NCBI RefSeq assembly: GCF_003144245.1
Contig: NW_020289993.1
Coordinates: 248,001-312,000, forward strand
Direction: 5' to 3'
Source of the DNA: Jaminaea rosea
Lineage: Eukaryota > Basidiomycota > Exobasidiomycetes > Microstromatales
DNA: 64,000 nt
Made by a program: the position numbers and the translations under genes. The notes beneath the pieces are model-generated. The model ran no database searches, was not told the DNA's origin, and saw only the letters and a program-made list of their open reading frames with translations. Shown one piece after another: positions 1 through 64,000 of this stretch (position 1 is its first letter; the number at the start of each line of letters is the position of its first letter).

Positions 1-607
1 TTTCCGTGTCGACCTGGTCGCCCTTCGAAGCATTTGATTTGAGCTGCCGATCTGAGCGTCCCAGTTAGGTCCAGTCGAGGGGCGACGAAAGACGACGAAG
101 ACAATGACGGAGCAATCAATGGCGGAGAGGGCCCAATCTCCTGACAAGACTCAGCAGTCAACCTCCTGCCTCGCCTCCTGTCATCTTCACCCACGTTCAT
201 TACCATCGGCAAAAATTTAACATCGCAACTGGATTCGCTTGCCCAACACCTGGCCGCCTTCTCGGACCGGCGCGCCGTGCATCTTAGCTTCCTTTCCAAC
301 ACTTCATCTCAAGGCCTGCCTCAGTACTGCTCAAAGCATCTGCGCTTGTTCAAGACTAGTCAGCGAAATTAGCATCAGCAAGTCTCACAAGACGCTAACG
401 ACGGCAGCAGCGTGGCGCGGCGGGGCACACGCATGCATAAAGTCGCCCTTATCGAGCTCGCTACCACCAGCCAACCCGAGCTCGCTACCACCAATCCAAT
501 CACACGACAGCCAGGCCTTGTGCTCGTCAACACCATTTTTTTCGCGCTGCCTCATGAACCCGCATCACTTTTAGACCTCGGCAGTAGTGGTTCCGAGGCC
601 GATAGAC
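1..607. other. upstream region without a supported gene
   Basis: No convincing coding exon is visible. The stretch probably holds the promoter and 5' leader of the plus-strand gene that starts at 608. It contains a short imperfect direct repeat around 457-500 in which a block beginning CGAGCTCGCTACCACCA occurs twice. Short open frames here have no recognisable content. Confidence 0.5.
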
Positions 608-3600
608 ATGCCAACCGCTACCTCGACGCCAGGAGACACCGCTGCCATGCTACCCCCTCTGACGCCAGTCCCAAAGTTTGACTCGCCGGTCAATCCTCTG
701 GAACATCAAGGCAACAGCGGCAGCTCATCAGCTTCGACATTCCGACACGCCATTGCAGACCGATCGGCGACTGCAGGACAGGCCAACGTCATCGCATCCA
801 CAAGCATATCCTCTGTGATGGGCGCCCGCGCCGGCCCAGCGAATGGTCACGGCGACGATGAAGAGAGTGAAGACGAGGACGTCATGTTCGTCTCGATGGA
901 ATGGCATGCCCCTGCGAAACTCAACGACGAGTTGCCGCCACAGGCCGTGGTCAAGAAGGAGTCATCGTCGGCGCCGCAGCAGCAGCCACATTCGCCTCTG
1001 CAGGAACCCCATGACCATGGCAGCAATGATGCAATGTACATTGACATGACGAGGACATCGCAAGAAGACGACGACGCCTCGCTGCCCACGGCAAGAGAGA
1101 TGAACAGTGCGGCCGCTGCCTCAAGCTCAGCCTCGGCGCTCACATCCGCCCCTCCAGCAACTTACATTACCAGCATCGTCACAGGCCGGCCACACCCGAT
1201 CAACCTCAACACCTGGCGATGGGCAGCCGCAGCCAACATTCCTCTCCCCAAGCGCGACATCGGAGGATGGAAGGTCCTCACCCCCTGGCCGCGAGCGAGG
1301 CCCTCGCGCGGCGATGCCGACATCCCTGAGAGCGGCGCCATGTCTTACTCTACACTCTCGACCGCCGCGTTGGAGCAACGACGAAACCAAATTCTAGATG
1401 TCGACGGCTTCCTCCGTCGGGCGGCAAAGCTGCGCTCAACCGGCACGAGTCCATGGAGCGATGCAGCGAAGGCTGAATGCGAGAAGTCGAAGCAACGTGG
1501 CAAGAGACGAGGACGCTCCACTTCTCGCTCTCCTCCTCCCAATCGATGCCACTATCCGCTACCCAAGATCTATGCGGATCTGTTAGGGGAAATCCGCGAC
1601 GAGGAGCGGGCATCGAGTCGTTGGGCAAGCAGAATGATCAGCGAAGCGTGTGATGTCGCTTGGGACTCCGATGACGACGCAGACCACGACGATCCTTGGC
1701 AGATGCACCACGCCCCGAGCGAGGCAGGCAGCTCGAGATTTGCTGGACCCTCGGACAGGGGAATCAGGCTGGGAAGCACCGTCAGCTCCTTGGGTGCGAT
1801 GACCAGTGCTGGTGGGGCGGTGGGTAGCGATTCAAGGGAGAGGAGACCGAGGAGGACCCAAGGTGTCGCGCCTACTACGACGACGATCGCTGCAGCTGTC
1901 ACTCGCAGTGCGGTATCTCAGCGTACACAACGCAGGTACTCGGCCATGTCGCAGAGGGATGTTGAAGACCTATGGTCTGAGTCCGGCCCCTCCATGGAGA
2001 TACAGACGAGAAGGAAGACGAGGAGGCGTGGCGCAGGGCCCGCGATCACGGCGGCGACGACGACCGGAGACCTGCAGACACAAAGTGAGCGGCCTCGTGA
2101 CTCGCTTTCGCGGTCGATCTCCCCGCAGCAAGTCCGACAGCCAAGAAACAGTGGAGCGGGCGGCAGCCGTCCGTCCCCGACGTCGCGCGGCTTGTCCTCT
2201 AGCATGCCTTCGCCTGATAATGCTGCAGAATTACGCAGGAACGCTGAGGGCATGACCTCTGCTGCCATGAGCAGCTTTCCCTCAACTTCGACGTACGCGT
2301 CGACGCGCTCACCCGCTGCGGCTTCCTCCGCTTTGCCTTCAGGGAGTAGCAGAGCAGCTCCGAGGCATATGACGATCGTAGCGCCACGTGAAACCACCAC
2401 AGCCTCTTCCTTCGGAATCACCGAGGCGCGCCATCGTCCCGAGCTGCAGCGACGTCGCTCGTCCGGAGAGACAATGGACGCTGCCCCCATCCAGTGGGAC
2501 ATGAGCGCCTACAACAGCTTCCCTACGGGGAGAGCCGATAGCTCCTTTGCTGAATCCTCTCGTCGCCGAAGGCGAAGGCCCTCAGCAAGCGATACAGAAG
2601 ATGAGGAAGAGGGCTACGGGGGAAACAACGAGAGTTTTAGAAACGCTCATCGACGAGAAGGAAAGCAGAGGGCCTCTGGCTCAAAGAGGACGACCCAGGG
2701 CAGCAGAAGCGTGGCGTCAGCTCGAGGCGTCACGCCGGCCTCAGAGGGGGGCTCTCCACCCTATCTGCCCACGTCACGCCTGCCAGCCACTTCATCGTGG
2801 AGACCTCTCTCATCAGCCAGCAATTTCCGTACTCACGCGCAAGCTTCATCCTTCGACCCTGATCCACGCTCCCGTTCCTCCTCCATTGAGATGACAGACG
2901 GCCAGGCCTTCCAAGCCGCGCTGGCCGCTGCAGCCTCTCATTCGCCCTCCAAAGGCGGCACCAGCAGCTCTTCTCCCCGCAGACCTGGAGCGAGTATGGG
3001 TGGTGGGAGAAGGCGGAGGAAGAGAATGAGTAGTGCGGGGAGTATCAGTGGGGCTGCCGGAGCGGGAACCGGATCAGGAGGAGTTGCGCTGGCGTCGGCG
3101 ACGGGTGCGGGGCCAATGTCTACTTTCTCCACGGGGCCATCCTCGTCATCGTCCTTGTCGTCATCGCAGAGACGAGAACTCCAGTTTGATCGTCGGACCG
3201 GGACTCTGCTTGCTGCACCGCAGGGCAATCCTGGCGCTCGAAACGGAGGGAGGGCCGAGAGTACGACCAATGGCAGCAATCCTTCTCGAGAGATCGCAGC
3301 CGCATCGCCAGAAGACCTCCACGTCGATATCTCCGACAGCCACGACGCTCAAGACAGTGACGAAGATGACGAGCGCCCACCGCAACACGAAGAGACTCCC
3401 TACAGGGCAAGATTGATCTCGAGCTTTTCCTCGCAGGCGCGCCGGGCTGAACGAGACCATCTCACCTCGCCACCCGCCTCGCGCTGGGTCCCACTGCATA
3501 GCCAGAACATCCAATCTCGTCAGCAGCATCGTGCTCAACAGGCCAGCACGAGTTCGGATGGTGGGAGAATGGGAGGACTTGCAGCCGCAGCTGCCGAGGC

Positions 3601-3694
3601 GCAGGAGCTCAGGGCTGGGAGCTGGCCAAGTGGGAGCCAGGTCAGGGGAAAGGGTGACAGGGAAAGGCCCTTTGAGCTGTCTGACTCGGAGTGA
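608..3694 (+). CDS. large disordered hypothetical protein
   Basis: Single-exon frame of 1028 codons. I chose the ATG at 608 because the frame extends upstream only as far as a GTG codon at 587. The product is not recognised. It is dominated by Ser, Ala, Arg and acidic runs and is predicted to be largely disordered. The least repetitive part is about residues 185-360, with a Trp-rich patch (NLNTWRWAAA, then GGWKVLTPWPRARP). Arg/Ser-rich segments such as RRRRRPSASDTEDEEE suggest a nuclear protein with many potential phosphosites. Two short stretches near the C-terminus (VDISDSHDAQDSDEDDE and FELSDSE) resemble SUMO-interacting motifs, but this is inference only. The gene converges on the minus-strand membrane protein that ends at 3928. 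The unbroken frame makes the gene itself likely. Confidence 0.75.
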   Translation: MPTATSTPGDTAAMLPPLTPVPKFDSPVNPLEHQGNSGSSSASTFRHAIADRSATAGQANVIASTSISSVMGARAGPANGHGDDEESEDEDVMFVSMEWHAPAKLNDELPPQAVVKKESSSAPQQQPHSPLQEPHDHGSNDAMYIDMTRTSQEDDDASLPTAREMNSAAAASSSASALTSAPPATYITSIVTGRPHPINLNTWRWAAAANIPLPKRDIGGWKVLTPWPRARPSRGDADIPESGAMSYSTLSTAALEQRRNQILDVDGFLRRAAKLRSTGTSPWSDAAKAECEKSKQRGKRRGRSTSRSPPPNRCHYPLPKIYADLLGEIRDEERASSRWASRMISEACDVAWDSDDDADHDDPWQMHHAPSEAGSSRFAGPSDRGIRLGSTVSSLGAMTSAGGAVGSDSRERRPRRTQGVAPTTTTIAAAVTRSAVSQRTQRRYSAMSQRDVEDLWSESGPSMEIQTRRKTRRRGAGPAITAATTTGDLQTQSERPRDSLSRSISPQQVRQPRNSGAGGSRPSPTSRGLSSSMPSPDNAAELRRNAEGMTSAAMSSFPSTSTYASTRSPAAASSALPSGSSRAAPRHMTIVAPRETTTASSFGITEARHRPELQRRRSSGETMDAAPIQWDMSAYNSFPTGRADSSFAESSRRRRRRPSASDTEDEEEGYGGNNESFRNAHRREGKQRASGSKRTTQGSRSVASARGVTPASEGGSPPYLPTSRLPATSSWRPLSSASNFRTHAQASSFDPDPRSRSSSIEMTDGQAFQAALAAAASHSPSKGGTSSSSPRRPGASMGGGRRRRKRMSSAGSISGAAGAGTGSGGVALASATGAGPMSTFSTGPSSSSSLSSSQRRELQFDRRTGTLLAAPQGNPGARNGGRAESTTNGSNPSREIAAASPEDLHVDISDSHDAQDSDEDDERPPQHEETPYRARLISSFSSQARRAERDHLTSPPASRWVPLHSQNIQSRQQHRAQQASTSSDGGRMGGLAAAAAEAQELRAGSWPSGSQVRGKGDRERPFELSDSE

Positions 3695-3927
3695 GGATCA
3701 GTAGTGCGGCGAAAGCGGCGAATCGGAATATTCCCATCATCGCATGCCATTCTAACAATCATTGACAATCATCGAACTCCTGTGTCACTTCGTAGACCGT
3801 TGTGAGCCAATGACGATAGGGACGTTAGGCGTGAGTGCGAGCTCTTGTACTATTTCACAACAAACGAGAGCACAAACAGGCGCAAGGGCCCTGCAGCGTC
3901 AGAGGCACCTGCCACTTGCTCCCCTTC

Positions 3928-6908
3928 TCAAGCCCAGGGATTTTCTTGATCCTGACCCCCTCCTTGTCCAGCAGCATGCCACGCCCAGTCATGCCGTTCA
4001 TACACGGGCATGTGACTTGCATGGCTCGCCGTTGCCGCATTTGCTGCGGACGAAGCTGGGGTCGATATCGTCGTCGCGCTGGAGTGCTTGCCGTGGGGGC
4101 TTGGGGCCTTGTCCGGATGGGCTTCCAGCTCTGTCTTCGCTCCGTCGCTGGAGCTACCCTTCGAAGACGACGACGATGAAGACTCGCCTGGCGCTTCTAT
4201 TTCAGTGGAGAGCTGCCCTTCCATAGCATCCACGCCTGCCTTGTGTGTGGGAGGAGGCGCAGCTGCTTTGAGCTGGGCAGATGACGAGGAAGAGGTGCGA
4301 GATGCGTGGGGTGTTTGGACCTGCTTGCTTCTTGAATTTGTTCCAGCGCCCTTGTCGCTCGGAGCAGCGCTGCCCTTTGGCCCGGTCGCTCCGCCTCGAT
4401 CATTGTCATCTCCCGTCCATATTCTCCTGAAGACCTTGTCCCCTGCGCCGGACCCGTAACCTCGTGCTCGCAGCGCAGGATCGCCTCGCCGTCGATCCGT
4501 ATCCCTCTTGCGCTCCTCTGCTCGCGGGTCCGAGATGATGAGGTCGACAGCCCCGTGGTCTTCCTCTTCATCGATGTGGTCGTCGTCACCAGGCTGCGTC
4601 GAGGCAAGTGACTCGTCTGCGTTGGTGTCGTGACTCTCGTCTGCTGCGTTTGACGGTCGACGGGACTGCTCTTGAGCATGATCCGACGCGATTTTGCTTC
4701 CTTTAGACTTGGAGAAGCTCTCACCCCAAGCTCCCCAGACACTCTTTGCGTGATTGGCCTTGGACGAGTCACCGCTCTTGGCGTGCTGAGTCTTGGACGA
4801 GATGGCCACTTGACCTTCACCGCCGCCTTTTCTGTCATCGCCTCCTTCTTCCTCCTCCTTCTTCTTTCTGCTGCTGCTGCTGCTGCTGTCGCTCTTGTTT
4901 GACTTTTTGGCTATCTTGGGTCTTCTTTGTCGCTCCTCTGCATCCTCTTCGCGGTCCTTCTTGAGGGCAGAGGGGCGCTTCTTGCCCTTGACTTCGATGA
5001 TATCATCGTCTCGGTCTGCCGCTTCCTCTCCGCTTTCGTTGCTCTCCCCCATCAATCCCCTCGCCCTCTCGAGCCATCCTTCAACCCTCTTTCTCCTCTC
5101 CTTGGTTCCCGTACTCTTTCCCCTGCCTTTACCCTTGCTTCCGCGCGTAGAGCCACCGAGGAGCCACTCTTCCTCCTCCCTGTGCTGCCGCTTCCTCTGC
5201 TCCTCTGGCCCGCAGGCAATGGTGGGGAAGGCGTAGTCGCCATGCTCCAGGCTGCGAGCTTTGGCATAGAGGTTCTGCTCGCTACCCTGCGACGTAGGTG
5301 TATGGAAGCCCAGCGAGACGCTGTCGCCACCGTCACCACCCACACCTCCGCTGCCCGTACCGCTTTGTGCACCCTCGGCACTAGCAGTAAAGAAGCGCAG
5401 ACCATTCTCAATGCCAGCGCCCATTCTACGCGCGGCGGCTTCCGCCTTTTCACGGCGAGTCTGCTCATCCTCGTCACCTTCATGCTCTGCATCGTCTGGG
5501 TTCTCGTGGAGCACACCAGCCTCCTCATCCTCTGTCATTGGCGCAAAGCCACCCTCTCGCATCCTTCTGTCCTCCATCCAGCGTCGCATGGCGGCTAAGG
5601 GGCCCTGGAGCCTTGTGCCCTCTGCAGCCCAAGGGCCATTGGTGTGAGGGCCGGAGCGAGTTGGTAAGAAGTACTTGCCCTTACCTCCTGCCGTGTATCG
5701 CAATCCGGCGTGGAGGCGACGTGACCTGGCCAGACCTTGGTGGACAGCGCCTTGGCTGGGCTCGAATGTCTGGTAACCATATCCTGTGCCACGAATCGTC
5801 GTCAATGAGTCCTCCAGAACATCTCGCCCACCTAAGCTATCACGCAGAGCGTAGATAATGGGCAGCCTCGCCTGATGCGTAGCCCACGAATCGACGTAAT
5901 CGGCAGGGGAGAAGGCGTACATGTGGCCCAAGGCAAAGAGTGGCATCTCGAGACACAAGAGGAAATCTTGCAGGCCTAGGCCCAGGAACGAAGGGTCTGT
6001 GATTGGTCCGATGTGCTTGACGAGGCCCGCAGCAACGAGAACGCTGATGGCCCAACCTTGCCAGAAGGTAGCGAAGACTACTCCTTTGACTGTGAGGAAC
6101 TTTGCCGTTGGCCTGAAGGGCTCGAGTTCTTGGGAGAGGGCTTGCCAAAAGATGGCGAGGCAGTAGAGAGAGAGGAAGATTGAAATGTCTGTACGTATCA
6201 GGACATTCGTGAGCGTGAGACAGTAATTAGCTTGAGTGTATGCAGCTCTCGTTTGCGCCTTCCTCGCTCACTGTAGACTGTCGAGACATAGGTGTAGCCG
6301 TTGCCGGCAGAAAGCTCTCCCTCCTCGTATCTCCCAAAAGTCTTGAGAATGACTGTAGATGCGGCCAAAATGGGTTTGATCTGTACGTATTGCAAGATGC
6401 CCCTCTTGATGGCCAAGAATGTATAAGGGTCACTCATATCCATCTCCCTTAAGAAGATGCGAAAAGGCCAAGGATGCTGAATGGGCCTCCTCCCAATCAT
6501 GAGAACCAGCACACTCCTCTCTCCACCCAAGTAGGCGACCAAAAGCTCAAAAAAGCAGTAAATGGCGAATGCTTCATACAGGTCGCGAATGAGATCGATG
6601 AGGAAGGCCGCTGGGAGGGAGAAGAGGCCGATGGCCGATGACGTCGAGTAGATGGGCACAATGAGGATGAGGCGGACGACGAAGCGTTGTAGATGTGGCT
6701 TGCGATAGTTCTTGAGATGAGAGTAGATGGAGGTCAGGGAGAGAAGAGTGGCAAAGAGGCTGCATAATGAGGCGATGATGAGGAGGTAAGGTGGCAAGGA
6801 GCGACCTGTACCGGATCCATCAGGGACGGCAACTGGGGGTGTTGGATGGCTGCGCTGCGCTGTTGCAATTGCCGTCGCTACCAGGCCGGCTGCTGATGGC
6901 CTGTCCAT
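3928..6908 (-). CDS. DUF300 / TMEM184 (organic solute transporter alpha-like) membrane protein
   Basis: Two exons, 6908..6272 and 6188..3928, give about 965 residues. The intron (6271..6189) has a GTGAGC donor and CAG acceptor and joins ...STVY to NISIFLSLYC in phase. I chose the ATG at 6908 because the open frame further upstream has no Met. The first roughly 400 residues carry the multi-helix DUF300 core: helix 1 (LLIIASLCSLFATLLSL), the family signature HLKNYRKPHLQRF followed by IVPIYSTSSAI, the segment IYCFFELLVAYLGGER, then later hydrophobic helices ending near HMYAFSPADYVD. The remaining 500 or more residues are a charged Ser/Lys/Glu-rich cytosolic-type tail with no recognised domain. 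Relatives (TMEM184, Ost-alpha) are membrane proteins of the endomembrane system; a transport role here is inferred from family only. The tail is long for the family. Confidence 0.85.
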
Positions 6909-7363
6909 GAGGGCAGCGGCAACGGAACCCTTTAAAGGGTGGCGCAGCGGATGATGGCGACGACGACCAAGTGTAGGTGTGGTTGCGGATCTGAGATGTA
7001 AATTGGCCGACACAAGGCGCGTCCAGTCAACGTCGACAAGTGGAGACGGATAGAGTGACTGCTTGGCATCCAGGTAGCAGTCATGGCCATCGAGTGCGCA
7101 AGCTTAGGGAGAACAAGGACAAACGTCAATATTCGATGACCGACAGTCTCACAAGGGGTCCTGCTCAGTGCGCTCAGCATAGCTCCGCGACGAATGAGCT
7201 GCGCAGCAAGGCTTCTCGCGAGACCCTTGTCTCCGCCTCGTCACTCCAAGTGATGCCTCCTACTCCTTCGCTGAGTACTAAGCAGCCAAGCAGGCAGCCA
7301 AGGTCGCGTTGCTCCTTGGTCATCAAAAAAAAAAATCCTGGATTCAATGGCACGTCAACAGCG
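6909..7363. other. intergenic spacer with a poly(A) run
   Basis: This spacer separates the DUF300 gene start from the RRP12 stop, both on the minus strand. It should contain the DUF300 promoter and the RRP12 3' end. An 11-nt A run lies near 7325-7335. No coding exon is supported. Confidence 0.5.
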
Positions 7364-10300
7364 TCACCTCCGCTTCTTGCCCGTAATCTGCACATTCCTT
7401 TCCTGCTTCGAGCCCTTCTTGCCTCCTACAGCACTCAAGGGGACGTAGGCATACGGATCTGGCCCACCCGCCTTCTTGACATCTCCCTTTGCTCCTTTCT
7501 TCTTTGCAGCAAACGAAGCGCCGATGCGCTCGGGCTGAGCCTTCTTCGGTCGCTTCGCCGCAGCGGATGACGTACCACTCACATCCGCCCTAGCAGCCTC
7601 GGCGGCAGCAATGGCTTCCTCGGCCTCCAAGTCCGCCTCCCTCTCCTCGGCACGGACACGCTTGTTGTTCTTGTTGAACTTGACGGCCCCACCGCGGCCT
7701 GAGTGAGTGAAGCCATCCGTGCCCGTCTCGCGCTCGACATACGCGCCAGAGGGGCCAAACAGGTCGGCTGAAGCACCATTGCCCGCCGGACCTGCACTGC
7801 CTTCGTCTTCAGGATCATTAATGAGCATGCGACCGGTTGACTCGTCCAGGTCGAAGCGACGAGCTTCCGTACCGGGGGCGCGACGCTTGCCACCGTCCTT
7901 GGCATCCTTGCCTGCAGGCTTGCGATGCACCACGGCACCGGCTGAGCGATCCAGCAGATCCATAGGGGCATCATCGTCCTCGAGGAGGTACGCCTCATCA
8001 TCGTCACGGTCGCGACGACGGCGACGCTGCTGCTGCTGCTGCTGCTGTTCGGGCTTCTGACCCTTGCCCTGACGTGCTCCCGCTGCTTTGCGTGCCAGTG
8101 CGGCCAGACCGCCAGCTGCGCCTCCTTGCTCGATGTCCTCCTCTCCGCTGTCATCCGATGAGACATCACTATCGCTGCCATAAAGCGCCTCCTCGAAGGC
8201 ATCGACGCCCAAATCGCGACGAGGTGCCTTTGCTCCTGGAGCACCTGCACCGGCCGCAACGTCGTCCTCTTCGTCCTCTCCGGCATGACCAGCTGAACCA
8301 CCGCTCGCCTTCTTCCTCTTCGCCCTCTCCTTCCTCTTCTTGATGTTGACTACCAACTTGCGATTCTCCTCATCGCAAAGCGACTCGATTCGCTCGTAAC
8401 CAAAGCGCCTCAACAATCTCTCAAAGATGTGCCTCACCTTGCCCTTAAATACGACGCGATGGGCAGGGTGTTGTTTCCATTCGAGCATCCCTGGCACCCA
8501 CTCCGGAAGCGCCGCGTCAACCACGTCGTACTCGAGCGAGACGATGGAAACCTTGACGAAGCCAAGGACACTCTTGATGATTTCGCGATTGGGCGACGAG
8601 GTGAGGAAGACGCTCATCGTGCTGACAACTTCCTCGAGGGTCGAGCGGGGTAGCTGCTCCTTGAACTCGTATACCAAGCGCGAGAGGGATGTGATTGTTG
8701 CGGAGATCATGTGCGGCGAGTTGCCTGCTAGACCGGCGCTAACCATTGTGAGGTACTCGGTAAGGCTTGCATCGACCACGTCCGTCGTGTCCATCGCATT
8801 TTGCTCGTCCTCCTTATCGTCGTTCTCGAGAAGCAAGCCGCGTTTGATTTTTCCACCTTCTTGCTGCATCTTCTCGCCCATTTGGACGAGCAGCTCATAC
8901 GCCAGAGTGCGAGACGCTTGGTTGGCTTCCTTTGTAGCCAGGACCGCCTCTGGGATGATCGAGGGCAATAGATGAAGGTCACCGAGCGGGATGCGAGGGA
9001 CGATGCCGCTCAGTAGGTGCAGACGATCACGCTTAGCTCCAGGTGCGACGGCCACTGTGACTTCGCGCAGCGTAGTGAGGAGAGAAGTGACGTTTGCGGA
9101 GGTGGCCAAGGCGGCTCCTTTGCTTCCCTCGAGCAGTCGTGCCAGCACGCGGTACGTCTTCTTTTGTACGCCAGCGTCGTCATTCTGCAACAAATCGTCC
9201 GACGTAGCCGCCTTGAAGAGGGCGAGTGCCTCTGCGGCTGGAAGGAACGGCACGAGAGTGATGAGGAGGTCGAGCATGCTGTGTGCAAGAGGCGGGACTG
9301 CATGCGGGCCGACTTCGCGGTCCCTCTGCGGCACCAGCTCGGTGAGAGCCGTCTTCAGCTGGCCAGCGACCTTGCCGTATGTTGCGGACACCTCGCTGGC
9401 CGGCAGGATGCGGAGAAATGCACCGATGGCCTCGGTGATGTAGCCGCGCGAGGACGACGGCGACTGGGCAAGGAGATGAGAAAAGACGGAGAGAAAGGCA
9501 GGGGCAAGGCCGATCAAATGAGTGAGGGCTGCTTTGCCATCGGCGGCGGTGAGGCCGAATGTCAGACGGAGCGACTCGTCTGAAGCGCCGCTACGGCTGA
9601 GAGCCTCATTACGGTCGACGAGGAGCGTGAGACCGCGCAAGATGCTCGGGCGCAAGGCTTGTTGAGTGGCGAGTACGTTGGCGAGGAGTTCAGCGAATGG
9701 CTGGCTCAAGGCGGTAACCAAATCGGTGGGTAGATCGCAGTACCCCGGGAACAGGGACCATAGCTGCTCGACGAGAGCCTCGTACATCTTTGCCTCAACG
9801 CCTCGCGATGCGTCCTGCTGTGCTTGCGTGCGGGCATTGAAGAGCTTCTCCGAGAGGGGCACGAGGTCACGGACGAAGTGGCCCAGCGACGTGTTGGTGA
9901 TACGACCCTTCATCAGGGGCAGAAGCCATGCTCGGCCTTGGCCATTGCCGGCAAGAAGGTTGAGAGGCAAGGCTGTGAGGATGGCCTCTGGCCCGCAGAC
10001 CTCGGTCGCAGCTCCCAACACTGCATCTGCTCGATCCCTGTGCTCAAACTTGGGAGTCTGTCGCAGCGCGGCGACGGTAGTGATGAGGGGAATGAGGAGC
10101 TGAGTAGCAGCTGGACTCGAGTTAACTCCAACGCGCAAGCGCAGCCGTGTTACCAGAGCAGTGAGCACACCAAGAATCTCGCCGCGCGAGTGGGTGAACC
10201 GAAGCGCATGTCGGCCCAGGGCATCGTCGAGCGAGGTGACGAGGGAGTGTAAGGGCGATGACTTGGTCTTGAGCGCCGTCTTGATGGCCTCGTCGGGTAC

Positions 10301-11590
10301 GGCGTAGCGGACAAGGGACGCGAGGAAGTCTGCACCTGCGCTTCGTACGGTGATTGATGATCGGCTGGCATCGGAGCGGGCGCTGAGGCTGAGCTCCATG
10401 ACATCGTTCCAGAGTTGTGGGACGAGGGCCCAGGCGGGCTCTCCCTCATCGTAGCGCGAGTAGGCGACGATGGCTCCCTCTAACGCTCGCAGGTAAGGTG
10501 GTAGGAGCTGGACGTCATTCGATGCCGGCTGAAGCGCAGAGGAGCGCAGGGCTTCGAGTGTGCGAAGTAGCGAAGATGGTGCCGATTTCTTTGCTGGGGT
10601 CTGAGCGGCAGCGACGGCGGCCATGGCGCCACTCGAGCCCGGAAGGTTGTCAGCAGCAATCTGCGTCGACGACTTTGCTGGTCGATAAAGGGCTTCAAAG
10701 ACTTCGAAGGCTGCTACAGTGAGGAAAGGGTTGTGGAGGCCGGGCAATCGCAAAAGCTCTTCGCAGAGTTGGGGGATGGCCTTGTCTGGCAACCTGGTGA
10801 CGATGGCCTTGAGGAAGCCGCAGACCCAGATGCCCACGCTTGCGCCTCCTGCCACATTTTCCTGCCTCTGCTTTGCTGCCTCTTGGGCACCTGTCGCTCG
10901 ACCCTTCTTAACATCGTACGTGGCCGCTGCCGCCGCTGCTGCCGTTGCCTTGCCCTTCTTGGACGTGACGCTGGCCGAATCTGAGACTGACGATAGCGTG
11001 GTGGAGCACCACGTCGCCGTGCGGGCGGCGTAAGGGTGCTGTTGCGATGAGAGAGCAGAGCCAATGAAGTCCTGAGCTCTCCTCCGGACCTTGGGTCTGC
11101 TGTCAGCGCAGAGAGCCAGAGAGGCATCCCAGGAAGCTCGCAGCTCTTGTTGCGTCTGGAGCAGCTGCCTATCCTCGCCGACGATGGCGATGAGTGCTTC
11201 GAGAACCGCAATAGAGGAGCGTAATAGTGCAGCCTGCTGTTCGGCCTCGTTAGAGTGAGGATTGGAGAGTACCGAGTACAGCGGCGGCAGGAGCGACGGT
11301 AGCCTGGCGCGCAGAATAGCTGCAGAGACGTGAGGAGTGACGATGGCGAGGATGTAGAAGATGGATGGGAGTAGCTTTGTTGAATTGTTGCCACGGTGGA
11401 GCATAGAGTCGAGGGCGAGGAAATACTCTGCAGGCGAGCGCTCCTTCTTGGTGCTCGTTGTAGGCTGCGACTCGTCGAGGGACTCTTCGATGGCCACGAG
11501 GAGCTGAGCGGGTGCCTTTTGATTGTCAAGCTTTGATGCCGTGAGCGATCTGAGCTTGGCCAGCTGCTCTGCCATGGTAAGCGACGCCAT
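7364..11590 (-). CDS. RRP12: Rrp12-like ribosome biogenesis HEAT-repeat protein
   Basis: Single exon, 1408 residues, close to or slightly longer than typical fungal Rrp12. The N-terminus includes the family-like segments AEYFLALDSMLHRGNNSTK and STKLLPSIFYILAIVTPHVS, followed by a long series of helical repeats typical of the NUC173 region. From about residue 1070 to the end it is Lys/Glu-rich, with nuclear-localisation-like runs (KKRKERAKRKKASGG, a poly-Gln stretch followed by RRRRRDRDDDE, and a C-terminal KKRR). In yeast, Rrp12 is a nucleolar/pre-ribosome factor needed for 40S maturation and export; the same role is expected here. The start ATG at 11588-11590 faces the NAC beta gene across a 391-bp divergent promoter, so two ribosome-linked genes share a control region. 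Confidence 0.92.
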   Translation of the reverse strand: MASLTMAEQLAKLRSLTASKLDNQKAPAQLLVAIEESLDESQPTTSTKKERSPAEYFLALDSMLHRGNNSTKLLPSIFYILAIVTPHVSAAILRARLPSLLPPLYSVLSNPHSNEAEQQAALLRSSIAVLEALIAIVGEDRQLLQTQQELRASWDASLALCADSRPKVRRRAQDFIGSALSSQQHPYAARTATWCSTTLSSVSDSASVTSKKGKATAAAAAAATYDVKKGRATGAQEAAKQRQENVAGGASVGIWVCGFLKAIVTRLPDKAIPQLCEELLRLPGLHNPFLTVAAFEVFEALYRPAKSSTQIAADNLPGSSGAMAAVAAAQTPAKKSAPSSLLRTLEALRSSALQPASNDVQLLPPYLRALEGAIVAYSRYDEGEPAWALVPQLWNDVMELSLSARSDASRSSITVRSAGADFLASLVRYAVPDEAIKTALKTKSSPLHSLVTSLDDALGRHALRFTHSRGEILGVLTALVTRLRLRVGVNSSPAATQLLIPLITTVAALRQTPKFEHRDRADAVLGAATEVCGPEAILTALPLNLLAGNGQGRAWLLPLMKGRITNTSLGHFVRDLVPLSEKLFNARTQAQQDASRGVEAKMYEALVEQLWSLFPGYCDLPTDLVTALSQPFAELLANVLATQQALRPSILRGLTLLVDRNEALSRSGASDESLRLTFGLTAADGKAALTHLIGLAPAFLSVFSHLLAQSPSSSRGYITEAIGAFLRILPASEVSATYGKVAGQLKTALTELVPQRDREVGPHAVPPLAHSMLDLLITLVPFLPAAEALALFKAATSDDLLQNDDAGVQKKTYRVLARLLEGSKGAALATSANVTSLLTTLREVTVAVAPGAKRDRLHLLSGIVPRIPLGDLHLLPSIIPEAVLATKEANQASRTLAYELLVQMGEKMQQEGGKIKRGLLLENDDKEDEQNAMDTTDVVDASLTEYLTMVSAGLAGNSPHMISATITSLSRLVYEFKEQLPRSTLEEVVSTMSVFLTSSPNREIIKSVLGFVKVSIVSLEYDVVDAALPEWVPGMLEWKQHPAHRVVFKGKVRHIFERLLRRFGYERIESLCDEENRKLVVNIKKRKERAKRKKASGGSAGHAGEDEEDDVAAGAGAPGAKAPRRDLGVDAFEEALYGSDSDVSSDDSGEEDIEQGGAAGGLAALARKAAGARQGKGQKPEQQQQQQQRRRRRDRDDDEAYLLEDDDAPMDLLDRSAGAVVHRKPAGKDAKDGGKRRAPGTEARRFDLDESTGRMLINDPEDEGSAGPAGNGASADLFGPSGAYVERETGTDGFTHSGRGGAVKFNKNNKRVRAEEREADLEAEEAIAAAEAARADVSGTSSAAAKRPKKAQPERIGASFAAKKKGAKGDVKKAGGPDPYAYVPLSAVGGKKGSKQERNVQITGKKRR

Positions 11591-11981
11591 GCCGAGATCA
11601 AGTCACCAGTCGTCGTTGTGGCACTGATGGCTGGTGGTGTGAGGGCAATCAAAGCTGCTGCCCTACACTTGACCACCTGTGCCTCGTTGAAATTAATTCG
11701 AGTCCGCCCTCGGCCAGTGCCTCCCGTCGAGTCGAGTCGCTCGCGTGGCTCGTCTCGTCGGGCAGAGAGCGCGCAGAGGGCTGCTTGCAGGACGAGGGAG
11801 AGTGGAAGAAGCCAAGCGCTGGGCACCCCCGCCGGCACCAAGGAGAGGAGATGAGAGGAAGCGGCTACGACGAGTGACGACGACGAGCATCACCACCCTC
11901 CTACCATCACCAAGTTAGCCGCAAGTCAACGACTTCTTCATTTCCTCCCGCTCTCCCTCCTCCCTCGCCTACCCACCCATC
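11591..11981. promoter_or_regulatory. divergent promoter of RRP12 and NAC beta
   Basis: This 391-bp gap lies between the ATGs of the minus-strand RRP12 and the plus-strand NAC beta gene. The last 45 or so bases before the NAC beta ATG are a pyrimidine-rich leader, common before highly expressed fungal genes. I see no clear TATA box. Confidence 0.5.
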
Positions 11982-12706
11982 ATGCCCATCGACGAAGCTA
12001 AGCTCGCCAGGTTGCAAGCGGCCAGCGCCGCCAACCGTACCGGTGCGTGCGAACCAGCTTCGAGGCATATATGCTGCCTCAATTCTGTGATTGCGACTCT
12101 GATACGACCTTCTCCCTTCTCTTTGCATCGCAGGTGGTAAGGGTACTCCCCGTCGCAAAGTCGCAGCTAAGCCCAAGGGCGCTGCCGGCGAGGACAAGAA
12201 GCTCCAGGCTGCCCTCAAGAAGCTCAACGTCCAGCCCGTCAGCGGCATCGACGAGGTCAACATGTTCAAGGAGGACGGCAACGTGCTCCACTTCAAGCAG
12301 CCCAAGGGTAAGTCAGCGCAATGAGGTGTCACGACTCATAGCAAAGATGGAGCGCCGACACCCTAATCGATCCTTGTCCCGCGTCTCGTTGACAGTCCAC
12401 GGAGCTGGCTCTTCCAACACCTACGCCGTCTACGGCAATGGTGTCGACAAGGAGCTTACCGAGCTTGTTCCCGGCATCCTCTCTCAGCTTGGTCCCGACT
12501 CGCTCGCCTCCCTCCGCAAGCTCGCAGAGTCCTATCAGGCGATGAACGCAGCTCACATGGCCAGCCAGGGTGGTGCCGCTGGTGCCGGTGCTGGTGGAGA
12601 TGACGAGGTCCCCGATGTTCCCACCAACTTTGACGAGGCTGGAGAGAAGAAGGAAGGTGACGCAGCGGCGGCAGGTGGTGAGGCTGAGGTCGAGAAGCTC
12701 GACTAA
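11982..12706 (+). CDS. EGD1: nascent polypeptide-associated complex subunit beta
   Basis: Three exons, 11982..12042, 12134..12307 and 12396..12706, give 181 residues. Both introns (91 and 88 nt) have GT..CAG ends and keep frame. The protein starts [14 protein letters not shown], then shows the ribosome-binding basic motif [12 protein letters not shown] and the NAC domain ([20 protein letters not shown]...[18 protein letters not shown]...NTYAVYGNG...[20 protein letters not shown]). NAC beta pairs with the alpha subunit at the ribosome exit tunnel and shields nascent chains. The Ala/Gly/Glu-rich C-terminal tail is normal for the family. The small first exon followed by an intron, with a CT-rich leader, fits a highly expressed housekeeping gene. 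Confidence 0.95.
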
Positions 12707-13044
12707 GCTGGCGGACAAGCGTGCGAAGAGTTGGGCGGTGGTACGACGCAGAGGAGGGGCGTCCCCTCGCATTGACGATTGCCCATGCACTTGGCGAGGT
12801 GTCTAGCAGGCTGTGGTCTCTCTTCGAGGCATACACACACGAGATGGAGAGCACATCGCCGTAAGATATTTCCTCCACTCTTCACTCATGCGAAGGAGAA
12901 TCGCAGCGGCATCCAATCCAACAGTAACATACGCGAATCGTCGAATGACATAGTGGACTCGCGACGGAGGAGAGCATTAAGGCAGGGCATGGCAAGCCAG
13001 ACCATGATTGTGCCGGAGAAGATTTGTACATCGACTGCTGAGGA
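12707..13044. other. 3' spacer after NAC beta
   Basis: I see no supported gene here. The stretch probably holds the NAC beta 3' untranslated region. Open frames present are short and have no recognisable content. Confidence 0.45.
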
Positions 13045-13503
13045 CTAGCTGGAGTCTGCCCGCTGTTGAGCCGGGCCTTGAGCGAGTTGATCGTGTGAGC
13101 CCGTTGCCTGAACGAGTCTCGTCATTGCAGTGATACGGTCAGGTTTGTATCGAGAAAGACGCGAAAAGTTGCCAAGCTCTGAGCTGGCTATCGATGAAGT
13201 CGTTGGCACGAGGAGGAGATCGACAGCCGGCCTCGCTGCACCGCATGACAGTAGAGCCCGCCTGACACTGTCCCTCGACCACGCGACCGCTTCCGCTGCT
13301 GCTTTTTCCTCCGTCTCTTGTCAGCAGCGGCGATCCAGGGTCCACCAGAGCACGCCGCCCTCAACTCTGAGACCTTCATTCGACTCGAAGCCTAGCAGCA
13401 CCTGACGCATTTCGTCGGCGATTGACAGTGCAACGAGAGCTTGAGGAGGAAAGAGCTCGTGCGTGAGCTCAAAATAAGCCGCATCCAGCCTGTCTGCCTG
13501 ATG
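13045..13503 (-). other. possible minus-strand exon(s) of an unrecognised gene
   Basis: On the minus strand a coding-looking frame reads LDAAYFELTHELFPPQALV, then ALSIADEMRQVLLGF, then VEGGVLWWTLDRRC and a TGA whose last base is at 13321. The same frame stays open for another 91 codons beyond the TGA (starting QETEEKAAAEAVAW) to a TAG at 13047-13045. A consensus intron sits just upstream (donor GTCAGT, branch CTCTGAC, acceptor ATCAG ending about 13504). I cannot find a convincing start ATG, because the upstream side runs into the plus-strand GFA gene. It may be a small gene or the 3' end of one, or chance. The product is not recognised. Confidence 0.25.
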
Positions 13504-13619
13504 AGGGAGCGTCAGAGGCGCATCACACGACACTGACCGGGTTGACTTTGGCTGACACAACGAGCGAGCGACTCCACAAGCTTTATGCAAGCGTTACAGG
13601 GGAGGCAGTATCATTGAAG

Positions 13620-14781
13620 ATGCGGGACGATGCAGCATTGCCATCTCCGAACTCCCTTCAAACCGCCATGTTGCAGCGCATCATTTCTCGTTCCTCCTTC
13701 TTGACCACCACCTCGCCCTCGCGTCTCCTGTCACCAGTCCGCGCCACTGCTCGCCTTCTAACGACGCCGACGTGCCCACGCTACGCAGCACAGCCTATTC
13801 AGCAGTATCAGCAGCAGCAAGAGCAGCACTCTCAGCCTAGACCTCATTCTTGCCAAGGCGATATGGGAAGTAAAGGCCACGTCGAGCCGCCCAAGACGGG
13901 CTGGAAGGGCGCCATTCCATCGCAGAAGGGAGGCAGCGAGGAGGGTTACATTTTGAAACCGCCTTACTACTGGCACAGCGACGACTTTGAGGCAAAGTAC
14001 AAGAGCTCGTGCTGGTGTGGAAGAGTCAAATTCGAATTCCACGGTGAGCATGACGAGGATGCGGTCAACGGTATGGGTGGAAGCTGACAGTCAAACCTTG
14101 CTCGCACAGGCGATCCCATCACGGCCAAGCACTGCCACTGCAACCAGTGCCAGGTGTTGCACGGTGAGCGAAACGAGGTGCAAGCCAGCTTAATGCGGCT
14201 CTCGTACTTACAGTGATCCCCCGTCGCAGGCGCCCCCTTCCAATACGCCGCCGTCTTCCACAAAACGTCGGTCCGCCTCTCTCACCAGACTGACCCTACG
14301 AATCTCAACTTCTTCTCCACTCATCGCAAGGAGGACGGGCATGATGTGCCATGCAAGATTGCGTGCAGCCACTGTCACTCACCCCTGCTCGACGAGGGGC
14401 GTAATATGGTCATGGCTTATCCGTCGACGTTCAACTTCAAGGACGGTCAGATCCCGGCTTCGTTTGCTTCCAAGGGACACATCTTCTACTCGGAGGCCAT
14501 TGTCGAGTTTGACGACGGCGTTCCGAGTAAGTGCGGGCGCAAGACGGCATGACTGAATGGGTGCTGACCGTCGTCTCCTTGGCTCCTCGCTCGCAGAGTG
14601 GTCCGGCCACATCGACGACTCGGAGCTCTTACCGCACAAGATTGGTCGCAAGGGCAAGCTGGGCCTCGGGCAGAGCGGGCAAGAGCATCGAGGAGAGAAG
14701 AGGACTTACAACGAAGAACATGCGAGCGACGAGGACAAGAAGGCGGCCAAAGGTGAGAAGGGCGAGCGAGTGGCCAAGTGA
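13620..14781 (+). CDS. GFA/CENP-V family zinc-binding protein with mitochondrial-type leader
   Basis: Four exons, 13620..14043, 14110..14163, 14230..14526 and 14597..14781, give 319 residues from the ATG at 13620; a second ATG at 13668 is equally possible. The second exon is only 54 nt. All three introns are 66-70 nt with GTGAGC/GTAAGT donors. Zinc ligands of the glutathione-dependent formaldehyde-activating fold are visible: SSCWCGRVKFEF, then KHCHCNQCQVLHG, then CKIACSHCHSPLLDEG. The leader after 13668 (MLQRIISRSSFL, then SRLLSPVRATARLL) is basic, Ser/Arg-rich and free of acidic residues, as expected for a mitochondrial presequence. Members of this family bind zinc; many have no proven substrate, so a glutathione-adduct role is inference. 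The acidic/basic C-terminal tail (EDKKAAKGEKGERVAK) is outside the domain. Confidence 0.88.
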
Positions 14782-15186
14782 AGTGACGGGGGGCATGTGT
14801 ATGTCAAGGCGTGCAGCTGTATATCCTTGGGTCACCGATGGCGCTGTTCTTGCGTTGACAGAGAAGAGCTTGGCTGACGTGCTTTCGCGCAATGATCGAA
14901 TCGCTACCCTGTACTCAGAGTCGAATGGAGACGTGGGCAGATGATCATGAAAGCGCAACAAATTACATGCCGTCGTTAGCTAGCGTAGTGTGGGTCGAGC
15001 GTCTTGAGCGGGAGAGTGATGCGAGTGGAGTGACATCGGATCGGAAGCAAGAGCCTCGTGTGCGTGGCGGCGGCGGCGGCCGCGAAGGTGAGGGAACAGA
15101 GGCATCCTCCAGCGGGCCACTTGGACGTCTTGTCCACCAACTATTATCATATCGACATCGTCAATTACCACCCATCAGTGAACACA
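14782..15186. other. spacer and promoter of the Gbp2-like gene
   Basis: This is a gap of about 400 bp between two plus-strand genes. It presumably carries the 3' end of the GFA gene and the promoter of the RNA-binding protein gene. No coding exon or repeat of note is seen. Confidence 0.45.
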
Positions 15187-17251
15187 ATGGCCGAGGAGAT
15201 TGGAAACAACGCCATGGAGGCTACCATGGCTTCGCCCGCCAACGGGGCGACCGACTCGCAGCAGCAGACGCCCGCTCAGGAGGCTGCTTCGAGGAGCAAG
15301 AAGGAGTGCCGAGTCTACGTCGGCAACCTCAGCTACGACGTCAAGTGGAACATTCTCAAGGACTTCATGAGGGAGGGTGCGTAGTAGTTAGCTAGTGGGG
15401 TTGGTCGCCATTTCCCTTTTTCCTTCCCTTCTTTCCATCATTCGAGGCCCACCGCCATCACCACCACAACTACGCCTTTCGAAGAACCCCCACACTCGTC
15501 CACCATCCACCTGGGGTGCATATACTCGAGACAGAGATGTCTATATCGCTGGCAATCGGTTGGGCGACGTGTGGGGCTTGGATTGGCCAGGCATTTGCGA
15601 CGTCGTGTGGCTTGGCTTGGTATCGTCGCGGGTCGTGGGTCGTGGGTCGTGGGTCGCGGAGGCTTTCATCATCGTAGTCGTCAGAGGTGCTTGGGCTGGT
15701 TGGCTGACGGATTGCGTTGTGCGTTGCATGGGTCGCTTTGGATGGCAGCTGGCAACGTCGTCTTCTCGGAGGTCCTTTCTCTCCCCAACGGCATGTCCAA
15801 GGGTTGCGGGTGAGTAGGTCGCAATAATGAGGTGGATGCCAAAGAGGACCAATCACTCACCCGCATATACCATGACCCTTCCTCATTCACAGTATCGTCG
15901 AATACGAGCGACCTGAAGAGGCACAGCGCGCCATCAAGGAGCTCAGCGACACTCCTCTGCTCGGACGACCCGTCTTCATTCGCGAGGTGAGTCATCGCAG
16001 CGCATATGACGCTCGCTCACCTGCTGCGCACCAGCTCACTTTCCTTCATCGTCCCCTGTTGCCTTCTGCAGGACCGTGAGCAGGAGGCTCGCTACGGTGT
16101 CCCCGCATCCATGGGCCGTGGTGGCTTTGGCGGCCGCGGTGGCTTCGGCGGTCCCCCTCGTGGTGGCTTCGGCGGCGGTTTCGGTGGTCGTGGCGGCTAC
16201 GGTGGTGGATACGGAGGAGGATACGGCGGGGGTTATGGTGGCGGGTACGGCGGAGGGTACGGCGGTGGCTTCAACGGCCCCCCTCCCCCTTCAATGGCTC
16301 CCCCCGGCGCCCAGCTCTACATTGGCAACCTCCCCTTCCAGGCTGGCTGGCAAGAGCTCAAGGATCTCTTCCGCACTGCTGGCAACATCGTCCGTGCTGA
16401 CATCAACATGGGCCCCGACGGAAGGCCCAAGGGATCCGGCATCGTCGTCTTTGCTACGCCCGAGGACGCTCAAAACGCCATCCAGATGTACAATGGCTTC
16501 GACTGGAACGGACGTCAGATCGAGGTTCGCGAGGTGAGTGCGAATGTCAAGTGGCGAGCAGGTCGTGGCTCAGCTTGCTCCGTTGTGCTCATCTGTCTCC
16601 TTCCCCTCTCGCTTCCACAGGACCGCTTCGCTGGAGGCTTCGGCGGAGGAGGATACGGTGGTGGCTTCGGCGGCCGTGGTGGCTTTGGTGGAGGCTACGG
16701 CCCCCCTCGTGGTGGCTTCGGTGGTCCCCGCGGTGGCTTCGGCGGTGGATTCGGTGGTCGAGGCGGCTACGGTGGTGGTATGGGTGGTGGCCCTCACGGC
16801 GGCGCTGGCGGCTACCAGCAACAGCAGCTCCCGCCTGCTGACCCCTCGATGCAGATCTTCGTCAAGAACGTGAGTGTGCAGCGCATGAGTCAAGATGAGG
16901 CTAAAGCTGACATCCTCTATTACCCACCCGCCCGCGCAGCTCCCCTGGTCTACTTCCAACGAGGATCTCGTTGAGCTCTTCCAAACCACGGGCAAGGTCG
17001 ACGAGGCCGAGATCCTCTTCGAGGGCGGTCGCTCCAAGGGTGTCGGTGTTGTTCAGTTCGCCACCGTGGAGGAGGCAGAGACGGCCATTGCCAAGTTCTC
17101 CAACTACGTCTACGGCGGTCGCGCCCTGGACATTGAGTTCAACCGCAACTGGCGTGACTTCGAGGGACTGCGCAACTCTTCTGGTGGCGCCGCTGCCACG
17201 GGTGGGGCTGCTGCACCTCACGCCGAGGGCGGGGACGCTACCATGGCCTAA
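15187..17251 (+). CDS. Gbp2/Hrb1-like RNA-binding protein with three RRMs and RGG boxes
   Basis: Six exons, 15187..15376, 15749..15809, 15893..15986, 16072..16533, 16621..16869 and 16940..17251, give 455 residues. RRM1 (about residues 41-117) has RNP2 VYVGNLSYDVKW and the Gbp2-type segment LPNGMSKGCGIVEYERPEEA. It is followed by a Gly-rich RGG/GGYGG block, RRM2 (LYIGNLPFQAGWQELKDLF), a second RGG block, and RRM3 (IFVKNLPWSTSNEDLVELF ... GRSKGVGVVQF). In yeast, Gbp2 and Hrb1 are shuttling poly(A)+ RNA-binding proteins that couple splicing quality control to export; the order of domains fits that group. The first intron is 372 nt, far longer than others in the window, and reading past its donor meets a stop at once. 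RGG blocks are likely arginine-methylation sites. Confidence 0.9.
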
Positions 17252-17525
17252 AGAAGGTGATGAAGTCAAGTAGGCGGCGATTGGATGGCGAGGGCGCATA
17301 ACAGTGTTGGGGACGAAGAACATCAACACGATCAAGAATAGGTGATCGACTCTCAGCCCATTGAATTTTCCCTTTTATTTCGCATCTCCGCCTTGCCTCA
17401 ATACCCTCTCGCTCGTCCACCAACCCCCTCCAACCACCACAAAACGTGCAAGTGCGCCCTCTTTATCTCTTCCCCTTCTCTCTCGAAAATCAAAAGCTGT
17501 TCTCTCTCTCTCTCTCTGCTCCTTT

Positions 17526-19130
17526 TCAATACTGCCACCTGGCCCCTGCCTCAGAGATGGCCGCCGCTGAAGACCTGCCAACGCGAGGAAACGCGCTGAC
17601 GTCTCGTACGCTCTCTCGATTTGCAAGCCAGGCGACGAGTCGCTCCATGCCGATACCGAAACCGCCGTGTGGCGGCATGCCGGAGGATCGTAGCGAGTCG
17701 ACGTACCATGCATTGAGGGCCGATGATGAGGACAGAGCCTCTGCTCGATCATCTCGATTGCCCTTTGCTTCCTGCTGCTTGCGCTTGAGCACAGCGATAT
17801 TATCCTCTCTCAGACTTCCTCCCACTAGCTCGCCGAGCCCCGGAACGAGGAGATCGAAACACCTGGCTATTCTGCGTCCCTCTGCATCCTCGCCCTCTCG
17901 CATATAGAAGGGCTTGAGGTGAGCGGGGTAGTCTGTGACGAAGACGGGTCCTTGAGCAACTTGCTCCGCCAAGAAGCGCTCTTGCTCTGAGGAGAGGTCA
18001 TGTCCCCAGGCCGGTGGTGGTGTCGAGGAGCCGTTGTTGCCGACGTGGTGGCGTTGGAGCGTCTCGATGGCGTCGCCGTAAGTCATGCGCGCCCATGGCT
18101 GATCGATGTAGCGCTCTAGATCGTCTAGTCTCTTGCCCTCTACCCCTGCGTACAGATACTGGGCATCTTGTCGAGCAACTTGTGCCTCTTCGTTGCCGCT
18201 CGCGATTCCCAAGGCAGCCCGAGCTCCAGCCTTGATGGATTCCTCTGCGATGACGATGACCTCTTGGAGCTCGGAGGCGGCAGAGTCTGACATTGTTGGC
18301 ATCTCAACTTCGCACATCCAAAACTCACGCAGGTGACGATTTGTGGCGCTATCCTCTGCTCTGAATGCTGGAGTGAATGTATAGACTCTGCCTAGACCGA
18401 GCATGAGTGCTTCAAGGTGAAGCTGTGAGGAGACGGTCAGGTACGTGGGCGTAGCGGCGGTGCCGGCTGATGCCATGTCCTTGTCCTTCTTTGACTTTGG
18501 CTCGACGACTTGAAATACCTCTCCTCCTCCTTCACAGTCGCTGCTGGTCATAATCGGCGGCCGTACTTGCGTGTAGCCCTTGCCATCGAGGTAGGAGGCC
18601 ATTGCTGCTTCGAGTCTGGCACGAAGGCGCAGCGTGGCAGCGAAAGAGGGAATCTGAGTGCGAAGATGGGCATTCTTTCGGGCCAAAGAGGTCGACGGCT
18701 CGAAGCTCGTTGACAAGAAGGGATGCCGCGCAGCATCGCAACCTGCTACCACGCTGCCTGAGTTGATGACGAAGTCGAGTTGTTGCCCTTTGCCTCTGCT
18801 AGCTTGCAGCTTGCCTGTGAGCCGGACTGCGGCTCCTGGCGACAAGATTTTGCCTTCTGCTTCTTTGAGTGTGACGGAATTGCGAAGGACAGCTTGGATC
18901 GTCGAGTCTCCTGCCAGTGAACCGTCCGAGAGGTTGAGGAACGACACTTTGGAATGGACGCGCACTGACCGCACCGTCGCCTGAATTGTCGCAGACACCG
19001 ACTCCTCTATTCTCTCATCAGGTCTTCCTTGCGCCAGTCGTCCACGAAGTGTCGCCGGTTGCGGTATTGATGAAGACGCTGAAGCTGATGTCCCTTGCGC
19101 TGCAGCAGCCCACCATCGCGACGGCTTCAT
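17526..19130 (-). CDS. asparaginyl-tRNA synthetase, probably mitochondrial
   Basis: Single exon of 534 residues from the ATG at 19130; the frame upstream offers only a GTG. An N-terminal OB-fold anticodon-binding domain (about residues 35-130, with VRSVRVHSKVSFLNLSDGS) is followed by the class II core. Seen in order are PPIMTSSDCEGGGEVFQV, SQLHLEALMLGLGRVYTF (the Asn/Asp-type active-site segment), motif 2 in AFRAEDSATNRHLREFWM, and motif 3 GGFGIGMERLVAWLANRES ending VSAFPR. The C-GGG-E-F pattern and overall length point to AsnRS rather than AspRS or LysRS. The short basic/Ala-Ser leader (MKPSRWWAAAAQGTSASASS) and the lack of the cytosolic-type N-terminal extension suggest the organelle enzyme that charges tRNA-Asn. 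The gene lies tail-to-tail with the Gbp2-like gene. Confidence 0.92.
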   Translation of the reverse strand: MKPSRWWAAAAQGTSASASSSIPQPATLRGRLAQGRPDERIEESVSATIQATVRSVRVHSKVSFLNLSDGSLAGDSTIQAVLRNSVTLKEAEGKILSPGAAVRLTGKLQASRGKGQQLDFVINSGSVVAGCDAARHPFLSTSFEPSTSLARKNAHLRTQIPSFAATLRLRARLEAAMASYLDGKGYTQVRPPIMTSSDCEGGGEVFQVVEPKSKKDKDMASAGTAATPTYLTVSSQLHLEALMLGLGRVYTFTPAFRAEDSATNRHLREFWMCEVEMPTMSDSAASELQEVIVIAEESIKAGARAALGIASGNEEAQVARQDAQYLYAGVEGKRLDDLERYIDQPWARMTYGDAIETLQRHHVGNNGSSTPPPAWGHDLSSEQERFLAEQVAQGPVFVTDYPAHLKPFYMREGEDAEGRRIARCFDLLVPGLGELVGGSLREDNIAVLKRKQQEAKGNRDDRAEALSSSSALNAWYVDSLRSSGMPPHGGFGIGMERLVAWLANRESVRDVSAFPRVGRSSAAAISEAGARWQY

Positions 19131-19236
19131 CACGACTTTTGTGAGAGTTGCTTTCCACCAAAATCCTCAGTCCGATCTCGACAGGCAGGCAGCAACGCCA
19201 TTCAAGAGCAGCGGCAAGGCAGCAGCTTACGTAAAC

Positions 19237-19237
<1 letters not shown>

Positions 19238-19295
<58 letters not shown>
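19238..19295. repeat. (AC)29 dinucleotide microsatellite
   Basis: This is an uninterrupted run of about 29 AC units in the 270-bp gap between the start of the AsnRS gene and the stop of the AC19 gene, both on the minus strand. It therefore lies in the AsnRS promoter or leader. Such runs are usually length-variable between strains. Confidence 0.97.
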
Positions 19296-19299
<4 letters not shown>

Positions 19300-19400
19300 G
19301 TAGGTGACATCGACGATGGGGAATGGATATGTAAAATACACGATGATGGTACAGATGCTACGATGATGCTCCTCTTTCCCTCTCCCTCGCTCCGCGCCAA

Positions 19401-20357
19401 TCACTGCTTCTCCTTTGCTGCCTTCTTCCTCTCTCCCTCCTCCTTGAACGCCTTGAGCCACTCCGGATCGAGCTTCTTCTCCTCAAACCTCTCGTAGGCA
19501 CCGGCCTCCATTGCCTCTTGGTAATGGCCGTCGATCGTCGAGAAGAGGTCCGAAAGGTTGGTCAGGGCTCTACGAAGGGCTGGGAAGACGGATTGTGCAT
19601 CTGAGCGGGATCCAGGTGTGGTAGAGTGAGCGACACTGTTTGTCTCTCGTGGATAGTCTCTTGCCTCCTGCCTCGCGCCATCTCAGTAGGAACAATTGTG
19701 TTAAAGTGCGAGTCATCAATGAGAAAGGCCTCATGGGCCCAACTCTGCCGCATTTATCCCTTAGTGCGTGTCATCACCGTGTGCCAACCTCCAAATTTAC
19801 GATTCGCTGCGCTGCGATGCTCACCGTACATTTGGATACGCAGATGGATCTTAGCCTCCGAGGGGTGCGGGTTGCTGTATCCGCAGAATTCGACGTCCGG
19901 ACTACAGCGAGGGAGGAGATGCAAGGTTGCACAGAGTCAGCTGGCGCTGCACTGCAGCCTGAATGCCACGCTGACCACGCTGATGCCCTCAGAAACGAAG
20001 AATTCCTGTTTGTGTTTATGCTGTCTCTTCATGTCCTACTGGAGCCTTTGCGGGGCTCGGTCGGCCAATCTATACTGCTATTTTCTAGTCATTGGGCGCA
20101 ACAATGACTTGGCGCTGATACTCACTCCTTCATCAGCATCCACCGAAGGGCGTTGCCCAGCGTGTGGTCCTCCTCCTTGAGGGAAAATGTGGCCGCCGAG
20201 AAGTCCGATGCGTAACCGGGGAGCTGTGTGCGAGTCAGGGCGAGTCAGGGCGAGTCAGATGAAGGCTACGGCTGCAACACCATTGTCTCCACGAACTCAC
20301 AATGGTTATCTTGTCTGCGAGAGACGAGCTCCCGTCGACGTCCATTGCGTCTGCCAT
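19401..20357 (-). CDS. RPC19: RNA polymerase I/III subunit AC19 (RPAC2)
   Basis: Four exons, 20357..20301, 20223..20126, 19901..19825 and 19600..19401, give 143 residues, against 142 in yeast. No single long open frame shows the gene; it was assembled from splice sites in phase. The product starts [12 protein letters not shown]. Key family segments are [36 protein letters not shown] and KIHLRIQMY, followed by a helical tail ([20 protein letters not shown]) and a Lys-rich end. AC19 is an alpha-like assembly subunit shared by Pol I and Pol III and pairs with AC40. An in-frame ATG at 20405 would add a hydrophobic 16-residue leader and is disfavoured. The third intron (about 224 nt) is long for this window. 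The gene shares a divergent promoter with the DNMT5 gene. Confidence 0.92.
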
Positions 20358-20608
20358 TGCGACAAGGAGCAGACGAAGCAGAGGTAACAAAAGGTATAAG
20401 CGCATCGAGTCCTTTCGCTCGTCGCTCGTCGCTCTCGAATCTTTTCGTGCGAAGGGCTCCACCCACGTGGTTTGGGAGCATCCACTTCCGCCCTTGCCTG
20501 CACACGCATGCCCTCACGCGACGCGCTGCTCGAAAGTGGAATGGCGCCCGCACGACTGAGACTTTCTCCCCGCACTCGAGCGTTGCCCTTCCTCCTGTGT
20601 CCAACACA
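20358..20608. promoter_or_regulatory. divergent promoter of RPC19 and DNMT5
   Basis: Only 251 bp separate the ATG of AC19 (minus) from the ATG of the DNMT5 gene (plus). Any upstream elements must be shared or interleaved. No obvious TATA box is present. Confidence 0.5.
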
Positions 20609-23600
20609 ATGTCTTCTTCCCCTGGGCGACCGCGACCGCAAAGGGCTGCGGCTACTGCTCGCAGGCCACTGGTCATCTCTGACGACGAAGGTTCTGAAGA
20701 TGATCTTGGCGGCCTTGGCAAATCGCAGACGAAACGACGTCGTGTGAGCGACGATGCCGACGACGACAGCGACTTTGCCGAGGGATCCAGCAGCAGCGAT
20801 GATGAGGATGATGACGACGACGACGCAGTAGATCACAGCGATCAAGACGACGAAACCCCTTCTCTCGCCCGTAGCGGCAGTGGCAGCTGTCAGCCTGAGG
20901 ACACCGATGCCCTCGAGACGCCTTCCAACGAGGCAGAGATGCCCCTCCTCGACCCCAAGCCATCGCCTATCGGCTTCCCACAGGTCACCATTGATCTATC
21001 CAATACACCAAAGCACAGCAATACCCTGAAGCAATCATCGCTGGCGAGTTTCTTCACCAAGCCGGGCGTCGCTTTCAGCGCCGCATCCACCTCGCGCACC
21101 CACCCCTTCTTCCAATCCACGTCCTCCCGTCGGGCAAATGAGAAGCAAAGAGACTCCGACTTTCTAGCAGACAGCGACGAAGACGATGATGCATTTGGCA
21201 AAGCGTCGAGCAGCAAAGTTAAGAAGGGGCGGGTAAGCGGCTCAGCACGAGGCGGGAAGCTCGGTGTCTCCGGTCAGAAGTGGGCGCCAGACTTTCGCCG
21301 AGGACGGTCCACCAAGCATATCCCACACTGCCCTACCGAAGCGCAGGCAGCCGCTCTCGCAAAAGAGGCCGAGCAAAAGGCAAAGGATCATCTCTGGCCT
21401 CCCATGTCCGACCTCAGCGAAATCTACGCCGACATCGTCGATCGCATGCCAGAGGCTCTCCTCAAGCCCCTGGCCCAGACGCTGGCCGGCAAAGGACGTG
21501 CTCTAAGAGTCGCTACAATGTGCAGCGGTACCGAGTCTCCTCTGCTTGCTCTCAACCTCATCTCACGTGCCGTCGAGGCAAAATGGGGCATCAAGATGGC
21601 CATTGAGCACGTCTTTTCCTGCGAGCTCGAGCCATTCAAGCAGGCCTACATAGAGCGTAACTTCTCGCCCCCTCTTCTCTTCCGCGACGTCACTGAACTT
21701 GGCAAGCCTCGCGCTCATACAGCATACGGAGCCCTGGTCGAAGTGCCGGGCGACATCGACGTACTTGTTGCCGGGACAAGCTGCGTCGACTATTCTGGTT
21801 TGAACAATGCAAAAAAGGCCATCAATGAGGGGGGCGAGTCTGGTCGCACCTTTTTCGGCATGCTCGACTGGGTCAAGCGCAACCAGCCAGCTATCGTGAT
21901 TCTCGAAAATGTCAAGTCGGCACCGTGGGAGGGAGTGGGCAAGTTCTTTGAAGAGGCCGACTACGACTCGTCCTTTTCCACTCGCTTCGACACCAAGAAC
22001 TACTACATCCCGCAGACGCGACAGCGAGGCTACTTTTTCGCGAGCAGGAACAAGAAGGGCGACTACCCTGCCAACTGGCACAATCTCGTCTCGTCTTTGC
22101 AACGTCCCGCGTCGTCGCCCATCGAGGCCTTCATGCTGCCCACGACGGACCAGCGCATTCAAGCTACGCGTGCCAAAATGGGTCACGAGGAGGCCGGCAA
22201 GAGCAGAAGCACCATCGACTGGTCCAAGTGCCAAGGTCGACACGAAGAGGCGCGCGGATTTGAGAAGCTCGGTCAGGCTCGACCATTCACTGCATGGGAG
22301 GAGGGAGGCTCCTGCGCAATGTCGCACGGAGCATGGAACGAGTTCGCTCGACCTCAGCCGGAACGAGTACTTGACCTCATGGACATCACCGTATTGCGGG
22401 ACGCCAAGCGCGGAGAAGATCCGCACTTCAAGAGTCGAGTGTGGGAGCTCAGTCAGAACGTCGACCGCAACATCGTCGCTCCTCAACCGGGTATCACGGG
22501 CTGTCTCACGCCGTCGGGTATGCCCTTTCTCACCAGCCGCGGCGGACCCGTCACTGGATTGGAGGCCCTGTCATTGCAAGGCTTGCCCATCAATGAGCTG
22601 CTCCTCACGCGCGAGAGCGATGATCAGCTTCAGAACCTCGCAGGCAACGCCATGAGCTCGACGGTAGTGGGCGTGTGCATCCTCGCGGCGCTCGTACTTG
22701 CTCGCCCCGACCTCGAAGCTGAGAGGCAAGGTCTCGACCCTAAGACGTCTGCGCGTTTGCTCCACGACATCGACGCGCCGCGCCGTCGTAAAGAGGTCGA
22801 TGTGATTGGGTCGCTTGTCGAGGAGGACTACGATCTAGTCTCGATGGAGGCTATCGACTTTAGCAAGCTTCTCCAGCAAGCGGCGTCATCGAGCCAGCTG
22901 TGCATCTGCGAGGGATCCAACGAGTGCAAGGTGGACATTTGGCGCTGCCGTCACTGCGACCAGACGGTATGCGGGACGTGCAAATCGCGGCCGTTGCACA
23001 GCTTTGCCATGGATGAGGCCGCCGCACACCGTACGTTGCCTCGTGACTTTGAGGATGTGCTCAAGAAGGCTCTGCCCATGCGTTTGGCAATGAGGGCGAG
23101 CGGGATCTCACGAGCAGCTGCAGGGGCTACTGGTCTCGGCTCAGAGGGAAAGCGCTGGCAGGAGCGCGTGGAGAAGGTGCTGAATCACGCAGAGTTCCGC
23201 TTCTCCCACCTCATACGCGGTCGCATCTGGACGGCAGAGTTCTTCTCGCTCTCTTCATCACGCATGGAGCTTGTCCTGGACCCCGTGGAGCCATTCTGGC
23301 AGATCTTTGTCGAGCCAGACAAGAGGGAGCCCGAGGGCAGCGTGCTGCGCAAGCTCCTCCTACAACCCGTAGCTCGTCAGCGTATCGATATCCAGGGGGG
23401 GCGTAGAGCAACACTTCTTGAACTCGGGCAGAAGTGGGAGCTCAACTTGCCGACACGCAATCGCGCTACAATGAACGTCGTGTGCCATGGCGAACAGATA
23501 GACTCGTGGCAGGCATCAATGGGCATTCGTGGAGAGTACGCTGGCACCAAGCGCTACTCCAAGATGACAATTGAGAAGGTGGGTGACAGCGCATCGCAAG

Positions 23601-26600
23601 CTGAGACCACTCTGTGTGGAGAATACGAGCTGCTGCCGGAGTGCGGGCAAGCCAACGCCTCGCTTCACAAGCGCAAAGGGGGCGAGCGCCCACTTTACCT
23701 TTTTATCGATGCTGCTCGATACGGCTCTTCATCCGACGACGCCTACGTGTTCTCCTCAAAGCTCGGCATGCTCAACTACCCCAAGGATCGCCCTGTACTT
23801 GCCAGCTTCAAGTCTGGATGGAAGCCACCACTTGCGCCGCGCGATCCCACCGTCGAAGACGAGGTCGAGCTCACGCCAGATGAGTTTGAGAAGCTCTCTG
23901 CGTCGTACCAACGCCAGCGAGGAGAGCACAAGGAGAAGACGCAGACGGTCGAGACGACTTTGTGCGGGCAGTGGGTCCCGTGCGCGGGCCTGATCATGGG
24001 GCCATACCACGAAGAGAAGAGCGCCACAATTGCGATCCCATCATCGCAGCTCCATCTCAATCTCGAAAAGGCAGGCTGCTCCGAAGCGCAGACGGTGCTT
24101 GCCTGCACGACTTCGCTCAGCGACCGCAGCAACGACGACAGCGGCAATGTTTGGCCTCGAGCCCGCGGAAGGTGGGTGGAGGTCGATTTGGAGCACCAAG
24201 GCAGGCAGACTTTCGAGAAGCTGTCGTGGCTCATCGAGAGGGTGCCCGAGGTGCGTTCTTGGGCGAATTGGATGCAGGCAAAGCGTACGTATACGGCCAG
24301 CTGCTGCATCGAATGTGCACCAGCTCCGCCTTCCATTCAATGGCTCAAGAAGGGCAATACGCTGCCTATCCCCATCGAGAATGAGCGCGAGGCTGGGCCT
24401 TACGAGCAAGCGATGAAGAACAGGCCATTCCCATTCCTACTTCACCTGCGCACTGACGACGACGGATGCGGTAGGCTACGTCTTGCTGTCAACCCCGCGA
24501 CGCTTATGCACCGAGCTCTCTCACGCCTGCCGCAGCGCGGCGATGCCCAACAGCCGACGCCGTCGTGGCGCCTCACTCGGGTTGATCCGACGCTAACCCC
24601 CTTCAATCTGCCCAAGTACGAGCTGCGCTCGAATCGTCACGACCCCGAGGCTGAGGATCCGCAACACTTCAAGCTCTCGCTGCGCAAGGAGCAGAAGCGC
24701 TCTCTTAATTGGATGCTGGCGCAAGAGGGCGACGTAGAGCCATTCACAGAGGAGGAAGTCAGCGAGGCGAGCTTGCCCGCGCTCGAGTGGTGTGCAGAGG
24801 GGATGGCTCGGCAGTCGCGTGTGGTGCGAGGCGGAGTGATTGCGGACGCAGTTGGCTACGGCAAGACAGCTATCTCGCTCGCACTGATCGCTAAGCAGCG
24901 GGAGCAAGGCGCCTCGCCTCCGCCCGCAAATCCTAGCCTCATACCTACCAAGGCGACGCTGGTCATTGTGCCTCCACAACTCTGCAAGCAATGGGAGAAT
25001 GAAGTGCGCAAATTTGTAGGCAGCAAGCTCTCCGTCCACGTCATCTTCAGCAAGGCCGATCTCAACAAGACGACAATCGAGCGACTACAGCGCGTAGACA
25101 TTGTCATCATGAGCGTGTCAGTCTATAAGTCGGACTCGTACTTTGACTCGCTGGCCGCATTCGCAGCTGCTAATCCTATCCCGCAACGCGAGGGTCGCTT
25201 TTTTGACTCTGCGTTGGCCAAGAGCATCTCGTGTCTGCCGGAGCGAGTCAAGGAGCTGCAACTCGACGACCGCGGCCGCACGCTGTGGCAGAGCATCAAG
25301 GAACGCAAGGGATTCGACCCCGCTCATCTCACCACTTACAAGGCCAAGAAACGTGTCGTGGGCAAGCAGTACGCGCGGGAAAAGGCCTTGGAGGGCGGCG
25401 ATGATGAGGAGGACGGTGGCGTGGAGGATGCTTGGGAGCAGATCAAGCGTGAAAAAGTCTCGGACGTCTGGGGCATCAAGACTGGCCTGAAGCGATGGAC
25501 GGACATGACTTCGCCACCGCTCGAATCGTTCTCGTGGCGTCGCGTCATCATCGACGAGTTTCACTACATTGCCGCCGAAGCTGGTCGCGTCTTTTCAGCC
25601 GTACGTTCGCTCACCGCGAGCTCGACCTGGGTGCTTTCGGGTACGCCGAAGACGGGCGACTTTGCCGACATTCGCTCGATGGCGGCGTTCCTCAATGTGC
25701 ATTTGGGTGTGGAGGATGATGCCGACTATGCGGATAGCTCTTCGAGGAGTAGGACCTCGCGTAACAAGGCACGCTCAAATGTCGAGCGATTCAGGAGCTT
25801 CGTCGAGGTGCACTCGCCAGCTTGGCATCACCGCAGGCAGCGTATCGGACAGTCATTCTTGGACCGCTTCGTCAGACAGAATGTCGCCGAGATTGACGAA
25901 ATTGCGTCAATCGAGGTGCTCAAGCCAATCCGGATGCCAGCTGCAGAGCGAGCTTGCTACCTCGAGCTTCAGCACACCATCGAAGCGCTCGACCTGCGCC
26001 ACGCTCGCAGCTTGTTCCGAGGGCCAGCTCGCGCCAAGGTGCTCGCCAGCGAGAACGACCGTGATCACCGCCTACGCACCACGCTCGGCGAAAGTTCCAG
26101 TCCTGAGGAGGCGCTGTCGCGCCAGGCTGCCCATTTCGTGCTTAGCCAGCGCGAGCGAGCGCAAAACGCCATTGAAGCATGCGACCTCATCATCGAAGAG
26201 CGCGCAAAGCAGCTAGCATTGTGCAAGGAAGAGCTCGCCGAGAAGCTAGCGGCGGCCAAGGAGCAGCATTTCCTCATGGCTCTACACTATGGCTACCGTG
26301 ATGATGCCAAACAAGCGCTCGTCTCCTTTGCAAAGAATGCCATCAGCGCCAAGTACGGCGACCGTGAAAGCAAGCAAGCTGTCGCCGAGATACTCGAAGC
26401 GGCCAATTGCCTGGAAGCGAGCCTGACGGCGAGCGTGGGTCGCAAGCAGTACGGCGCCAAAGAGCTGAAGGAGGCTCTGAAGAGGCGGGCTGCTGCTGCT
26501 GCTGTGGACGAGGTACGCAAACAGCGAGCGGCGGCAGCAAAGAGGGGCGGTGCGAAGGCCAAGGGTCGCAAGCGCGATGATAGTGAAGACGAGGAGGGCG

Positions 26601-27649
26601 AAGACAGCGATGGTCTCGACGACACTGCGCTACGTGCCGAGGAGAAGGAGGCGTCGGTGAAAGCGATCAAGGACCTCGAGGCGCAATTGTCCAAACGCGG
26701 CGGCAGCAACGACGAGGAGCGAGCGAGATTAGCCTGGCTTCAAGAGACTCATGCGCGAGCTCTCGTACACCATCTCGTCCAACTCCGCAACGAGACGGCC
26801 GCCCGTCAACGTTCTCTGCGCTACTTTGAGAACATCCGATCCATCCAGATGAGCCAGGGTCACGCCGTTTGCGGCGACTGCCCTGGGTGCAAGTCTCAGC
26901 TTACTTTCGCCAACCTCGCGCTCTCCTCTGTGTGCGGCCATCTCTTCTGCCTCGAATGCGGGCAGAGGGAGGCATGGAAGGGCAAGTGCCCCGAATCCGG
27001 CTGCAACGCCGATGCCAAGCCGACGTCGATCATCGCGGCTACGTCTTTGGGTGTAGAGAATACTAAAGTGTCCGCTTTCGGCGAGAAGATGAGCCAACTA
27101 GCCGGGCTGTTGCGCAACGAGAGGTTGATTCCAGCGGAGGACAGGATCATTCTATTCGTGCAGTTCGAGGGTCTCTTGGAGAAGACGGCGCAGGCTTTGA
27201 CATCGTACCGGATCAAGTTCACTCGGGTCAAGGGCAACGCCAAGCAGCGATCGCAAGTATTGGACGACTACCAACGCGGCACTGCCCCACGTGTACTCTT
27301 GCTGGATGTTGCCGACGAGAGCGCTGCTGGGTCCAACCTCACGATTGCGAACCACGTCATTTTCCTTTCTTCGCTGATCAGCGACGATGCGGCGACGTAT
27401 CGCTCGACGATGGAGCAAGCTCGCGGGCGATGCCTGCGATTTGGCCAAGTCAAGGAGGTGCGAGTGTGGCATCTACTAGCTCGATCGACGATTGATGAAG
27501 AGGTGTTCGAGAGGCGGGACGGGCGCGGTACCCTGGACGATGTGTTGGCGATGCGGAGCGCGAGGCAAGAGGAGTTGGGCACTCAATTGGGCGTCGAGAG
27601 CGTTGTGGAGCAGGCGGCGGCGAGCGCAAAAGGGGCGGTAAAGGTGTGA
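20609..27649 (+). CDS. DNMT5: DNMT5-family DNA cytosine methyltransferase with RING and SNF2 ATPase
   Basis: One uninterrupted frame of 2346 residues from the ATG at 20609; upstream the frame reaches only a GTG. Residues 1-280 are acidic and disordered and include a PIP box, QSSLASFF (142-149). The C5-methyltransferase domain (about 295-705) has motif I VATMCSGTESP, motif IV AGTSCVDYSGLN with catalytic Cys392, ENV (433-435), QTRQRG (469-474) and motif X LQNLAGNAMSSTVVG. A Cys-rich finger follows (about 765-792). The SNF2 ATPase has Walker A DAVGYGKT (Lys1419) and box II DEFH (1649-1652), a RING finger (from Cys2088: CGDCPGCK ... CGHLFCLECG), and helicase-C with QARGRCLRFGQ. This order matches DNMT5, known in Cryptococcus as an ATP-dependent maintenance CpG methyltransferase acting on hemimethylated DNA. 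No chromodomain is evident. All core catalytic motifs are present, so it looks active. Confidence 0.95.
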   Translation: MSSSPGRPRPQRAAATARRPLVISDDEGSEDDLGGLGKSQTKRRRVSDDADDDSDFAEGSSSSDDEDDDDDDAVDHSDQDDETPSLARSGSGSCQPEDTDALETPSNEAEMPLLDPKPSPIGFPQVTIDLSNTPKHSNTLKQSSLASFFTKPGVAFSAASTSRTHPFFQSTSSRRANEKQRDSDFLADSDEDDDAFGKASSSKVKKGRVSGSARGGKLGVSGQKWAPDFRRGRSTKHIPHCPTEAQAAALAKEAEQKAKDHLWPPMSDLSEIYADIVDRMPEALLKPLAQTLAGKGRALRVATMCSGTESPLLALNLISRAVEAKWGIKMAIEHVFSCELEPFKQAYIERNFSPPLLFRDVTELGKPRAHTAYGALVEVPGDIDVLVAGTSCVDYSGLNNAKKAINEGGESGRTFFGMLDWVKRNQPAIVILENVKSAPWEGVGKFFEEADYDSSFSTRFDTKNYYIPQTRQRGYFFASRNKKGDYPANWHNLVSSLQRPASSPIEAFMLPTTDQRIQATRAKMGHEEAGKSRSTIDWSKCQGRHEEARGFEKLGQARPFTAWEEGGSCAMSHGAWNEFARPQPERVLDLMDITVLRDAKRGEDPHFKSRVWELSQNVDRNIVAPQPGITGCLTPSGMPFLTSRGGPVTGLEALSLQGLPINELLLTRESDDQLQNLAGNAMSSTVVGVCILAALVLARPDLEAERQGLDPKTSARLLHDIDAPRRRKEVDVIGSLVEEDYDLVSMEAIDFSKLLQQAASSSQLCICEGSNECKVDIWRCRHCDQTVCGTCKSRPLHSFAMDEAAAHRTLPRDFEDVLKKALPMRLAMRASGISRAAAGATGLGSEGKRWQERVEKVLNHAEFRFSHLIRGRIWTAEFFSLSSSRMELVLDPVEPFWQIFVEPDKREPEGSVLRKLLLQPVARQRIDIQGGRRATLLELGQKWELNLPTRNRATMNVVCHGEQIDSWQASMGIRGEYAGTKRYSKMTIEKVGDSASQAETTLCGEYELLPECGQANASLHKRKGGERPLYLFIDAARYGSSSDDAYVFSSKLGMLNYPKDRPVLASFKSGWKPPLAPRDPTVEDEVELTPDEFEKLSASYQRQRGEHKEKTQTVETTLCGQWVPCAGLIMGPYHEEKSATIAIPSSQLHLNLEKAGCSEAQTVLACTTSLSDRSNDDSGNVWPRARGRWVEVDLEHQGRQTFEKLSWLIERVPEVRSWANWMQAKRTYTASCCIECAPAPPSIQWLKKGNTLPIPIENEREAGPYEQAMKNRPFPFLLHLRTDDDGCGRLRLAVNPATLMHRALSRLPQRGDAQQPTPSWRLTRVDPTLTPFNLPKYELRSNRHDPEAEDPQHFKLSLRKEQKRSLNWMLAQEGDVEPFTEEEVSEASLPALEWCAEGMARQSRVVRGGVIADAVGYGKTAISLALIAKQREQGASPPPANPSLIPTKATLVIVPPQLCKQWENEVRKFVGSKLSVHVIFSKADLNKTTIERLQRVDIVIMSVSVYKSDSYFDSLAAFAAANPIPQREGRFFDSALAKSISCLPERVKELQLDDRGRTLWQSIKERKGFDPAHLTTYKAKKRVVGKQYAREKALEGGDDEEDGGVEDAWEQIKREKVSDVWGIKTGLKRWTDMTSPPLESFSWRRVIIDEFHYIAAEAGRVFSAVRSLTASSTWVLSGTPKTGDFADIRSMAAFLNVHLGVEDDADYADSSSRSRTSRNKARSNVERFRSFVEVHSPAWHHRRQRIGQSFLDRFVRQNVAEIDEIASIEVLKPIRMPAAERACYLELQHTIEALDLRHARSLFRGPARAKVLASENDRDHRLRTTLGESSSPEEALSRQAAHFVLSQRERAQNAIEACDLIIEERAKQLALCKEELAEKLAAAKEQHFLMALHYGYRDDAKQALVSFAKNAISAKYGDRESKQAVAEILEAANCLEASLTASVGRKQYGAKELKEALKRRAAAAAVDEVRKQRAAAAKRGGAKAKGRKRDDSEDEEGEDSDGLDDTALRAEEKEASVKAIKDLEAQLSKRGGSNDEERARLAWLQETHARALVHHLVQLRNETAARQRSLRYFENIRSIQMSQGHAVCGDCPGCKSQLTFANLALSSVCGHLFCLECGQREAWKGKCPESGCNADAKPTSIIAATSLGVENTKVSAFGEKMSQLAGLLRNERLIPAEDRIILFVQFEGLLEKTAQALTSYRIKFTRVKGNAKQRSQVLDDYQRGTAPRVLLLDVADESAAGSNLTIANHVIFLSSLISDDAATYRSTMEQARGRCLRFGQVKEVRVWHLLARSTIDEEVFERRDGRGTLDDVLAMRSARQEELGTQLGVESVVEQAAASAKGAVKV

Positions 27650-28504
27650 TGGCGGAGGCAAGCGGCGAGCGTGATGAGCGTGGCGCGAGGCGGGAACACT
27701 TGTGTCAAGGACAAATGGCAATAAACTGAAAGCTTCTCTCCACTCGACATTTGCGCCTGTGTCTGATCTGCGTTGCTCTTTGACATGTCAGATGAGGACT
27801 GTGCGAAGCGAGAGAAATCAACTCAAGGCTGTCATGGGAACGACTTCGACATTGTTCGCCGCATTTGATGCACCGTCTTTCTATTGTTGATGGCTTCTAT
27901 TCCAGCCTTGGGGCCTGTCGAGCAAGTAGGGCGGTGCACTGCGACGCGTACCAGAGGAGTGGTGCACTTCGACGTGTACCAGACATTGTCGGACAAGATG
28001 TGACGCGAGATTGCGGTATCAGCTGCCATTGATTGCGGTGTGAGATGCCACTGATTGTTCGGCTATTTGCGATGGCAAATACTGGCGCCGCCGGCACAAG
28101 ACGCGCAGAAGAAACACCCACCCAATCGATTTGGCACCTCCATGTCCTCCTTAGTGACGCCATCAATACTGCGCAGCTTGCTGCCCTTGGCCAGTCAAAG
28201 AGACACAGCCTCGGGAGAAGCCATGAGAGAAAAGCAAGTGTGTGCTCTACTTCGCCACTCCCACTTCGATCATCGCGGGCGCATCGTGGGAGCATCGAAG
28301 TTGAAGGGAGAAACGGAGAGACGGCATGACGGCGTGACAGCGTGACAGCGTGACGGCATGACGACGCTTCGACGCATTGAGTAGAACGCATGACGACGAT
28401 GGCTTGACTCAATGTGAGGATTGGGGTCTCTGGAAAGAGATAAAGGGGCAACGACCACGACCTGTTCATCGTTCCCTCATCCCGCACATCATCCCCTCCT
28501 TACG
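27650..28504. other. spacer with short tandem CGTGACAG-like repeats
   Basis: This 855-bp gap follows the DNMT5 stop. At about 28320-28365 the motif CGTGACAG and close variants recur several times in tandem. A possible TATA-like element (GATAAAG) lies near 28438, about 65 bp before the next ATG. The minus-strand open frame across 27897-28487 has no recognisable content and is rejected. Confidence 0.5.
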
Positions 28505-30607
28505 ATGCGCGCCCTTTACGCCTTTGTCGTTCTGGCACTCAGCCTCAGCAGTGTCTCAGCAGCACCTCACGCTCAGAAGCGTGGCAACCATCCTCATCCA
28601 CACCCGCACCCGCACCCGCACCCGCACCCTCACCCACACCCGCATCCCCATCCTCACCCGAAGCCAGGGCCTGGGCCAACTTCTACGGTGCCGGACCCCA
28701 CTCCAGTGGCCCCAATCTCGACCGTTTACAGCACTACCTACGGCAGCGAGTCGAGCACGTACACGCTGGGTGACCCAGCTCATCCTACCGTCGTCGAGCA
28801 GATCAAAGTCTCGACCATCTCTGTGACCAAGGAGGGTACCGGCAGCACTGCAAGGACATATACGCAGGGTGGGCCCGCGACTGTGACTGTCGTCGTCGAA
28901 AATCCGGCCAAAGGCCCGGAGAAGACGCCCGTCTCTCCCTCGACTGTCACCGTCACCGGGCAGGGCCCTGTGCCTACAACTCTCACCGAAGGCACTCCCG
29001 AAAAGCCCACAGTCGTGGTGATCGAGCCTTACAAGACGGTCACCAAAACGAGAGGAGGGCCGACAGCTACCACGCTGACTGAAGGACCGTCGGAGTCTCC
29101 CACCGTTGTGGTGCAGACCAAATGGCCGACGGTCACCAAGAATGGGCCTGCAAAGACGACCACCACCGAGGGAGCTCCTGGAAAGGAGACCGTCGTAGTC
29201 GTGGAGCCTTACAAGACGCTGACCAAGACACAAGGCGGCCCGACCGCCACTACTCTTACCCAAGGCCCAGAATCCGATCGCACCGTCGTTGTCCAGACGC
29301 CCTGGCCGACGATCACGAAGAATGGACCTGCAAAGACGACGACGACCGAAGGACCTCCCGGGAAGGAAACTGTGGTAGTAGTTGAGCCGTTCAAGACTTT
29401 GACTAAGACGCAGGGCGGCCCTACCCCCACGACTCTGACCCAAGGCCCAGAGTCTGATAGGACGATTGTGGTGCAGACGCCATGGCCCACGATCACGAAA
29501 CCCGGCCCGACTGCAGGACGAATCACAACCGCACCTCCTGATAGGCCCGACGATAAGACGGTCATCGTTCAGGAGCCCTTCAAAACGATCACAAAGGGAG
29601 GGCCTTCTGCTACGACACAGACAACTGGAGACACCGTCACAGTGGTGACGCCATGGCCGACGGTGACCAAACCGGCGCCTACGGCAGGAAGGATCACTAC
29701 CGCGCCTCCTGAGAACCCCGACGACAAGACGGTCATCGTTCAAGAGCCGTACCCAACTACCACGAGGGGTGGGCCAGCTCGTACTACGTTGACCGAAGGG
29801 CCTCCGGAGAAGCCTACGGTCGTCGTGGTCGAGCCATGGCCGACGGTGACACGTCCAGCCCCTACTGCCGGAAGAATCACAACCGCACCTCCTGAATCAC
29901 CTGACAAGTCGACCGTGGTCATCCAAACCCCTTACCCGACCATCACGAAGACGTACAACGGCGATACTCCTCGCACGAGCACGACTCAAGGTCCTAGTGG
30001 ACCCACTGTTGTAGTCGAGAATCCACACTGCAAAGACGTGCAAGGCTGGCAATGGGCGTACTATGACAAGCCGTACAGCGACAAAACGCATCCTCAGTAC
30101 GATCCGTCGGACAGCTTCGCAAAGTTGAAGCCCGACGCTACTGGCACGACCGAGCGCGTATCGTTCGCCCAGCCAGATTCTGGCCCGGGCAAAGGCATCA
30201 TTTACGGCTCAACCCCGTTGAAGACGAACGGATACGCCGTGCAACTGCGAGGCTACATCAAACCTTCTGCGACTGGCAAGTACACTTTCAATGTCGAGGA
30301 CGTGGACGATGAGGTGCGTGTGTGGGTAAATGAGGGCGCCTACAAGGGCTACAACGACGGGAATCGCGACATCGAAGTTCACAGAGACGGCAACACAAAC
30401 GGCAAGGGCAGCTTCACCGCGGATCTCGAGAAGGACAAGTACTATGCGATTCGCTTCATGGTCATGAACAGGGGTGGCCCCGCCTCCCTCACTTTCCGTC
30501 CGTTCGGTCCCGATGGGAAGCCGGTGGAAATAGAATACTTCAGACAGAACGCTTGCGCTCCGGAGGACAAAGGACCCGCTTACCAGGAGTGGGGTGCAGA
30601 AGCCTGA
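28505..30607 (+). CDS. secreted repeat-rich adhesin-like protein with GLEYA/PA14-type C-terminus
   Basis: Single exon, 700 residues from the ATG at 28505. A signal peptide (MRALYAFVVLALSLSSVSA) is followed by a dibasic Kex2-type site (AQKR) and an exact (His-Pro)12 tract at residues 29-52. Residues from about 155 to 500 are Thr/Pro/Val-rich modular repeats of the type KTVTKTRGGPTATTLTEGP and VVVQTPWPTITK, likely O-mannosylated. The last roughly 190 residues (from HCKDVQGWQWAYYD) are globular and resemble GLEYA/PA14 lectin-like domains: GYAVQLRGYIKPSATGKYTF, VEDVDDEVRVWVNEGAYKGY, KYYAIRFMVMNRGGPASL. Such domains bind glycans in fungal adhesins. No C-terminal GPI-like hydrophobic tail is seen, so the protein may be secreted or wall-trapped. 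The glycan-binding role is inference from fold-like similarity. Confidence 0.8.
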   Translation: MRALYAFVVLALSLSSVSAAPHAQKRGNHPHPHPHPHPHPHPHPHPHPHPHPKPGPGPTSTVPDPTPVAPISTVYSTTYGSESSTYTLGDPAHPTVVEQIKVSTISVTKEGTGSTARTYTQGGPATVTVVVENPAKGPEKTPVSPSTVTVTGQGPVPTTLTEGTPEKPTVVVIEPYKTVTKTRGGPTATTLTEGPSESPTVVVQTKWPTVTKNGPAKTTTTEGAPGKETVVVVEPYKTLTKTQGGPTATTLTQGPESDRTVVVQTPWPTITKNGPAKTTTTEGPPGKETVVVVEPFKTLTKTQGGPTPTTLTQGPESDRTIVVQTPWPTITKPGPTAGRITTAPPDRPDDKTVIVQEPFKTITKGGPSATTQTTGDTVTVVTPWPTVTKPAPTAGRITTAPPENPDDKTVIVQEPYPTTTRGGPARTTLTEGPPEKPTVVVVEPWPTVTRPAPTAGRITTAPPESPDKSTVVIQTPYPTITKTYNGDTPRTSTTQGPSGPTVVVENPHCKDVQGWQWAYYDKPYSDKTHPQYDPSDSFAKLKPDATGTTERVSFAQPDSGPGKGIIYGSTPLKTNGYAVQLRGYIKPSATGKYTFNVEDVDDEVRVWVNEGAYKGYNDGNRDIEVHRDGNTNGKGSFTADLEKDKYYAIRFMVMNRGGPASLTFRPFGPDGKPVEIEYFRQNACAPEDKGPAYQEWGAEA

Positions 30608-31125
30608 GCGCGCATCCATTCGCTGCTCGACTCGAACCACCTTTGCGCTGTGCTTTCCATTGTCCAGATTCCGTTCGTATCCTTGTGTCGTCTGACCGTG
30701 TCACGCAGCTGCTCTTTGCCTCTTGCAATCAATGCTAGTTCGAAATCCCCAGTGTGACTGCGTGACTGGATCTTACGCCCGCAGCCGCCCAGATGTAGCC
30801 TTGAGAGACTGCCTGAGCCTTACGTGGATGATGTTTGGCTTCTGCAGATCCGACAAGCTGAAAGCTGCACTGGCGCCCACCTGCGGCAAGCCCTTCATGA
30901 TCGCCCCTCACGACTGTATGTCGACATGAGCTGCTTCTTTCTCGCAGCGCACCGTCGCGCTTACTCCAGCGCCCTTGAGGGGCAAGTGCCGCGCACTTGA
31001 TCTGGTGCTCAAAGAGCGAAAGATTGGGGAACCATGAGTGTGTCGGCGTCACATCACTCAGTCTCCGGGGACGAGGTCCAGACGCCTTTGCGACCCAATC
31101 TTTGTCGTGCACCTTGCCGCAAAGC

Positions 31126-31214
31126 AGGAGAGCGAAGGAAGAGTTGGGCACTCGCTTGGGCGTGTAGAGCGTTGTAAAGCAGTACGCAAGCGCAAGTAAA
31201 GGCGTCGTGATGGC
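31126..31214 (+). pseudogene. decayed copy of the DNMT5 3' end
   Basis: This stretch aligns with positions about 27554-27653, the last 30 or so codons of DNMT5 and the bases just after its stop. Identical blocks include GAGTTGGGCACTC, AGAGCGTTGT and GTGATGGC in the same order and near-equal spacing. In translation the functional end reads EELGTQLGVESVVEQ, while this copy reads EELGTRLGV, a TAG stop, then SVVKQ. Small length differences and the stop show it is non-functional. No larger part of DNMT5 could be followed upstream with confidence. The origin (local segmental duplication then decay, or unequal exchange) is inferred. Confidence 0.75.
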
Positions 31215-31260
31215 AGGCAGCGAGCGCGGCGTGGCCAGGCCAAAGGGCCGCTCGAAAGGC

Positions 31261-31341
31261 GAGGGTAGAGAAGCCATCAGATTCGATCGAAAGCAGAGGG
31301 GCGAGAAGCCGGGACGAGAATCTGATGGCTTCTCTGCCCTC
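31261..31341. repeat. inverted repeat with 24-bp arms and 33-nt loop
   Basis: The left arm 31261-31284 and right arm 31318-31341 are reverse complements except at one position, which would be a U-G pair in a plus-strand transcript. The loop is 31285-31317. It sits about 45 bp after the DNMT5 relict. It could be the remains of a small inverted-repeat transposon, a hairpin transcript or a terminator-like fold; nothing in the sequence decides. Confidence 0.85.
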
Positions 31342-32617
31342 AACTGCGGCGCATGCGCCTGAGCTGCGGACCCGTTCTCCTTCCACAGGTCAAGCGGGAC
31401 TAAGCCGACCCGAGGCGGCCACAATACTGAGGCCTGCTGCTGTGCGCCCCTTCGCCGCTCACGAATGCGTGAGATGGCCTGCTTCTGTCTCCAACGAACC
31501 AGTCCAAGTGCCTGTGCGTGAGTGAGGTGACTTGCCATCTACTGTCGCGGCATCACCCGACAGTGCATTGGGCGCTGCAGCGTGACGCGGGGACACTGCA
31601 AGCGAGTACAGCTCAGACGCGTCAGGCCGCGGCCGCAGCCGCAGCAGAACTCGCTGCGCTGCGTATCGCCCTCGGAGGAAGTTGCAACCACCTTCAGCTG
31701 TTCCACAACCGCCGCGCAGCCGCGTAGCATATACGCAGCCATCACGTCTCGCCCGTCCAACATGCCACGCCGCAAGACTTCCTGAGCGGTTGACTGCACC
31801 AAATGCACTCAACGTCCACATTCCGCAGCTGCAACGCGAGGGCTGGGCAACGGCAGCTGCAAGGTCAGCTCGTCAGCAGCCACTTGCGATGGTGATTCGC
31901 CGCGAACCATACACCAAATTCAAAAATGAGAGAAAAGCAGCTGAGCAAGGCTTGATGTCGCTCTATTGCATCAGCGCAGGGCCTTCTTCGACGCCGCAGC
32001 GATGACAGAGCATCGCGACACTTGTGTTGCTCAGCTGGCAGCGCAGGATAAGCCTAAGCACGGTTCTGCCCATCAACTGGAGCATCCTCGCCTCACTCTC
32101 GCACGCAGCCTGTCCGCACAAGTTGCTTGTCATCATCAGCTCGCATGACCTCTCTGAAGCTACTGTTGCTCGGATCGAACCGCGCTGCATGCTAACAGTC
32201 CCATGCGCAGCGTGACGGACTGCATAGGGAGAAATCGTGACCATTGTGATACGAGCATCCTGAAGACAAGTAGCAGCCCGATTGAAGCCGTGCACCGCTG
32301 CGCCATATTTGTCCCTTGAGGGAGAACACAGTGGCCACAGACACACACTGAACGCGGCGCGCGTCTTTCATCGACGGGCTGCGCGACGCCGCGAAATAGG
32401 CCTGACGGATAGACAGCAGAAACAGCATGCTCGGCATTGATTCAGTATCAGCTCAAAAAGCCGAGCGATGGCAAGTCACAGTGATGCGAGGGCCAGGCAA
32501 ACAAGGCTTCCGATTGGCGCTATGACAGAAGAGAACGCGATTTGAGGCTGCTTGAGCGATTTATGGGCTTTGTTTTTGCTATGACTTGATCGGCCTGCCT
32601 GCACGTGGTCCTCAGAT

Positions 32618-32653
32618 GGCGCAGCGCGTCGCGTAGCGCGCAGCGCGCGCGCC
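32618..32653. repeat. GCGC-rich alternating purine-pyrimidine block
   Basis: This is a 36-bp block of overlapping GCGC and CGCGC steps (GGCGCAGCGCGTCGCG, then GCGCGCAGCGCGCGCGCC) inside the gene-poor stretch. It is partly self-complementary and extremely CpG-dense. Confidence 0.7.
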
Positions 32654-33709
32654 TTTTGCGCCTACTTGGTTTGCTGTGAGCCCCCGAACGTGAGAGACGC
32701 AGGAGAATTGTATTTGAGAAGTTTTGTCAATGCATAGGGCGAGATCACTAGACAGGGCTTGAAGTGGACGATGGTCGCGGTGTAATCTGTTCGATGCTGC
32801 AACTGCTTGTACGAGGTCTCCGGGCGCCACTCGAAGGTGATAATGAAGGGCTAAGCATGCTGCAGCGCGGCTCTCGAGGCTTCTGTGACATCTCCTCTGT
32901 TGCAATATGCCAGGGCCGGCAGACAGAGCGTTTGGCCGGCTCACTTCTCGCTACTCCGGCTGGCCATGGTAACGCTGCAGCCTCGAGAAGTTTGCAAGCA
33001 AGGCTCCCGTCGTGGCTCATGGGTGGCTAGTGGGACTCGCTGCTCGGTGATGCTTGCGTTGCGCGGAATGAGATGAGGGGTCAGCTCGCGGGTGCCTTGT
33101 CAGGGCGAGACGGTGTCGCGAGGGCAGCCATATCGCGATGGCCCGTGCCTGACGGCTTTGCCCTGTCCCCGGAGATGCGAGCTCAAGAGTAGACGCTCTC
33201 CAGACGGGCTGTGTCGCTTCGTCGAGCTCAGCTCGATGAGCGAGCGACTAGCGAGGCTTCCTTCTCTACTCATCACTACAACTCCTCCCCTTCCTCACCA
33301 CTCACCCCAAAAGATACAACGACCGCTGCCTCTCCTCCTCGGAGCACGCCGAATCAGCCGAGGTCGCCCAGCCCGCGCCTGCGCCTGCGCATCTCTCGCC
33401 CACTCCCCGCTCCGCCTCCTCTTCGCCGACGTCGTCGCCCGCGTCATGCGTCATCGCCTCTGGAGAAGACATTGTCCACGTCCTCATCAATAGATAGCGG
33501 CCTAGGCGTTTGACCGCTTCGAGCAGAAGTGGGGCACGCTGAGGCCAAGTCAAGCCAGTAGGGTGGTGGAGCTCTTCTGTGCAGAGTCCTGCGTGCGAGC
33601 GGCCTGCGCCTTACCCGCCGACATCGGGGCTACGCTGGAGAGGGAGCGCGACCAAAGGCAGAGTGGAGCCCGCGCCGCCACATCTTCATCAGCAACAGCC
33701 TCGTCATCG

Positions 33710-35173
33710 ATGCCCGCGGCTCGCAACTCTTCCCCTTCCTTCTCGCTCCCAGCACGTCACGCGCACGTACAGGCCCCGGCCCCGGCCCCGGCCCCGACCC
33801 CGACCTCGATCCCTGCGCTGGCCGTTGGCTCACTCCCACTGCCTGCTCCAGCAGCGGTGCCTGCAGTGTTAAGACAGGCAGCGGCGTCGCCCTCGCCATC
33901 CACAGCCGGACCTGTCGCTTCGCTCCCTCCTTCACTCGGCACCTCCGACACCGGCGCCGCTTCATCCTCGGACGAGCTGGCTCAGCTTCCCCTCTGGCTT
34001 GCCTTGTGGCGCTTCAGCGACCATCCCAGCCAGGAAAGGATGACGGACTTCACTGACCAGATCCTCGATCTCATCAAGGATGTCCTGAGGTTAATCGGGA
34101 GGCAGCCGGACTACGAGTTCGTGCTGCAAGTCATGTGGAGAGTCGAAAAAGCTTTGGCTGGGATGGAGATCGGGCGTGACGGGGTGAGAAGGCACCGTGT
34201 CTTCGCGGATGCCCAGACCAGGATGCAGGGGGAGAGGCAGGCAGAGGTGGTTATCGTCTTGGGTGAGGATGGGATGTGCGTCGACAAGGACAGCACGGCT
34301 GAGTCAGACGTGACGGCTACGACTCGCTCGCTCATCGCTGATCATGCTCGATCGTCATCCCCCTGCACCGCTTCGACCGTAGACTTCCTCCTTTGGCAAA
34401 GCAGCGCCACTCACGACATCGCCTCGTACGACAATGGCTTCAAGCAAGGGGTGTACGAGCACTACCCTCTGCCCCAGTTCCTTGGTTTCGTCACTGAGGA
34501 TGGGGAGCCATGCAAGGGGAGGTACAGGGACATGATGGAGGCTGGTGAGATGCGGCGCGTGCTCAATCACATGTCAGCGCGCCGTGCGCAGGCATTGAAG
34601 CGGATGGAGTACTTGCGCCCTGCCTTTTACACCGGTTGCCACCGAGCTGCGCCTGGGTTCCAGGAGGATGGGGAGGCGGACGAGATGGAGATGGTCTCCA
34701 AGAAGCAGCTGCATTACCACGAGAATGCACGCAGCTTTGACAAGACGCTCCATGTCCGGGCGAGGCTCAAGAGTGGGGCAAGCGGCGAGGAGGGCAAGGC
34801 AGGTGGCAGTGGGCGCGATGGAGGGGGGACCGGACAGGCGAGAGCAGAGGGCAGCACGTCTGGCGGCGGCTTGTTGAAGAGGCCCATGGGGAAAGGGGGG
34901 ATGAGGCCGGCACCTCGCACGCAGCGCGGGAAGAACGACGTCTGCCCAAGTGGGCGAACCGAGTGCTGTCAGTACGTACCCATGAAAGAGGATACTCTGA
35001 CCACGGCTCACCTTCTCTCCCTACTGGCCTCTTCCCTCTCTGCACGGTCGAGGCATTTGCGGCAGGGACGCAGGAAGGGAGGAGGGGCGGCGAATCTCTT
35101 GTGGATTGGGCTTGGAGGCACTTTCGCGAGAAAGACGCCGACAGTGAGGAGCAAGCGAGCATCTGCCCGTTGA
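33710..35173 (+). CDS. hypothetical protein, gene structure uncertain
   Basis: The frame is open from 33506 to the stop at 35173; 33710 is the first in-frame ATG. Coding-like sequence continues upstream of it (AFDRFEQKWGTLRPSQ, VVELFCAESCVRAACALPA), so earlier exons are likely, perhaps joined at a TAG acceptor ending at 33505. After a low-complexity Ala/Pro stretch the central part is globular and helical: LPLWLALWRFSDHPSQERM, ILDLIKDVLRLIGRQPDYE, FVLQVMWRVEKALAGMEIG, then GVYEHYPLPQFLGFV and RMEYLRPAFYTGCH. A possible 3' intron begins with GTACGT at about 34970 and ends near 35060; splicing could switch to a frame reading VDWAWRHFREKDADSEEQ and end at 35146 or 35379. No family is recognised. 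Confidence 0.45.
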   Translation: MPAARNSSPSFSLPARHAHVQAPAPAPAPTPTSIPALAVGSLPLPAPAAVPAVLRQAAASPSPSTAGPVASLPPSLGTSDTGAASSSDELAQLPLWLALWRFSDHPSQERMTDFTDQILDLIKDVLRLIGRQPDYEFVLQVMWRVEKALAGMEIGRDGVRRHRVFADAQTRMQGERQAEVVIVLGEDGMCVDKDSTAESDVTATTRSLIADHARSSSPCTASTVDFLLWQSSATHDIASYDNGFKQGVYEHYPLPQFLGFVTEDGEPCKGRYRDMMEAGEMRRVLNHMSARRAQALKRMEYLRPAFYTGCHRAAPGFQEDGEADEMEMVSKKQLHYHENARSFDKTLHVRARLKSGASGEEGKAGGSGRDGGGTGQARAEGSTSGGGLLKRPMGKGGMRPAPRTQRGKNDVCPSGRTECCQYVPMKEDTLTTAHLLSLLASSLSARSRHLRQGRRKGGGAANLLWIGLGGTFARKTPTVRSKRASAR

Positions 35174-35379
35174 GGGGTGTCCACTCATGCTCACAGGGCT
35201 GGCAGAACGCGAGGGCAGCGGCGAGAAAGGAGGGGAAGGAGATGACGGAGGAGCTCTCAAGTGAGCACGTTCGACGTAGGCACGCCACGATCAGAGGCCA
35301 CGTCGGACACCACGATGAGCAGCTAGAGGCCATCATTCAATCGAACCCCGTTCACTCACCTGAGCGCGCCTTCATTTAG

Positions 35380-35829
35380 ACCAGAGACGGCCCGACCCGC
35401 CTCATAGCTAGGTGATTTTGGGATGATGCCGGTGATGGTTGTCAAGCTTGCGTGCGCATCGTCCTCGCTCGCGTTGCGTGGAGTGACGCCGCCCGAGCTA
35501 AACCTGGGGCCCTGAGAGACTGATTAAGCGTTCTCATGCGTTCTTTGGCTGATATGAGTCGACCAAGGGGTGGAGAGCAGGGGGACGCGCGCTGTGGCTG
35601 GAGCACATCTCGTCTTCCTCACCGCTCGACCGCAGCACACTCCCAATAGGGTGCAACCCATCCGACGATGCACGCCTATATTCGCTTGTCCACACAAGGC
35701 GTCGCGTCTGGAACGTAGCGAGAAGAGGTTGGGGCACTTGCCACGCGACTGCGAGGGCGCTTGTCAAGCCATCCAGGGTGCGGTGCGCAAGTCGTTCAAC
35801 ACTGCTACAAACGCCTCCACGCCCTCGCC
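35380..35829. other. spacer upstream of the SnoaL-like gene
   Basis: This 450-bp gap has no supported exon. It presumably contains the 3' end of the preceding hypothetical gene and the promoter of the next gene. Confidence 0.4.
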
Positions 35830-36365
35830 ATGACCATAGTCCAAACAGACTCCGCGGTATCGCCCAAGGTCAAGGCCTTTCTCGAGAACTTCTTCCGCCT
35901 GTCCGACGAACCTTCTGCCCATGAAGAATACTCGCAGCAGTTCATCGATGGGCCAGGGCTTCATTTCCAGAGTGCGTTTTCGCCAGCTCTTCACTTCACC
36001 TGATCTCACCGCTTTCCCCCTACCTCTCCCCAGTCGGGCCCATGAAGGCCGTCGACACTCGTAAAGACGTTCACGCTTGGCGAGTGAAGGCGTGGCAGCC
36101 GCCCATCATCTCGCGCAACCACCAGATAGACGACGTCTTTGTCAAGGGCGACGAACAGCTGATGCTGAGAGGGAGAGTAACGTATGGCAAGGACGACGGG
36201 AGCGAAGGAAGTGCGACATGCGGTGCTTGGATGGTGTTTGCGCCTGGCGAGGAGCTCAAGATCCAGTCGTACACGGTTTGGGTTGTGAGTGCCCGCGACA
36301 GTGTCGCACCGCACGAAGCTGATCAGTTGACACGCCCTCATCCCCAGACGCCCGAGCAGAAGTAG
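35830..36365 (+). CDS. SnoaL/NTF2-like fold protein
   Basis: Three exons, 35830..35971, 36034..36284 and an 18-nt final exon 36348..36365, give 136 residues. Introns of 62 and 63 nt have GTGCGT and GTGAGT donors. The protein begins MTIVQTDSAVSPKVKAFLE, followed by FFRLSDEPSAHEEYSQQFI, MKAVDTRKDVHAWRVKAW and a beta-strand-rich half (DVFVKGDEQLMLRGRVTYG, TCGAWMVFAPGEELKIQSY). Size, the FF.LSD...Y..F start and the final strands are typical of fungal SnoaL-like (NTF2 superfamily) proteins. These are small cone-shaped barrels, often of unknown substrate. No signal peptide is present, so it is probably cytosolic. Whether it is an enzyme or a binding protein cannot be told from sequence. Confidence 0.8.
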
Positions 36366-36818
36366 CGTTGCGAGAGTCGATGTAGTTGGAGAGTTGTGGC
36401 GGTAACAAACGGCGCGTACGTCGAACACTCTGCGTTTAATTGATCAAAAACGCTGGCAATGATCCAGTGATAGGCATAGTTGAGCTCCTCGTAAAGGCGG
36501 CGTTTCTCGCCGTTGGTGCCTGCCTCTCTGCTTCCGGCCCGCTCCTGTCTGTCTCCGCCCGCCCGGCCGGCCGGCTCTTCGCTCGGACCGCGACTTTGCT
36601 GCTTTCGAACCATTCCTCATCACCACACCACGAAATCCTGTCCTGTCGCGTGCCACTATCATCACGGCGTGCCATCCCGGCGACACACGATCACAGCTCG
36701 TCGTTGTCGCGTCGTTGCCGTGTCGCGACGTGAGGGCAAAGAGCGTTGATCCCATTGCGGTGCACGCACGTCATCCACTTCGTCATCCTCATTCGCCCTC
36801 GATCTCGTCCTCGCCCTC
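36366..36818. promoter_or_regulatory. promoter region of the Zn2Cys6 factor gene
   Basis: This is a 453-bp gap between two plus-strand genes. It includes a GC-rich patch around 36554-36590 (CCCGCCCGGCCGGCC). I see no coding exon and no clear TATA box. Confidence 0.4.
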
Positions 36819-39800
36819 ATGTACCAGCGCGGCAACAACCACAACAACCACAACGGCGGCGGCGGCGGCGGCGGTGGCGGCGCACACTCGGCCGCGTCCC
36901 CAGCCTCCGGTGGGCCATCTGCCCTCCCAGCCTTCTCTCATCCTCATTCGGGCATCCGCACGCCGCCCAATGGCCAGTCCCCTCACGTCTCACCTTATGC
37001 GACGCCCGCGCCCCTGTATGCACCTTCTCTGCCCTACTCGTACCCTACAATACCCAGCAGCATGAGCCGACAGAGCTCCGTGGGCGCAGGAGCATGGAGT
37101 CCAGCCCCTGGGGGCCAACGCGCATCTACCAGCTCAGCCGTCAAGTATGAGGGCGGAGAGGGCGATGAGGATGAGGATGAAGACGGGGAAGACGAAGACG
37201 ATGACGACGACGATGATGACGATGATGAGGACGACGACGGCGACTCGTCTGCCATGAGCCCTTCCTCTCGCAAGCGCAAAAGAGAGAGCGATGGGCGAGC
37301 TAGTGCAACACCGCACGCTGCTACGACCGTCGCCGACGCCGCATCGGCCCACAAGAAGCCCAAGCCGCCGCGAGGATCCAAGGCGTGCACACACTGTAGA
37401 AAGCTCAAGATGCGCTGCACAGGCGGTGAAAATGGACCTCCATGCGATCGCTGCCGGCATTCGGGATATCAGTGCATCTTCGAGGAGAGCAATCGAGGCA
37501 AGAAAGCCGCAGCCAACGCGGCAGCAGCGGCGCAAGCAAAGGCCGAAAAGGCAGCTCAAGCCGCACTTGTTGCAAGTAACAAGGCCAGCGCCAGCAGCAG
37601 CGGCCACACGCAAGAAAACGAAAGCCTCAGCAGCGGCTTTCCGACAAAGACAAAAGGAAAGTCCAAGCAGTCGAACCAAGACCTCGCCCGCAGTCTGGAA
37701 AAGATGGAGCAGACGCTCGAGAGCGTCCTCAAGACGATTCGCGATCCAACGCATGCCAGTCAGCTGGGTCATGCCAGCGGAATGCTCACTCGTCCCTCAT
37801 CTCCAGAGGCAAGGAGCAAAGCGAGCGACTCGCACCGCCACCACGACGGAGCCCGACCAACGAGCATCGCGCCAAGCCAACTCACAGCGCCGTCGTCATT
37901 CGCGCCTCCTCATCAACCAGTCTCTGCCCGCTACGCATCCGTCGCCTCGGCGGCAACAGCTGGCGCGCCAATCTCACCACCTGCGCCTCGTCAGCAGCAG
38001 TCTACCAGAATAGGAGCTGTTGGCAGTAGCGGCGGCGGAGCCGGAGGACGAGGCGTGCGCACGACGAGTCCACGCCTGCATTCGCTCCCTCCAGACAGCC
38101 TCAACCCTCTAGGCCTGCTCGCCGAGGCCAGCTTGGGCAATCAGCTCGGATCGGCAAGGCGCGCCAAGAGTAGCGGCGTAGAGAACGACGGAGAAGAGAC
38201 TGGCAGGGATGCGTCAGAGGCGGCGGCGGCGCCTTCGAGTCGGCAGGCTTCCAAGTCTGCTGGCCCGGCCGAGCGCGGCGCCAAAGACGGCTCTGGTGCT
38301 GCTACGACTCGCCCACGCAACGCACCCGCCCTCGGCGTTGCATCTAAGACCTACTTCCGCCCAGGACCCATGTCCATGTTGCCCCTCCGCAAAGTCATCA
38401 TCGACCGCGAGCTCCCTCCCGAGCTCCTCACTTCGGGCGTCGTGAGCGACACCGAGGTACTCGATCTCTTCAGCATCTTCTTCCACAACTGCGCTCAGCA
38501 TATCATCCTCCTCGACCCCGAGTGGCATACGCCGCAGTTCGTGTGCGGGCGGTCGCCCTTCTTGTTCACGGTGATTTTGGCCATCGCCTCACGCTACTAC
38601 GCCAGGCGGCCTGACTTGCACGCCCAATGCCTGAGGCAGGCGACGAAAGAGGCCTTCAATTGCTTGGAGCGCGGTTTCAAGTCGGTGGAAATCGTGCAAG
38701 CCTTCTTGCTGCTGACGATGTGGGGCCAGCCAGCGCGCCGCTTCGAGGAGGACAAGAGCTGGATTTTTGCCGGCATCGCATTCCGAGTGGCTACCGACTT
38801 GAACCTGCATCGCAAGAGCATCGCTACCTTGCCTGGACAGGGCAACCTCGACGATCCGGCCATGATCGAGAGGGAAAAGTGAGTAAGCGCGCAGCGTTAT
38901 GCCAGGTGACAGCTCTGACTCCTCTCTCATCGCCCACGCACCCCCCACGCACAGGGAGATACGCAACCGCGAACGCACATGGATCTTCTGCTTCGTCGTT
39001 GACCGCTCGCTCAGCAGTCAGATGGGCAAGCCGAGCGTCATCCGCGAAGACTTCATCTTGCGCAATACCCGAGCGTGGGCGCTCGGGCCGACTGCACAAC
39101 CCGCAGACATGGCTTTGAGCGCCATTGTGGGCCTGCAGCGCTTGACATCGCGACAGACTGACCTGCTCTACTCTTCAGTCACTTCGGTGACCGGCTTGAA
39201 TCAGGACCTCGACTTCTCAAGCATGATTCGTGAGTAGCTCTTGCGGAGGATCTCTGGACCGAGCGAGCATGCTGATCGCTCCTCGCCTCTCGCGCCCAGG
39301 CATCTTCTCTGAGCAACTCGAGGAGTGGCGTCACTTCTGGACGATGCGTGGCCTCGTCATCGGTGACTGCCGCAACCGTCAGCCTCCCATTCCAGCCAAC
39401 GACGGCACGCTCAGCCCTCGCGAGATTGAGCTGCGTCAGCTCTTCTCTCTGGCTAACCGCGAAACGCCCCCGCCAGACGACGGCGACCATACGATTCGAA
39501 CGCTATACTACCTCATCCAGCAAGCCCCTCTGCGCTATCACTACGCAGCATTGACACTGCACTCATTCGGCCTACAATTCGGTAATCAAATTGACGACCG
39601 AGGCGTGCAGTTCATACGCTGTTACGACTCCGCGAAAGGTAAGAGAGAAGAGAGCACGTGCAGCTTTCACGCAGCAAGTTCGAAGCTGACTTGCGACTTG
39701 ACCCGCGCCCCCAGGCATTTTCTTTGCTGCTCGCGACGGCATGCGCCCCATCCTACGCTACGCCTCCGACACGCAGATCCTCATCATCGCCTTCTCCCTC

Positions 39801-40985
39801 GTCTTCATGCTCAAGCTCACCCGTCCGACATTCTCCCGCTACGCCAATACCGAGGAGATCCTGCGCCTCGTCGAGGAGGGCGCCGACATGCTTGAAGAGG
39901 TGGCGGCAAGCCCCCTGCACACGCCAGCGCTATATGGGCATTTCCTCAGAGCGACGCTCGCTCAGGCCAAGGCGGACATGGCAGCTCGTGCTGCGGGTGG
40001 CGGTGGGTCGGCTACGAATGGCTACCCTAGCCGCGCAGGCAGCCCGACGCCTGGAGGTGGTGCTGGCGAGGATGGCCCTTCGGTAGCAGCTGCCTTTGGT
40101 CTGCCGCAAGACCCAACTCTGGGCGGCAATGGCGGGCCCGGGCCCGGCGGCGATCCAAGCCTGGCTCCCATGCCTACTGGGACGACGCGGCACAACTCGA
40201 TTAGCGACTCAGCCATGGCCCAGGCTTTTGCGGCTGCGGCTCAACAGCATGGTGGGATCGGCATCGGCGGTGCGAGTGGCAGCGCCTTTCCATACCCCGG
40301 ATTCAGTGCCGCCCCATTCCCCTCTTCAAACGCCTTCAACCCAATGTCCTTCATGTCTGGCGGGCAAGGAGCCAACGCGGGCACTCCAACTCTTGGTTCC
40401 AGTAGCGGAGGATTTTCAGGCGGAATGCCGTCGATGACCAGCCAGCCGGCTGGTGCGGGAGCGCCAGCTCCCTCTCATTCTGGCAGCAACGGCGGTGCTG
40501 GCGGCCAGCCCGACGCAGGCAGTCTGCTCCTCGACAATGTCTGGTGGAATCAGCTTGTGCCGGCGGGTCTCGGGGGTCCACTTGACGGTCTCAATGGCGG
40601 CATTGATTTGCTGCAGCACGAGGCAGAGCACGGGGTGCTCGGGGGAGGGCAAGGTGGAGCACCAGCGAACACGGACGGCAGCGCTGAAGCCGATGCAGCA
40701 CCAGCCAAGCAGCCAGCGGAGGGCGGCGCCGATGCCTCTCGCACACGCAGCGCTCCAGTAGAGGAAGGCAGCATTGGTAATGACGCCACCGCCGCCGCCG
40801 TCGCCGGCCCGGATGGCCGTGAGCCTCGCACTCGCTCGTCCTCGACGACGATGATGAACAAGGGTTTTGGTGTTGGCACAGGTGTTACCCGTCCGAGTAG
40901 CCCTTCGAATGCCAACGCAGGCGGTGGTGGAGCTGGGGTCCTCAATCAGTTTGCGGGCAGCTTCCTCACATTTGATTTCAGCTAG
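36819..40985 (+). CDS. Zn2Cys6 fungal-type transcription factor
   Basis: Four exons, 36819..38878, 38955..39229, 39300..39638 and 39715..40985, give 1314 residues; all introns are 70-76 nt and in phase. The N-terminus has a poly-Gly tract and a long Asp/Glu run encoded by GAC/GAT repeats (37171-37245). The binuclear zinc cluster spans C190-C219 with spacing CX2CX6CX8CX2CX6C (ACTHCRKLKMRC ... CDRCRHSGYQC). The fungal-specific transcription factor domain (about 530-1010) includes DLFSIFFHNCAQHIILLDP, FLLLTMWGQPARRF, WIFAGIAFRVATDLNLHRK and RTWIFCFVVDRSLSSQMGK. The C-terminal 300 residues are Gly/Ala/Ser-rich, probably activation-type. The target pathway cannot be read from sequence; nearby genes do not form an evident pathway cluster with it. 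Confidence 0.92.
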
Positions 40986-41022
40986 ATGAGCGAACGCCCC
41001 TTATCACACAATCAATCTATCC

Positions 41023-42789
41023 TCATCTCTCGCCATCGCCTCCTTCATCGTCGCCCTCCTTGCGCTCCTCCTCGTACAAAGTCTTTGGCTGATTCGTCTG
41101 CCATGCTGCCGTGAACTTCTTTTCTCCGCCGGCGTACTTGAGCAAAGCTTCACGTGGGTCTTCTCGCAGCATCGCCACATCCTCTGCTTGCGCCCGATTT
41201 GGGTTGACTGCCGTGCCGATTCGTCCACCTTTGCCCACGCCCTCGATGGGACGCTGTGGTGCTCGAGGGTCCGAGGCAGCCGCTCGGTCCATGCGACGAC
41301 GCTTTGCAGCTTGAGAGATGCCTTGCCCTCGCTCAGTAGCTGATGAGGAGCCCGGTGTGATAATGGGTCCGACGTCCATGATGTCGGATGGTGAGCGTGC
41401 GCGAGTGCGACTCGTCTTGGGCAGGGCCAAGAGTGCTCCTCGAATGGACGACTGTGGCGAGTAGTAGACGAGGCATGCGCCCGTTGAAAGGGTGGCGAAG
41501 ATCTGGTTGATGCGTGGATGCCATGCGAGGCGGACGACCGACGGCTTGGAGCTGCCGCTTGCTGGAACGTCGATCGTCTGCACCGTGGACAGGTCTTTTC
41601 GTGAGAGGACCTCGATACCCCTCCCGGCCACACCAGTCAGCAGCGTCGCTTCGTCTGGCGAAAAGATGATGTCCGTCTGTGCATAGTCGTTTGGCAATCC
41701 TGAGCGCTGTGCGATGGGCTCCTTGAAGTTTCGTAGATCCCACAGCTTGACCGTATCATCGCCTGGCCCACCGCGTGTCGCCAAGGTGCGACCATCGCGC
41801 GAGAAGACTATTCTGCTTGTCTCGGTGCCAGGCTTGTGGGCTTGCAAGACGGTAGCATTAGGCTTGGAATATGAAGAAGCCGACGATGAGGTCGCCATCG
41901 TCCAGATGTGAATGGCCCCATCTGCGCAGGCGGCTGCGAGGGTACGTCTGCCTTGGTTCGTATTGCTAATGGCGTGTGCCGTGACGTTGGTTCTCCCTCC
42001 TCTATCCTTGGATCGCACATTGATGACCGTCTTCTGTCCCAGTCTGCAGGTCTCTATATTCCATATCCTAATCGTTGAATCCGCACTTGCCGTTACAAAG
42101 GTCTCATCGTCGATCCAAGAGCATGAAGATACGTGTGCTACGTGTCCCTTTGTCTGCTTCATATCGCGCAGGTACGGGTCTCCCTTTGCGCATGTGCCTG
42201 TATGATTGCCCTCTCGATCGTATAGACGTGCTTGGCTGGTGCCGCTTGCTGCCAAGAAGGCGTCGTTGCGTGGGCTCCATGCCACATCGTGAAGCCAATA
42301 GGAGCCAAAGGGCTCGTCGAGGCGCTTAAACGGCTCAAAGGATGACGTCATTCCGCCAAAGTCCCATAGCCTTACGTCGTAGTCGTAGCCGCCAGTGACC
42401 AGACGTGCACCTGATGAGTCGATGCTGAGTGCTGAGAGTGGTTTAGTGTGGGAAGACAGGACGACGTGCGACGCCATGGGGAGCGATGACGACGAAGACG
42501 AGGAAGATGCTGACGCTGACGTAGTGGCTGGCTCTGGACCGAGATCGACGGATCCATCGCTGTCATCGTCGTCGGCGCTCTCTACTGTTTGAGCCTGTGC
42601 TGCCCTCTCCTCTGCCGTCAGACCATCATCGCCGGCGTCATGATGCTGAGCATGCTGCTGAGCTGTGGCTGGTGATGGTGAAGGTGCTGGTGAGGGGCTC
42701 CTTTCTCGGGCTGGTCGAGAGGGTCCTGCTACCTTTGACTTCTTGCCGAATCCCATTGGTAGCATGGCGCGAAGGGCATCGTCGTCCAT
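41023..42789 (-). CDS. WD40-repeat protein, WDR70 family
   Basis: Single exon of 588 residues from the ATG at 42789 (MDDDALRAMLPMGFGKK). An in-frame ATG at 42855 would add 22 residues, but that segment looks like leader with a possible acceptor. The N-terminal 100 or so residues are disordered and acidic, followed by WD repeats: HTKPLSALSIDSSGARLVT with GGYDYDVRLWDFGGM, GYDVRLWDF-type ends, SWIDDETFVTASADSTIRI and RTLATRGGPGDDTVKLWDL. The DVRLWDFGGM segment and the C-terminal LREDPREALLKYAGGEKKF are characteristic of WDR70/gastrulation-defective-like proteins, which in other organisms are linked to histone H2B monoubiquitination and DNA end resection. The gene shares a 180-bp divergent promoter with the CHMP7-like gene. 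Confidence 0.88.
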   Translation of the reverse strand: MDDDALRAMLPMGFGKKSKVAGPSRPARERSPSPAPSPSPATAQQHAQHHDAGDDGLTAEERAAQAQTVESADDDDSDGSVDLGPEPATTSASASSSSSSSSLPMASHVVLSSHTKPLSALSIDSSGARLVTGGYDYDVRLWDFGGMTSSFEPFKRLDEPFGSYWLHDVAWSPRNDAFLAASGTSQARLYDREGNHTGTCAKGDPYLRDMKQTKGHVAHVSSCSWIDDETFVTASADSTIRIWNIETCRLGQKTVINVRSKDRGGRTNVTAHAISNTNQGRRTLAAACADGAIHIWTMATSSSASSYSKPNATVLQAHKPGTETSRIVFSRDGRTLATRGGPGDDTVKLWDLRNFKEPIAQRSGLPNDYAQTDIIFSPDEATLLTGVAGRGIEVLSRKDLSTVQTIDVPASGSSKPSVVRLAWHPRINQIFATLSTGACLVYYSPQSSIRGALLALPKTSRTRARSPSDIMDVGPIITPGSSSATERGQGISQAAKRRRMDRAAASDPRAPQRPIEGVGKGGRIGTAVNPNRAQAEDVAMLREDPREALLKYAGGEKKFTAAWQTNQPKTLYEEERKEGDDEGGDGER

Positions 42790-42969
42790 TATGGCGGCCT
42801 GCAAAGGGAATGGATGGATGAATGAATGGTGGGCAACCACACATGCAGCATACATTCATTCACTCTCTCGCGCCGTCCGCTCGCTCAGTCCGCCTTTCCG
42901 TCGTGAGTCTCTCACAACCACTAAGCGGGTCTGACTATCCTAGTCAACACTCAACACAGTATCCTCGCC

Positions 42970-44469
42970 ATGGCTAAGCCTGCGAGCTCAGCATCAGACT
43001 ACATAGCATCCCATCCTGACCTGCGCGATCCATCCTCGTCCTCTTCTCCCATTGCTTCACTTTACTCTTCCCTCTCATCGTTGCGCTCAAGGAATCCCTC
43101 TGCCTATCACGCAAATGTGAAATGGTGGTCGACGACGCTTCACGATTGGGCATGGCAAGGGGTACAGAGCACGCCATCCAATTCGCGCCTCATCCTCACT
43201 GTAGAGCCATCCCTGGCGGACGCCCTCACTCTCAACGACGTGGCTAGACCGACGGCCATTCCAACGGCAGTCGCTGCCATGATCAAGGCAGGCGAGCTCG
43301 TGGCCCTCGAGGATTACCTCGCTGCCACCAAGCAGATACGCAAAGGGTCCCAGCCATCACGTTCATCCTCTTCTTCCTCCCTCATCCCTACTCCACGCCA
43401 AGTCTTGTCCTTTGTCGTCGCTCGCCCCTTTTGGTACGCCCTACGCATGGCCGGTCTCAGCTCGTCAGACGACGATGACATTGCTGGCAGCGCACACTAC
43501 GATGAGGACGACGACTGGCCGCGCGTATCAGCAAAGTGGGTCTCGTTACCCAACGTCGAAAAGGCAGCATCCCTCGTCTTGTCTCAACCGATGCCCGCTT
43601 CCCTCTTGTCATGCCCACTCTTCTCTCTCGCCTCGTTCCGCTCTCATGTGAGACAAGCATTGCCTCACCTGACGGCCGACGTCGACTTTGATGTGTTGCT
43701 CAAACACCTCGCAAGGGACAAGCGTGTCGCAATCGTACAAGGCGACGTTGTCAAAATTGCCCCTGATGGGGCAACCCAAGTCAAGCCCATTACAGAAGAG
43801 GAGCAATCCACCTTCGCCGTGAGAGAGACGCAGACGCGCCTCGCAGCCCAAGTACAAGACATCGAGGCTCGCGTCGATCAGCGTACGAAGGAGATCAAGT
43901 CGATCATTGCCTCTCAGCCCTCCTCAGCTAATGCCTCATCCTCACCACGTATCCGACACCTCCTCTCAAGTCGTCGCGCCCTCAACGATCTCCTCGCACG
44001 CCGACTAGACAGCCTATCTCAACTGGAATCCGTCCTTTTGCGCATCGAACAAGCACACGATGATGTAGCTCTCGTCGCCGCCTACGACTTGGCAGGAGAG
44101 GCACTTCGCGGTTTGCACAAGCAGAGTGGAGGAGCTGAAAGGGCAGAAGATGTCATGACGAGGTTGCAGCAGAGCATGGCAGATCAGAGAGATGTCGAAG
44201 AGGCCATGCGCGTAGGCGGAGCGGTCATGACCGAAGGAGAAATTGATGAGGATGAGTTGAAGGAGGAAATGGAGAGGATGGAAAGGGAGGAGAGGGATAA
44301 GCACTCCACTGCACAGCCGACAGAGGATAAAGAGACCGCTGGGACAGCGGCAGCAGCTCAGGAAGCTCAATTGCGGGGTCTCGCTGCTCCCACGACGCCA
44401 CAAGAGGGCGCCGCAGCAACGTCTGAACCAGCTCGCGCACAACATCAACTCGAGAAGCTCAACGCATGA
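42970..44469 (+). CDS. ESCRT-III Snf7-family protein, CHMP7/Chm7-like
   Basis: Single exon, 499 residues. The N-terminal half (with WWSTTLHDWAWQGVQ and TPRQVLSFVVARPFWYALR) corresponds to the winged-helix region of Chm7/CHMP7, longer than in ordinary Snf7 proteins. The C-terminal half is the Snf7 helical core: TRLAAQVQDIEARVDQRTKE, LSSRRALNDLLARRLDSLSQ, LESVLLRIEQAHDDVALV, then the acidic DEDELKEEMERMEREERDK. Chm7 acts with Heh1/Heh2 (LEM2) to recruit ESCRT-III to the inner nuclear membrane for nuclear envelope and pore surveillance. The tail after residue 430 is low complexity. The gene diverges from WDR70 with little space between. Confidence 0.87.
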   Translation: MAKPASSASDYIASHPDLRDPSSSSSPIASLYSSLSSLRSRNPSAYHANVKWWSTTLHDWAWQGVQSTPSNSRLILTVEPSLADALTLNDVARPTAIPTAVAAMIKAGELVALEDYLAATKQIRKGSQPSRSSSSSSLIPTPRQVLSFVVARPFWYALRMAGLSSSDDDDIAGSAHYDEDDDWPRVSAKWVSLPNVEKAASLVLSQPMPASLLSCPLFSLASFRSHVRQALPHLTADVDFDVLLKHLARDKRVAIVQGDVVKIAPDGATQVKPITEEEQSTFAVRETQTRLAAQVQDIEARVDQRTKEIKSIIASQPSSANASSSPRIRHLLSSRRALNDLLARRLDSLSQLESVLLRIEQAHDDVALVAAYDLAGEALRGLHKQSGGAERAEDVMTRLQQSMADQRDVEEAMRVGGAVMTEGEIDEDELKEEMERMEREERDKHSTAQPTEDKETAGTAAAAQEAQLRGLAAPTTPQEGAAATSEPARAQHQLEKLNA

Positions 44470-44595
44470 ACATCGTGGTGCAAGCGCGACATTGATTGAT
44501 TAGCTTCTGCTGGTCCGAAACGAAATGATTAAGATACCCATCTCTCTCTCGCCTTGTACGTTATTATTCGTGAAATGTCTACGCGTGTGAGCGTC

Positions 44596-46198
44596 TTACG
44601 GCCATCCGTGGCCATGCGCCTGCTGCCGTGGGCTGCCTTCTTCCTCAATGATGCGCTCCGGGCGCATTGTGGGTGCACTACGTTGGCTCATCATGGCGTG
44701 TCTGCCAGCTGGCAGTACCATCGCCGGCTGCTCGCGCGAAGGCGACGATGCAGTCGTCGATTTGCCCGTGTGGCTGGCATTGTTGACCAGGCTGCTCGTC
44801 GAGCTCACGCTGGTGGCCGCCGTACGCGTGCTGCGCTGCCCATCGTCGATGTTGTCGCCCATCGACAGCTCATGGAAGTAGCGCTGCTGTCCACCGGCGC
44901 GTGTGCCGCCGTATCGGTCTGGAGAGCCTGTACTGCTGCTCAGGCCACCGTAGCTGGCGCTGCTGGCTCCTCCACTACTGCTTGCGCTGCCCCTGCGACC
45001 GCTAAGCAGAGCAGCTGCTGCAGGCAGGTCGCTCAGCTCCTTCCAGGCTCCCTCTCGTGTGGCCAGGCCGGCATCGTGGTCTCGCTTTCTGCTGAGCAGT
45101 AGCAGGGCAATGGTGGAGACGACGACCCAGTCCATACCGGGCGCCACCACGATGGCGTAGCTGCTGCTGCTTGACGACGGCGACGAGCCTACGGCGTAGC
45201 GAGAGTCGTGCAAGAGGACGTGCCCTCCAGGCGAAGCAGCTGCGCGTGCCACTAGGTGGTGCGCTGTTTGGGTATCGTCGGCATGGAAGGCGGCCACGGC
45301 TGCGCTAGAGGAGGGCGGGGTGCTCATGCCGCTGCTCCCTCCAGAGTTGACTGGGTCGCGAAGATAGAAGTCGATGCTCCCCAAAGCAGGGTTCTCGCAG
45401 ACGTAGAGAGATGCAATGCTTTGGCGTGAGGGGGGAGCGGATGAAGTCGCCGAGGGAGGTGCCAGACCAGTGCCTGGTCGACCTTTGCGAGAGGCCGTCG
45501 AGGCGACACGATGTACCTCGACGATCCAGTGGAAAAAGCTTGCGTCGAGAGCTCGTGCAACAAAGGCGACATCGGCCGTACTTGCCCCGCTGCCGTTGCT
45601 GCTTGCTCCCAAGCTTACGCTACTGTTGCTTTGCGGTAAGCTCGACGGTACGGCAACTTCCTCGTCCTCCTCATCGCCATCATCGCCTCGGATCCCCTGC
45701 GGAGTCACTACGCAACCTCGGCGCAGGGCTAGGCACTCGTGGGTGCCATAGACGGTCAGAAGCTCGCCACCAGACGAGCCCGACGAGATTGTAGTGGTGT
45801 TGCGTTTGCGAGAAGACTTGATCTGCGAGCGAGAGAAATCAATCAGCAAAACAGTCTACTACATTCGGGCACTCGCCCATGCTTACCTCGCTCTTGAGAA
45901 GGGGCGGCGCCTTGTCCGACTTTGTTCCCCTTGCGGCAGCGTCTGCCTTGAGGTCCCGCACAACGAACTTGCCGCCAATAGCGCCGCCCAGCAAGCCAGC
46001 TGGTGCTGCTCGCAGGATCATATGCTGCTTGCGGTCTACACCTCCCAAGACGGCATTGACGGTCAAGTGTGGTGGGAGCGGAGGGAGAGCTTCAGCGACG
46101 AGGACCGGTGCAGTGGAGCTGCTTGATGAGGATCCTCTATGAGGAGGATATTGCTGATGATGTGCTCCGCCGCCCGGGCGAGAGGATTGATTGCCCAT
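44596..46198 (-). CDS. LOR/tubby-C-like protein with N-myristoylation motif
   Basis: Two exons, 46198..45887 and 45822..44596, give 512 residues. The intron (45886..45823) has GTAAGC and CAG ends and is in phase 0. The N-terminus MGNQSSRPGG fits the N-myristoylation consensus (Gly2, Ser6). The middle reads HMILRAAPAGLLGGAIGGKF, VVRD, then ELLTVYGTHECLALRRGCV, HWIVEVHR and finally VVAPGMDWVVVSTIALLLL (about residues 327-346). This alternation of strands ending in a PG-x-D hydrophobic helix is how LURP-one-related/tubby C-terminal folds end, so the helix is probably buried in the barrel rather than a membrane span. Low-complexity Ser/Gly insertions separate the strands. The family call is inference; a plain single-pass membrane protein is the alternative. 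Acylation would place it on membranes. Confidence 0.65.
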
Positions 46199-47004
46199 GG
46201 TCGCGAGAGTAGAGAGGGAGAGACGAGACCTGGCCTGCTAGGTGATGGATATCGTGATGAGCTTTGCGATCGATGAGAGAAGTGACAGATAGGAATAAGT
46301 TCGGGGAGGAGGAGGAGGAGGAGCGGAGAAACAAGCTCAGCTCGCTGCTGCGAGCTTGAAGTGAGATCTGAAGGGAAGTTTGAGTTACTGTAGTCCAGAG
46401 CCTCGTCTTTATTTCGGGTCGTCTTCTCTTCCTCTTGACCTCCTGTTCCAGCCTGTCCTGTATCTCTCAACGAAGGACCATCCCTTGCTGCTTGCGCTCG
46501 GTTCACTTTCTTACGAAGCTGCGACTGTGTCAAAAGTCAACGTCGTCCGTCCCAAAAGCCCACGCGCTCAGGGCCCCCGCCCAGGAAATCCCGGGGCGCT
46601 TCCTCGAGAGTGGCGCAACGCGTGGAATCGACGCCGAGGCCTCTGAAAGACTGGAAGATCAGCCGGCCAGGGGCAATGGATATGGCTGACGCTGGGATGG
46701 GAGAATGATTGAAGAAGCGTGCCAAGGACGGTCACTGGATTTGACAGTGGAAGCAAACGAAACAGCAGATGCGCCCCACTGAGCTTGTCACAATCGACTG
46801 CCTGCGCAGCCACAGTCTGATTGACGTGTGGCCCGGGTCAATTTGGGCAGGCTAGTCTAGCGCTGAGCTTGCCGTTATTCTGGCGCGCCGTCGCCGCCGG
46901 TAACCTTGAATAGACAGTAGCTCCGCGTCGGGATCGAGGCTACTGTACAGGAGAGCATAGGTCCGCAGTGGTGATGGTGACGATTGACGAGAAGGTATGC
47001 TGAA
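46199..47004. other. long promoter spacer of the LOR-like gene
   Basis: This is an 806-bp gap between two minus-strand genes. Near 46305-46323 there is a GAGGAG run, that is, a CTCCTC pyrimidine tract in the leader of the minus-strand LOR-like gene. No coding exon is supported, and I see nothing else distinctive. Confidence 0.45.
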
Positions 47005-49380
47005 TTACACTAGATTTGCTGCGACTTCGTCCTCCTGGTCCTCAGCCTCGCCGTCCTCACCCTGTTCACTCTCCATCTCAGCCCACTCTCCCATCTTCAG
47101 CCTCGAGCAACGGATGCCCAAGCGCTGGTACATGCTCCACATCTTCCTCTCGGAGCTGGCCATGAGTGGAGCACCCTTCTCGCTCCACGATTGCAGCTCC
47201 CCTTCGCCAGCTGTACTCTCACTTCTTGCAGCTGCTCTGTCTCTGTTCTCCTTGACGTCTCCGGCTCCCAATCCTCTCACTAAGCTCACCACTGTTCCTA
47301 CCGGTCTCTCCGTCGATCCTTTTTCCCTCGTTGCAGACAGACGTGCAGCCCTCCCCGCCAGGTGGACGTAGCGCACCGTATCGCCCACCGCTTCTGCGCC
47401 GACCAAGAAGACGTGCGACACGCCCGGCAGGTCGAGACCGCGCGCAGAGGTAGCTTGAAGAATGGCCAAGCGGGGTGCCCCTCCATCCTCGTGCTCATCG
47501 CGCCGCAGCTCGTCTACTGTCACAGCTTCGACACCGTACGCATTGGACAGGGTGGAGAGGACAGTGCGCAGCGACCACTGTGGCGGGATGAAGGCGATAC
47601 CGCGCTGTACGCCCAGCTGAGCATAAACAAGGGCAAGAGCCTCGAGAAGCGCTGGGTCGACTTCATGAATAGCAGGAGCTGTGGGCTGAACGATGCGGAC
47701 AATAGACGATGATGCGTCGCCTGTCTCCGAAGCGCGCGTTCCAGCAGCACCTTCTCGCTGAGCACGATGCTCCACGCGGCGCTCTTCCTTCTGCTCCTTG
47801 GCCGCCAGGCGACGCAGCCGCGATATCGGCAAATTGCGGAGCGGCAACGCTCCTCCCTCGCCGGCCGCTTCATCCAGTACCAAGCAGTGGTGAATTAGCT
47901 CCTGCGGCATGACGCCAGCAAGGGATGTATTGGCTGCGAGGCGCTCTTGCTGACCCTGGCTATACGAACCCCACTGCTCCGTCTGCCGGGAATGTCGCCG
48001 CGGTGTCAAGCCTGTCAAGTCGATCCACCTGCCTGTGACTGGCCTTGACTCGCCTTGCACTCCACGCCTCGCGCCAAATCGCACCGCAGCAGCTGCCCCT
48101 TGCTCGGGCGGGGCTCGTACGCCTACTCTCGCCCAACCAGTCTTTGCGCCCAAGAAGTGGCGCAGAACGGCGTTGGCGCTTGCTGAGCATGCTACAAGCT
48201 GGAGTGGCCACTCTCCGCGCGCTGCGTCCACTTGTCGGGGTGGAGCCAACCAGGAATAGTTGGGAGATCGCTTGAGCTTTGCCTGCTTGCCGTAGTAGTC
48301 TCGTTTGGACCAGCTGGGTTTGTCCTCGAGTCCTTGGTAAGACATGGGGCTGCCACCAGAGTGAGTGCCTCTGATTTTCATGATCTCATTGAGGAGCTGA
48401 AGGCCCACAGGAGGATGGACCATGTTTCGCCATACAGCTTTGTCGCTTGGAAAGCGGCCGGGAAGGTCAAGGAGAGCATCGACTTCGTCGAAGACGAGAG
48501 TGCGGAGCGTTGGGATGCCAAGGATGGAGGCGCCTGCTGTAGTCGTGCTACCTGCCGAGCCTTGGAGGACCTGCATTGCTCGTGTGGGGGTGGCGACGAG
48601 GATGTGCGGAGGCTGCTTGACAAGGCGTTGCATGCGCTGATCTTCGTCTTGTCCGTCTCCTCGCACGAGTGTCTGAATAATGGCGTCTAGGCCGATGTTC
48701 TTTGGTACGAGTTGGCGTACCCACTCGAGGTACTGTTCCGCGAGCTCGTTGGATGGCACGATGACGAGGCTGGCAATGCCATTGTTCGAGGCTGCTGATC
48801 GTCCTCTGCTATCCGGAGCCTCTTGATCCTTGTTGCTGCGGAATACGATGCGCGGCTTTGCCATCAATGCGAGAAGCAAGCCAAAGGACTTGCCTGAGCC
48901 TGTATGCGCTCGCAGCAGAACGTCGTTGGGTGAAAGGACGGCTGGAATGAGCTCGCGCTGAGGGTCAGTTGGATGAGTGATGAGTGGGTACGTCGATGTC
49001 ACCTGGCGAGCGAGACCAGCTGAGAGGCCAAGGCGCTGACAGGAAGCAAGCAAGGGAGGTCAGTCGTGGGTGATGACGAGGCCCCTTGGATCCCACACGC
49101 CCGCCCTCACCTCGAATTCGTCTGCGGCAGTAAGCCTTGCATCCTTGGTAACGTCTTCGATCATCGATGCTAGTGTATGCGGCAGCTTGTTGGCTGATGT
49201 CGATGCCTCTGGCTGCTGCTGTGCCGGGTGAGCTGAGTACCATCGTCCACAAGATGGCGTCGACTCCTTCTCCTTGCCCTTGAGCGTCGATACCGCACCG
49301 CTAGGCGACGTCATGCATACGCTGAGCCTCACACTTCGTCCGCTTCCTCCTCTCGCTCTCAGTAGATGACGAGCGAGCAT
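47005..49380 (-). CDS. DEAD-box-type RNA helicase, Mrh4-like (mitochondrial)
   Basis: Two exons, 49380..49111 and 49035..47005, give 766 residues. The start MLARHLLRARGGSGRSVRLS is a basic amphipathic leader typical of mitochondrial import. Helicase motifs appear in order: I AHTGSGKS, Ia VPSNELAEQ, Ib VATPTRAM, II VFDEVDALLD (DEVD in place of DEAD), III CSASAN, V ARGLDLPGVSHVF and VI HLAGRAARL. A large insert between motifs II and III and an extended region before helicase-C match the divergent mitochondrial helicase Mrh4 of yeast, which is needed for assembly of the mitochondrial large ribosomal subunit. Assignment to Mrh4 rather than another organellar helicase is inference. Confidence 0.85.
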
Positions 49381-49595
49381 CGTCGGTCAGGGTATCGAGA
49401 TGATGGGACGGGGCAGAACAGGAAATGCTGCGAGGAGCAACCAAGAGCTTTTGGCCTCCGCCTCTCTTGCCGCCTCTCCCTTCCGCTCCCAAAAATGTCA
49501 GGCGATTACGTAATACATGCAGTCTTGATACGGTATGGACTGAAATCTAGCACATAAGAGAATAATCGAAGAGAAGCACCTTACAGCCCGCGACC

Positions 49596-52157
49596 TCACT
49601 TGAGCCCTGTCTGCAACTGCTCATGAAAGTCCCTCACATCAGCCGCGTAGTCGTTGGGCTTCTCCATCGACAAGAAGTGACCACCATTCTCGTGCCTCCT
49701 GTGCCAAACGATGTTGGCAGTCGCCTTGGCCCACTCCAAGGGCGGAGGGACCAGCTCGAATGGCGCATCTGAGAAGCCCACTGGCAAGCTCAGATAGTTC
49801 TCCTTCAACCCAGATTGCGGCACTGGTCCTCCTGGAGGGCGATTCCTGTACGAGTAGATGGAGCGGGACATCGTCTCCGTCAGGAAGTAGAAGGTCAGGC
49901 TCTCGAGGATCAACGAGTCGTCGGGTGTCCTGTCCGTCCACGTCTCGAACTTCTCGCCGATCCACGACAAGATGGCAGAGGGCGACGAGTGCGTGATGTT
50001 GCCCAGCGTAGACGGGCGGGTCCCGTGGAACTGGGCATAGGCTGAGCCAGAGGTGAGAAAGTCGAGGCCCTTCTGCGCGCGAGTGGCGTCGCGGTGGGAC
50101 AGAGGAGAGGGTAGGCCAAGGAGACGCTGGAGACGTTCGCCGAGGGAGAGCGTCGATTCTTCGCCATCCTTGGCATGGTCGATGAAGTGTGCCTGGCCCA
50201 GCAAGCGGGGCAAGTTGACAATGGTGCTCACCCCGGGTATACGAGAAGCCACGGCGTCTACGAGCCTCTGCGGTACCAGGGCTGGGGCAAGCGTCGGAGG
50301 AGGAGCAGGGATGAAGTTGAGATGCACCGCCTTGACGTGAGCCGGGTGGTCGAGGGCAAGGCGACGAGCGGTGAACGAGCCCCAGTCACCTGCAGTCACC
50401 GAATAGCGATCGAAACCGAGATCGAGCATGATGTCGTTGATGAGCGCGGCCACATCCTTGACGAGGATGTCGCCGTCTGGACCCGAGAACGAGGCGGAGT
50501 CGTCTTCTTCATTGACGAGAGGCGACCCGCTGAAGAGGTAGCCAGGGTGTGAGGGAACAATGACTTCGAAGGCGGGCTTGCTAAGGGGGACATCGGGTCC
50601 TGGGTTGGCAAGTGCTCGAGCGACAAAGAGACCCTCCAAGCATGACCCCGGCCACCCGTGCAGGAAGACTAGCGGCTCCACCCTCCTCTGCGCCCTCGTC
50701 TCCTCGGTCGGAGCCACTCGCACAAAGTGTTGGCCATCGAGCGTGACACCAGGGACGTACTTGCCCGTCAACCTCTCGTCTGGGTAGAAATAGTGCTCGT
50801 AGCTCAGAAACTCTTTCCAGTGGCCTTGCCAAGATGCATTGCTCTCGTTGGCGCTTGCAGTCACATAGTCGAGCCAGGCCTTGCGCAGTTGGAGGAAACG
50901 TTCGCGAGGCAGGCCCATGGCTATGCGTCGTCCTTCAAAGATGGGCGGCAGGGGGCAAGTCGACTCGCGCTGAATCTCGTGCTGGAGGCAGCCGATGAGG
51001 TCTTGCAGGCGTGCCTTGGGGATCGAGGGTGTATATGGTCGAGACTTGCCAGAGAGCGGCGGCGAGGGTGCGCTTGACTTGTCAGTGTCAGCTCTCGCCG
51101 CGTCGGTGGTGACGGCAAGACCCGTAATTGGAGAGATGGGCAGGTCGACCTCGTTGGCCGGTCCAACGCTGGGCTTCTTGCCAATGGCTGCCCAGAAGCT
51201 GTCGCTGTCAAGCACTCGTTCAAGATTGCGCGGCAGATCTTCGCCGCACTTGCGAGGCAGACTTGTTACGCCATGCTCCTTCTGTAGCTCTCGTACCCAT
51301 GCGACATAACGCGATCGCTCCTGACTCGGTAGCTGGGTAGCCAACTGCCACCAGTCGTAGACGCGCCCATCAGTGACGATCCAATGTCGCCCCCACAGCG
51401 TCGATTCATCATCAAGAAGGCGCTCCCACACTCCGAGAATGGCCTCTGCTACGTCTCTGCCGTGTACAAGGTGCAGGCTTCCCTTGGACGCTAGCTTGTC
51501 CTTGTCGTCTGCAACCTTGGACAGCCAGTTGAGTGGGTGGCGGGTGGATCCGCCGTAGAGGCCTGCGAGGTGCAGGACGGCTGCATCCCTCTTGACCAAA
51601 GCTAGCACGGCCGATTCGGCGGCGGACCGAGGCGTAGACTTGGAAATGGGCGAAGCGCTGCTGTGCTCGCCAGATCCGTAGGCGCTGGTGCTGCCAAGGA
51701 TAAGCCACTTGGATGGAGGAGCACCCATCCCCTTTTTCTCTACGCAGTGAGCTTGGTATGCTGTCACGAGCTCATTTGCGACGACTTGATCCTTGAGAGG
51801 CACAACGACGACGACGAGGCGGGCGGTCGGGAAGTTCTTGAATGCTCTTCGCCACTGTATGCGCGAGTCGCCCGTTCCTGGCATCGTGAATTTGATAGGC
51901 TGCTTCCCTGGGAGGGCCAGCCATTCTGGTTTCACGCCTGTGCGATTAGTGTAGGCAAATGATACGTTGGAAGACCAGAGGCGGGGCAAAAGGAAGGCAG
52001 CTGTCCAACCGCTGCCTAAGCAGAGGACATCGACTTCGTTGCCGTTGGCGGCACCATGATGGCCGTCTGCGTGTGCTGCCGTCTGAAGTGAGTAGAGCGA
52101 CGTCGGCCGCGACGTCGGCCGCGACGACGGTGACGGCGAGGACGAAATGTTGGACAT
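49596..52157 (-). CDS. fusion of an NAD(P)-binding epimerase-like domain and an epoxide hydrolase
   Basis: Single exon of 853 residues from the ATG at 52157. The frame runs further upstream to a GTG at 52232 but has no other Met. Residues 40-330 form a Rossmann-type domain (VDVLCLGSGWTAAFLLPRLW, WLILGSTSAYGSGEHSS, VLHLAGLYGGSTRHPLNWL, HLVHGRDVAEAILGVWER) of the YeeZ-like atypical SDR/epimerase type. From about residue 376 to the end is a complete epoxide hydrolase: EHN domain (PSIPKARLQDLIGCLQHEIQ, GLPRERFLQLRKAWLDYV), oxyanion motif LVFLHGWPGS, nucleophile elbow TAGDWGSFTARR (Asp about 590), and the C-terminal His in ENGGHFLSMEKP. The two parts lie in one frame with only a low-complexity linker. 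The substrate and any link between the two activities are unknown. It resembles juvenile-hormone/microsomal-type hydrolases. Confidence 0.9.
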   Translation of the reverse strand: MSNISSSPSPSSRPTSRPTSLYSLQTAAHADGHHGAANGNEVDVLCLGSGWTAAFLLPRLWSSNVSFAYTNRTGVKPEWLALPGKQPIKFTMPGTGDSRIQWRRAFKNFPTARLVVVVVPLKDQVVANELVTAYQAHCVEKKGMGAPPSKWLILGSTSAYGSGEHSSASPISKSTPRSAAESAVLALVKRDAAVLHLAGLYGGSTRHPLNWLSKVADDKDKLASKGSLHLVHGRDVAEAILGVWERLLDDESTLWGRHWIVTDGRVYDWWQLATQLPSQERSRYVAWVRELQKEHGVTSLPRKCGEDLPRNLERVLDSDSFWAAIGKKPSVGPANEVDLPISPITGLAVTTDAARADTDKSSAPSPPLSGKSRPYTPSIPKARLQDLIGCLQHEIQRESTCPLPPIFEGRRIAMGLPRERFLQLRKAWLDYVTASANESNASWQGHWKEFLSYEHYFYPDERLTGKYVPGVTLDGQHFVRVAPTEETRAQRRVEPLVFLHGWPGSCLEGLFVARALANPGPDVPLSKPAFEVIVPSHPGYLFSGSPLVNEEDDSASFSGPDGDILVKDVAALINDIMLDLGFDRYSVTAGDWGSFTARRLALDHPAHVKAVHLNFIPAPPPTLAPALVPQRLVDAVASRIPGVSTIVNLPRLLGQAHFIDHAKDGEESTLSLGERLQRLLGLPSPLSHRDATRAQKGLDFLTSGSAYAQFHGTRPSTLGNITHSSPSAILSWIGEKFETWTDRTPDDSLILESLTFYFLTETMSRSIYSYRNRPPGGPVPQSGLKENYLSLPVGFSDAPFELVPPPLEWAKATANIVWHRRHENGGHFLSMEKPNDYAADVRDFHEQLQTGLK

Positions 52158-52403
52158 GATTGCGGTGACGGAGAAGAAGAAGAAGAAGGAAGCGAGGTGA
52201 GGAGATGGCTTTGCTATCAAGCCAAGACTCACGAGAGGAACGCACGCTCAATCACGGATGGACGGGGCAAATCAGGCACCGGACATGAGTGATCCAAGGT
52301 GGAGGGAGGGCGCAGGCCGCGTCTTGCGTGCGTCGTGCGCACCGTCGAGCGTGAGAATAGATTGTCCGACAGGTGGACGACGCGCAACGCGCGCGTCCAT
52401 GCT

Positions 52404-55400
52404 CTACAAAGCCATCTCGATATCGTCGACGCCATCCTGTCCAGCTCCTTGCTCCTCCGCCGCCTGCTTCGCCTTCTTTTCCGCTCTACCTAAACCATCC
52501 CACATCCACATAGCGCCGTGCACCCCGTCGTCCGCCATGCGCCTCACGCTCTTGCGTAGCTCGTTGAGCGCAGCCCCTACCGCCCTGCTCGCCGTCGCAA
52601 ACTCACCACGATTGGCATTGCGTTGAATGAGGCGGCCGTGGATGCTGAGCAGGTGAGAGAGGAAGGACAAATTGAACTCGAGGTGCGGCGAGCCGGATGT
52701 CGAGCGCAAGATTGGGGTGCCATTCTGCTTTCCACCCGCTGCAGCGTCTGCTGATGTCGTCGCTACCGGTCGCAACTGCATGGCAACGAGGCGGAGTAGC
52801 GACGGCACATACTTGTCCGCATTTGGCAGGCGCGCTAGGATGAGCGGTACTTCCTCAATGGGAATGGCATCGAAGACTTGTCTCATCAAGGGCACCTCAT
52901 TGAGTCTCAGCGCACCGACGAGGGCGAGGAGGCAGTCGCCCTTCGCCAATGCTCCTCGTACCGCGGAGGGCGTGAGGTCGATCTCGAGATCCATGGGATC
53001 GAATGTCTCCTCCGCGAGCAGACCAGGCGCGTCGAGGCTGTAGACGAGCAGACCGAGGGTAGTCGCCGCTGCAAAGGAGCGGCCAGTAGGATCGAAGCGA
53101 ATGGCCTTGGTGCGAGCTTTGCGTCGGGTAGTGCGCTTAGCCATGTCACCAGACTGAGCGCCAGGTAGCGATCGATCTATGCGCTCCTGCACGCTCAGCT
53201 CATCCTCGTTGGCAACGACATCCAAGAGATCGGCGGCCCCTGCTTCGGTCAACTTGCGAGAGTCGAGGCGATCTTGTGTCCCGTCGAGGCTGAGATCGAG
53301 CGACAGCTGCCAGCGGTTGAGGAGGACGCGCTCTGCGATCGAGTACAAGCAGATGAAGTTGGCATTGCCACCGGCCAAGAGGGCGCCTCCGTCGGCCGTG
53401 TAGCTGAGCGTGGTGAAAGCTGCGCCACCCGCATTGGCATTGCGTGAAATCTTGTCGTCTACGGAGCGTCCGCCTGCTATATCTCTGCGGCATTCGATGA
53501 CCGCCTGTCGAGAGCGCGAGAAGATCCAAGTGTCAGTCTCGTGGTCCCGTGCGCCTCATCCCACGTCGTCGCCAATGCTCACCGTCTGCTTTGCTGTCCG
53601 CGCATCGAAGAAGCCCAGCTGTCCATCCAATGTTGCCACGCATACCTCCAGCCCATCAGGTCGGAACGCAATCGCCAAGCCCTCTGCATTGAGCGACACA
53701 GGCTCGACAGTAGCCGTCCTTCTAAAGATCTCCCACACCCTGAATGTGCGATCCCACGACGTCGTCGCAAGCATACCCGACCCATTGGGTGAGAACATCA
53801 TCGACGCCACTGGACCTTCATGGCCCGACAGCACATCCAGCAGCTTGCCCGTCTGCACGTTCCATAGGAAGACGTCGAAGGAGTCTGCCGTCCCACCAGC
53901 GCAGACGACTTCTCCGTTGGGCTCGACGGCGAGAGAGCCGAATTGGCAAGGTGAGGGAGAGGTGAAGGTGCGGAAGTTGCGGTAGCGTAGCAGATCCCAT
54001 GCCCGTACGGTACCGTCGAGTGAAGCCGAAAAGAGGACGCCAGCCCCGCCCTTGGAGAACTCGAGTGCCGTCACTGGCGCCGAGTGTTCGGAAAAGGTAG
54101 CAATGCAGAAGCCAGATTCGACATTCCACAGCTTGACCTTGCCGTCGTCACCACCCGTCGCAGCCACGCTGCCGTCTGCCGTGTAGGCGATTGCGTTCAT
54201 GTCAAAGTAGTGGCCCTGCTGCTTGAGAATGTAGCTCTCTGACTGCCACTCCCATACGAGGAGCTGGCCCAAGCCGCCAGCGCCAAATGCGAGCCACTCG
54301 CCTGTTGCGTTGAGCGCGACCGACGAGATGTCGGTGCTTGAGATGGATAGAGTGTGAATCGAGTCGAAGGAGGGCATCGTCCACAGGCCAAAGACGCCAT
54401 CCGAGAAGCCGGCGACAAGGATAGACGAGGAAGGATGGAAGGCGGCGCATGTGACGCGGGTGTCTGGGCGCGAGAAGTAGTTGCGCTTGAGAAGACCCCA
54501 ACGGGTCGTGGCGATGCGGGCTGCCTCGTGCGTGAGGTTGCCGGCTGCCATGGCCGACGAGGCCAGAGCTGCTGCGGCCGACTCTGCATTGTCGCCACCT
54601 TCGTCCTCCGAATCGACGTCGCCGCCGTCAATGCCCGCCGAGCTCAAGTCTTTGCCTCGCCAGGTAAAGCAAGCTCCATCGCGAGCTACGGTGTAGATCT
54701 CGCGCTCGTCCTGCGACCAAAAGGCTGAGATGACGGGGGCGCGATGGCCAGAGAATGTCTTGGGTCGGAACTTCATCGTCGATGGGCCGGAGCCCTCGCG
54801 CGAGGCGTCGGGTGGTAGGACGATGGGGTCACGAGAATAGAGGCGGCAGGTGTGATCCTTGGATGTCGTCAGGAAGAAGCTGCGGCAGAGCGGACAGGTT
54901 GGGTCAGCGCGCAGGCCAAGAGGATTCGTCGTACGCCTGCTTGCTCGTCCCTCTCCCTCTCTACCGCACGCATTATCCCTCAGACGTTTGCGACATTTCT
55001 CGGCCAGTCGGCCGCCTCATTAAATCAGTTTTTTTGTGTTTTTGAAGCATCTTGGGGAGTGCATGTGCGAGATGCAGGAAGAGGGAGAGGAGAGCGGCAG
55101 CCCTGTTTGCGAGTACTCACTTGGAATCTCTCGACCACTCGATGGACAAGACATCATCGAAATGGCCGGTGTACGTTCGATGGAGCTCGAATGGGTTGAA
55201 CTGCCTTCCAATCGTCGAGGGTACCTTCCATACCTGGACTTGAGGTCCATGTGAGATGGCAATGTATTTGCCATCGTTGCTGAACTTGGCGGCTCGCAAC
55301 GGTCGCTTGAAGTGAATGGATGCGATGACGCTGCGACGACGAATGTCTGCGAGCAAGCTTCTACCATCTACGTCTGCTACCAGGACTAGATCGGGATCTG

Positions 55401-55596
55401 TTGGGCTCAATGCGACCCTGGCAATGGGCTTGCGCGTCTCGAAGGGCAACGTCGTCGACGTGTTGCGGCCGAGGTGGAAGATGGAGAGGCGATTGCCCAC
55501 AGGGCTCAAGACCGTCTCGCCATCAGGAGTGAAGACGACGTTGCCCGCCGTATAGACGGAGCCCAGCAGGTTGGCAAACTGGTACGACGTCTTCAT
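52404..55596 (-). CDS. PWP2: Pwp2 / Utp1, WD-repeat component of the SSU processome
   Basis: Three exons, 55596..55121, 54879..53583 and 53504..52404, give 957 residues (yeast 923). Introns have GTGAGT/GTGAGC donors and join in phase. The protein starts MKTSYQFANLLGSVYTAGNV, the typical Pwp2 start, followed by tandem WD repeats across about 700 residues (for example GHRAPVISAFWSQDEREIY, GGDDGKVKLWNVESGFCIA, FSASLDGTVRAWDLLRYRN, TTSWDRTFRVWEIFRRTAT). A C-terminal Utp12-type helical domain follows (FNLSFLSHLLSIHGRLIQ). Pwp2 is the core of the UTP-B complex, which binds U3 snoRNA and 18S rRNA precursor in the nucleolus. The acidic insert at about 245-260 (GGDVDSEDEGGDN) is in a loop between repeats. 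Confidence 0.95.
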
Positions 55597-56153
55597 GTCG
55601 CACCGTGATGCCAAGTGAGGATGAAAGAAGTCACCAACCTTTGCCTGCCCGCGAGCTCGAGGGACAAAAATGTCGGCCGCGTCAACTGGGCCGCGGCACA
55701 ACGACAGACGCTCGCAACTACGCCCACGCGCTACTCCCACTTACTCCTCCTGCTCGCCATCCGCGAGCTGGTAATGGCGCAGGCGCAGCTTACGAATCTG
55801 TACGCAGGTCGTTTATATCGAACAGCTTTGCCGTCGCAGCCAGATGAATGTCAGGCATCATCGTTCGTCAAGCAGCGGTCGCCTTCATTGAGACGACCTC
55901 GACGGCGCCCCACGTTGCGTGCCACCATCCTTGGCTGAAGGCTCCAAAGAAAGAGGATGCCGCCTGGCTCCCACTGAGTATCTCTGTCTACCTCTCTTCA
56001 CCCTGAATCGCCTGCTCTCGTGCCGGTATGCCTCCCATTTGGAGCCGCCGTTGATACGTTGCCGCAACAGCGACAGGCAGCGTTGCCTCTTATCGTACGA
56101 CTTCTGCCTTGTAGCTTCCTCACTCATATCGCTTGCAAACTCAGTGTCCATCC
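55597..56153. promoter_or_regulatory. divergent promoter of PWP2 and the GH127 gene
   Basis: This 557-bp gap lies between two genes read away from each other. I see no exon or repeat in it and no distinct TATA box on either side. Confidence 0.45.
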
Positions 56154-58274
56154 ATGATGTCGCTCAAGTACGCTCACGATCGCTTCTTGTACACCAACAT
56201 CACCCCTGATTCATTCTGGTGCGTGCTGCCCTTGACCACTAGCCGCCTTCGAGCTGACTGCAGTCTACCGCGTCGTCGTCAGGGGCAAATGGCAGTCGGT
56301 CGCTCGCAATGTTGCTCTCCCCGTCCAGCTTGATCATCTGAAGACTACAGGCCGCTACGATGCTTTCAATCTGAAGCGCATTCCACTGTACGACGAGCCG
56401 TACAATTGGCCTGGCCCGCCTTGGCTCTTTTGGGAGTCGGACGTGGCAAAATGGATCGAGGGGGCGTGCTACATGCTGCAAAAGCATGCCAATGAGGAGA
56501 TCAGAGGTCACATCGACTACCTGGTCAATCTCATTGAAAAGGCTCAGCAGCCGGATGGCTATCTCAACATTCACTTCGTCGTCAACGAGCCGGACAAGAG
56601 GTGGTCCAATTTGCGAGACTTGCACGAGCTCTACAACGGTGGGTGCGTTATGAGGCGCAATAAGATGGCACGCTGATCTTCGGCCCTTCTGCAGGCGGCC
56701 ACCTCATCGAAGCGTCCCTAGCTCATCACCAGTTCACGGCCTCGCGCCAATTCCTCGACATCGCTCTCCGCTTCGTCCACTATTGCGCCAGCGTATTTGG
56801 GCCAGAGCAGGATGGCAAGATGCCCGGCTACCCCGGTCATCCAGAGATCGAGCTAGCTCTGCTTCGCCTTTACCGCAGGACGCAAGACCGCACTGCTCTT
56901 GAGCTCGCCACCTTCTTCATTACCGAGCGCGGCAAGAATGGTGCAGAGTACTATGTCAAAGAGCAAGCAAAGCGCGGCGAGCATCCGCAGCTCGCGCCTG
57001 GAGCCATGCCCCATTACGGCGCGTACTGGTACATGCAAGCGCACATGCCAATCAAGGATCAGCAGACCATCGAGGGGCACGCGGTTCGAGCGGGCTACCT
57101 CTTGACAGGCGTCGCCGATCTCGTTCTCGCGGAGGAGAGCGGGCTCTGCGCGGAGCATCGTAAAGCTCCCAACTCCGCCGTCTTTCGTCTCTGGGACGAC
57201 ATGGTCATGCGCAAGATGTACATCACGGGAGGCATAGGCAGCGTAGATCAATGGGAAGGCTTTTCGTCGCTCCCATACTCGCTGCCCAATAGCAACGACG
57301 AAGGTGGCTGCTATGCCGAGACATGCGCCGGCATTTCTGTCATCATGGTTGCGGAACGACTGCTGGCATTGAAGCTTGACTCTCATCTCGCCGAGGTGGC
57401 AGAGCGAGCTCTCTACAATGCTAGCGTCACGTCAGGCATATCTGTCGATGGAAGAAGCTTCATGTACGTCAATCAACTGGCAAGCAGTCCTCAGCAAGCC
57501 TGTAGCCGCTTCGACTGGTTCGACTGCGCCTGCTGCCCTCCGAACGTGCTGCGCACCCTAGGCGTACTGGGCGGCTTCTTCTGGTCGGTCAGCGGCGACC
57601 ACACGGCTCTCGCCATCCATCAGTACTTTGACGGCGCCATCGAGCTTCCAAATGGCGCCGCAAAGCTTGTGATTAAGACACAATACCCATGGCATGGGCG
57701 CATTGAGGTATTTGTCGACCCTGGAACTTCAATGAAGGTACTGTTACGTGTGCCCGGCTGGGCAGTCAACAGCGCTTGGTATGCTTTTGAGCCTGCTCGA
57801 CATCGCCTTGTCAATGGATATATCGTGCTTTCGCCTGGCAACAACGTGCTCACCCTCGAAATGCAGCCGCGCTTGGCTCGTTGCCACCCTGATACAATGC
57901 AAGATACGGTAACGCTCCTGCGCGGACCTCTCGTTTACTGTCTCGAAGACGCGGACAATCCGTGGGCCAAGAACCACTTCAAGGAGCTGTGCATCTCCGC
58001 TGATACTGACATGGCCTCCGTGAAGGAGGTGTGGGAGGATGGCGTCCTCAAGTTGCCCCTTCCGAAAGCAGGCTACCATTTGCGAACGCCTCGAGGCGAA
58101 GCTGCCACGCATCTTTACGCCGGAGCGAATGAAGTCGCCAACACGCCACACTCCAAGGCGTACGAAGAAGCTGAAGGTCAAGGCCGAGACCTCGTCTTCA
58201 TCCCCTTCTTCTACCGTGCCAATCGCAAGAAGCAGGACGTACAGGTCCGGACGTCATTCAGACGCAAGGCTTGA
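56154..58274 (+). CDS. GH127 (DUF1680) glycoside hydrolase, beta-L-arabinofuranosidase-like
   Basis: Three exons, 56154..56218, 56283..56638 and 56695..58274, give 666 residues, a normal family length. The first acceptor was chosen as the AG at 56281-56282 because it restores SFWGKWQSVARNVALPVQLD; an earlier TGCAG gives the wrong frame. Family landmarks are KYAHDRFLYTNITPDSFW, LDHLKTTGRYDAFNL, FWESDVAKWIEGACYML, AQQPDGYLNIHF, DLHELYNGGHLIEA, PGYPGHPEIELAL and KMYITGGIGS. The zinc/nucleophile residues of GH127 are conserved: Glu349-Thr-Cys351 in CYAETCAG, and the Cys420-Cys421 pair in DCACCPPNVLRT. No signal peptide is seen, so the enzyme is probably intracellular. It would release L-arabinofuranose from imported oligosaccharides; the exact substrate is inferred from the family. 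Confidence 0.93.
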
Positions 58275-58744
58275 GTGAGCTTGCCGTGGAAGAACAAAGA
58301 GGCACTGGGGATCCACACACCGGCAATCGAATGCTATTCAGCCGAACGAAGCTTCTGACGTCGTGATCGCCGAGGCTCCCACGCCTGGGCTCAAGAAAGG
58401 CTGCGGCGTCTGACACCATGGCCAGATCCAACTTACCTTCTTTCCTCTCGAACCAATCCCCGCCTCCCGGACCTGATCGACCCTGATGCGGCGCGAACCC
58501 AATTTTGCCTCGTGGAACCCCTTCGGCAAAGTTGGGCTGCCTCGGAGACGTCAGGCCCTGCATCGACGACGTCGAGAGCAACTCTATGTGCGAAGAAAGA
58601 GCTTAAAGCGGGAGCATAGAGTTTCCCTTCGTTCGTGACGTAGTGTGAGGACGCGTTGCCACCATTTGCTCAAATCGATATGAATAAAGAGAAGGGGAAC
58701 TTCAGACTCACAGGATCGGTCGCTCCTCCATCCCTCCCACCGAC
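58275..58744. promoter_or_regulatory. promoter of the GH16 gene
   Basis: This is a 470-bp gap between two plus-strand genes. A TATA-like segment (GAATAAAG) lies near 58681-58690, roughly 60 bp before the ATG at 58745. No exon is seen. Confidence 0.4.
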
Positions 58745-59962
58745 ATGCTGAATCTCCGTTTTCTCGCGTTGCTAAGCGCTCTCGCCCTCCTGCCGCCAGC
58801 CAACGCAGCCTCATGGTCCCTGACCACCAAGGCGTCAGGCGAGGCTTTCCTCGACCTCTTCAATTTCTCTGATGGCACGCAGGTTGCTGCAAGTGCGAGT
58901 AACTGGACAACGGAAGCCAACGCGCGTGCCATGGGTCTCGTGACGGTGAACAAGAAGACTGGAGTGACCTCCATCAGGACTGACGCCAAGAACAAGTACC
59001 CTGGTGGACTCAGGCCTACGGTGCGATTGGAATCTAAGGAACTCTATGGCGATGGTGTCATCGTGTGAGTGCCGAGAATGGCGGCTCAGATCCCAGCACA
59101 GCTCACACTTCTTATCTCGCCCGCAGCTTGGAGGTCGCCCACTTCCCGACAGGCTGTGCCACCTGGCCCTCGTGGTGGGCACGCCCCAAGAGTGCCTCAT
59201 TTGAGGAGATTGACATGTACGAGAACGTCAACGGCTTGTTTCCTCGCGGAGCCTCCATCATCCACACTCGCTCCACCTGCCATCTGCGTAATGCCACCCA
59301 GACGGGCAAGCTCGAGCTAGACAGCTGCTCATCTACGGAAGACAACACGGACGGGTGTCGCGTCAACCTGCAGCCGTCAGCCTCCGCAGCCGGTGCATCG
59401 GCGGGGATGACAATCGCCATGGAACGAAACTTTGGTGCGGGTGGCAAGGGAGTGCGCACTTGGTATTGGCCGAGAGGGAAGGAGCCCAAGAGTGCGCGCT
59501 CGACGGCGAAGAAGGTCGATCCTGATCAGTGGGGCACGCCATCTGCCAGCTTCCCAATTCAAGAATGCGAAGACAGCGCCTTTGTCGAGCCGCACATGCT
59601 GGTTCTTACGCAGAGCCTCTGCGGAAAGTGGACAAACACCACGGTGCGCAGCTCTGCCAGTGAACATTGCCTCGTACGCCCACTGAGCTGACAATCTACA
59701 CCCCTTGCTCGCCACTCAGTACGCCGACTCTGGATGTACATCACAGGCTGCTACCTGCGTAGACCTCGTTAAAAACTCACCACAAGCCTTTGCGCAGGCT
59801 TACTGGGACATTGCCTCTCTCCGGTTCTACGGAGGCGACGGCTCATCCTCGGGCAAGTCGTCGCTCCACACCGTGTCGGCCGTAGCAGAGACACGGCCTG
59901 CCATGTTGGCTACGGTGTCCTCGCTCGCCCTCAGCACTGCCGCTCTTGTCTCTCTCTCATGA
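58745..59962 (+). CDS. secreted GH16 beta-glucanase-like enzyme, probably GPI-anchored
   Basis: Three exons, 58745..59064, 59127..59643 and 59720..59962, give 359 residues. A signal peptide (MLNLRFLALLSALALLPPANA) is followed by a GH16 fold: ASWSLTTKASGEAFLDLFNF, TDAKNKYPGGLRPTVRLES, then FPTGCATWPSWWARP and the catalytic motif EIDMYE at 134-139 (nucleophile Glu134, acid/base Glu139). Matching late strands are FGAGGKGVRTWYWPRGKEP and AYWDIASLRFYGGD. The C-terminus (SSLALSTAALVSLS after a Ser-rich stretch) is a short hydrophobic tail typical of a GPI signal. GH16 endo-1,3(4)-beta-glucanases remodel or degrade wall glucans. The extra cysteines after position 275 (CTSQAATC) probably form a disulphide. 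Confidence 0.88.
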
Positions 59963-60083
59963 GCTCGGTGATGTTGATGATGATGATGAATTCTATTGCA
60001 ATGACGAGCACCAAAAATGAGCGTGATAGGGTACGATGACGAAAGAATGAATGAATGTCCGAAGCCTCAACTATAGTATGCGT

Positions 60084-61849
60084 CTAAAGCAGCCCGCTCT
60101 CGCGCAGGTCCTCCTCGATCCACCTCTCAAGATCGACGGCATTCTGTGCGACGATCCTGTCCTTCAACCTCTTCAGGCAAGCCTTCTTCTGCGTAATGGC
60201 CTGAGCGCTCGACACCTCGCTCATACCGCGTAGGGCAGCCTCGAGCTCCGTCTCTGCCTCTTCTCTGAACCAGACACACTCTCGCGTGAGGTAAGAGTAC
60301 TTGTCCAGGATGGCTTGGTCCGCCACCATAGGCGCACCCGAGATGAGAGAGGCGGCTACGGTTGACGAAGCCTTGGACTCGAGGTATGAGCGCTTGGAGA
60401 AGGAAGGGAGAAGGGCACCGACGTGGCGGAGAGCGTCGTAGAATTGAGGGTACGGAAGCGACTCGCCAACAGTGATCTTGCCACGAAGGGGTGCAGGCCA
60501 CGACAATGCCTTGCCCTTCTTGTCGGGTGGCGAGGCGCCGAGCACAAGCAGCTTGACCTTGGACATGAAAGCCGTCTTCTCGCCCTGGATGCGTGAAATG
60601 AGGGCCGAGAAGAGGTCGGTGTAAGAACGACGTCCAGGGTCGAGCTTGCCTTGCACAGCGAGCCAGATGGAGTCGTGCGAGAGGTCAAGAGCCTTTTGCC
60701 TGTCCTCCGTAGAAAGCTCAGCAATGTCAAAGAGGGGCACAAAGGTGCGTACCGTCTTAGCCACGACACTGTCGTTGGAAATGCCCAGGTAGGGCAGCGT
60801 CTTTGACTTGACGCACTCGGTAACATGCGGGCTCAGGGTGAGGAAGCGGACGCGGTCCTGCTCGGCCCAATGACGCATGATCGGGCGACCGTCGATGCCC
60901 TCGTCTCCCTCCCAGTCGGGGACGTGTGCGTCCCACTCGTTGCAGTCGTGAATGACGCAGTAGAGCATGGTAGTGGCCTGGTCAGCCATGGCATCGAGAT
61001 TGAGCTGGTGAGAGAAGCGTCCGACGTCATTCTTGCACGAGACTGAGATGACGGCTTGCGGCGGAAGGCCTTTGCCGAAGACGGCATTGTCGATGATAAA
61101 GGGAGGGTATTTCCTGGCATCGTGCGGCGTGGAGAAAGGATTGATCAAGTCAGCTCAGAGTCTATATCGCAATGGCGCCTCGCACACGCTCACCAATCAA
61201 AGCTCTCGTAGATCTTCTCGGCCTCGAAACGGATGTCACGCAGGTACGAGATGACGTTGTGCTTGGTACGTGAGAGAGCCTGCATGAAGCTCGCCGTCAC
61301 CTCGTCGTGGCAGGCCCAGTTTTCGAGGATGGCAATGCGGAGAGAGGGCTTGTCGATGGGCTTGGTCTTGTGGACGGGGGCAGCGGCGGCAGCTACGGCA
61401 GCTGCATGGGCGACCTCACCCTTTGGCGTCGATACGAGCGGACGGGCAGGCGCATTCGACGGGGCCGGCAGTGCTGAGCTCGGTCTGACTCGTCCCAGTG
61501 CTGGCCTGACTTGAGCCATTGCGTCTGACCAGAGCTTCTCACGCTGAGATGCAGAAGGTACGACCTTGTCGAGGAGGGGCGCTGCAGTCTCATCGACGTC
61601 GATTGTGACAGTCGAAGAGAGCCAGCAAAGAGCGGCGAATGCTAGGATGAGGCACAAGACGAGGCGACCACGTCGGCCAATGGCTCCCAAAGTATTTGAG
61701 CGACCATATTGCGCCTTGCCGTTGGAGAGAGGCAATTGCTCGAGGTGACCCATTGTCCTTGCTGTCTTGCCCTGCTGCTCAGTGGTTGCGCGATGACGAA
61801 GATTGAAGAGACGAAAAGTAAAGGATGGCTGGCGACTCCGAGAGGACAT
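60084..61849 (-). CDS. type II membrane glycosyltransferase-like protein
   Basis: Two exons, 61849..61194 and 61113..60084, give 561 residues. The acceptor was chosen at CAG 61116-61114, which yields ESFDWKYPPFIIDNAV in frame; the AGs nearer the donor give stops or the wrong phase. A short basic cytosolic tail precedes one membrane helix (RLVLCLILAFAALCWLSSTV, about residues 62-81), an Ala/Pro-rich stem, and a luminal domain beginning SLRIAILENWACHDEVT. Its C-terminal half looks like a GT-B nucleotide-sugar domain: KVKLLVLGASPPDKKG, LPYPQFYDALRHVGALLPSF, then STVAASLISGAPMVADQAIL with KYSYL. This layout fits a Golgi/ER-resident glycosyltransferase, but no DXD or other decisive motif is identified, so the activity is inferred. 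It lies beside GH16 and GH127 genes. Confidence 0.72.
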
Positions 61850-62853
61850 GATCTGGAAAGAGGGAATGAGTAGAAGAGTAACATCCCAACCAGCGGCAAT
61901 ATGAAAGGCTCCGTGGTCTACAGTTCACTCATCAGACTCCCCTTGCTCTTCGTATTAGGCCGCGGTTGCCCGCCACCGCCGCCAAGGAACGCAAGGAGGT
62001 GCGTGGACGTATCTATCCTCTGATGCAATTGAAGGAGGCGGTGACTACCACGGGTACGGATCCCCACGGACGAGGCGCGCCCCGAGGCATTTTGGGCGCA
62101 GCCTTCGTGATTTTGAGTCGTCGTCATGGGTGTGGCTTGCATTGCGGAGTCCAAAAGCCGCACACCTCACGACGCAAGACCCTGTCTTGTCGCCTAGTCA
62201 AAAAAAAGTGTTGATTCCGATGAGCCGAAGCACTTTTGCCGTGTTGATTAGCGCCCGAGCTCGTCTGAGTGGGTGGCGCAGGAAAGAAGGTGGATCAACA
62301 CGGGGCGCTGCGTTGCTGCGTCGTCCGCGCCACGGCCGCGGCCAAAAACGAAACAGGACCAAGGGAGCAGCGGAGTGCAGAGGGTCGCGTTGCCGTCACG
62401 TCGGAGTCACTGCGACCAACAATGGAGCCGTAGCTTCAACGGGCGTGACCAAAAGTTCGGTTGCTCACAACCTCAAGCTCTGGCACTACAATCAAACATG
62501 GGCGTATCAACCTTGTCGCTGAGGTGTCAACCTTACGCGCAAAGCTACGATGGTGCTGAATTTGAAAGCGTTGACGAGCATGACCGTGGTGCTGACGACG
62601 ATGTCTAGTGGGTCCAACGTGATAACGGCGACGATGGCGTGACAATGCGGTGTGAAAGCGCTGCAAAGCAAGTGATCTATTCAAGTCGAAGCGCTGAGCG
62701 ACTGCTCAACCTCTTGACAGAAGAAAGAAAGAAGAGTGTGTGGTAAAGACGCGAGCTAGTAAAGACAGTGGGTAGGGTGACGTGCGAAAGCGAAGATGAA
62801 GTAATGAGATTGAGAGATTGACAACGATGAAGATGACACCCAATGCCGCATGC
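61850..62853. other. 1-kb spacer upstream of the glycosyltransferase-like gene
   Basis: This gap lies between two minus-strand genes and has no supported exon. It holds a short A run near 62200-62207 and otherwise nothing distinctive. It presumably contains the promoter of the glycosyltransferase-like gene and the 3' end of the cysteine-rich secreted protein gene. Confidence 0.45.
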
Positions 62854-63802
62854 TTAGAGCGCACGCTGCGAGGGCTTGGGGCTGACGTCGCCGCCAGTGC
62901 CAGTGGGGGCGTTGGCGCACTTGGCGCTCTTGTTGCAGAATCCGGAGGAGCACTCGCTGCCGGAGAGGCAGGGAGAACCGTTGCCGCGGAGGGCGTACAC
63001 AGGCGCGGGCTTGCCCTCGGCGACGGCAGTCGCAGTGTCGGACTTGCGCTTGGCGGCCCAGGTAGTAGCTACGACCTTGGCCTCCTTCTTGGTAGCCTTG
63101 GCGGCGGCGGCTCCCGCAAGGCTAGCCCTGTGATGAGCAGCCTTGGAGGCCTTGATGGCGCTCTGCAGCCTCATCTTGAGGTAAGCCTTCCTGGCGCCGG
63201 AGGCCTTGCGGTAGGCGGCCCTCAGCTTCGACTCCTTCTTCTCAGCGGCGGCAGCGGCCTTGTGGAGGTTTTCGGACTTGACAGAGGCGGCCTTAGCCCT
63301 GCGGTGGGCCTTTGCGAGCAAGGCCCTGGCGGCGGCGAGCTCACGCTTGGCCTCAGCAGCATCCTTCTTCTGCTGCTTGGTAGCGCGCTTCTGAATGGGC
63401 TTGTTCTCGACGACGGAGCGCTTGACAACGGGCTCAGCGGCGACGGGGGTGGCGCGCTCGGCGATGGGAGCGATGCAGGCGCCCGTCTCCGAGTCACACT
63501 TGCCCGACCAGCACGCCTTGTCGAGAGAGCACTCTTCGCCGTCGTGGAGCTTGGGAGCGCACTTGGAGTCGCTGCCACAGTAGTGGTCAGACCAGCAGGC
63601 GGCCTGTAAGTGACGATACGAGATGGAGGTGGTCAGCAAACCGTCCAGCGTGATCTTGGAGCTCGCTCCGCGTACTCACGTCAACGCGGCAGAAGGCGTG
63701 GCGCTTGGTGGCAAGGGTGCTAGCCTGAGCGCTGCCGGCGCTGAGGAAGAGGGCAATGAGAGCCAGAGAGAGGACACTGAGGAACTTGGGGCCGACGATC
63801 AT
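62854..63802 (-). CDS. secreted cysteine-rich protein with Lys/Ala-rich helical middle
   Basis: Two exons, 63802..63680 and 63603..62854, give 290 residues. The signal peptide ends about SAGSAQA (residue 27). The N-terminal part holds eight cysteines (38, 44, 50, 56, 66, 72, 77, 84) as two four-Cys modules, and the C-terminal part has a third (PCLSGSECSSGFCNKSAKC, C-x5-C-x4-C-x5-C). Between them, residues about 115-235 are Ala/Lys/Glu-rich and strongly helical (KKDAAEAKRELAAARALLAK, LHKAAAAAEKKESKLRAAYR). Dibasic Kex2-type sites occur after TKR, VKR and QKR. No membrane span or GPI tail is present. The protein is secreted or wall-bound; function is unknown. A TATA box lies upstream. Confidence 0.8.
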
Positions 63803-63940
63803 GTTGTCAAAAGAGTGTGGGGATGTAGGAGGATGGAGGGAAAGGGGAAGTCTTCTTGAGGACGAGGGAGGAGTTCTTGAGGATGGAGGGAGGGGGCTTG
63901 GTCTTGATGAGGAGACGATTGTTTGCGAGATCTGGCCGTC

Positions 63941-63948
63941 TTATATGT
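63941..63948 (-). promoter_or_regulatory. candidate TATA box of the cysteine-rich secreted protein gene
   Basis: On the minus strand the sequence reads CATATAAGACGG, with TATAAG about 140 bp upstream of the ATG at 63802. It is the clearest TATA-like element I see in the window and fits a regulated secreted-protein gene. Confidence 0.4.
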
Positions 63949-64000
63949 TAGCGCTGCTGCCTGTTCGCATTGCCTCTTCTCTGTGCTCTGCTCTTCGCCC

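Follow-up and report, generated by a model that had tools for sequence, protein, structure and literature searches.

The window examined here (the whole stretch of 64,000 nucleotides that was analysed) carries a DNMT5 gene, whose product is a C5-methyltransferase fused to a C-terminal SNF2 ATPase with the Walker A Lys present. An earlier sequence-only reading had described the gene as intact, with Cys392 and Lys1419 as key residues, and this was confirmed: the frame is unbroken, and script numbering puts the GTSC motif at 389-392 and VGYGKT at 1415-1420. The features are as follows (window positions; the neighbours are Pfam matches).

20609..27649, plus strand: DNMT5 gene, single uninterrupted frame of 2346 codons, ATG to stop
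20609..21505, plus strand: N-terminal region, aa 1-299, low-complexity and acidic, probably disordered judging from composition
21032..21055, plus strand: candidate PCNA-docking PIP box QSSLASFF, aa 142-149 (consensus match, conservation and shuffles)
21506..22693, plus strand: C5-cytosine methyltransferase domain, about aa 300-695 (boundaries judged by eye)
21782..21784, plus strand: codon of catalytic Cys392 (GTSC)
22901..22999, plus strand: first Cys-rich finger, about aa 765-797, aligning with a Cys-rich stretch of 7r76
24692..25708, plus strand: SNF2 ATPase N-lobe, about aa 1362-1700 (Pfam and motif residues)
24863-24865, plus strand: Walker A Lys1419 codon (VGYGKT)
26879..26992, plus strand: RING-type finger, aa 2091-2128, lying between the two SNF2 lobes (Pfam score under the cut-off)
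27125..27445, plus strand: Helicase C lobe, aa 2173-2279, with QARGRCLRFGQ
7364-11590: RRP12
16006-16974: RRM protein
17526-19133: class II tRNA synthetase
28421-30607: GLEYA/PA14 adhesin-like protein
36819-38882: Zn2Cys6 regulator
41023-42855: WD40 protein

The top match of the protein (100% identity over the searched part) is BDZ90DRAFT_276289 of Jaminaea rosea, and the J. rosea DNMT5 is already public under that name as a hypothetical protein. The species belongs to the Ustilaginomycotina (Exobasidiomycetes, Microstromatales), as the sequence-only reading had supposed in calling the host a smut relative. The public model is 2428 aa long and contains all 2346 residues plus 82 extra N-terminal ones, which are drawn from more than one upstream frame. 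With GTG and TTG starts permitted, the ORF listing extends the frame from 20228; the start at 20609 is backed by the start of the Parajaminaea DNMT5 (alignment by eye). The gene is single-copy in the assembly (16.6 Mb, 21 contigs), where eight further matches all fall on the SNF2 part (20.8-37.9 bits). Eight neighbouring frames in the window were scanned with Pfam, two of them giving no match, and the gene neighbourhood looks ordinary. Taken by itself, the DNMT5 gene is unexceptional for its family.

Three domains of the protein score above the Pfam cut-off: SNF2 (3.9e-23), C-5 methylase (1.6e-13) and Helicase_C (1.1e-6). The RING match is weak (E=0.0041), and its position and cysteines fit. 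The remaining methyltransferase motifs are CSGT at 305, ILENV at 431, QTRQR at 469 and GNAM at 679, and those of the ATPase are DEFH at 1649-1652 and QARGRCLRFGQ at 2270-2280 (script numbering). The Pfam scan gave no match in this protein to a chromodomain (PF00385) or to the RFD that marks DNMT1-type enzymes. The N-terminal PIP box and the first Cys-rich finger had gone unmentioned in the sequence-only reading. The best solved structure is 7r76_A (1379 bits, aligned over query residues 256-1947 and 2050-2303), deposited as "DNA repair protein Rad8". We take this chain, along with 7r77, 7r78 and 7t02, to be Cryptococcus neoformans Dnmt5; Cryptococcus rows are 84-85% identical to it, which fits that identity. 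Structures of C. neoformans DNMT5 are mentioned in the excerpted text of a review (PMC13297926). By analogy with the family, ATP coupling and specificity for hemimethylated CpG are expected of the J. rosea enzyme.

Orthologues, other silencing genes and the methylation footprint

A homologue search with the J. rosea protein was evaluated for the best 120 of 1120 matches. Its top 27 rows consist of Ustilaginomycotina, 18 of them named, and of unnamed rows close to these, and the matches listed include the true smuts Sporisorium scitamineum, Ustilago tritici, U. trichophora and Melanopsichium; such a search shows presences only, and loss frequency cannot be measured from its counts. The sequence-only reading had noted that loss of DNMT5 is reported for model smuts. 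That part stands for Ustilago maydis and Malassezia globosa, which the excerpted text of PMC5073141 lists with Saccharomyces and Wallemia sebi as lacking DNA methyltransferases; as a statement about smuts it is too broad, because the losses are those of single species and other true smuts keep DNMT5. In the excerpt available of PMC7862722, 5mC of U. maydis is tabulated at 2.26% by HPLC. Since orthologues occur in named smuts and the reported losses concern single species, retention of DNMT5 in J. rosea is unremarkable.

For the methyltransferase domain, the phylogeny that the sequence-only reading had proposed places the protein among fungal DNMT5. The tree was built from 88 such DNMT5 domains, using all usable rows from outside the Agaricomycetes and one in five of the Agaricomycetes (24/118). 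J. rosea and 25 Ustilaginomycotina rows, those of the 27 with at least 80 N-terminal residues, lie together on the same side of a branch supported at 100/100. The tree holds DNMT5 rows without an outgroup, so that separation from other classes rests on the 7r76 match and the homologue search, and its long branches, e.g., Tremellomycetes with rusts, may be joined falsely.

Three further loci of the J. rosea genome were relevant to methylation and silencing.

Contig C2, about 1050630-1053124, minus strand: second C5 methyltransferase, 786 aa, three exons (PF00145)
Contig C10, about 471362-473232, minus strand: SET protein whose Cys-rich pre-SET-like stretch is interrupted by an intron (by eye)
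Contig C3, 162000-171000: Ty3-like element, reverse transcriptase and chromodomain matches in one 1754-aa frame

A PF00145 search of the genome found DNMT5 and one other gene. Joined across introns of 69 and 65 bases, the latter encodes 786 aa with a strong methylase domain and a weak BAH match (E=0.17), and its best solved relatives are DNMT1 catalytic domains. Judged by its sequence, this second methyltransferase is DNMT1-class. Assignment to DNMT2 was considered and dropped on the sequence reading and the structure matches. The enzyme is possibly a DnmtX-like de novo methyltransferase. Like DnmtX of Kwoniella (as described in the part of PMC11185503 available), it has a DNMT catalytic domain in a shorter protein, but its BAH match is weak and the likeness is one of layout only. 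The term "maintenance-only", which the sequence-only reading had applied, describes Cryptococcus; it cannot be assumed for J. rosea because the genome encodes this second, DNMT1-class enzyme.

The SET protein on contig C10 is a candidate Clr4/SUV39-type H3K9 methyltransferase. A Pre-SET search had come back empty, with its controls also silent, and the idea that J. rosea lacks H3K9 methylation was rejected because of this SET gene with its split pre-SET-like stretch. Genes for a chromo plus chromo-shadow protein, an Argonaute and an RdRP are also present in J. rosea. A SAD_SRA search of the genome gave no match; its controls were silent too, and introns can hide the domain.

CpG observed/expected ratios were taken from 159 reference windows of 3 kb (overlapping or sampled), with a mean of 0.99 and a range of 0.80-1.19; the z values below are rough because these windows overlap. 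At least five reverse-transcriptase (RVT_1) matches occur in the 16.6 Mb genome. At the Ty3-like locus, of which no second copy was found in the genome, TpG/CpA reaches 1.36 against a reference maximum of 1.25 (z +5.4), while CpG is 0.81 and inside the reference range (minimum 0.80; z -2.5). At the reverse-transcriptase locus on contig C1 the deviations run the other way, CpG rising to 1.24 and TpG/CpA falling to 0.88. None of the remaining three loci has a CpG deficit of the Ty3-like size, and parts of those on C2 and C10 have low TpG/CpA (z -5.0 and -3.2). There is no clear methylation footprint; the CpG statistics neither support nor exclude the methylation that the sequence-only reading had predicted.

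These data bear on the reading that the gene is intact but weakly used, J. rosea having little or no CpG methylation and keeping the enzyme for another role, such as SNF2/RING activity in repair. The absence of CpG depletion in the 159 windows, the small number of targets (the five or more reverse-transcriptase matches) and the name DNA repair protein Rad8 borne by several homologues among the matches listed all speak for it. We nevertheless consider it very unlikely: the catalytic motifs are intact, the searched portion of the methyltransferase shares 82-86% identity with three named Microstromatales relatives among the matches listed, and TpG/CpA of the Ty3-like locus lies beyond all 159 windows, though its CpG does not. 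A working CpG-maintenance enzyme is the reading that we prefer.

A conserved PIP box before the methyltransferase domain

The PIP box is a PCNA-interacting motif, and QSSLASFF fits its classical consensus. It lies outside all Pfam matches of the J. rosea DNMT5. Matches were scored in the strict form Q-x-x-[ILMV]-x-x-[FY]-[FY], upstream of the CSGT motif. For J. rosea alone, shuffling the 304 N-terminal residues 20,000 times produced the strict motif in 35 cases, and QSSLASFF is the sole strict match in 16,912 aa of window frames (stop-to-stop, at least 250 aa). Among the first 120 homologues, 82 carry a strict PIP box before the methyltransferase (0.10 expected from shuffles). Other lineages were added by searches with the 7r76 chain and the Ascobolus protein P0060, taking the best 120 matches of each, to give 205 proteins; six without the CSGT anchor were removed and 199 scored. 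The strict motif was found in 125 of them, with about 0.24 expected (shuffles, summed over groups).

By group, it is present in 103/131 Agaricomycetes, 10/27 Ustilaginomycotina, 5/7 chytrids, 4/4 Ascomycota and 3/4 unnamed rows near Ascobolus, and in 0/21 Tremellomycetes and 0/5 rusts. Groups were assigned from listed names, all otherwise unassigned rows being counted as Agaricomycetes, and one of the unnamed rows placed near Ascobolus (P0185) sits among Agaricomycetes in the tree. Agaricomycetes weigh heavily in these counts, and related rows are not independent. The 125 matches fall in 33,558 N-terminal residues, whereas the rest of the same proteins, 404,528 residues, has 2. As N-terminal controls, the reversed motif gave 0 matches and four altered spacings gave 10, 0, 2 and 0. 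It was concluded that the PIP box is conserved beyond chance across DNMT5 orthologues.

The motif core is Q-K-S-I/L-T-S-F-F, with Gln fixed by definition and Lys/Arg making up 32% of the upstream 8 and 26% of the downstream 10 residues. It starts at about residue 13 in many Agaricomycetes, at 21-22 in several Ustilago-type smuts and at 142 in J. rosea, a shift in position that leaves the core unchanged. With the count limited to the 182 proteins whose N-terminus has 80 residues or more, 124 have the strict form and 139 a form with relaxed end (2.4 expected for the relaxed), as in QVTLDSMF, QATLSDMF and QATLFDMF of Violaceomyces, Pseudozyma flocculosa and Thecaphora. Because the relaxed form is frequent elsewhere in DNMT5 proteins (241 in 404,528 aa), it is the strict one that carries the argument.

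In the same 182 proteins the strict motif is absent from 20/20 Tremellomycetes, 5/5 rusts, 15/25 Ustilaginomycotina, 16/118 Agaricomycetes and 1/6 chytrids, and the relaxed form is absent as well from 19, 4, 12, 6 and 1 of these, respectively. The 28 Agaricomycete rows without the strict motif divide into 12 whose N-terminus up to the anchor is shorter than 80 residues, 10 that have the relaxed form (chiefly Qxx[IL]xxF ending in Leu, Ile, Met or Val) and 6 that have neither. Some rows without the motif look truncated, and the public Coprinopsis cinerea model P0034 is short and has none. Two Ustilaginomycotina rows have the same peptide minus the Gln (KGRITSFF and HGRITSFF). Ceraceosorus (two rows) and the near relative Sympodiomycopsis (P0007) have long N-termini and no PIP box. 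Several Tremellomycetes, e.g., Kwoniella, show a look-alike without Gln (ALGIKGFF), and Kockovaella, a member of the Tremellomycetes without PF00385, has QGDLRNWF. The listed annotation gives PF00385 for 19/21 Tremellomycetes rows (the chromodomain of Kwoniella P0121 has E=2e-7). Chromodomain and PIP box are not strictly exclusive: some chytrids combine them, the strict PIP box being present in three of the four chytrid rows that have PF00385.

Two other kinds of motif were observed. A VDLS/T or IDLS stretch, similar to a SUMO-interacting motif, stands upstream of the PIP box or PIP-like peptide in the Ustilaginomycotina DNMT5 N-termini P0002, P0005, P0007, P0021 and P0026. The tight form of this motif was found in 3/25 Ustilaginomycotina rows (0.18 expected), 0/20 Tremellomycetes and 0/137 others; the loose form was found in 15/25 Ustilaginomycotina, a count inflated by a conserved stretch adjoining the methyltransferase. 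The J. rosea DNMT5 fits neither form. Two chromodomain proteins with a chromo-shadow-like stretch (by eye) have PIP-like peptides, KQGTLSRFL and RNGRLDKYF, between the two; to our knowledge, a PCNA motif would be unusual in HP1-type proteins.

Recruitment of DNMT5 and comparison with known systems

We think it likely that the J. rosea gene encodes a working CpG-maintenance DNMT5 whose N-terminal PIP box anchors it to PCNA in the wake of the replication fork. PCNA is encoded in the genome, and judging from the motif, docking on PCNA is the most likely function of the PIP box. The box, lying outside the folded domains, would hold DNMT5 at PCNA behind the fork; the SNF2 motor would test freshly made hemimethylated CpGs, and the methyltransferase domain would then restore the CpG mark. 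New marks could come from the second, DNMT1-class enzyme. Because the J. rosea DNMT5 has no chromodomain, PCNA docking, possibly with other partners, would replace the recruitment through a chromodomain (H3K9me) known from Cryptococcus.

PIP-like motifs are promiscuous, and such peptides can also bind Mlh1 or Rev1-type partners. The enzyme might therefore be a standard DNMT5 recruited without PCNA, its peptide serving a mismatch-repair or translesion partner while heterochromatin factors guide methylation; the candidate H3K9 methyltransferase, the chromo plus chromo-shadow protein, the Argonaute and the RdRP would be available for this. We hold such recruitment to be unlikely, since J. rosea DNMT5 has no chromodomain to read H3K9me and the 125 strict matches show the residues of classical PIP boxes, with Phe at position 7 in 122/125 and at position 8 in 125/125.

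Tethering to PCNA differs from the published picture. The available text of the 2026 review (PMC13297926) states that DNMT5 works independently of the replication apparatus and that how it locates hemimethylated CpGs is only partly resolved. The conserved PIP motif argues, at the level of sequence, against replication-independent DNMT5 in many fungi, and it suggests how enzymes of this type could find newly copied DNA. According to the excerpted text of PMC8091789, the N-terminal chromo-type domain that the Cryptococcus enzyme has is missing from Verticillium Dnmt5, which contributes little. No PIP box in DNMT5 is described in the literature searched, some of it represented by excerpts; the original Cryptococcus papers lie outside that scope and may hold an earlier mention. 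The word PCNA is absent from the main text of the DNMT5 papers PMC9998398 and PMC8091789. The family itself is known and the PIP box in DNMT5 is the new point.

A wider proposal, to which we give even chances, is that the PIP box is ancestral in fungal DNMT5, that most fungal DNMT5 are PCNA clients at or just behind the fork, and that the motif was lost or decayed in the chromodomain-bearing lineage of the solved DNMT5. If so, DNMT5 would have been described as replication-independent because the solved enzyme comes from a lineage without the motif, and the chromodomain-bearing lineage used as the DNMT5 model may be atypical. PCNA or nascent chromatin could, in that case, also be a target of the fused Rad8-like RING-SNF2 part. 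The SUMO-interacting-like VDLS/T stretch, as a lead only, would allow reading of SUMO-PCNA.

Compared with the solved enzyme, presumably Cryptococcus neoformans Dnmt5, the J. rosea protein has the same order of methyltransferase, Cys-rich finger and SNF2 parts and shares the motif residues, the 1379-bit match covering most of the length. The Cryptococcus enzyme has a chromodomain at chain residues 29-97, whereas J. rosea DNMT5 has none and carries a PIP box; residues 1-28 and 98-153 of the 7r76 chain lie outside this comparison and may contain a PIP motif. The Agaricomycete DNMT5 proteins ("Rad8" class, e.g., Trametes and Marasmius) have the domain order of J. rosea and the frequent strict PIP box (103/131), with no PF00385 listed. 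Their N-terminus is often short (about 100 aa) with the motif near 13, whereas that of J. rosea is longer with the motif at 142. DNMT1 of animals, plants and fungi carries a PIP box. It belongs to a different methyltransferase class from DNMT5, which has an ATPase and no RFD match in Pfam. The two would be alike in outline, if our reading is right, in that maintenance methylation is tied to PCNA through a PIP box. The conserved motif thus suggests that DNMT1 and DNMT5, two different maintenance classes, share PCNA tethering.
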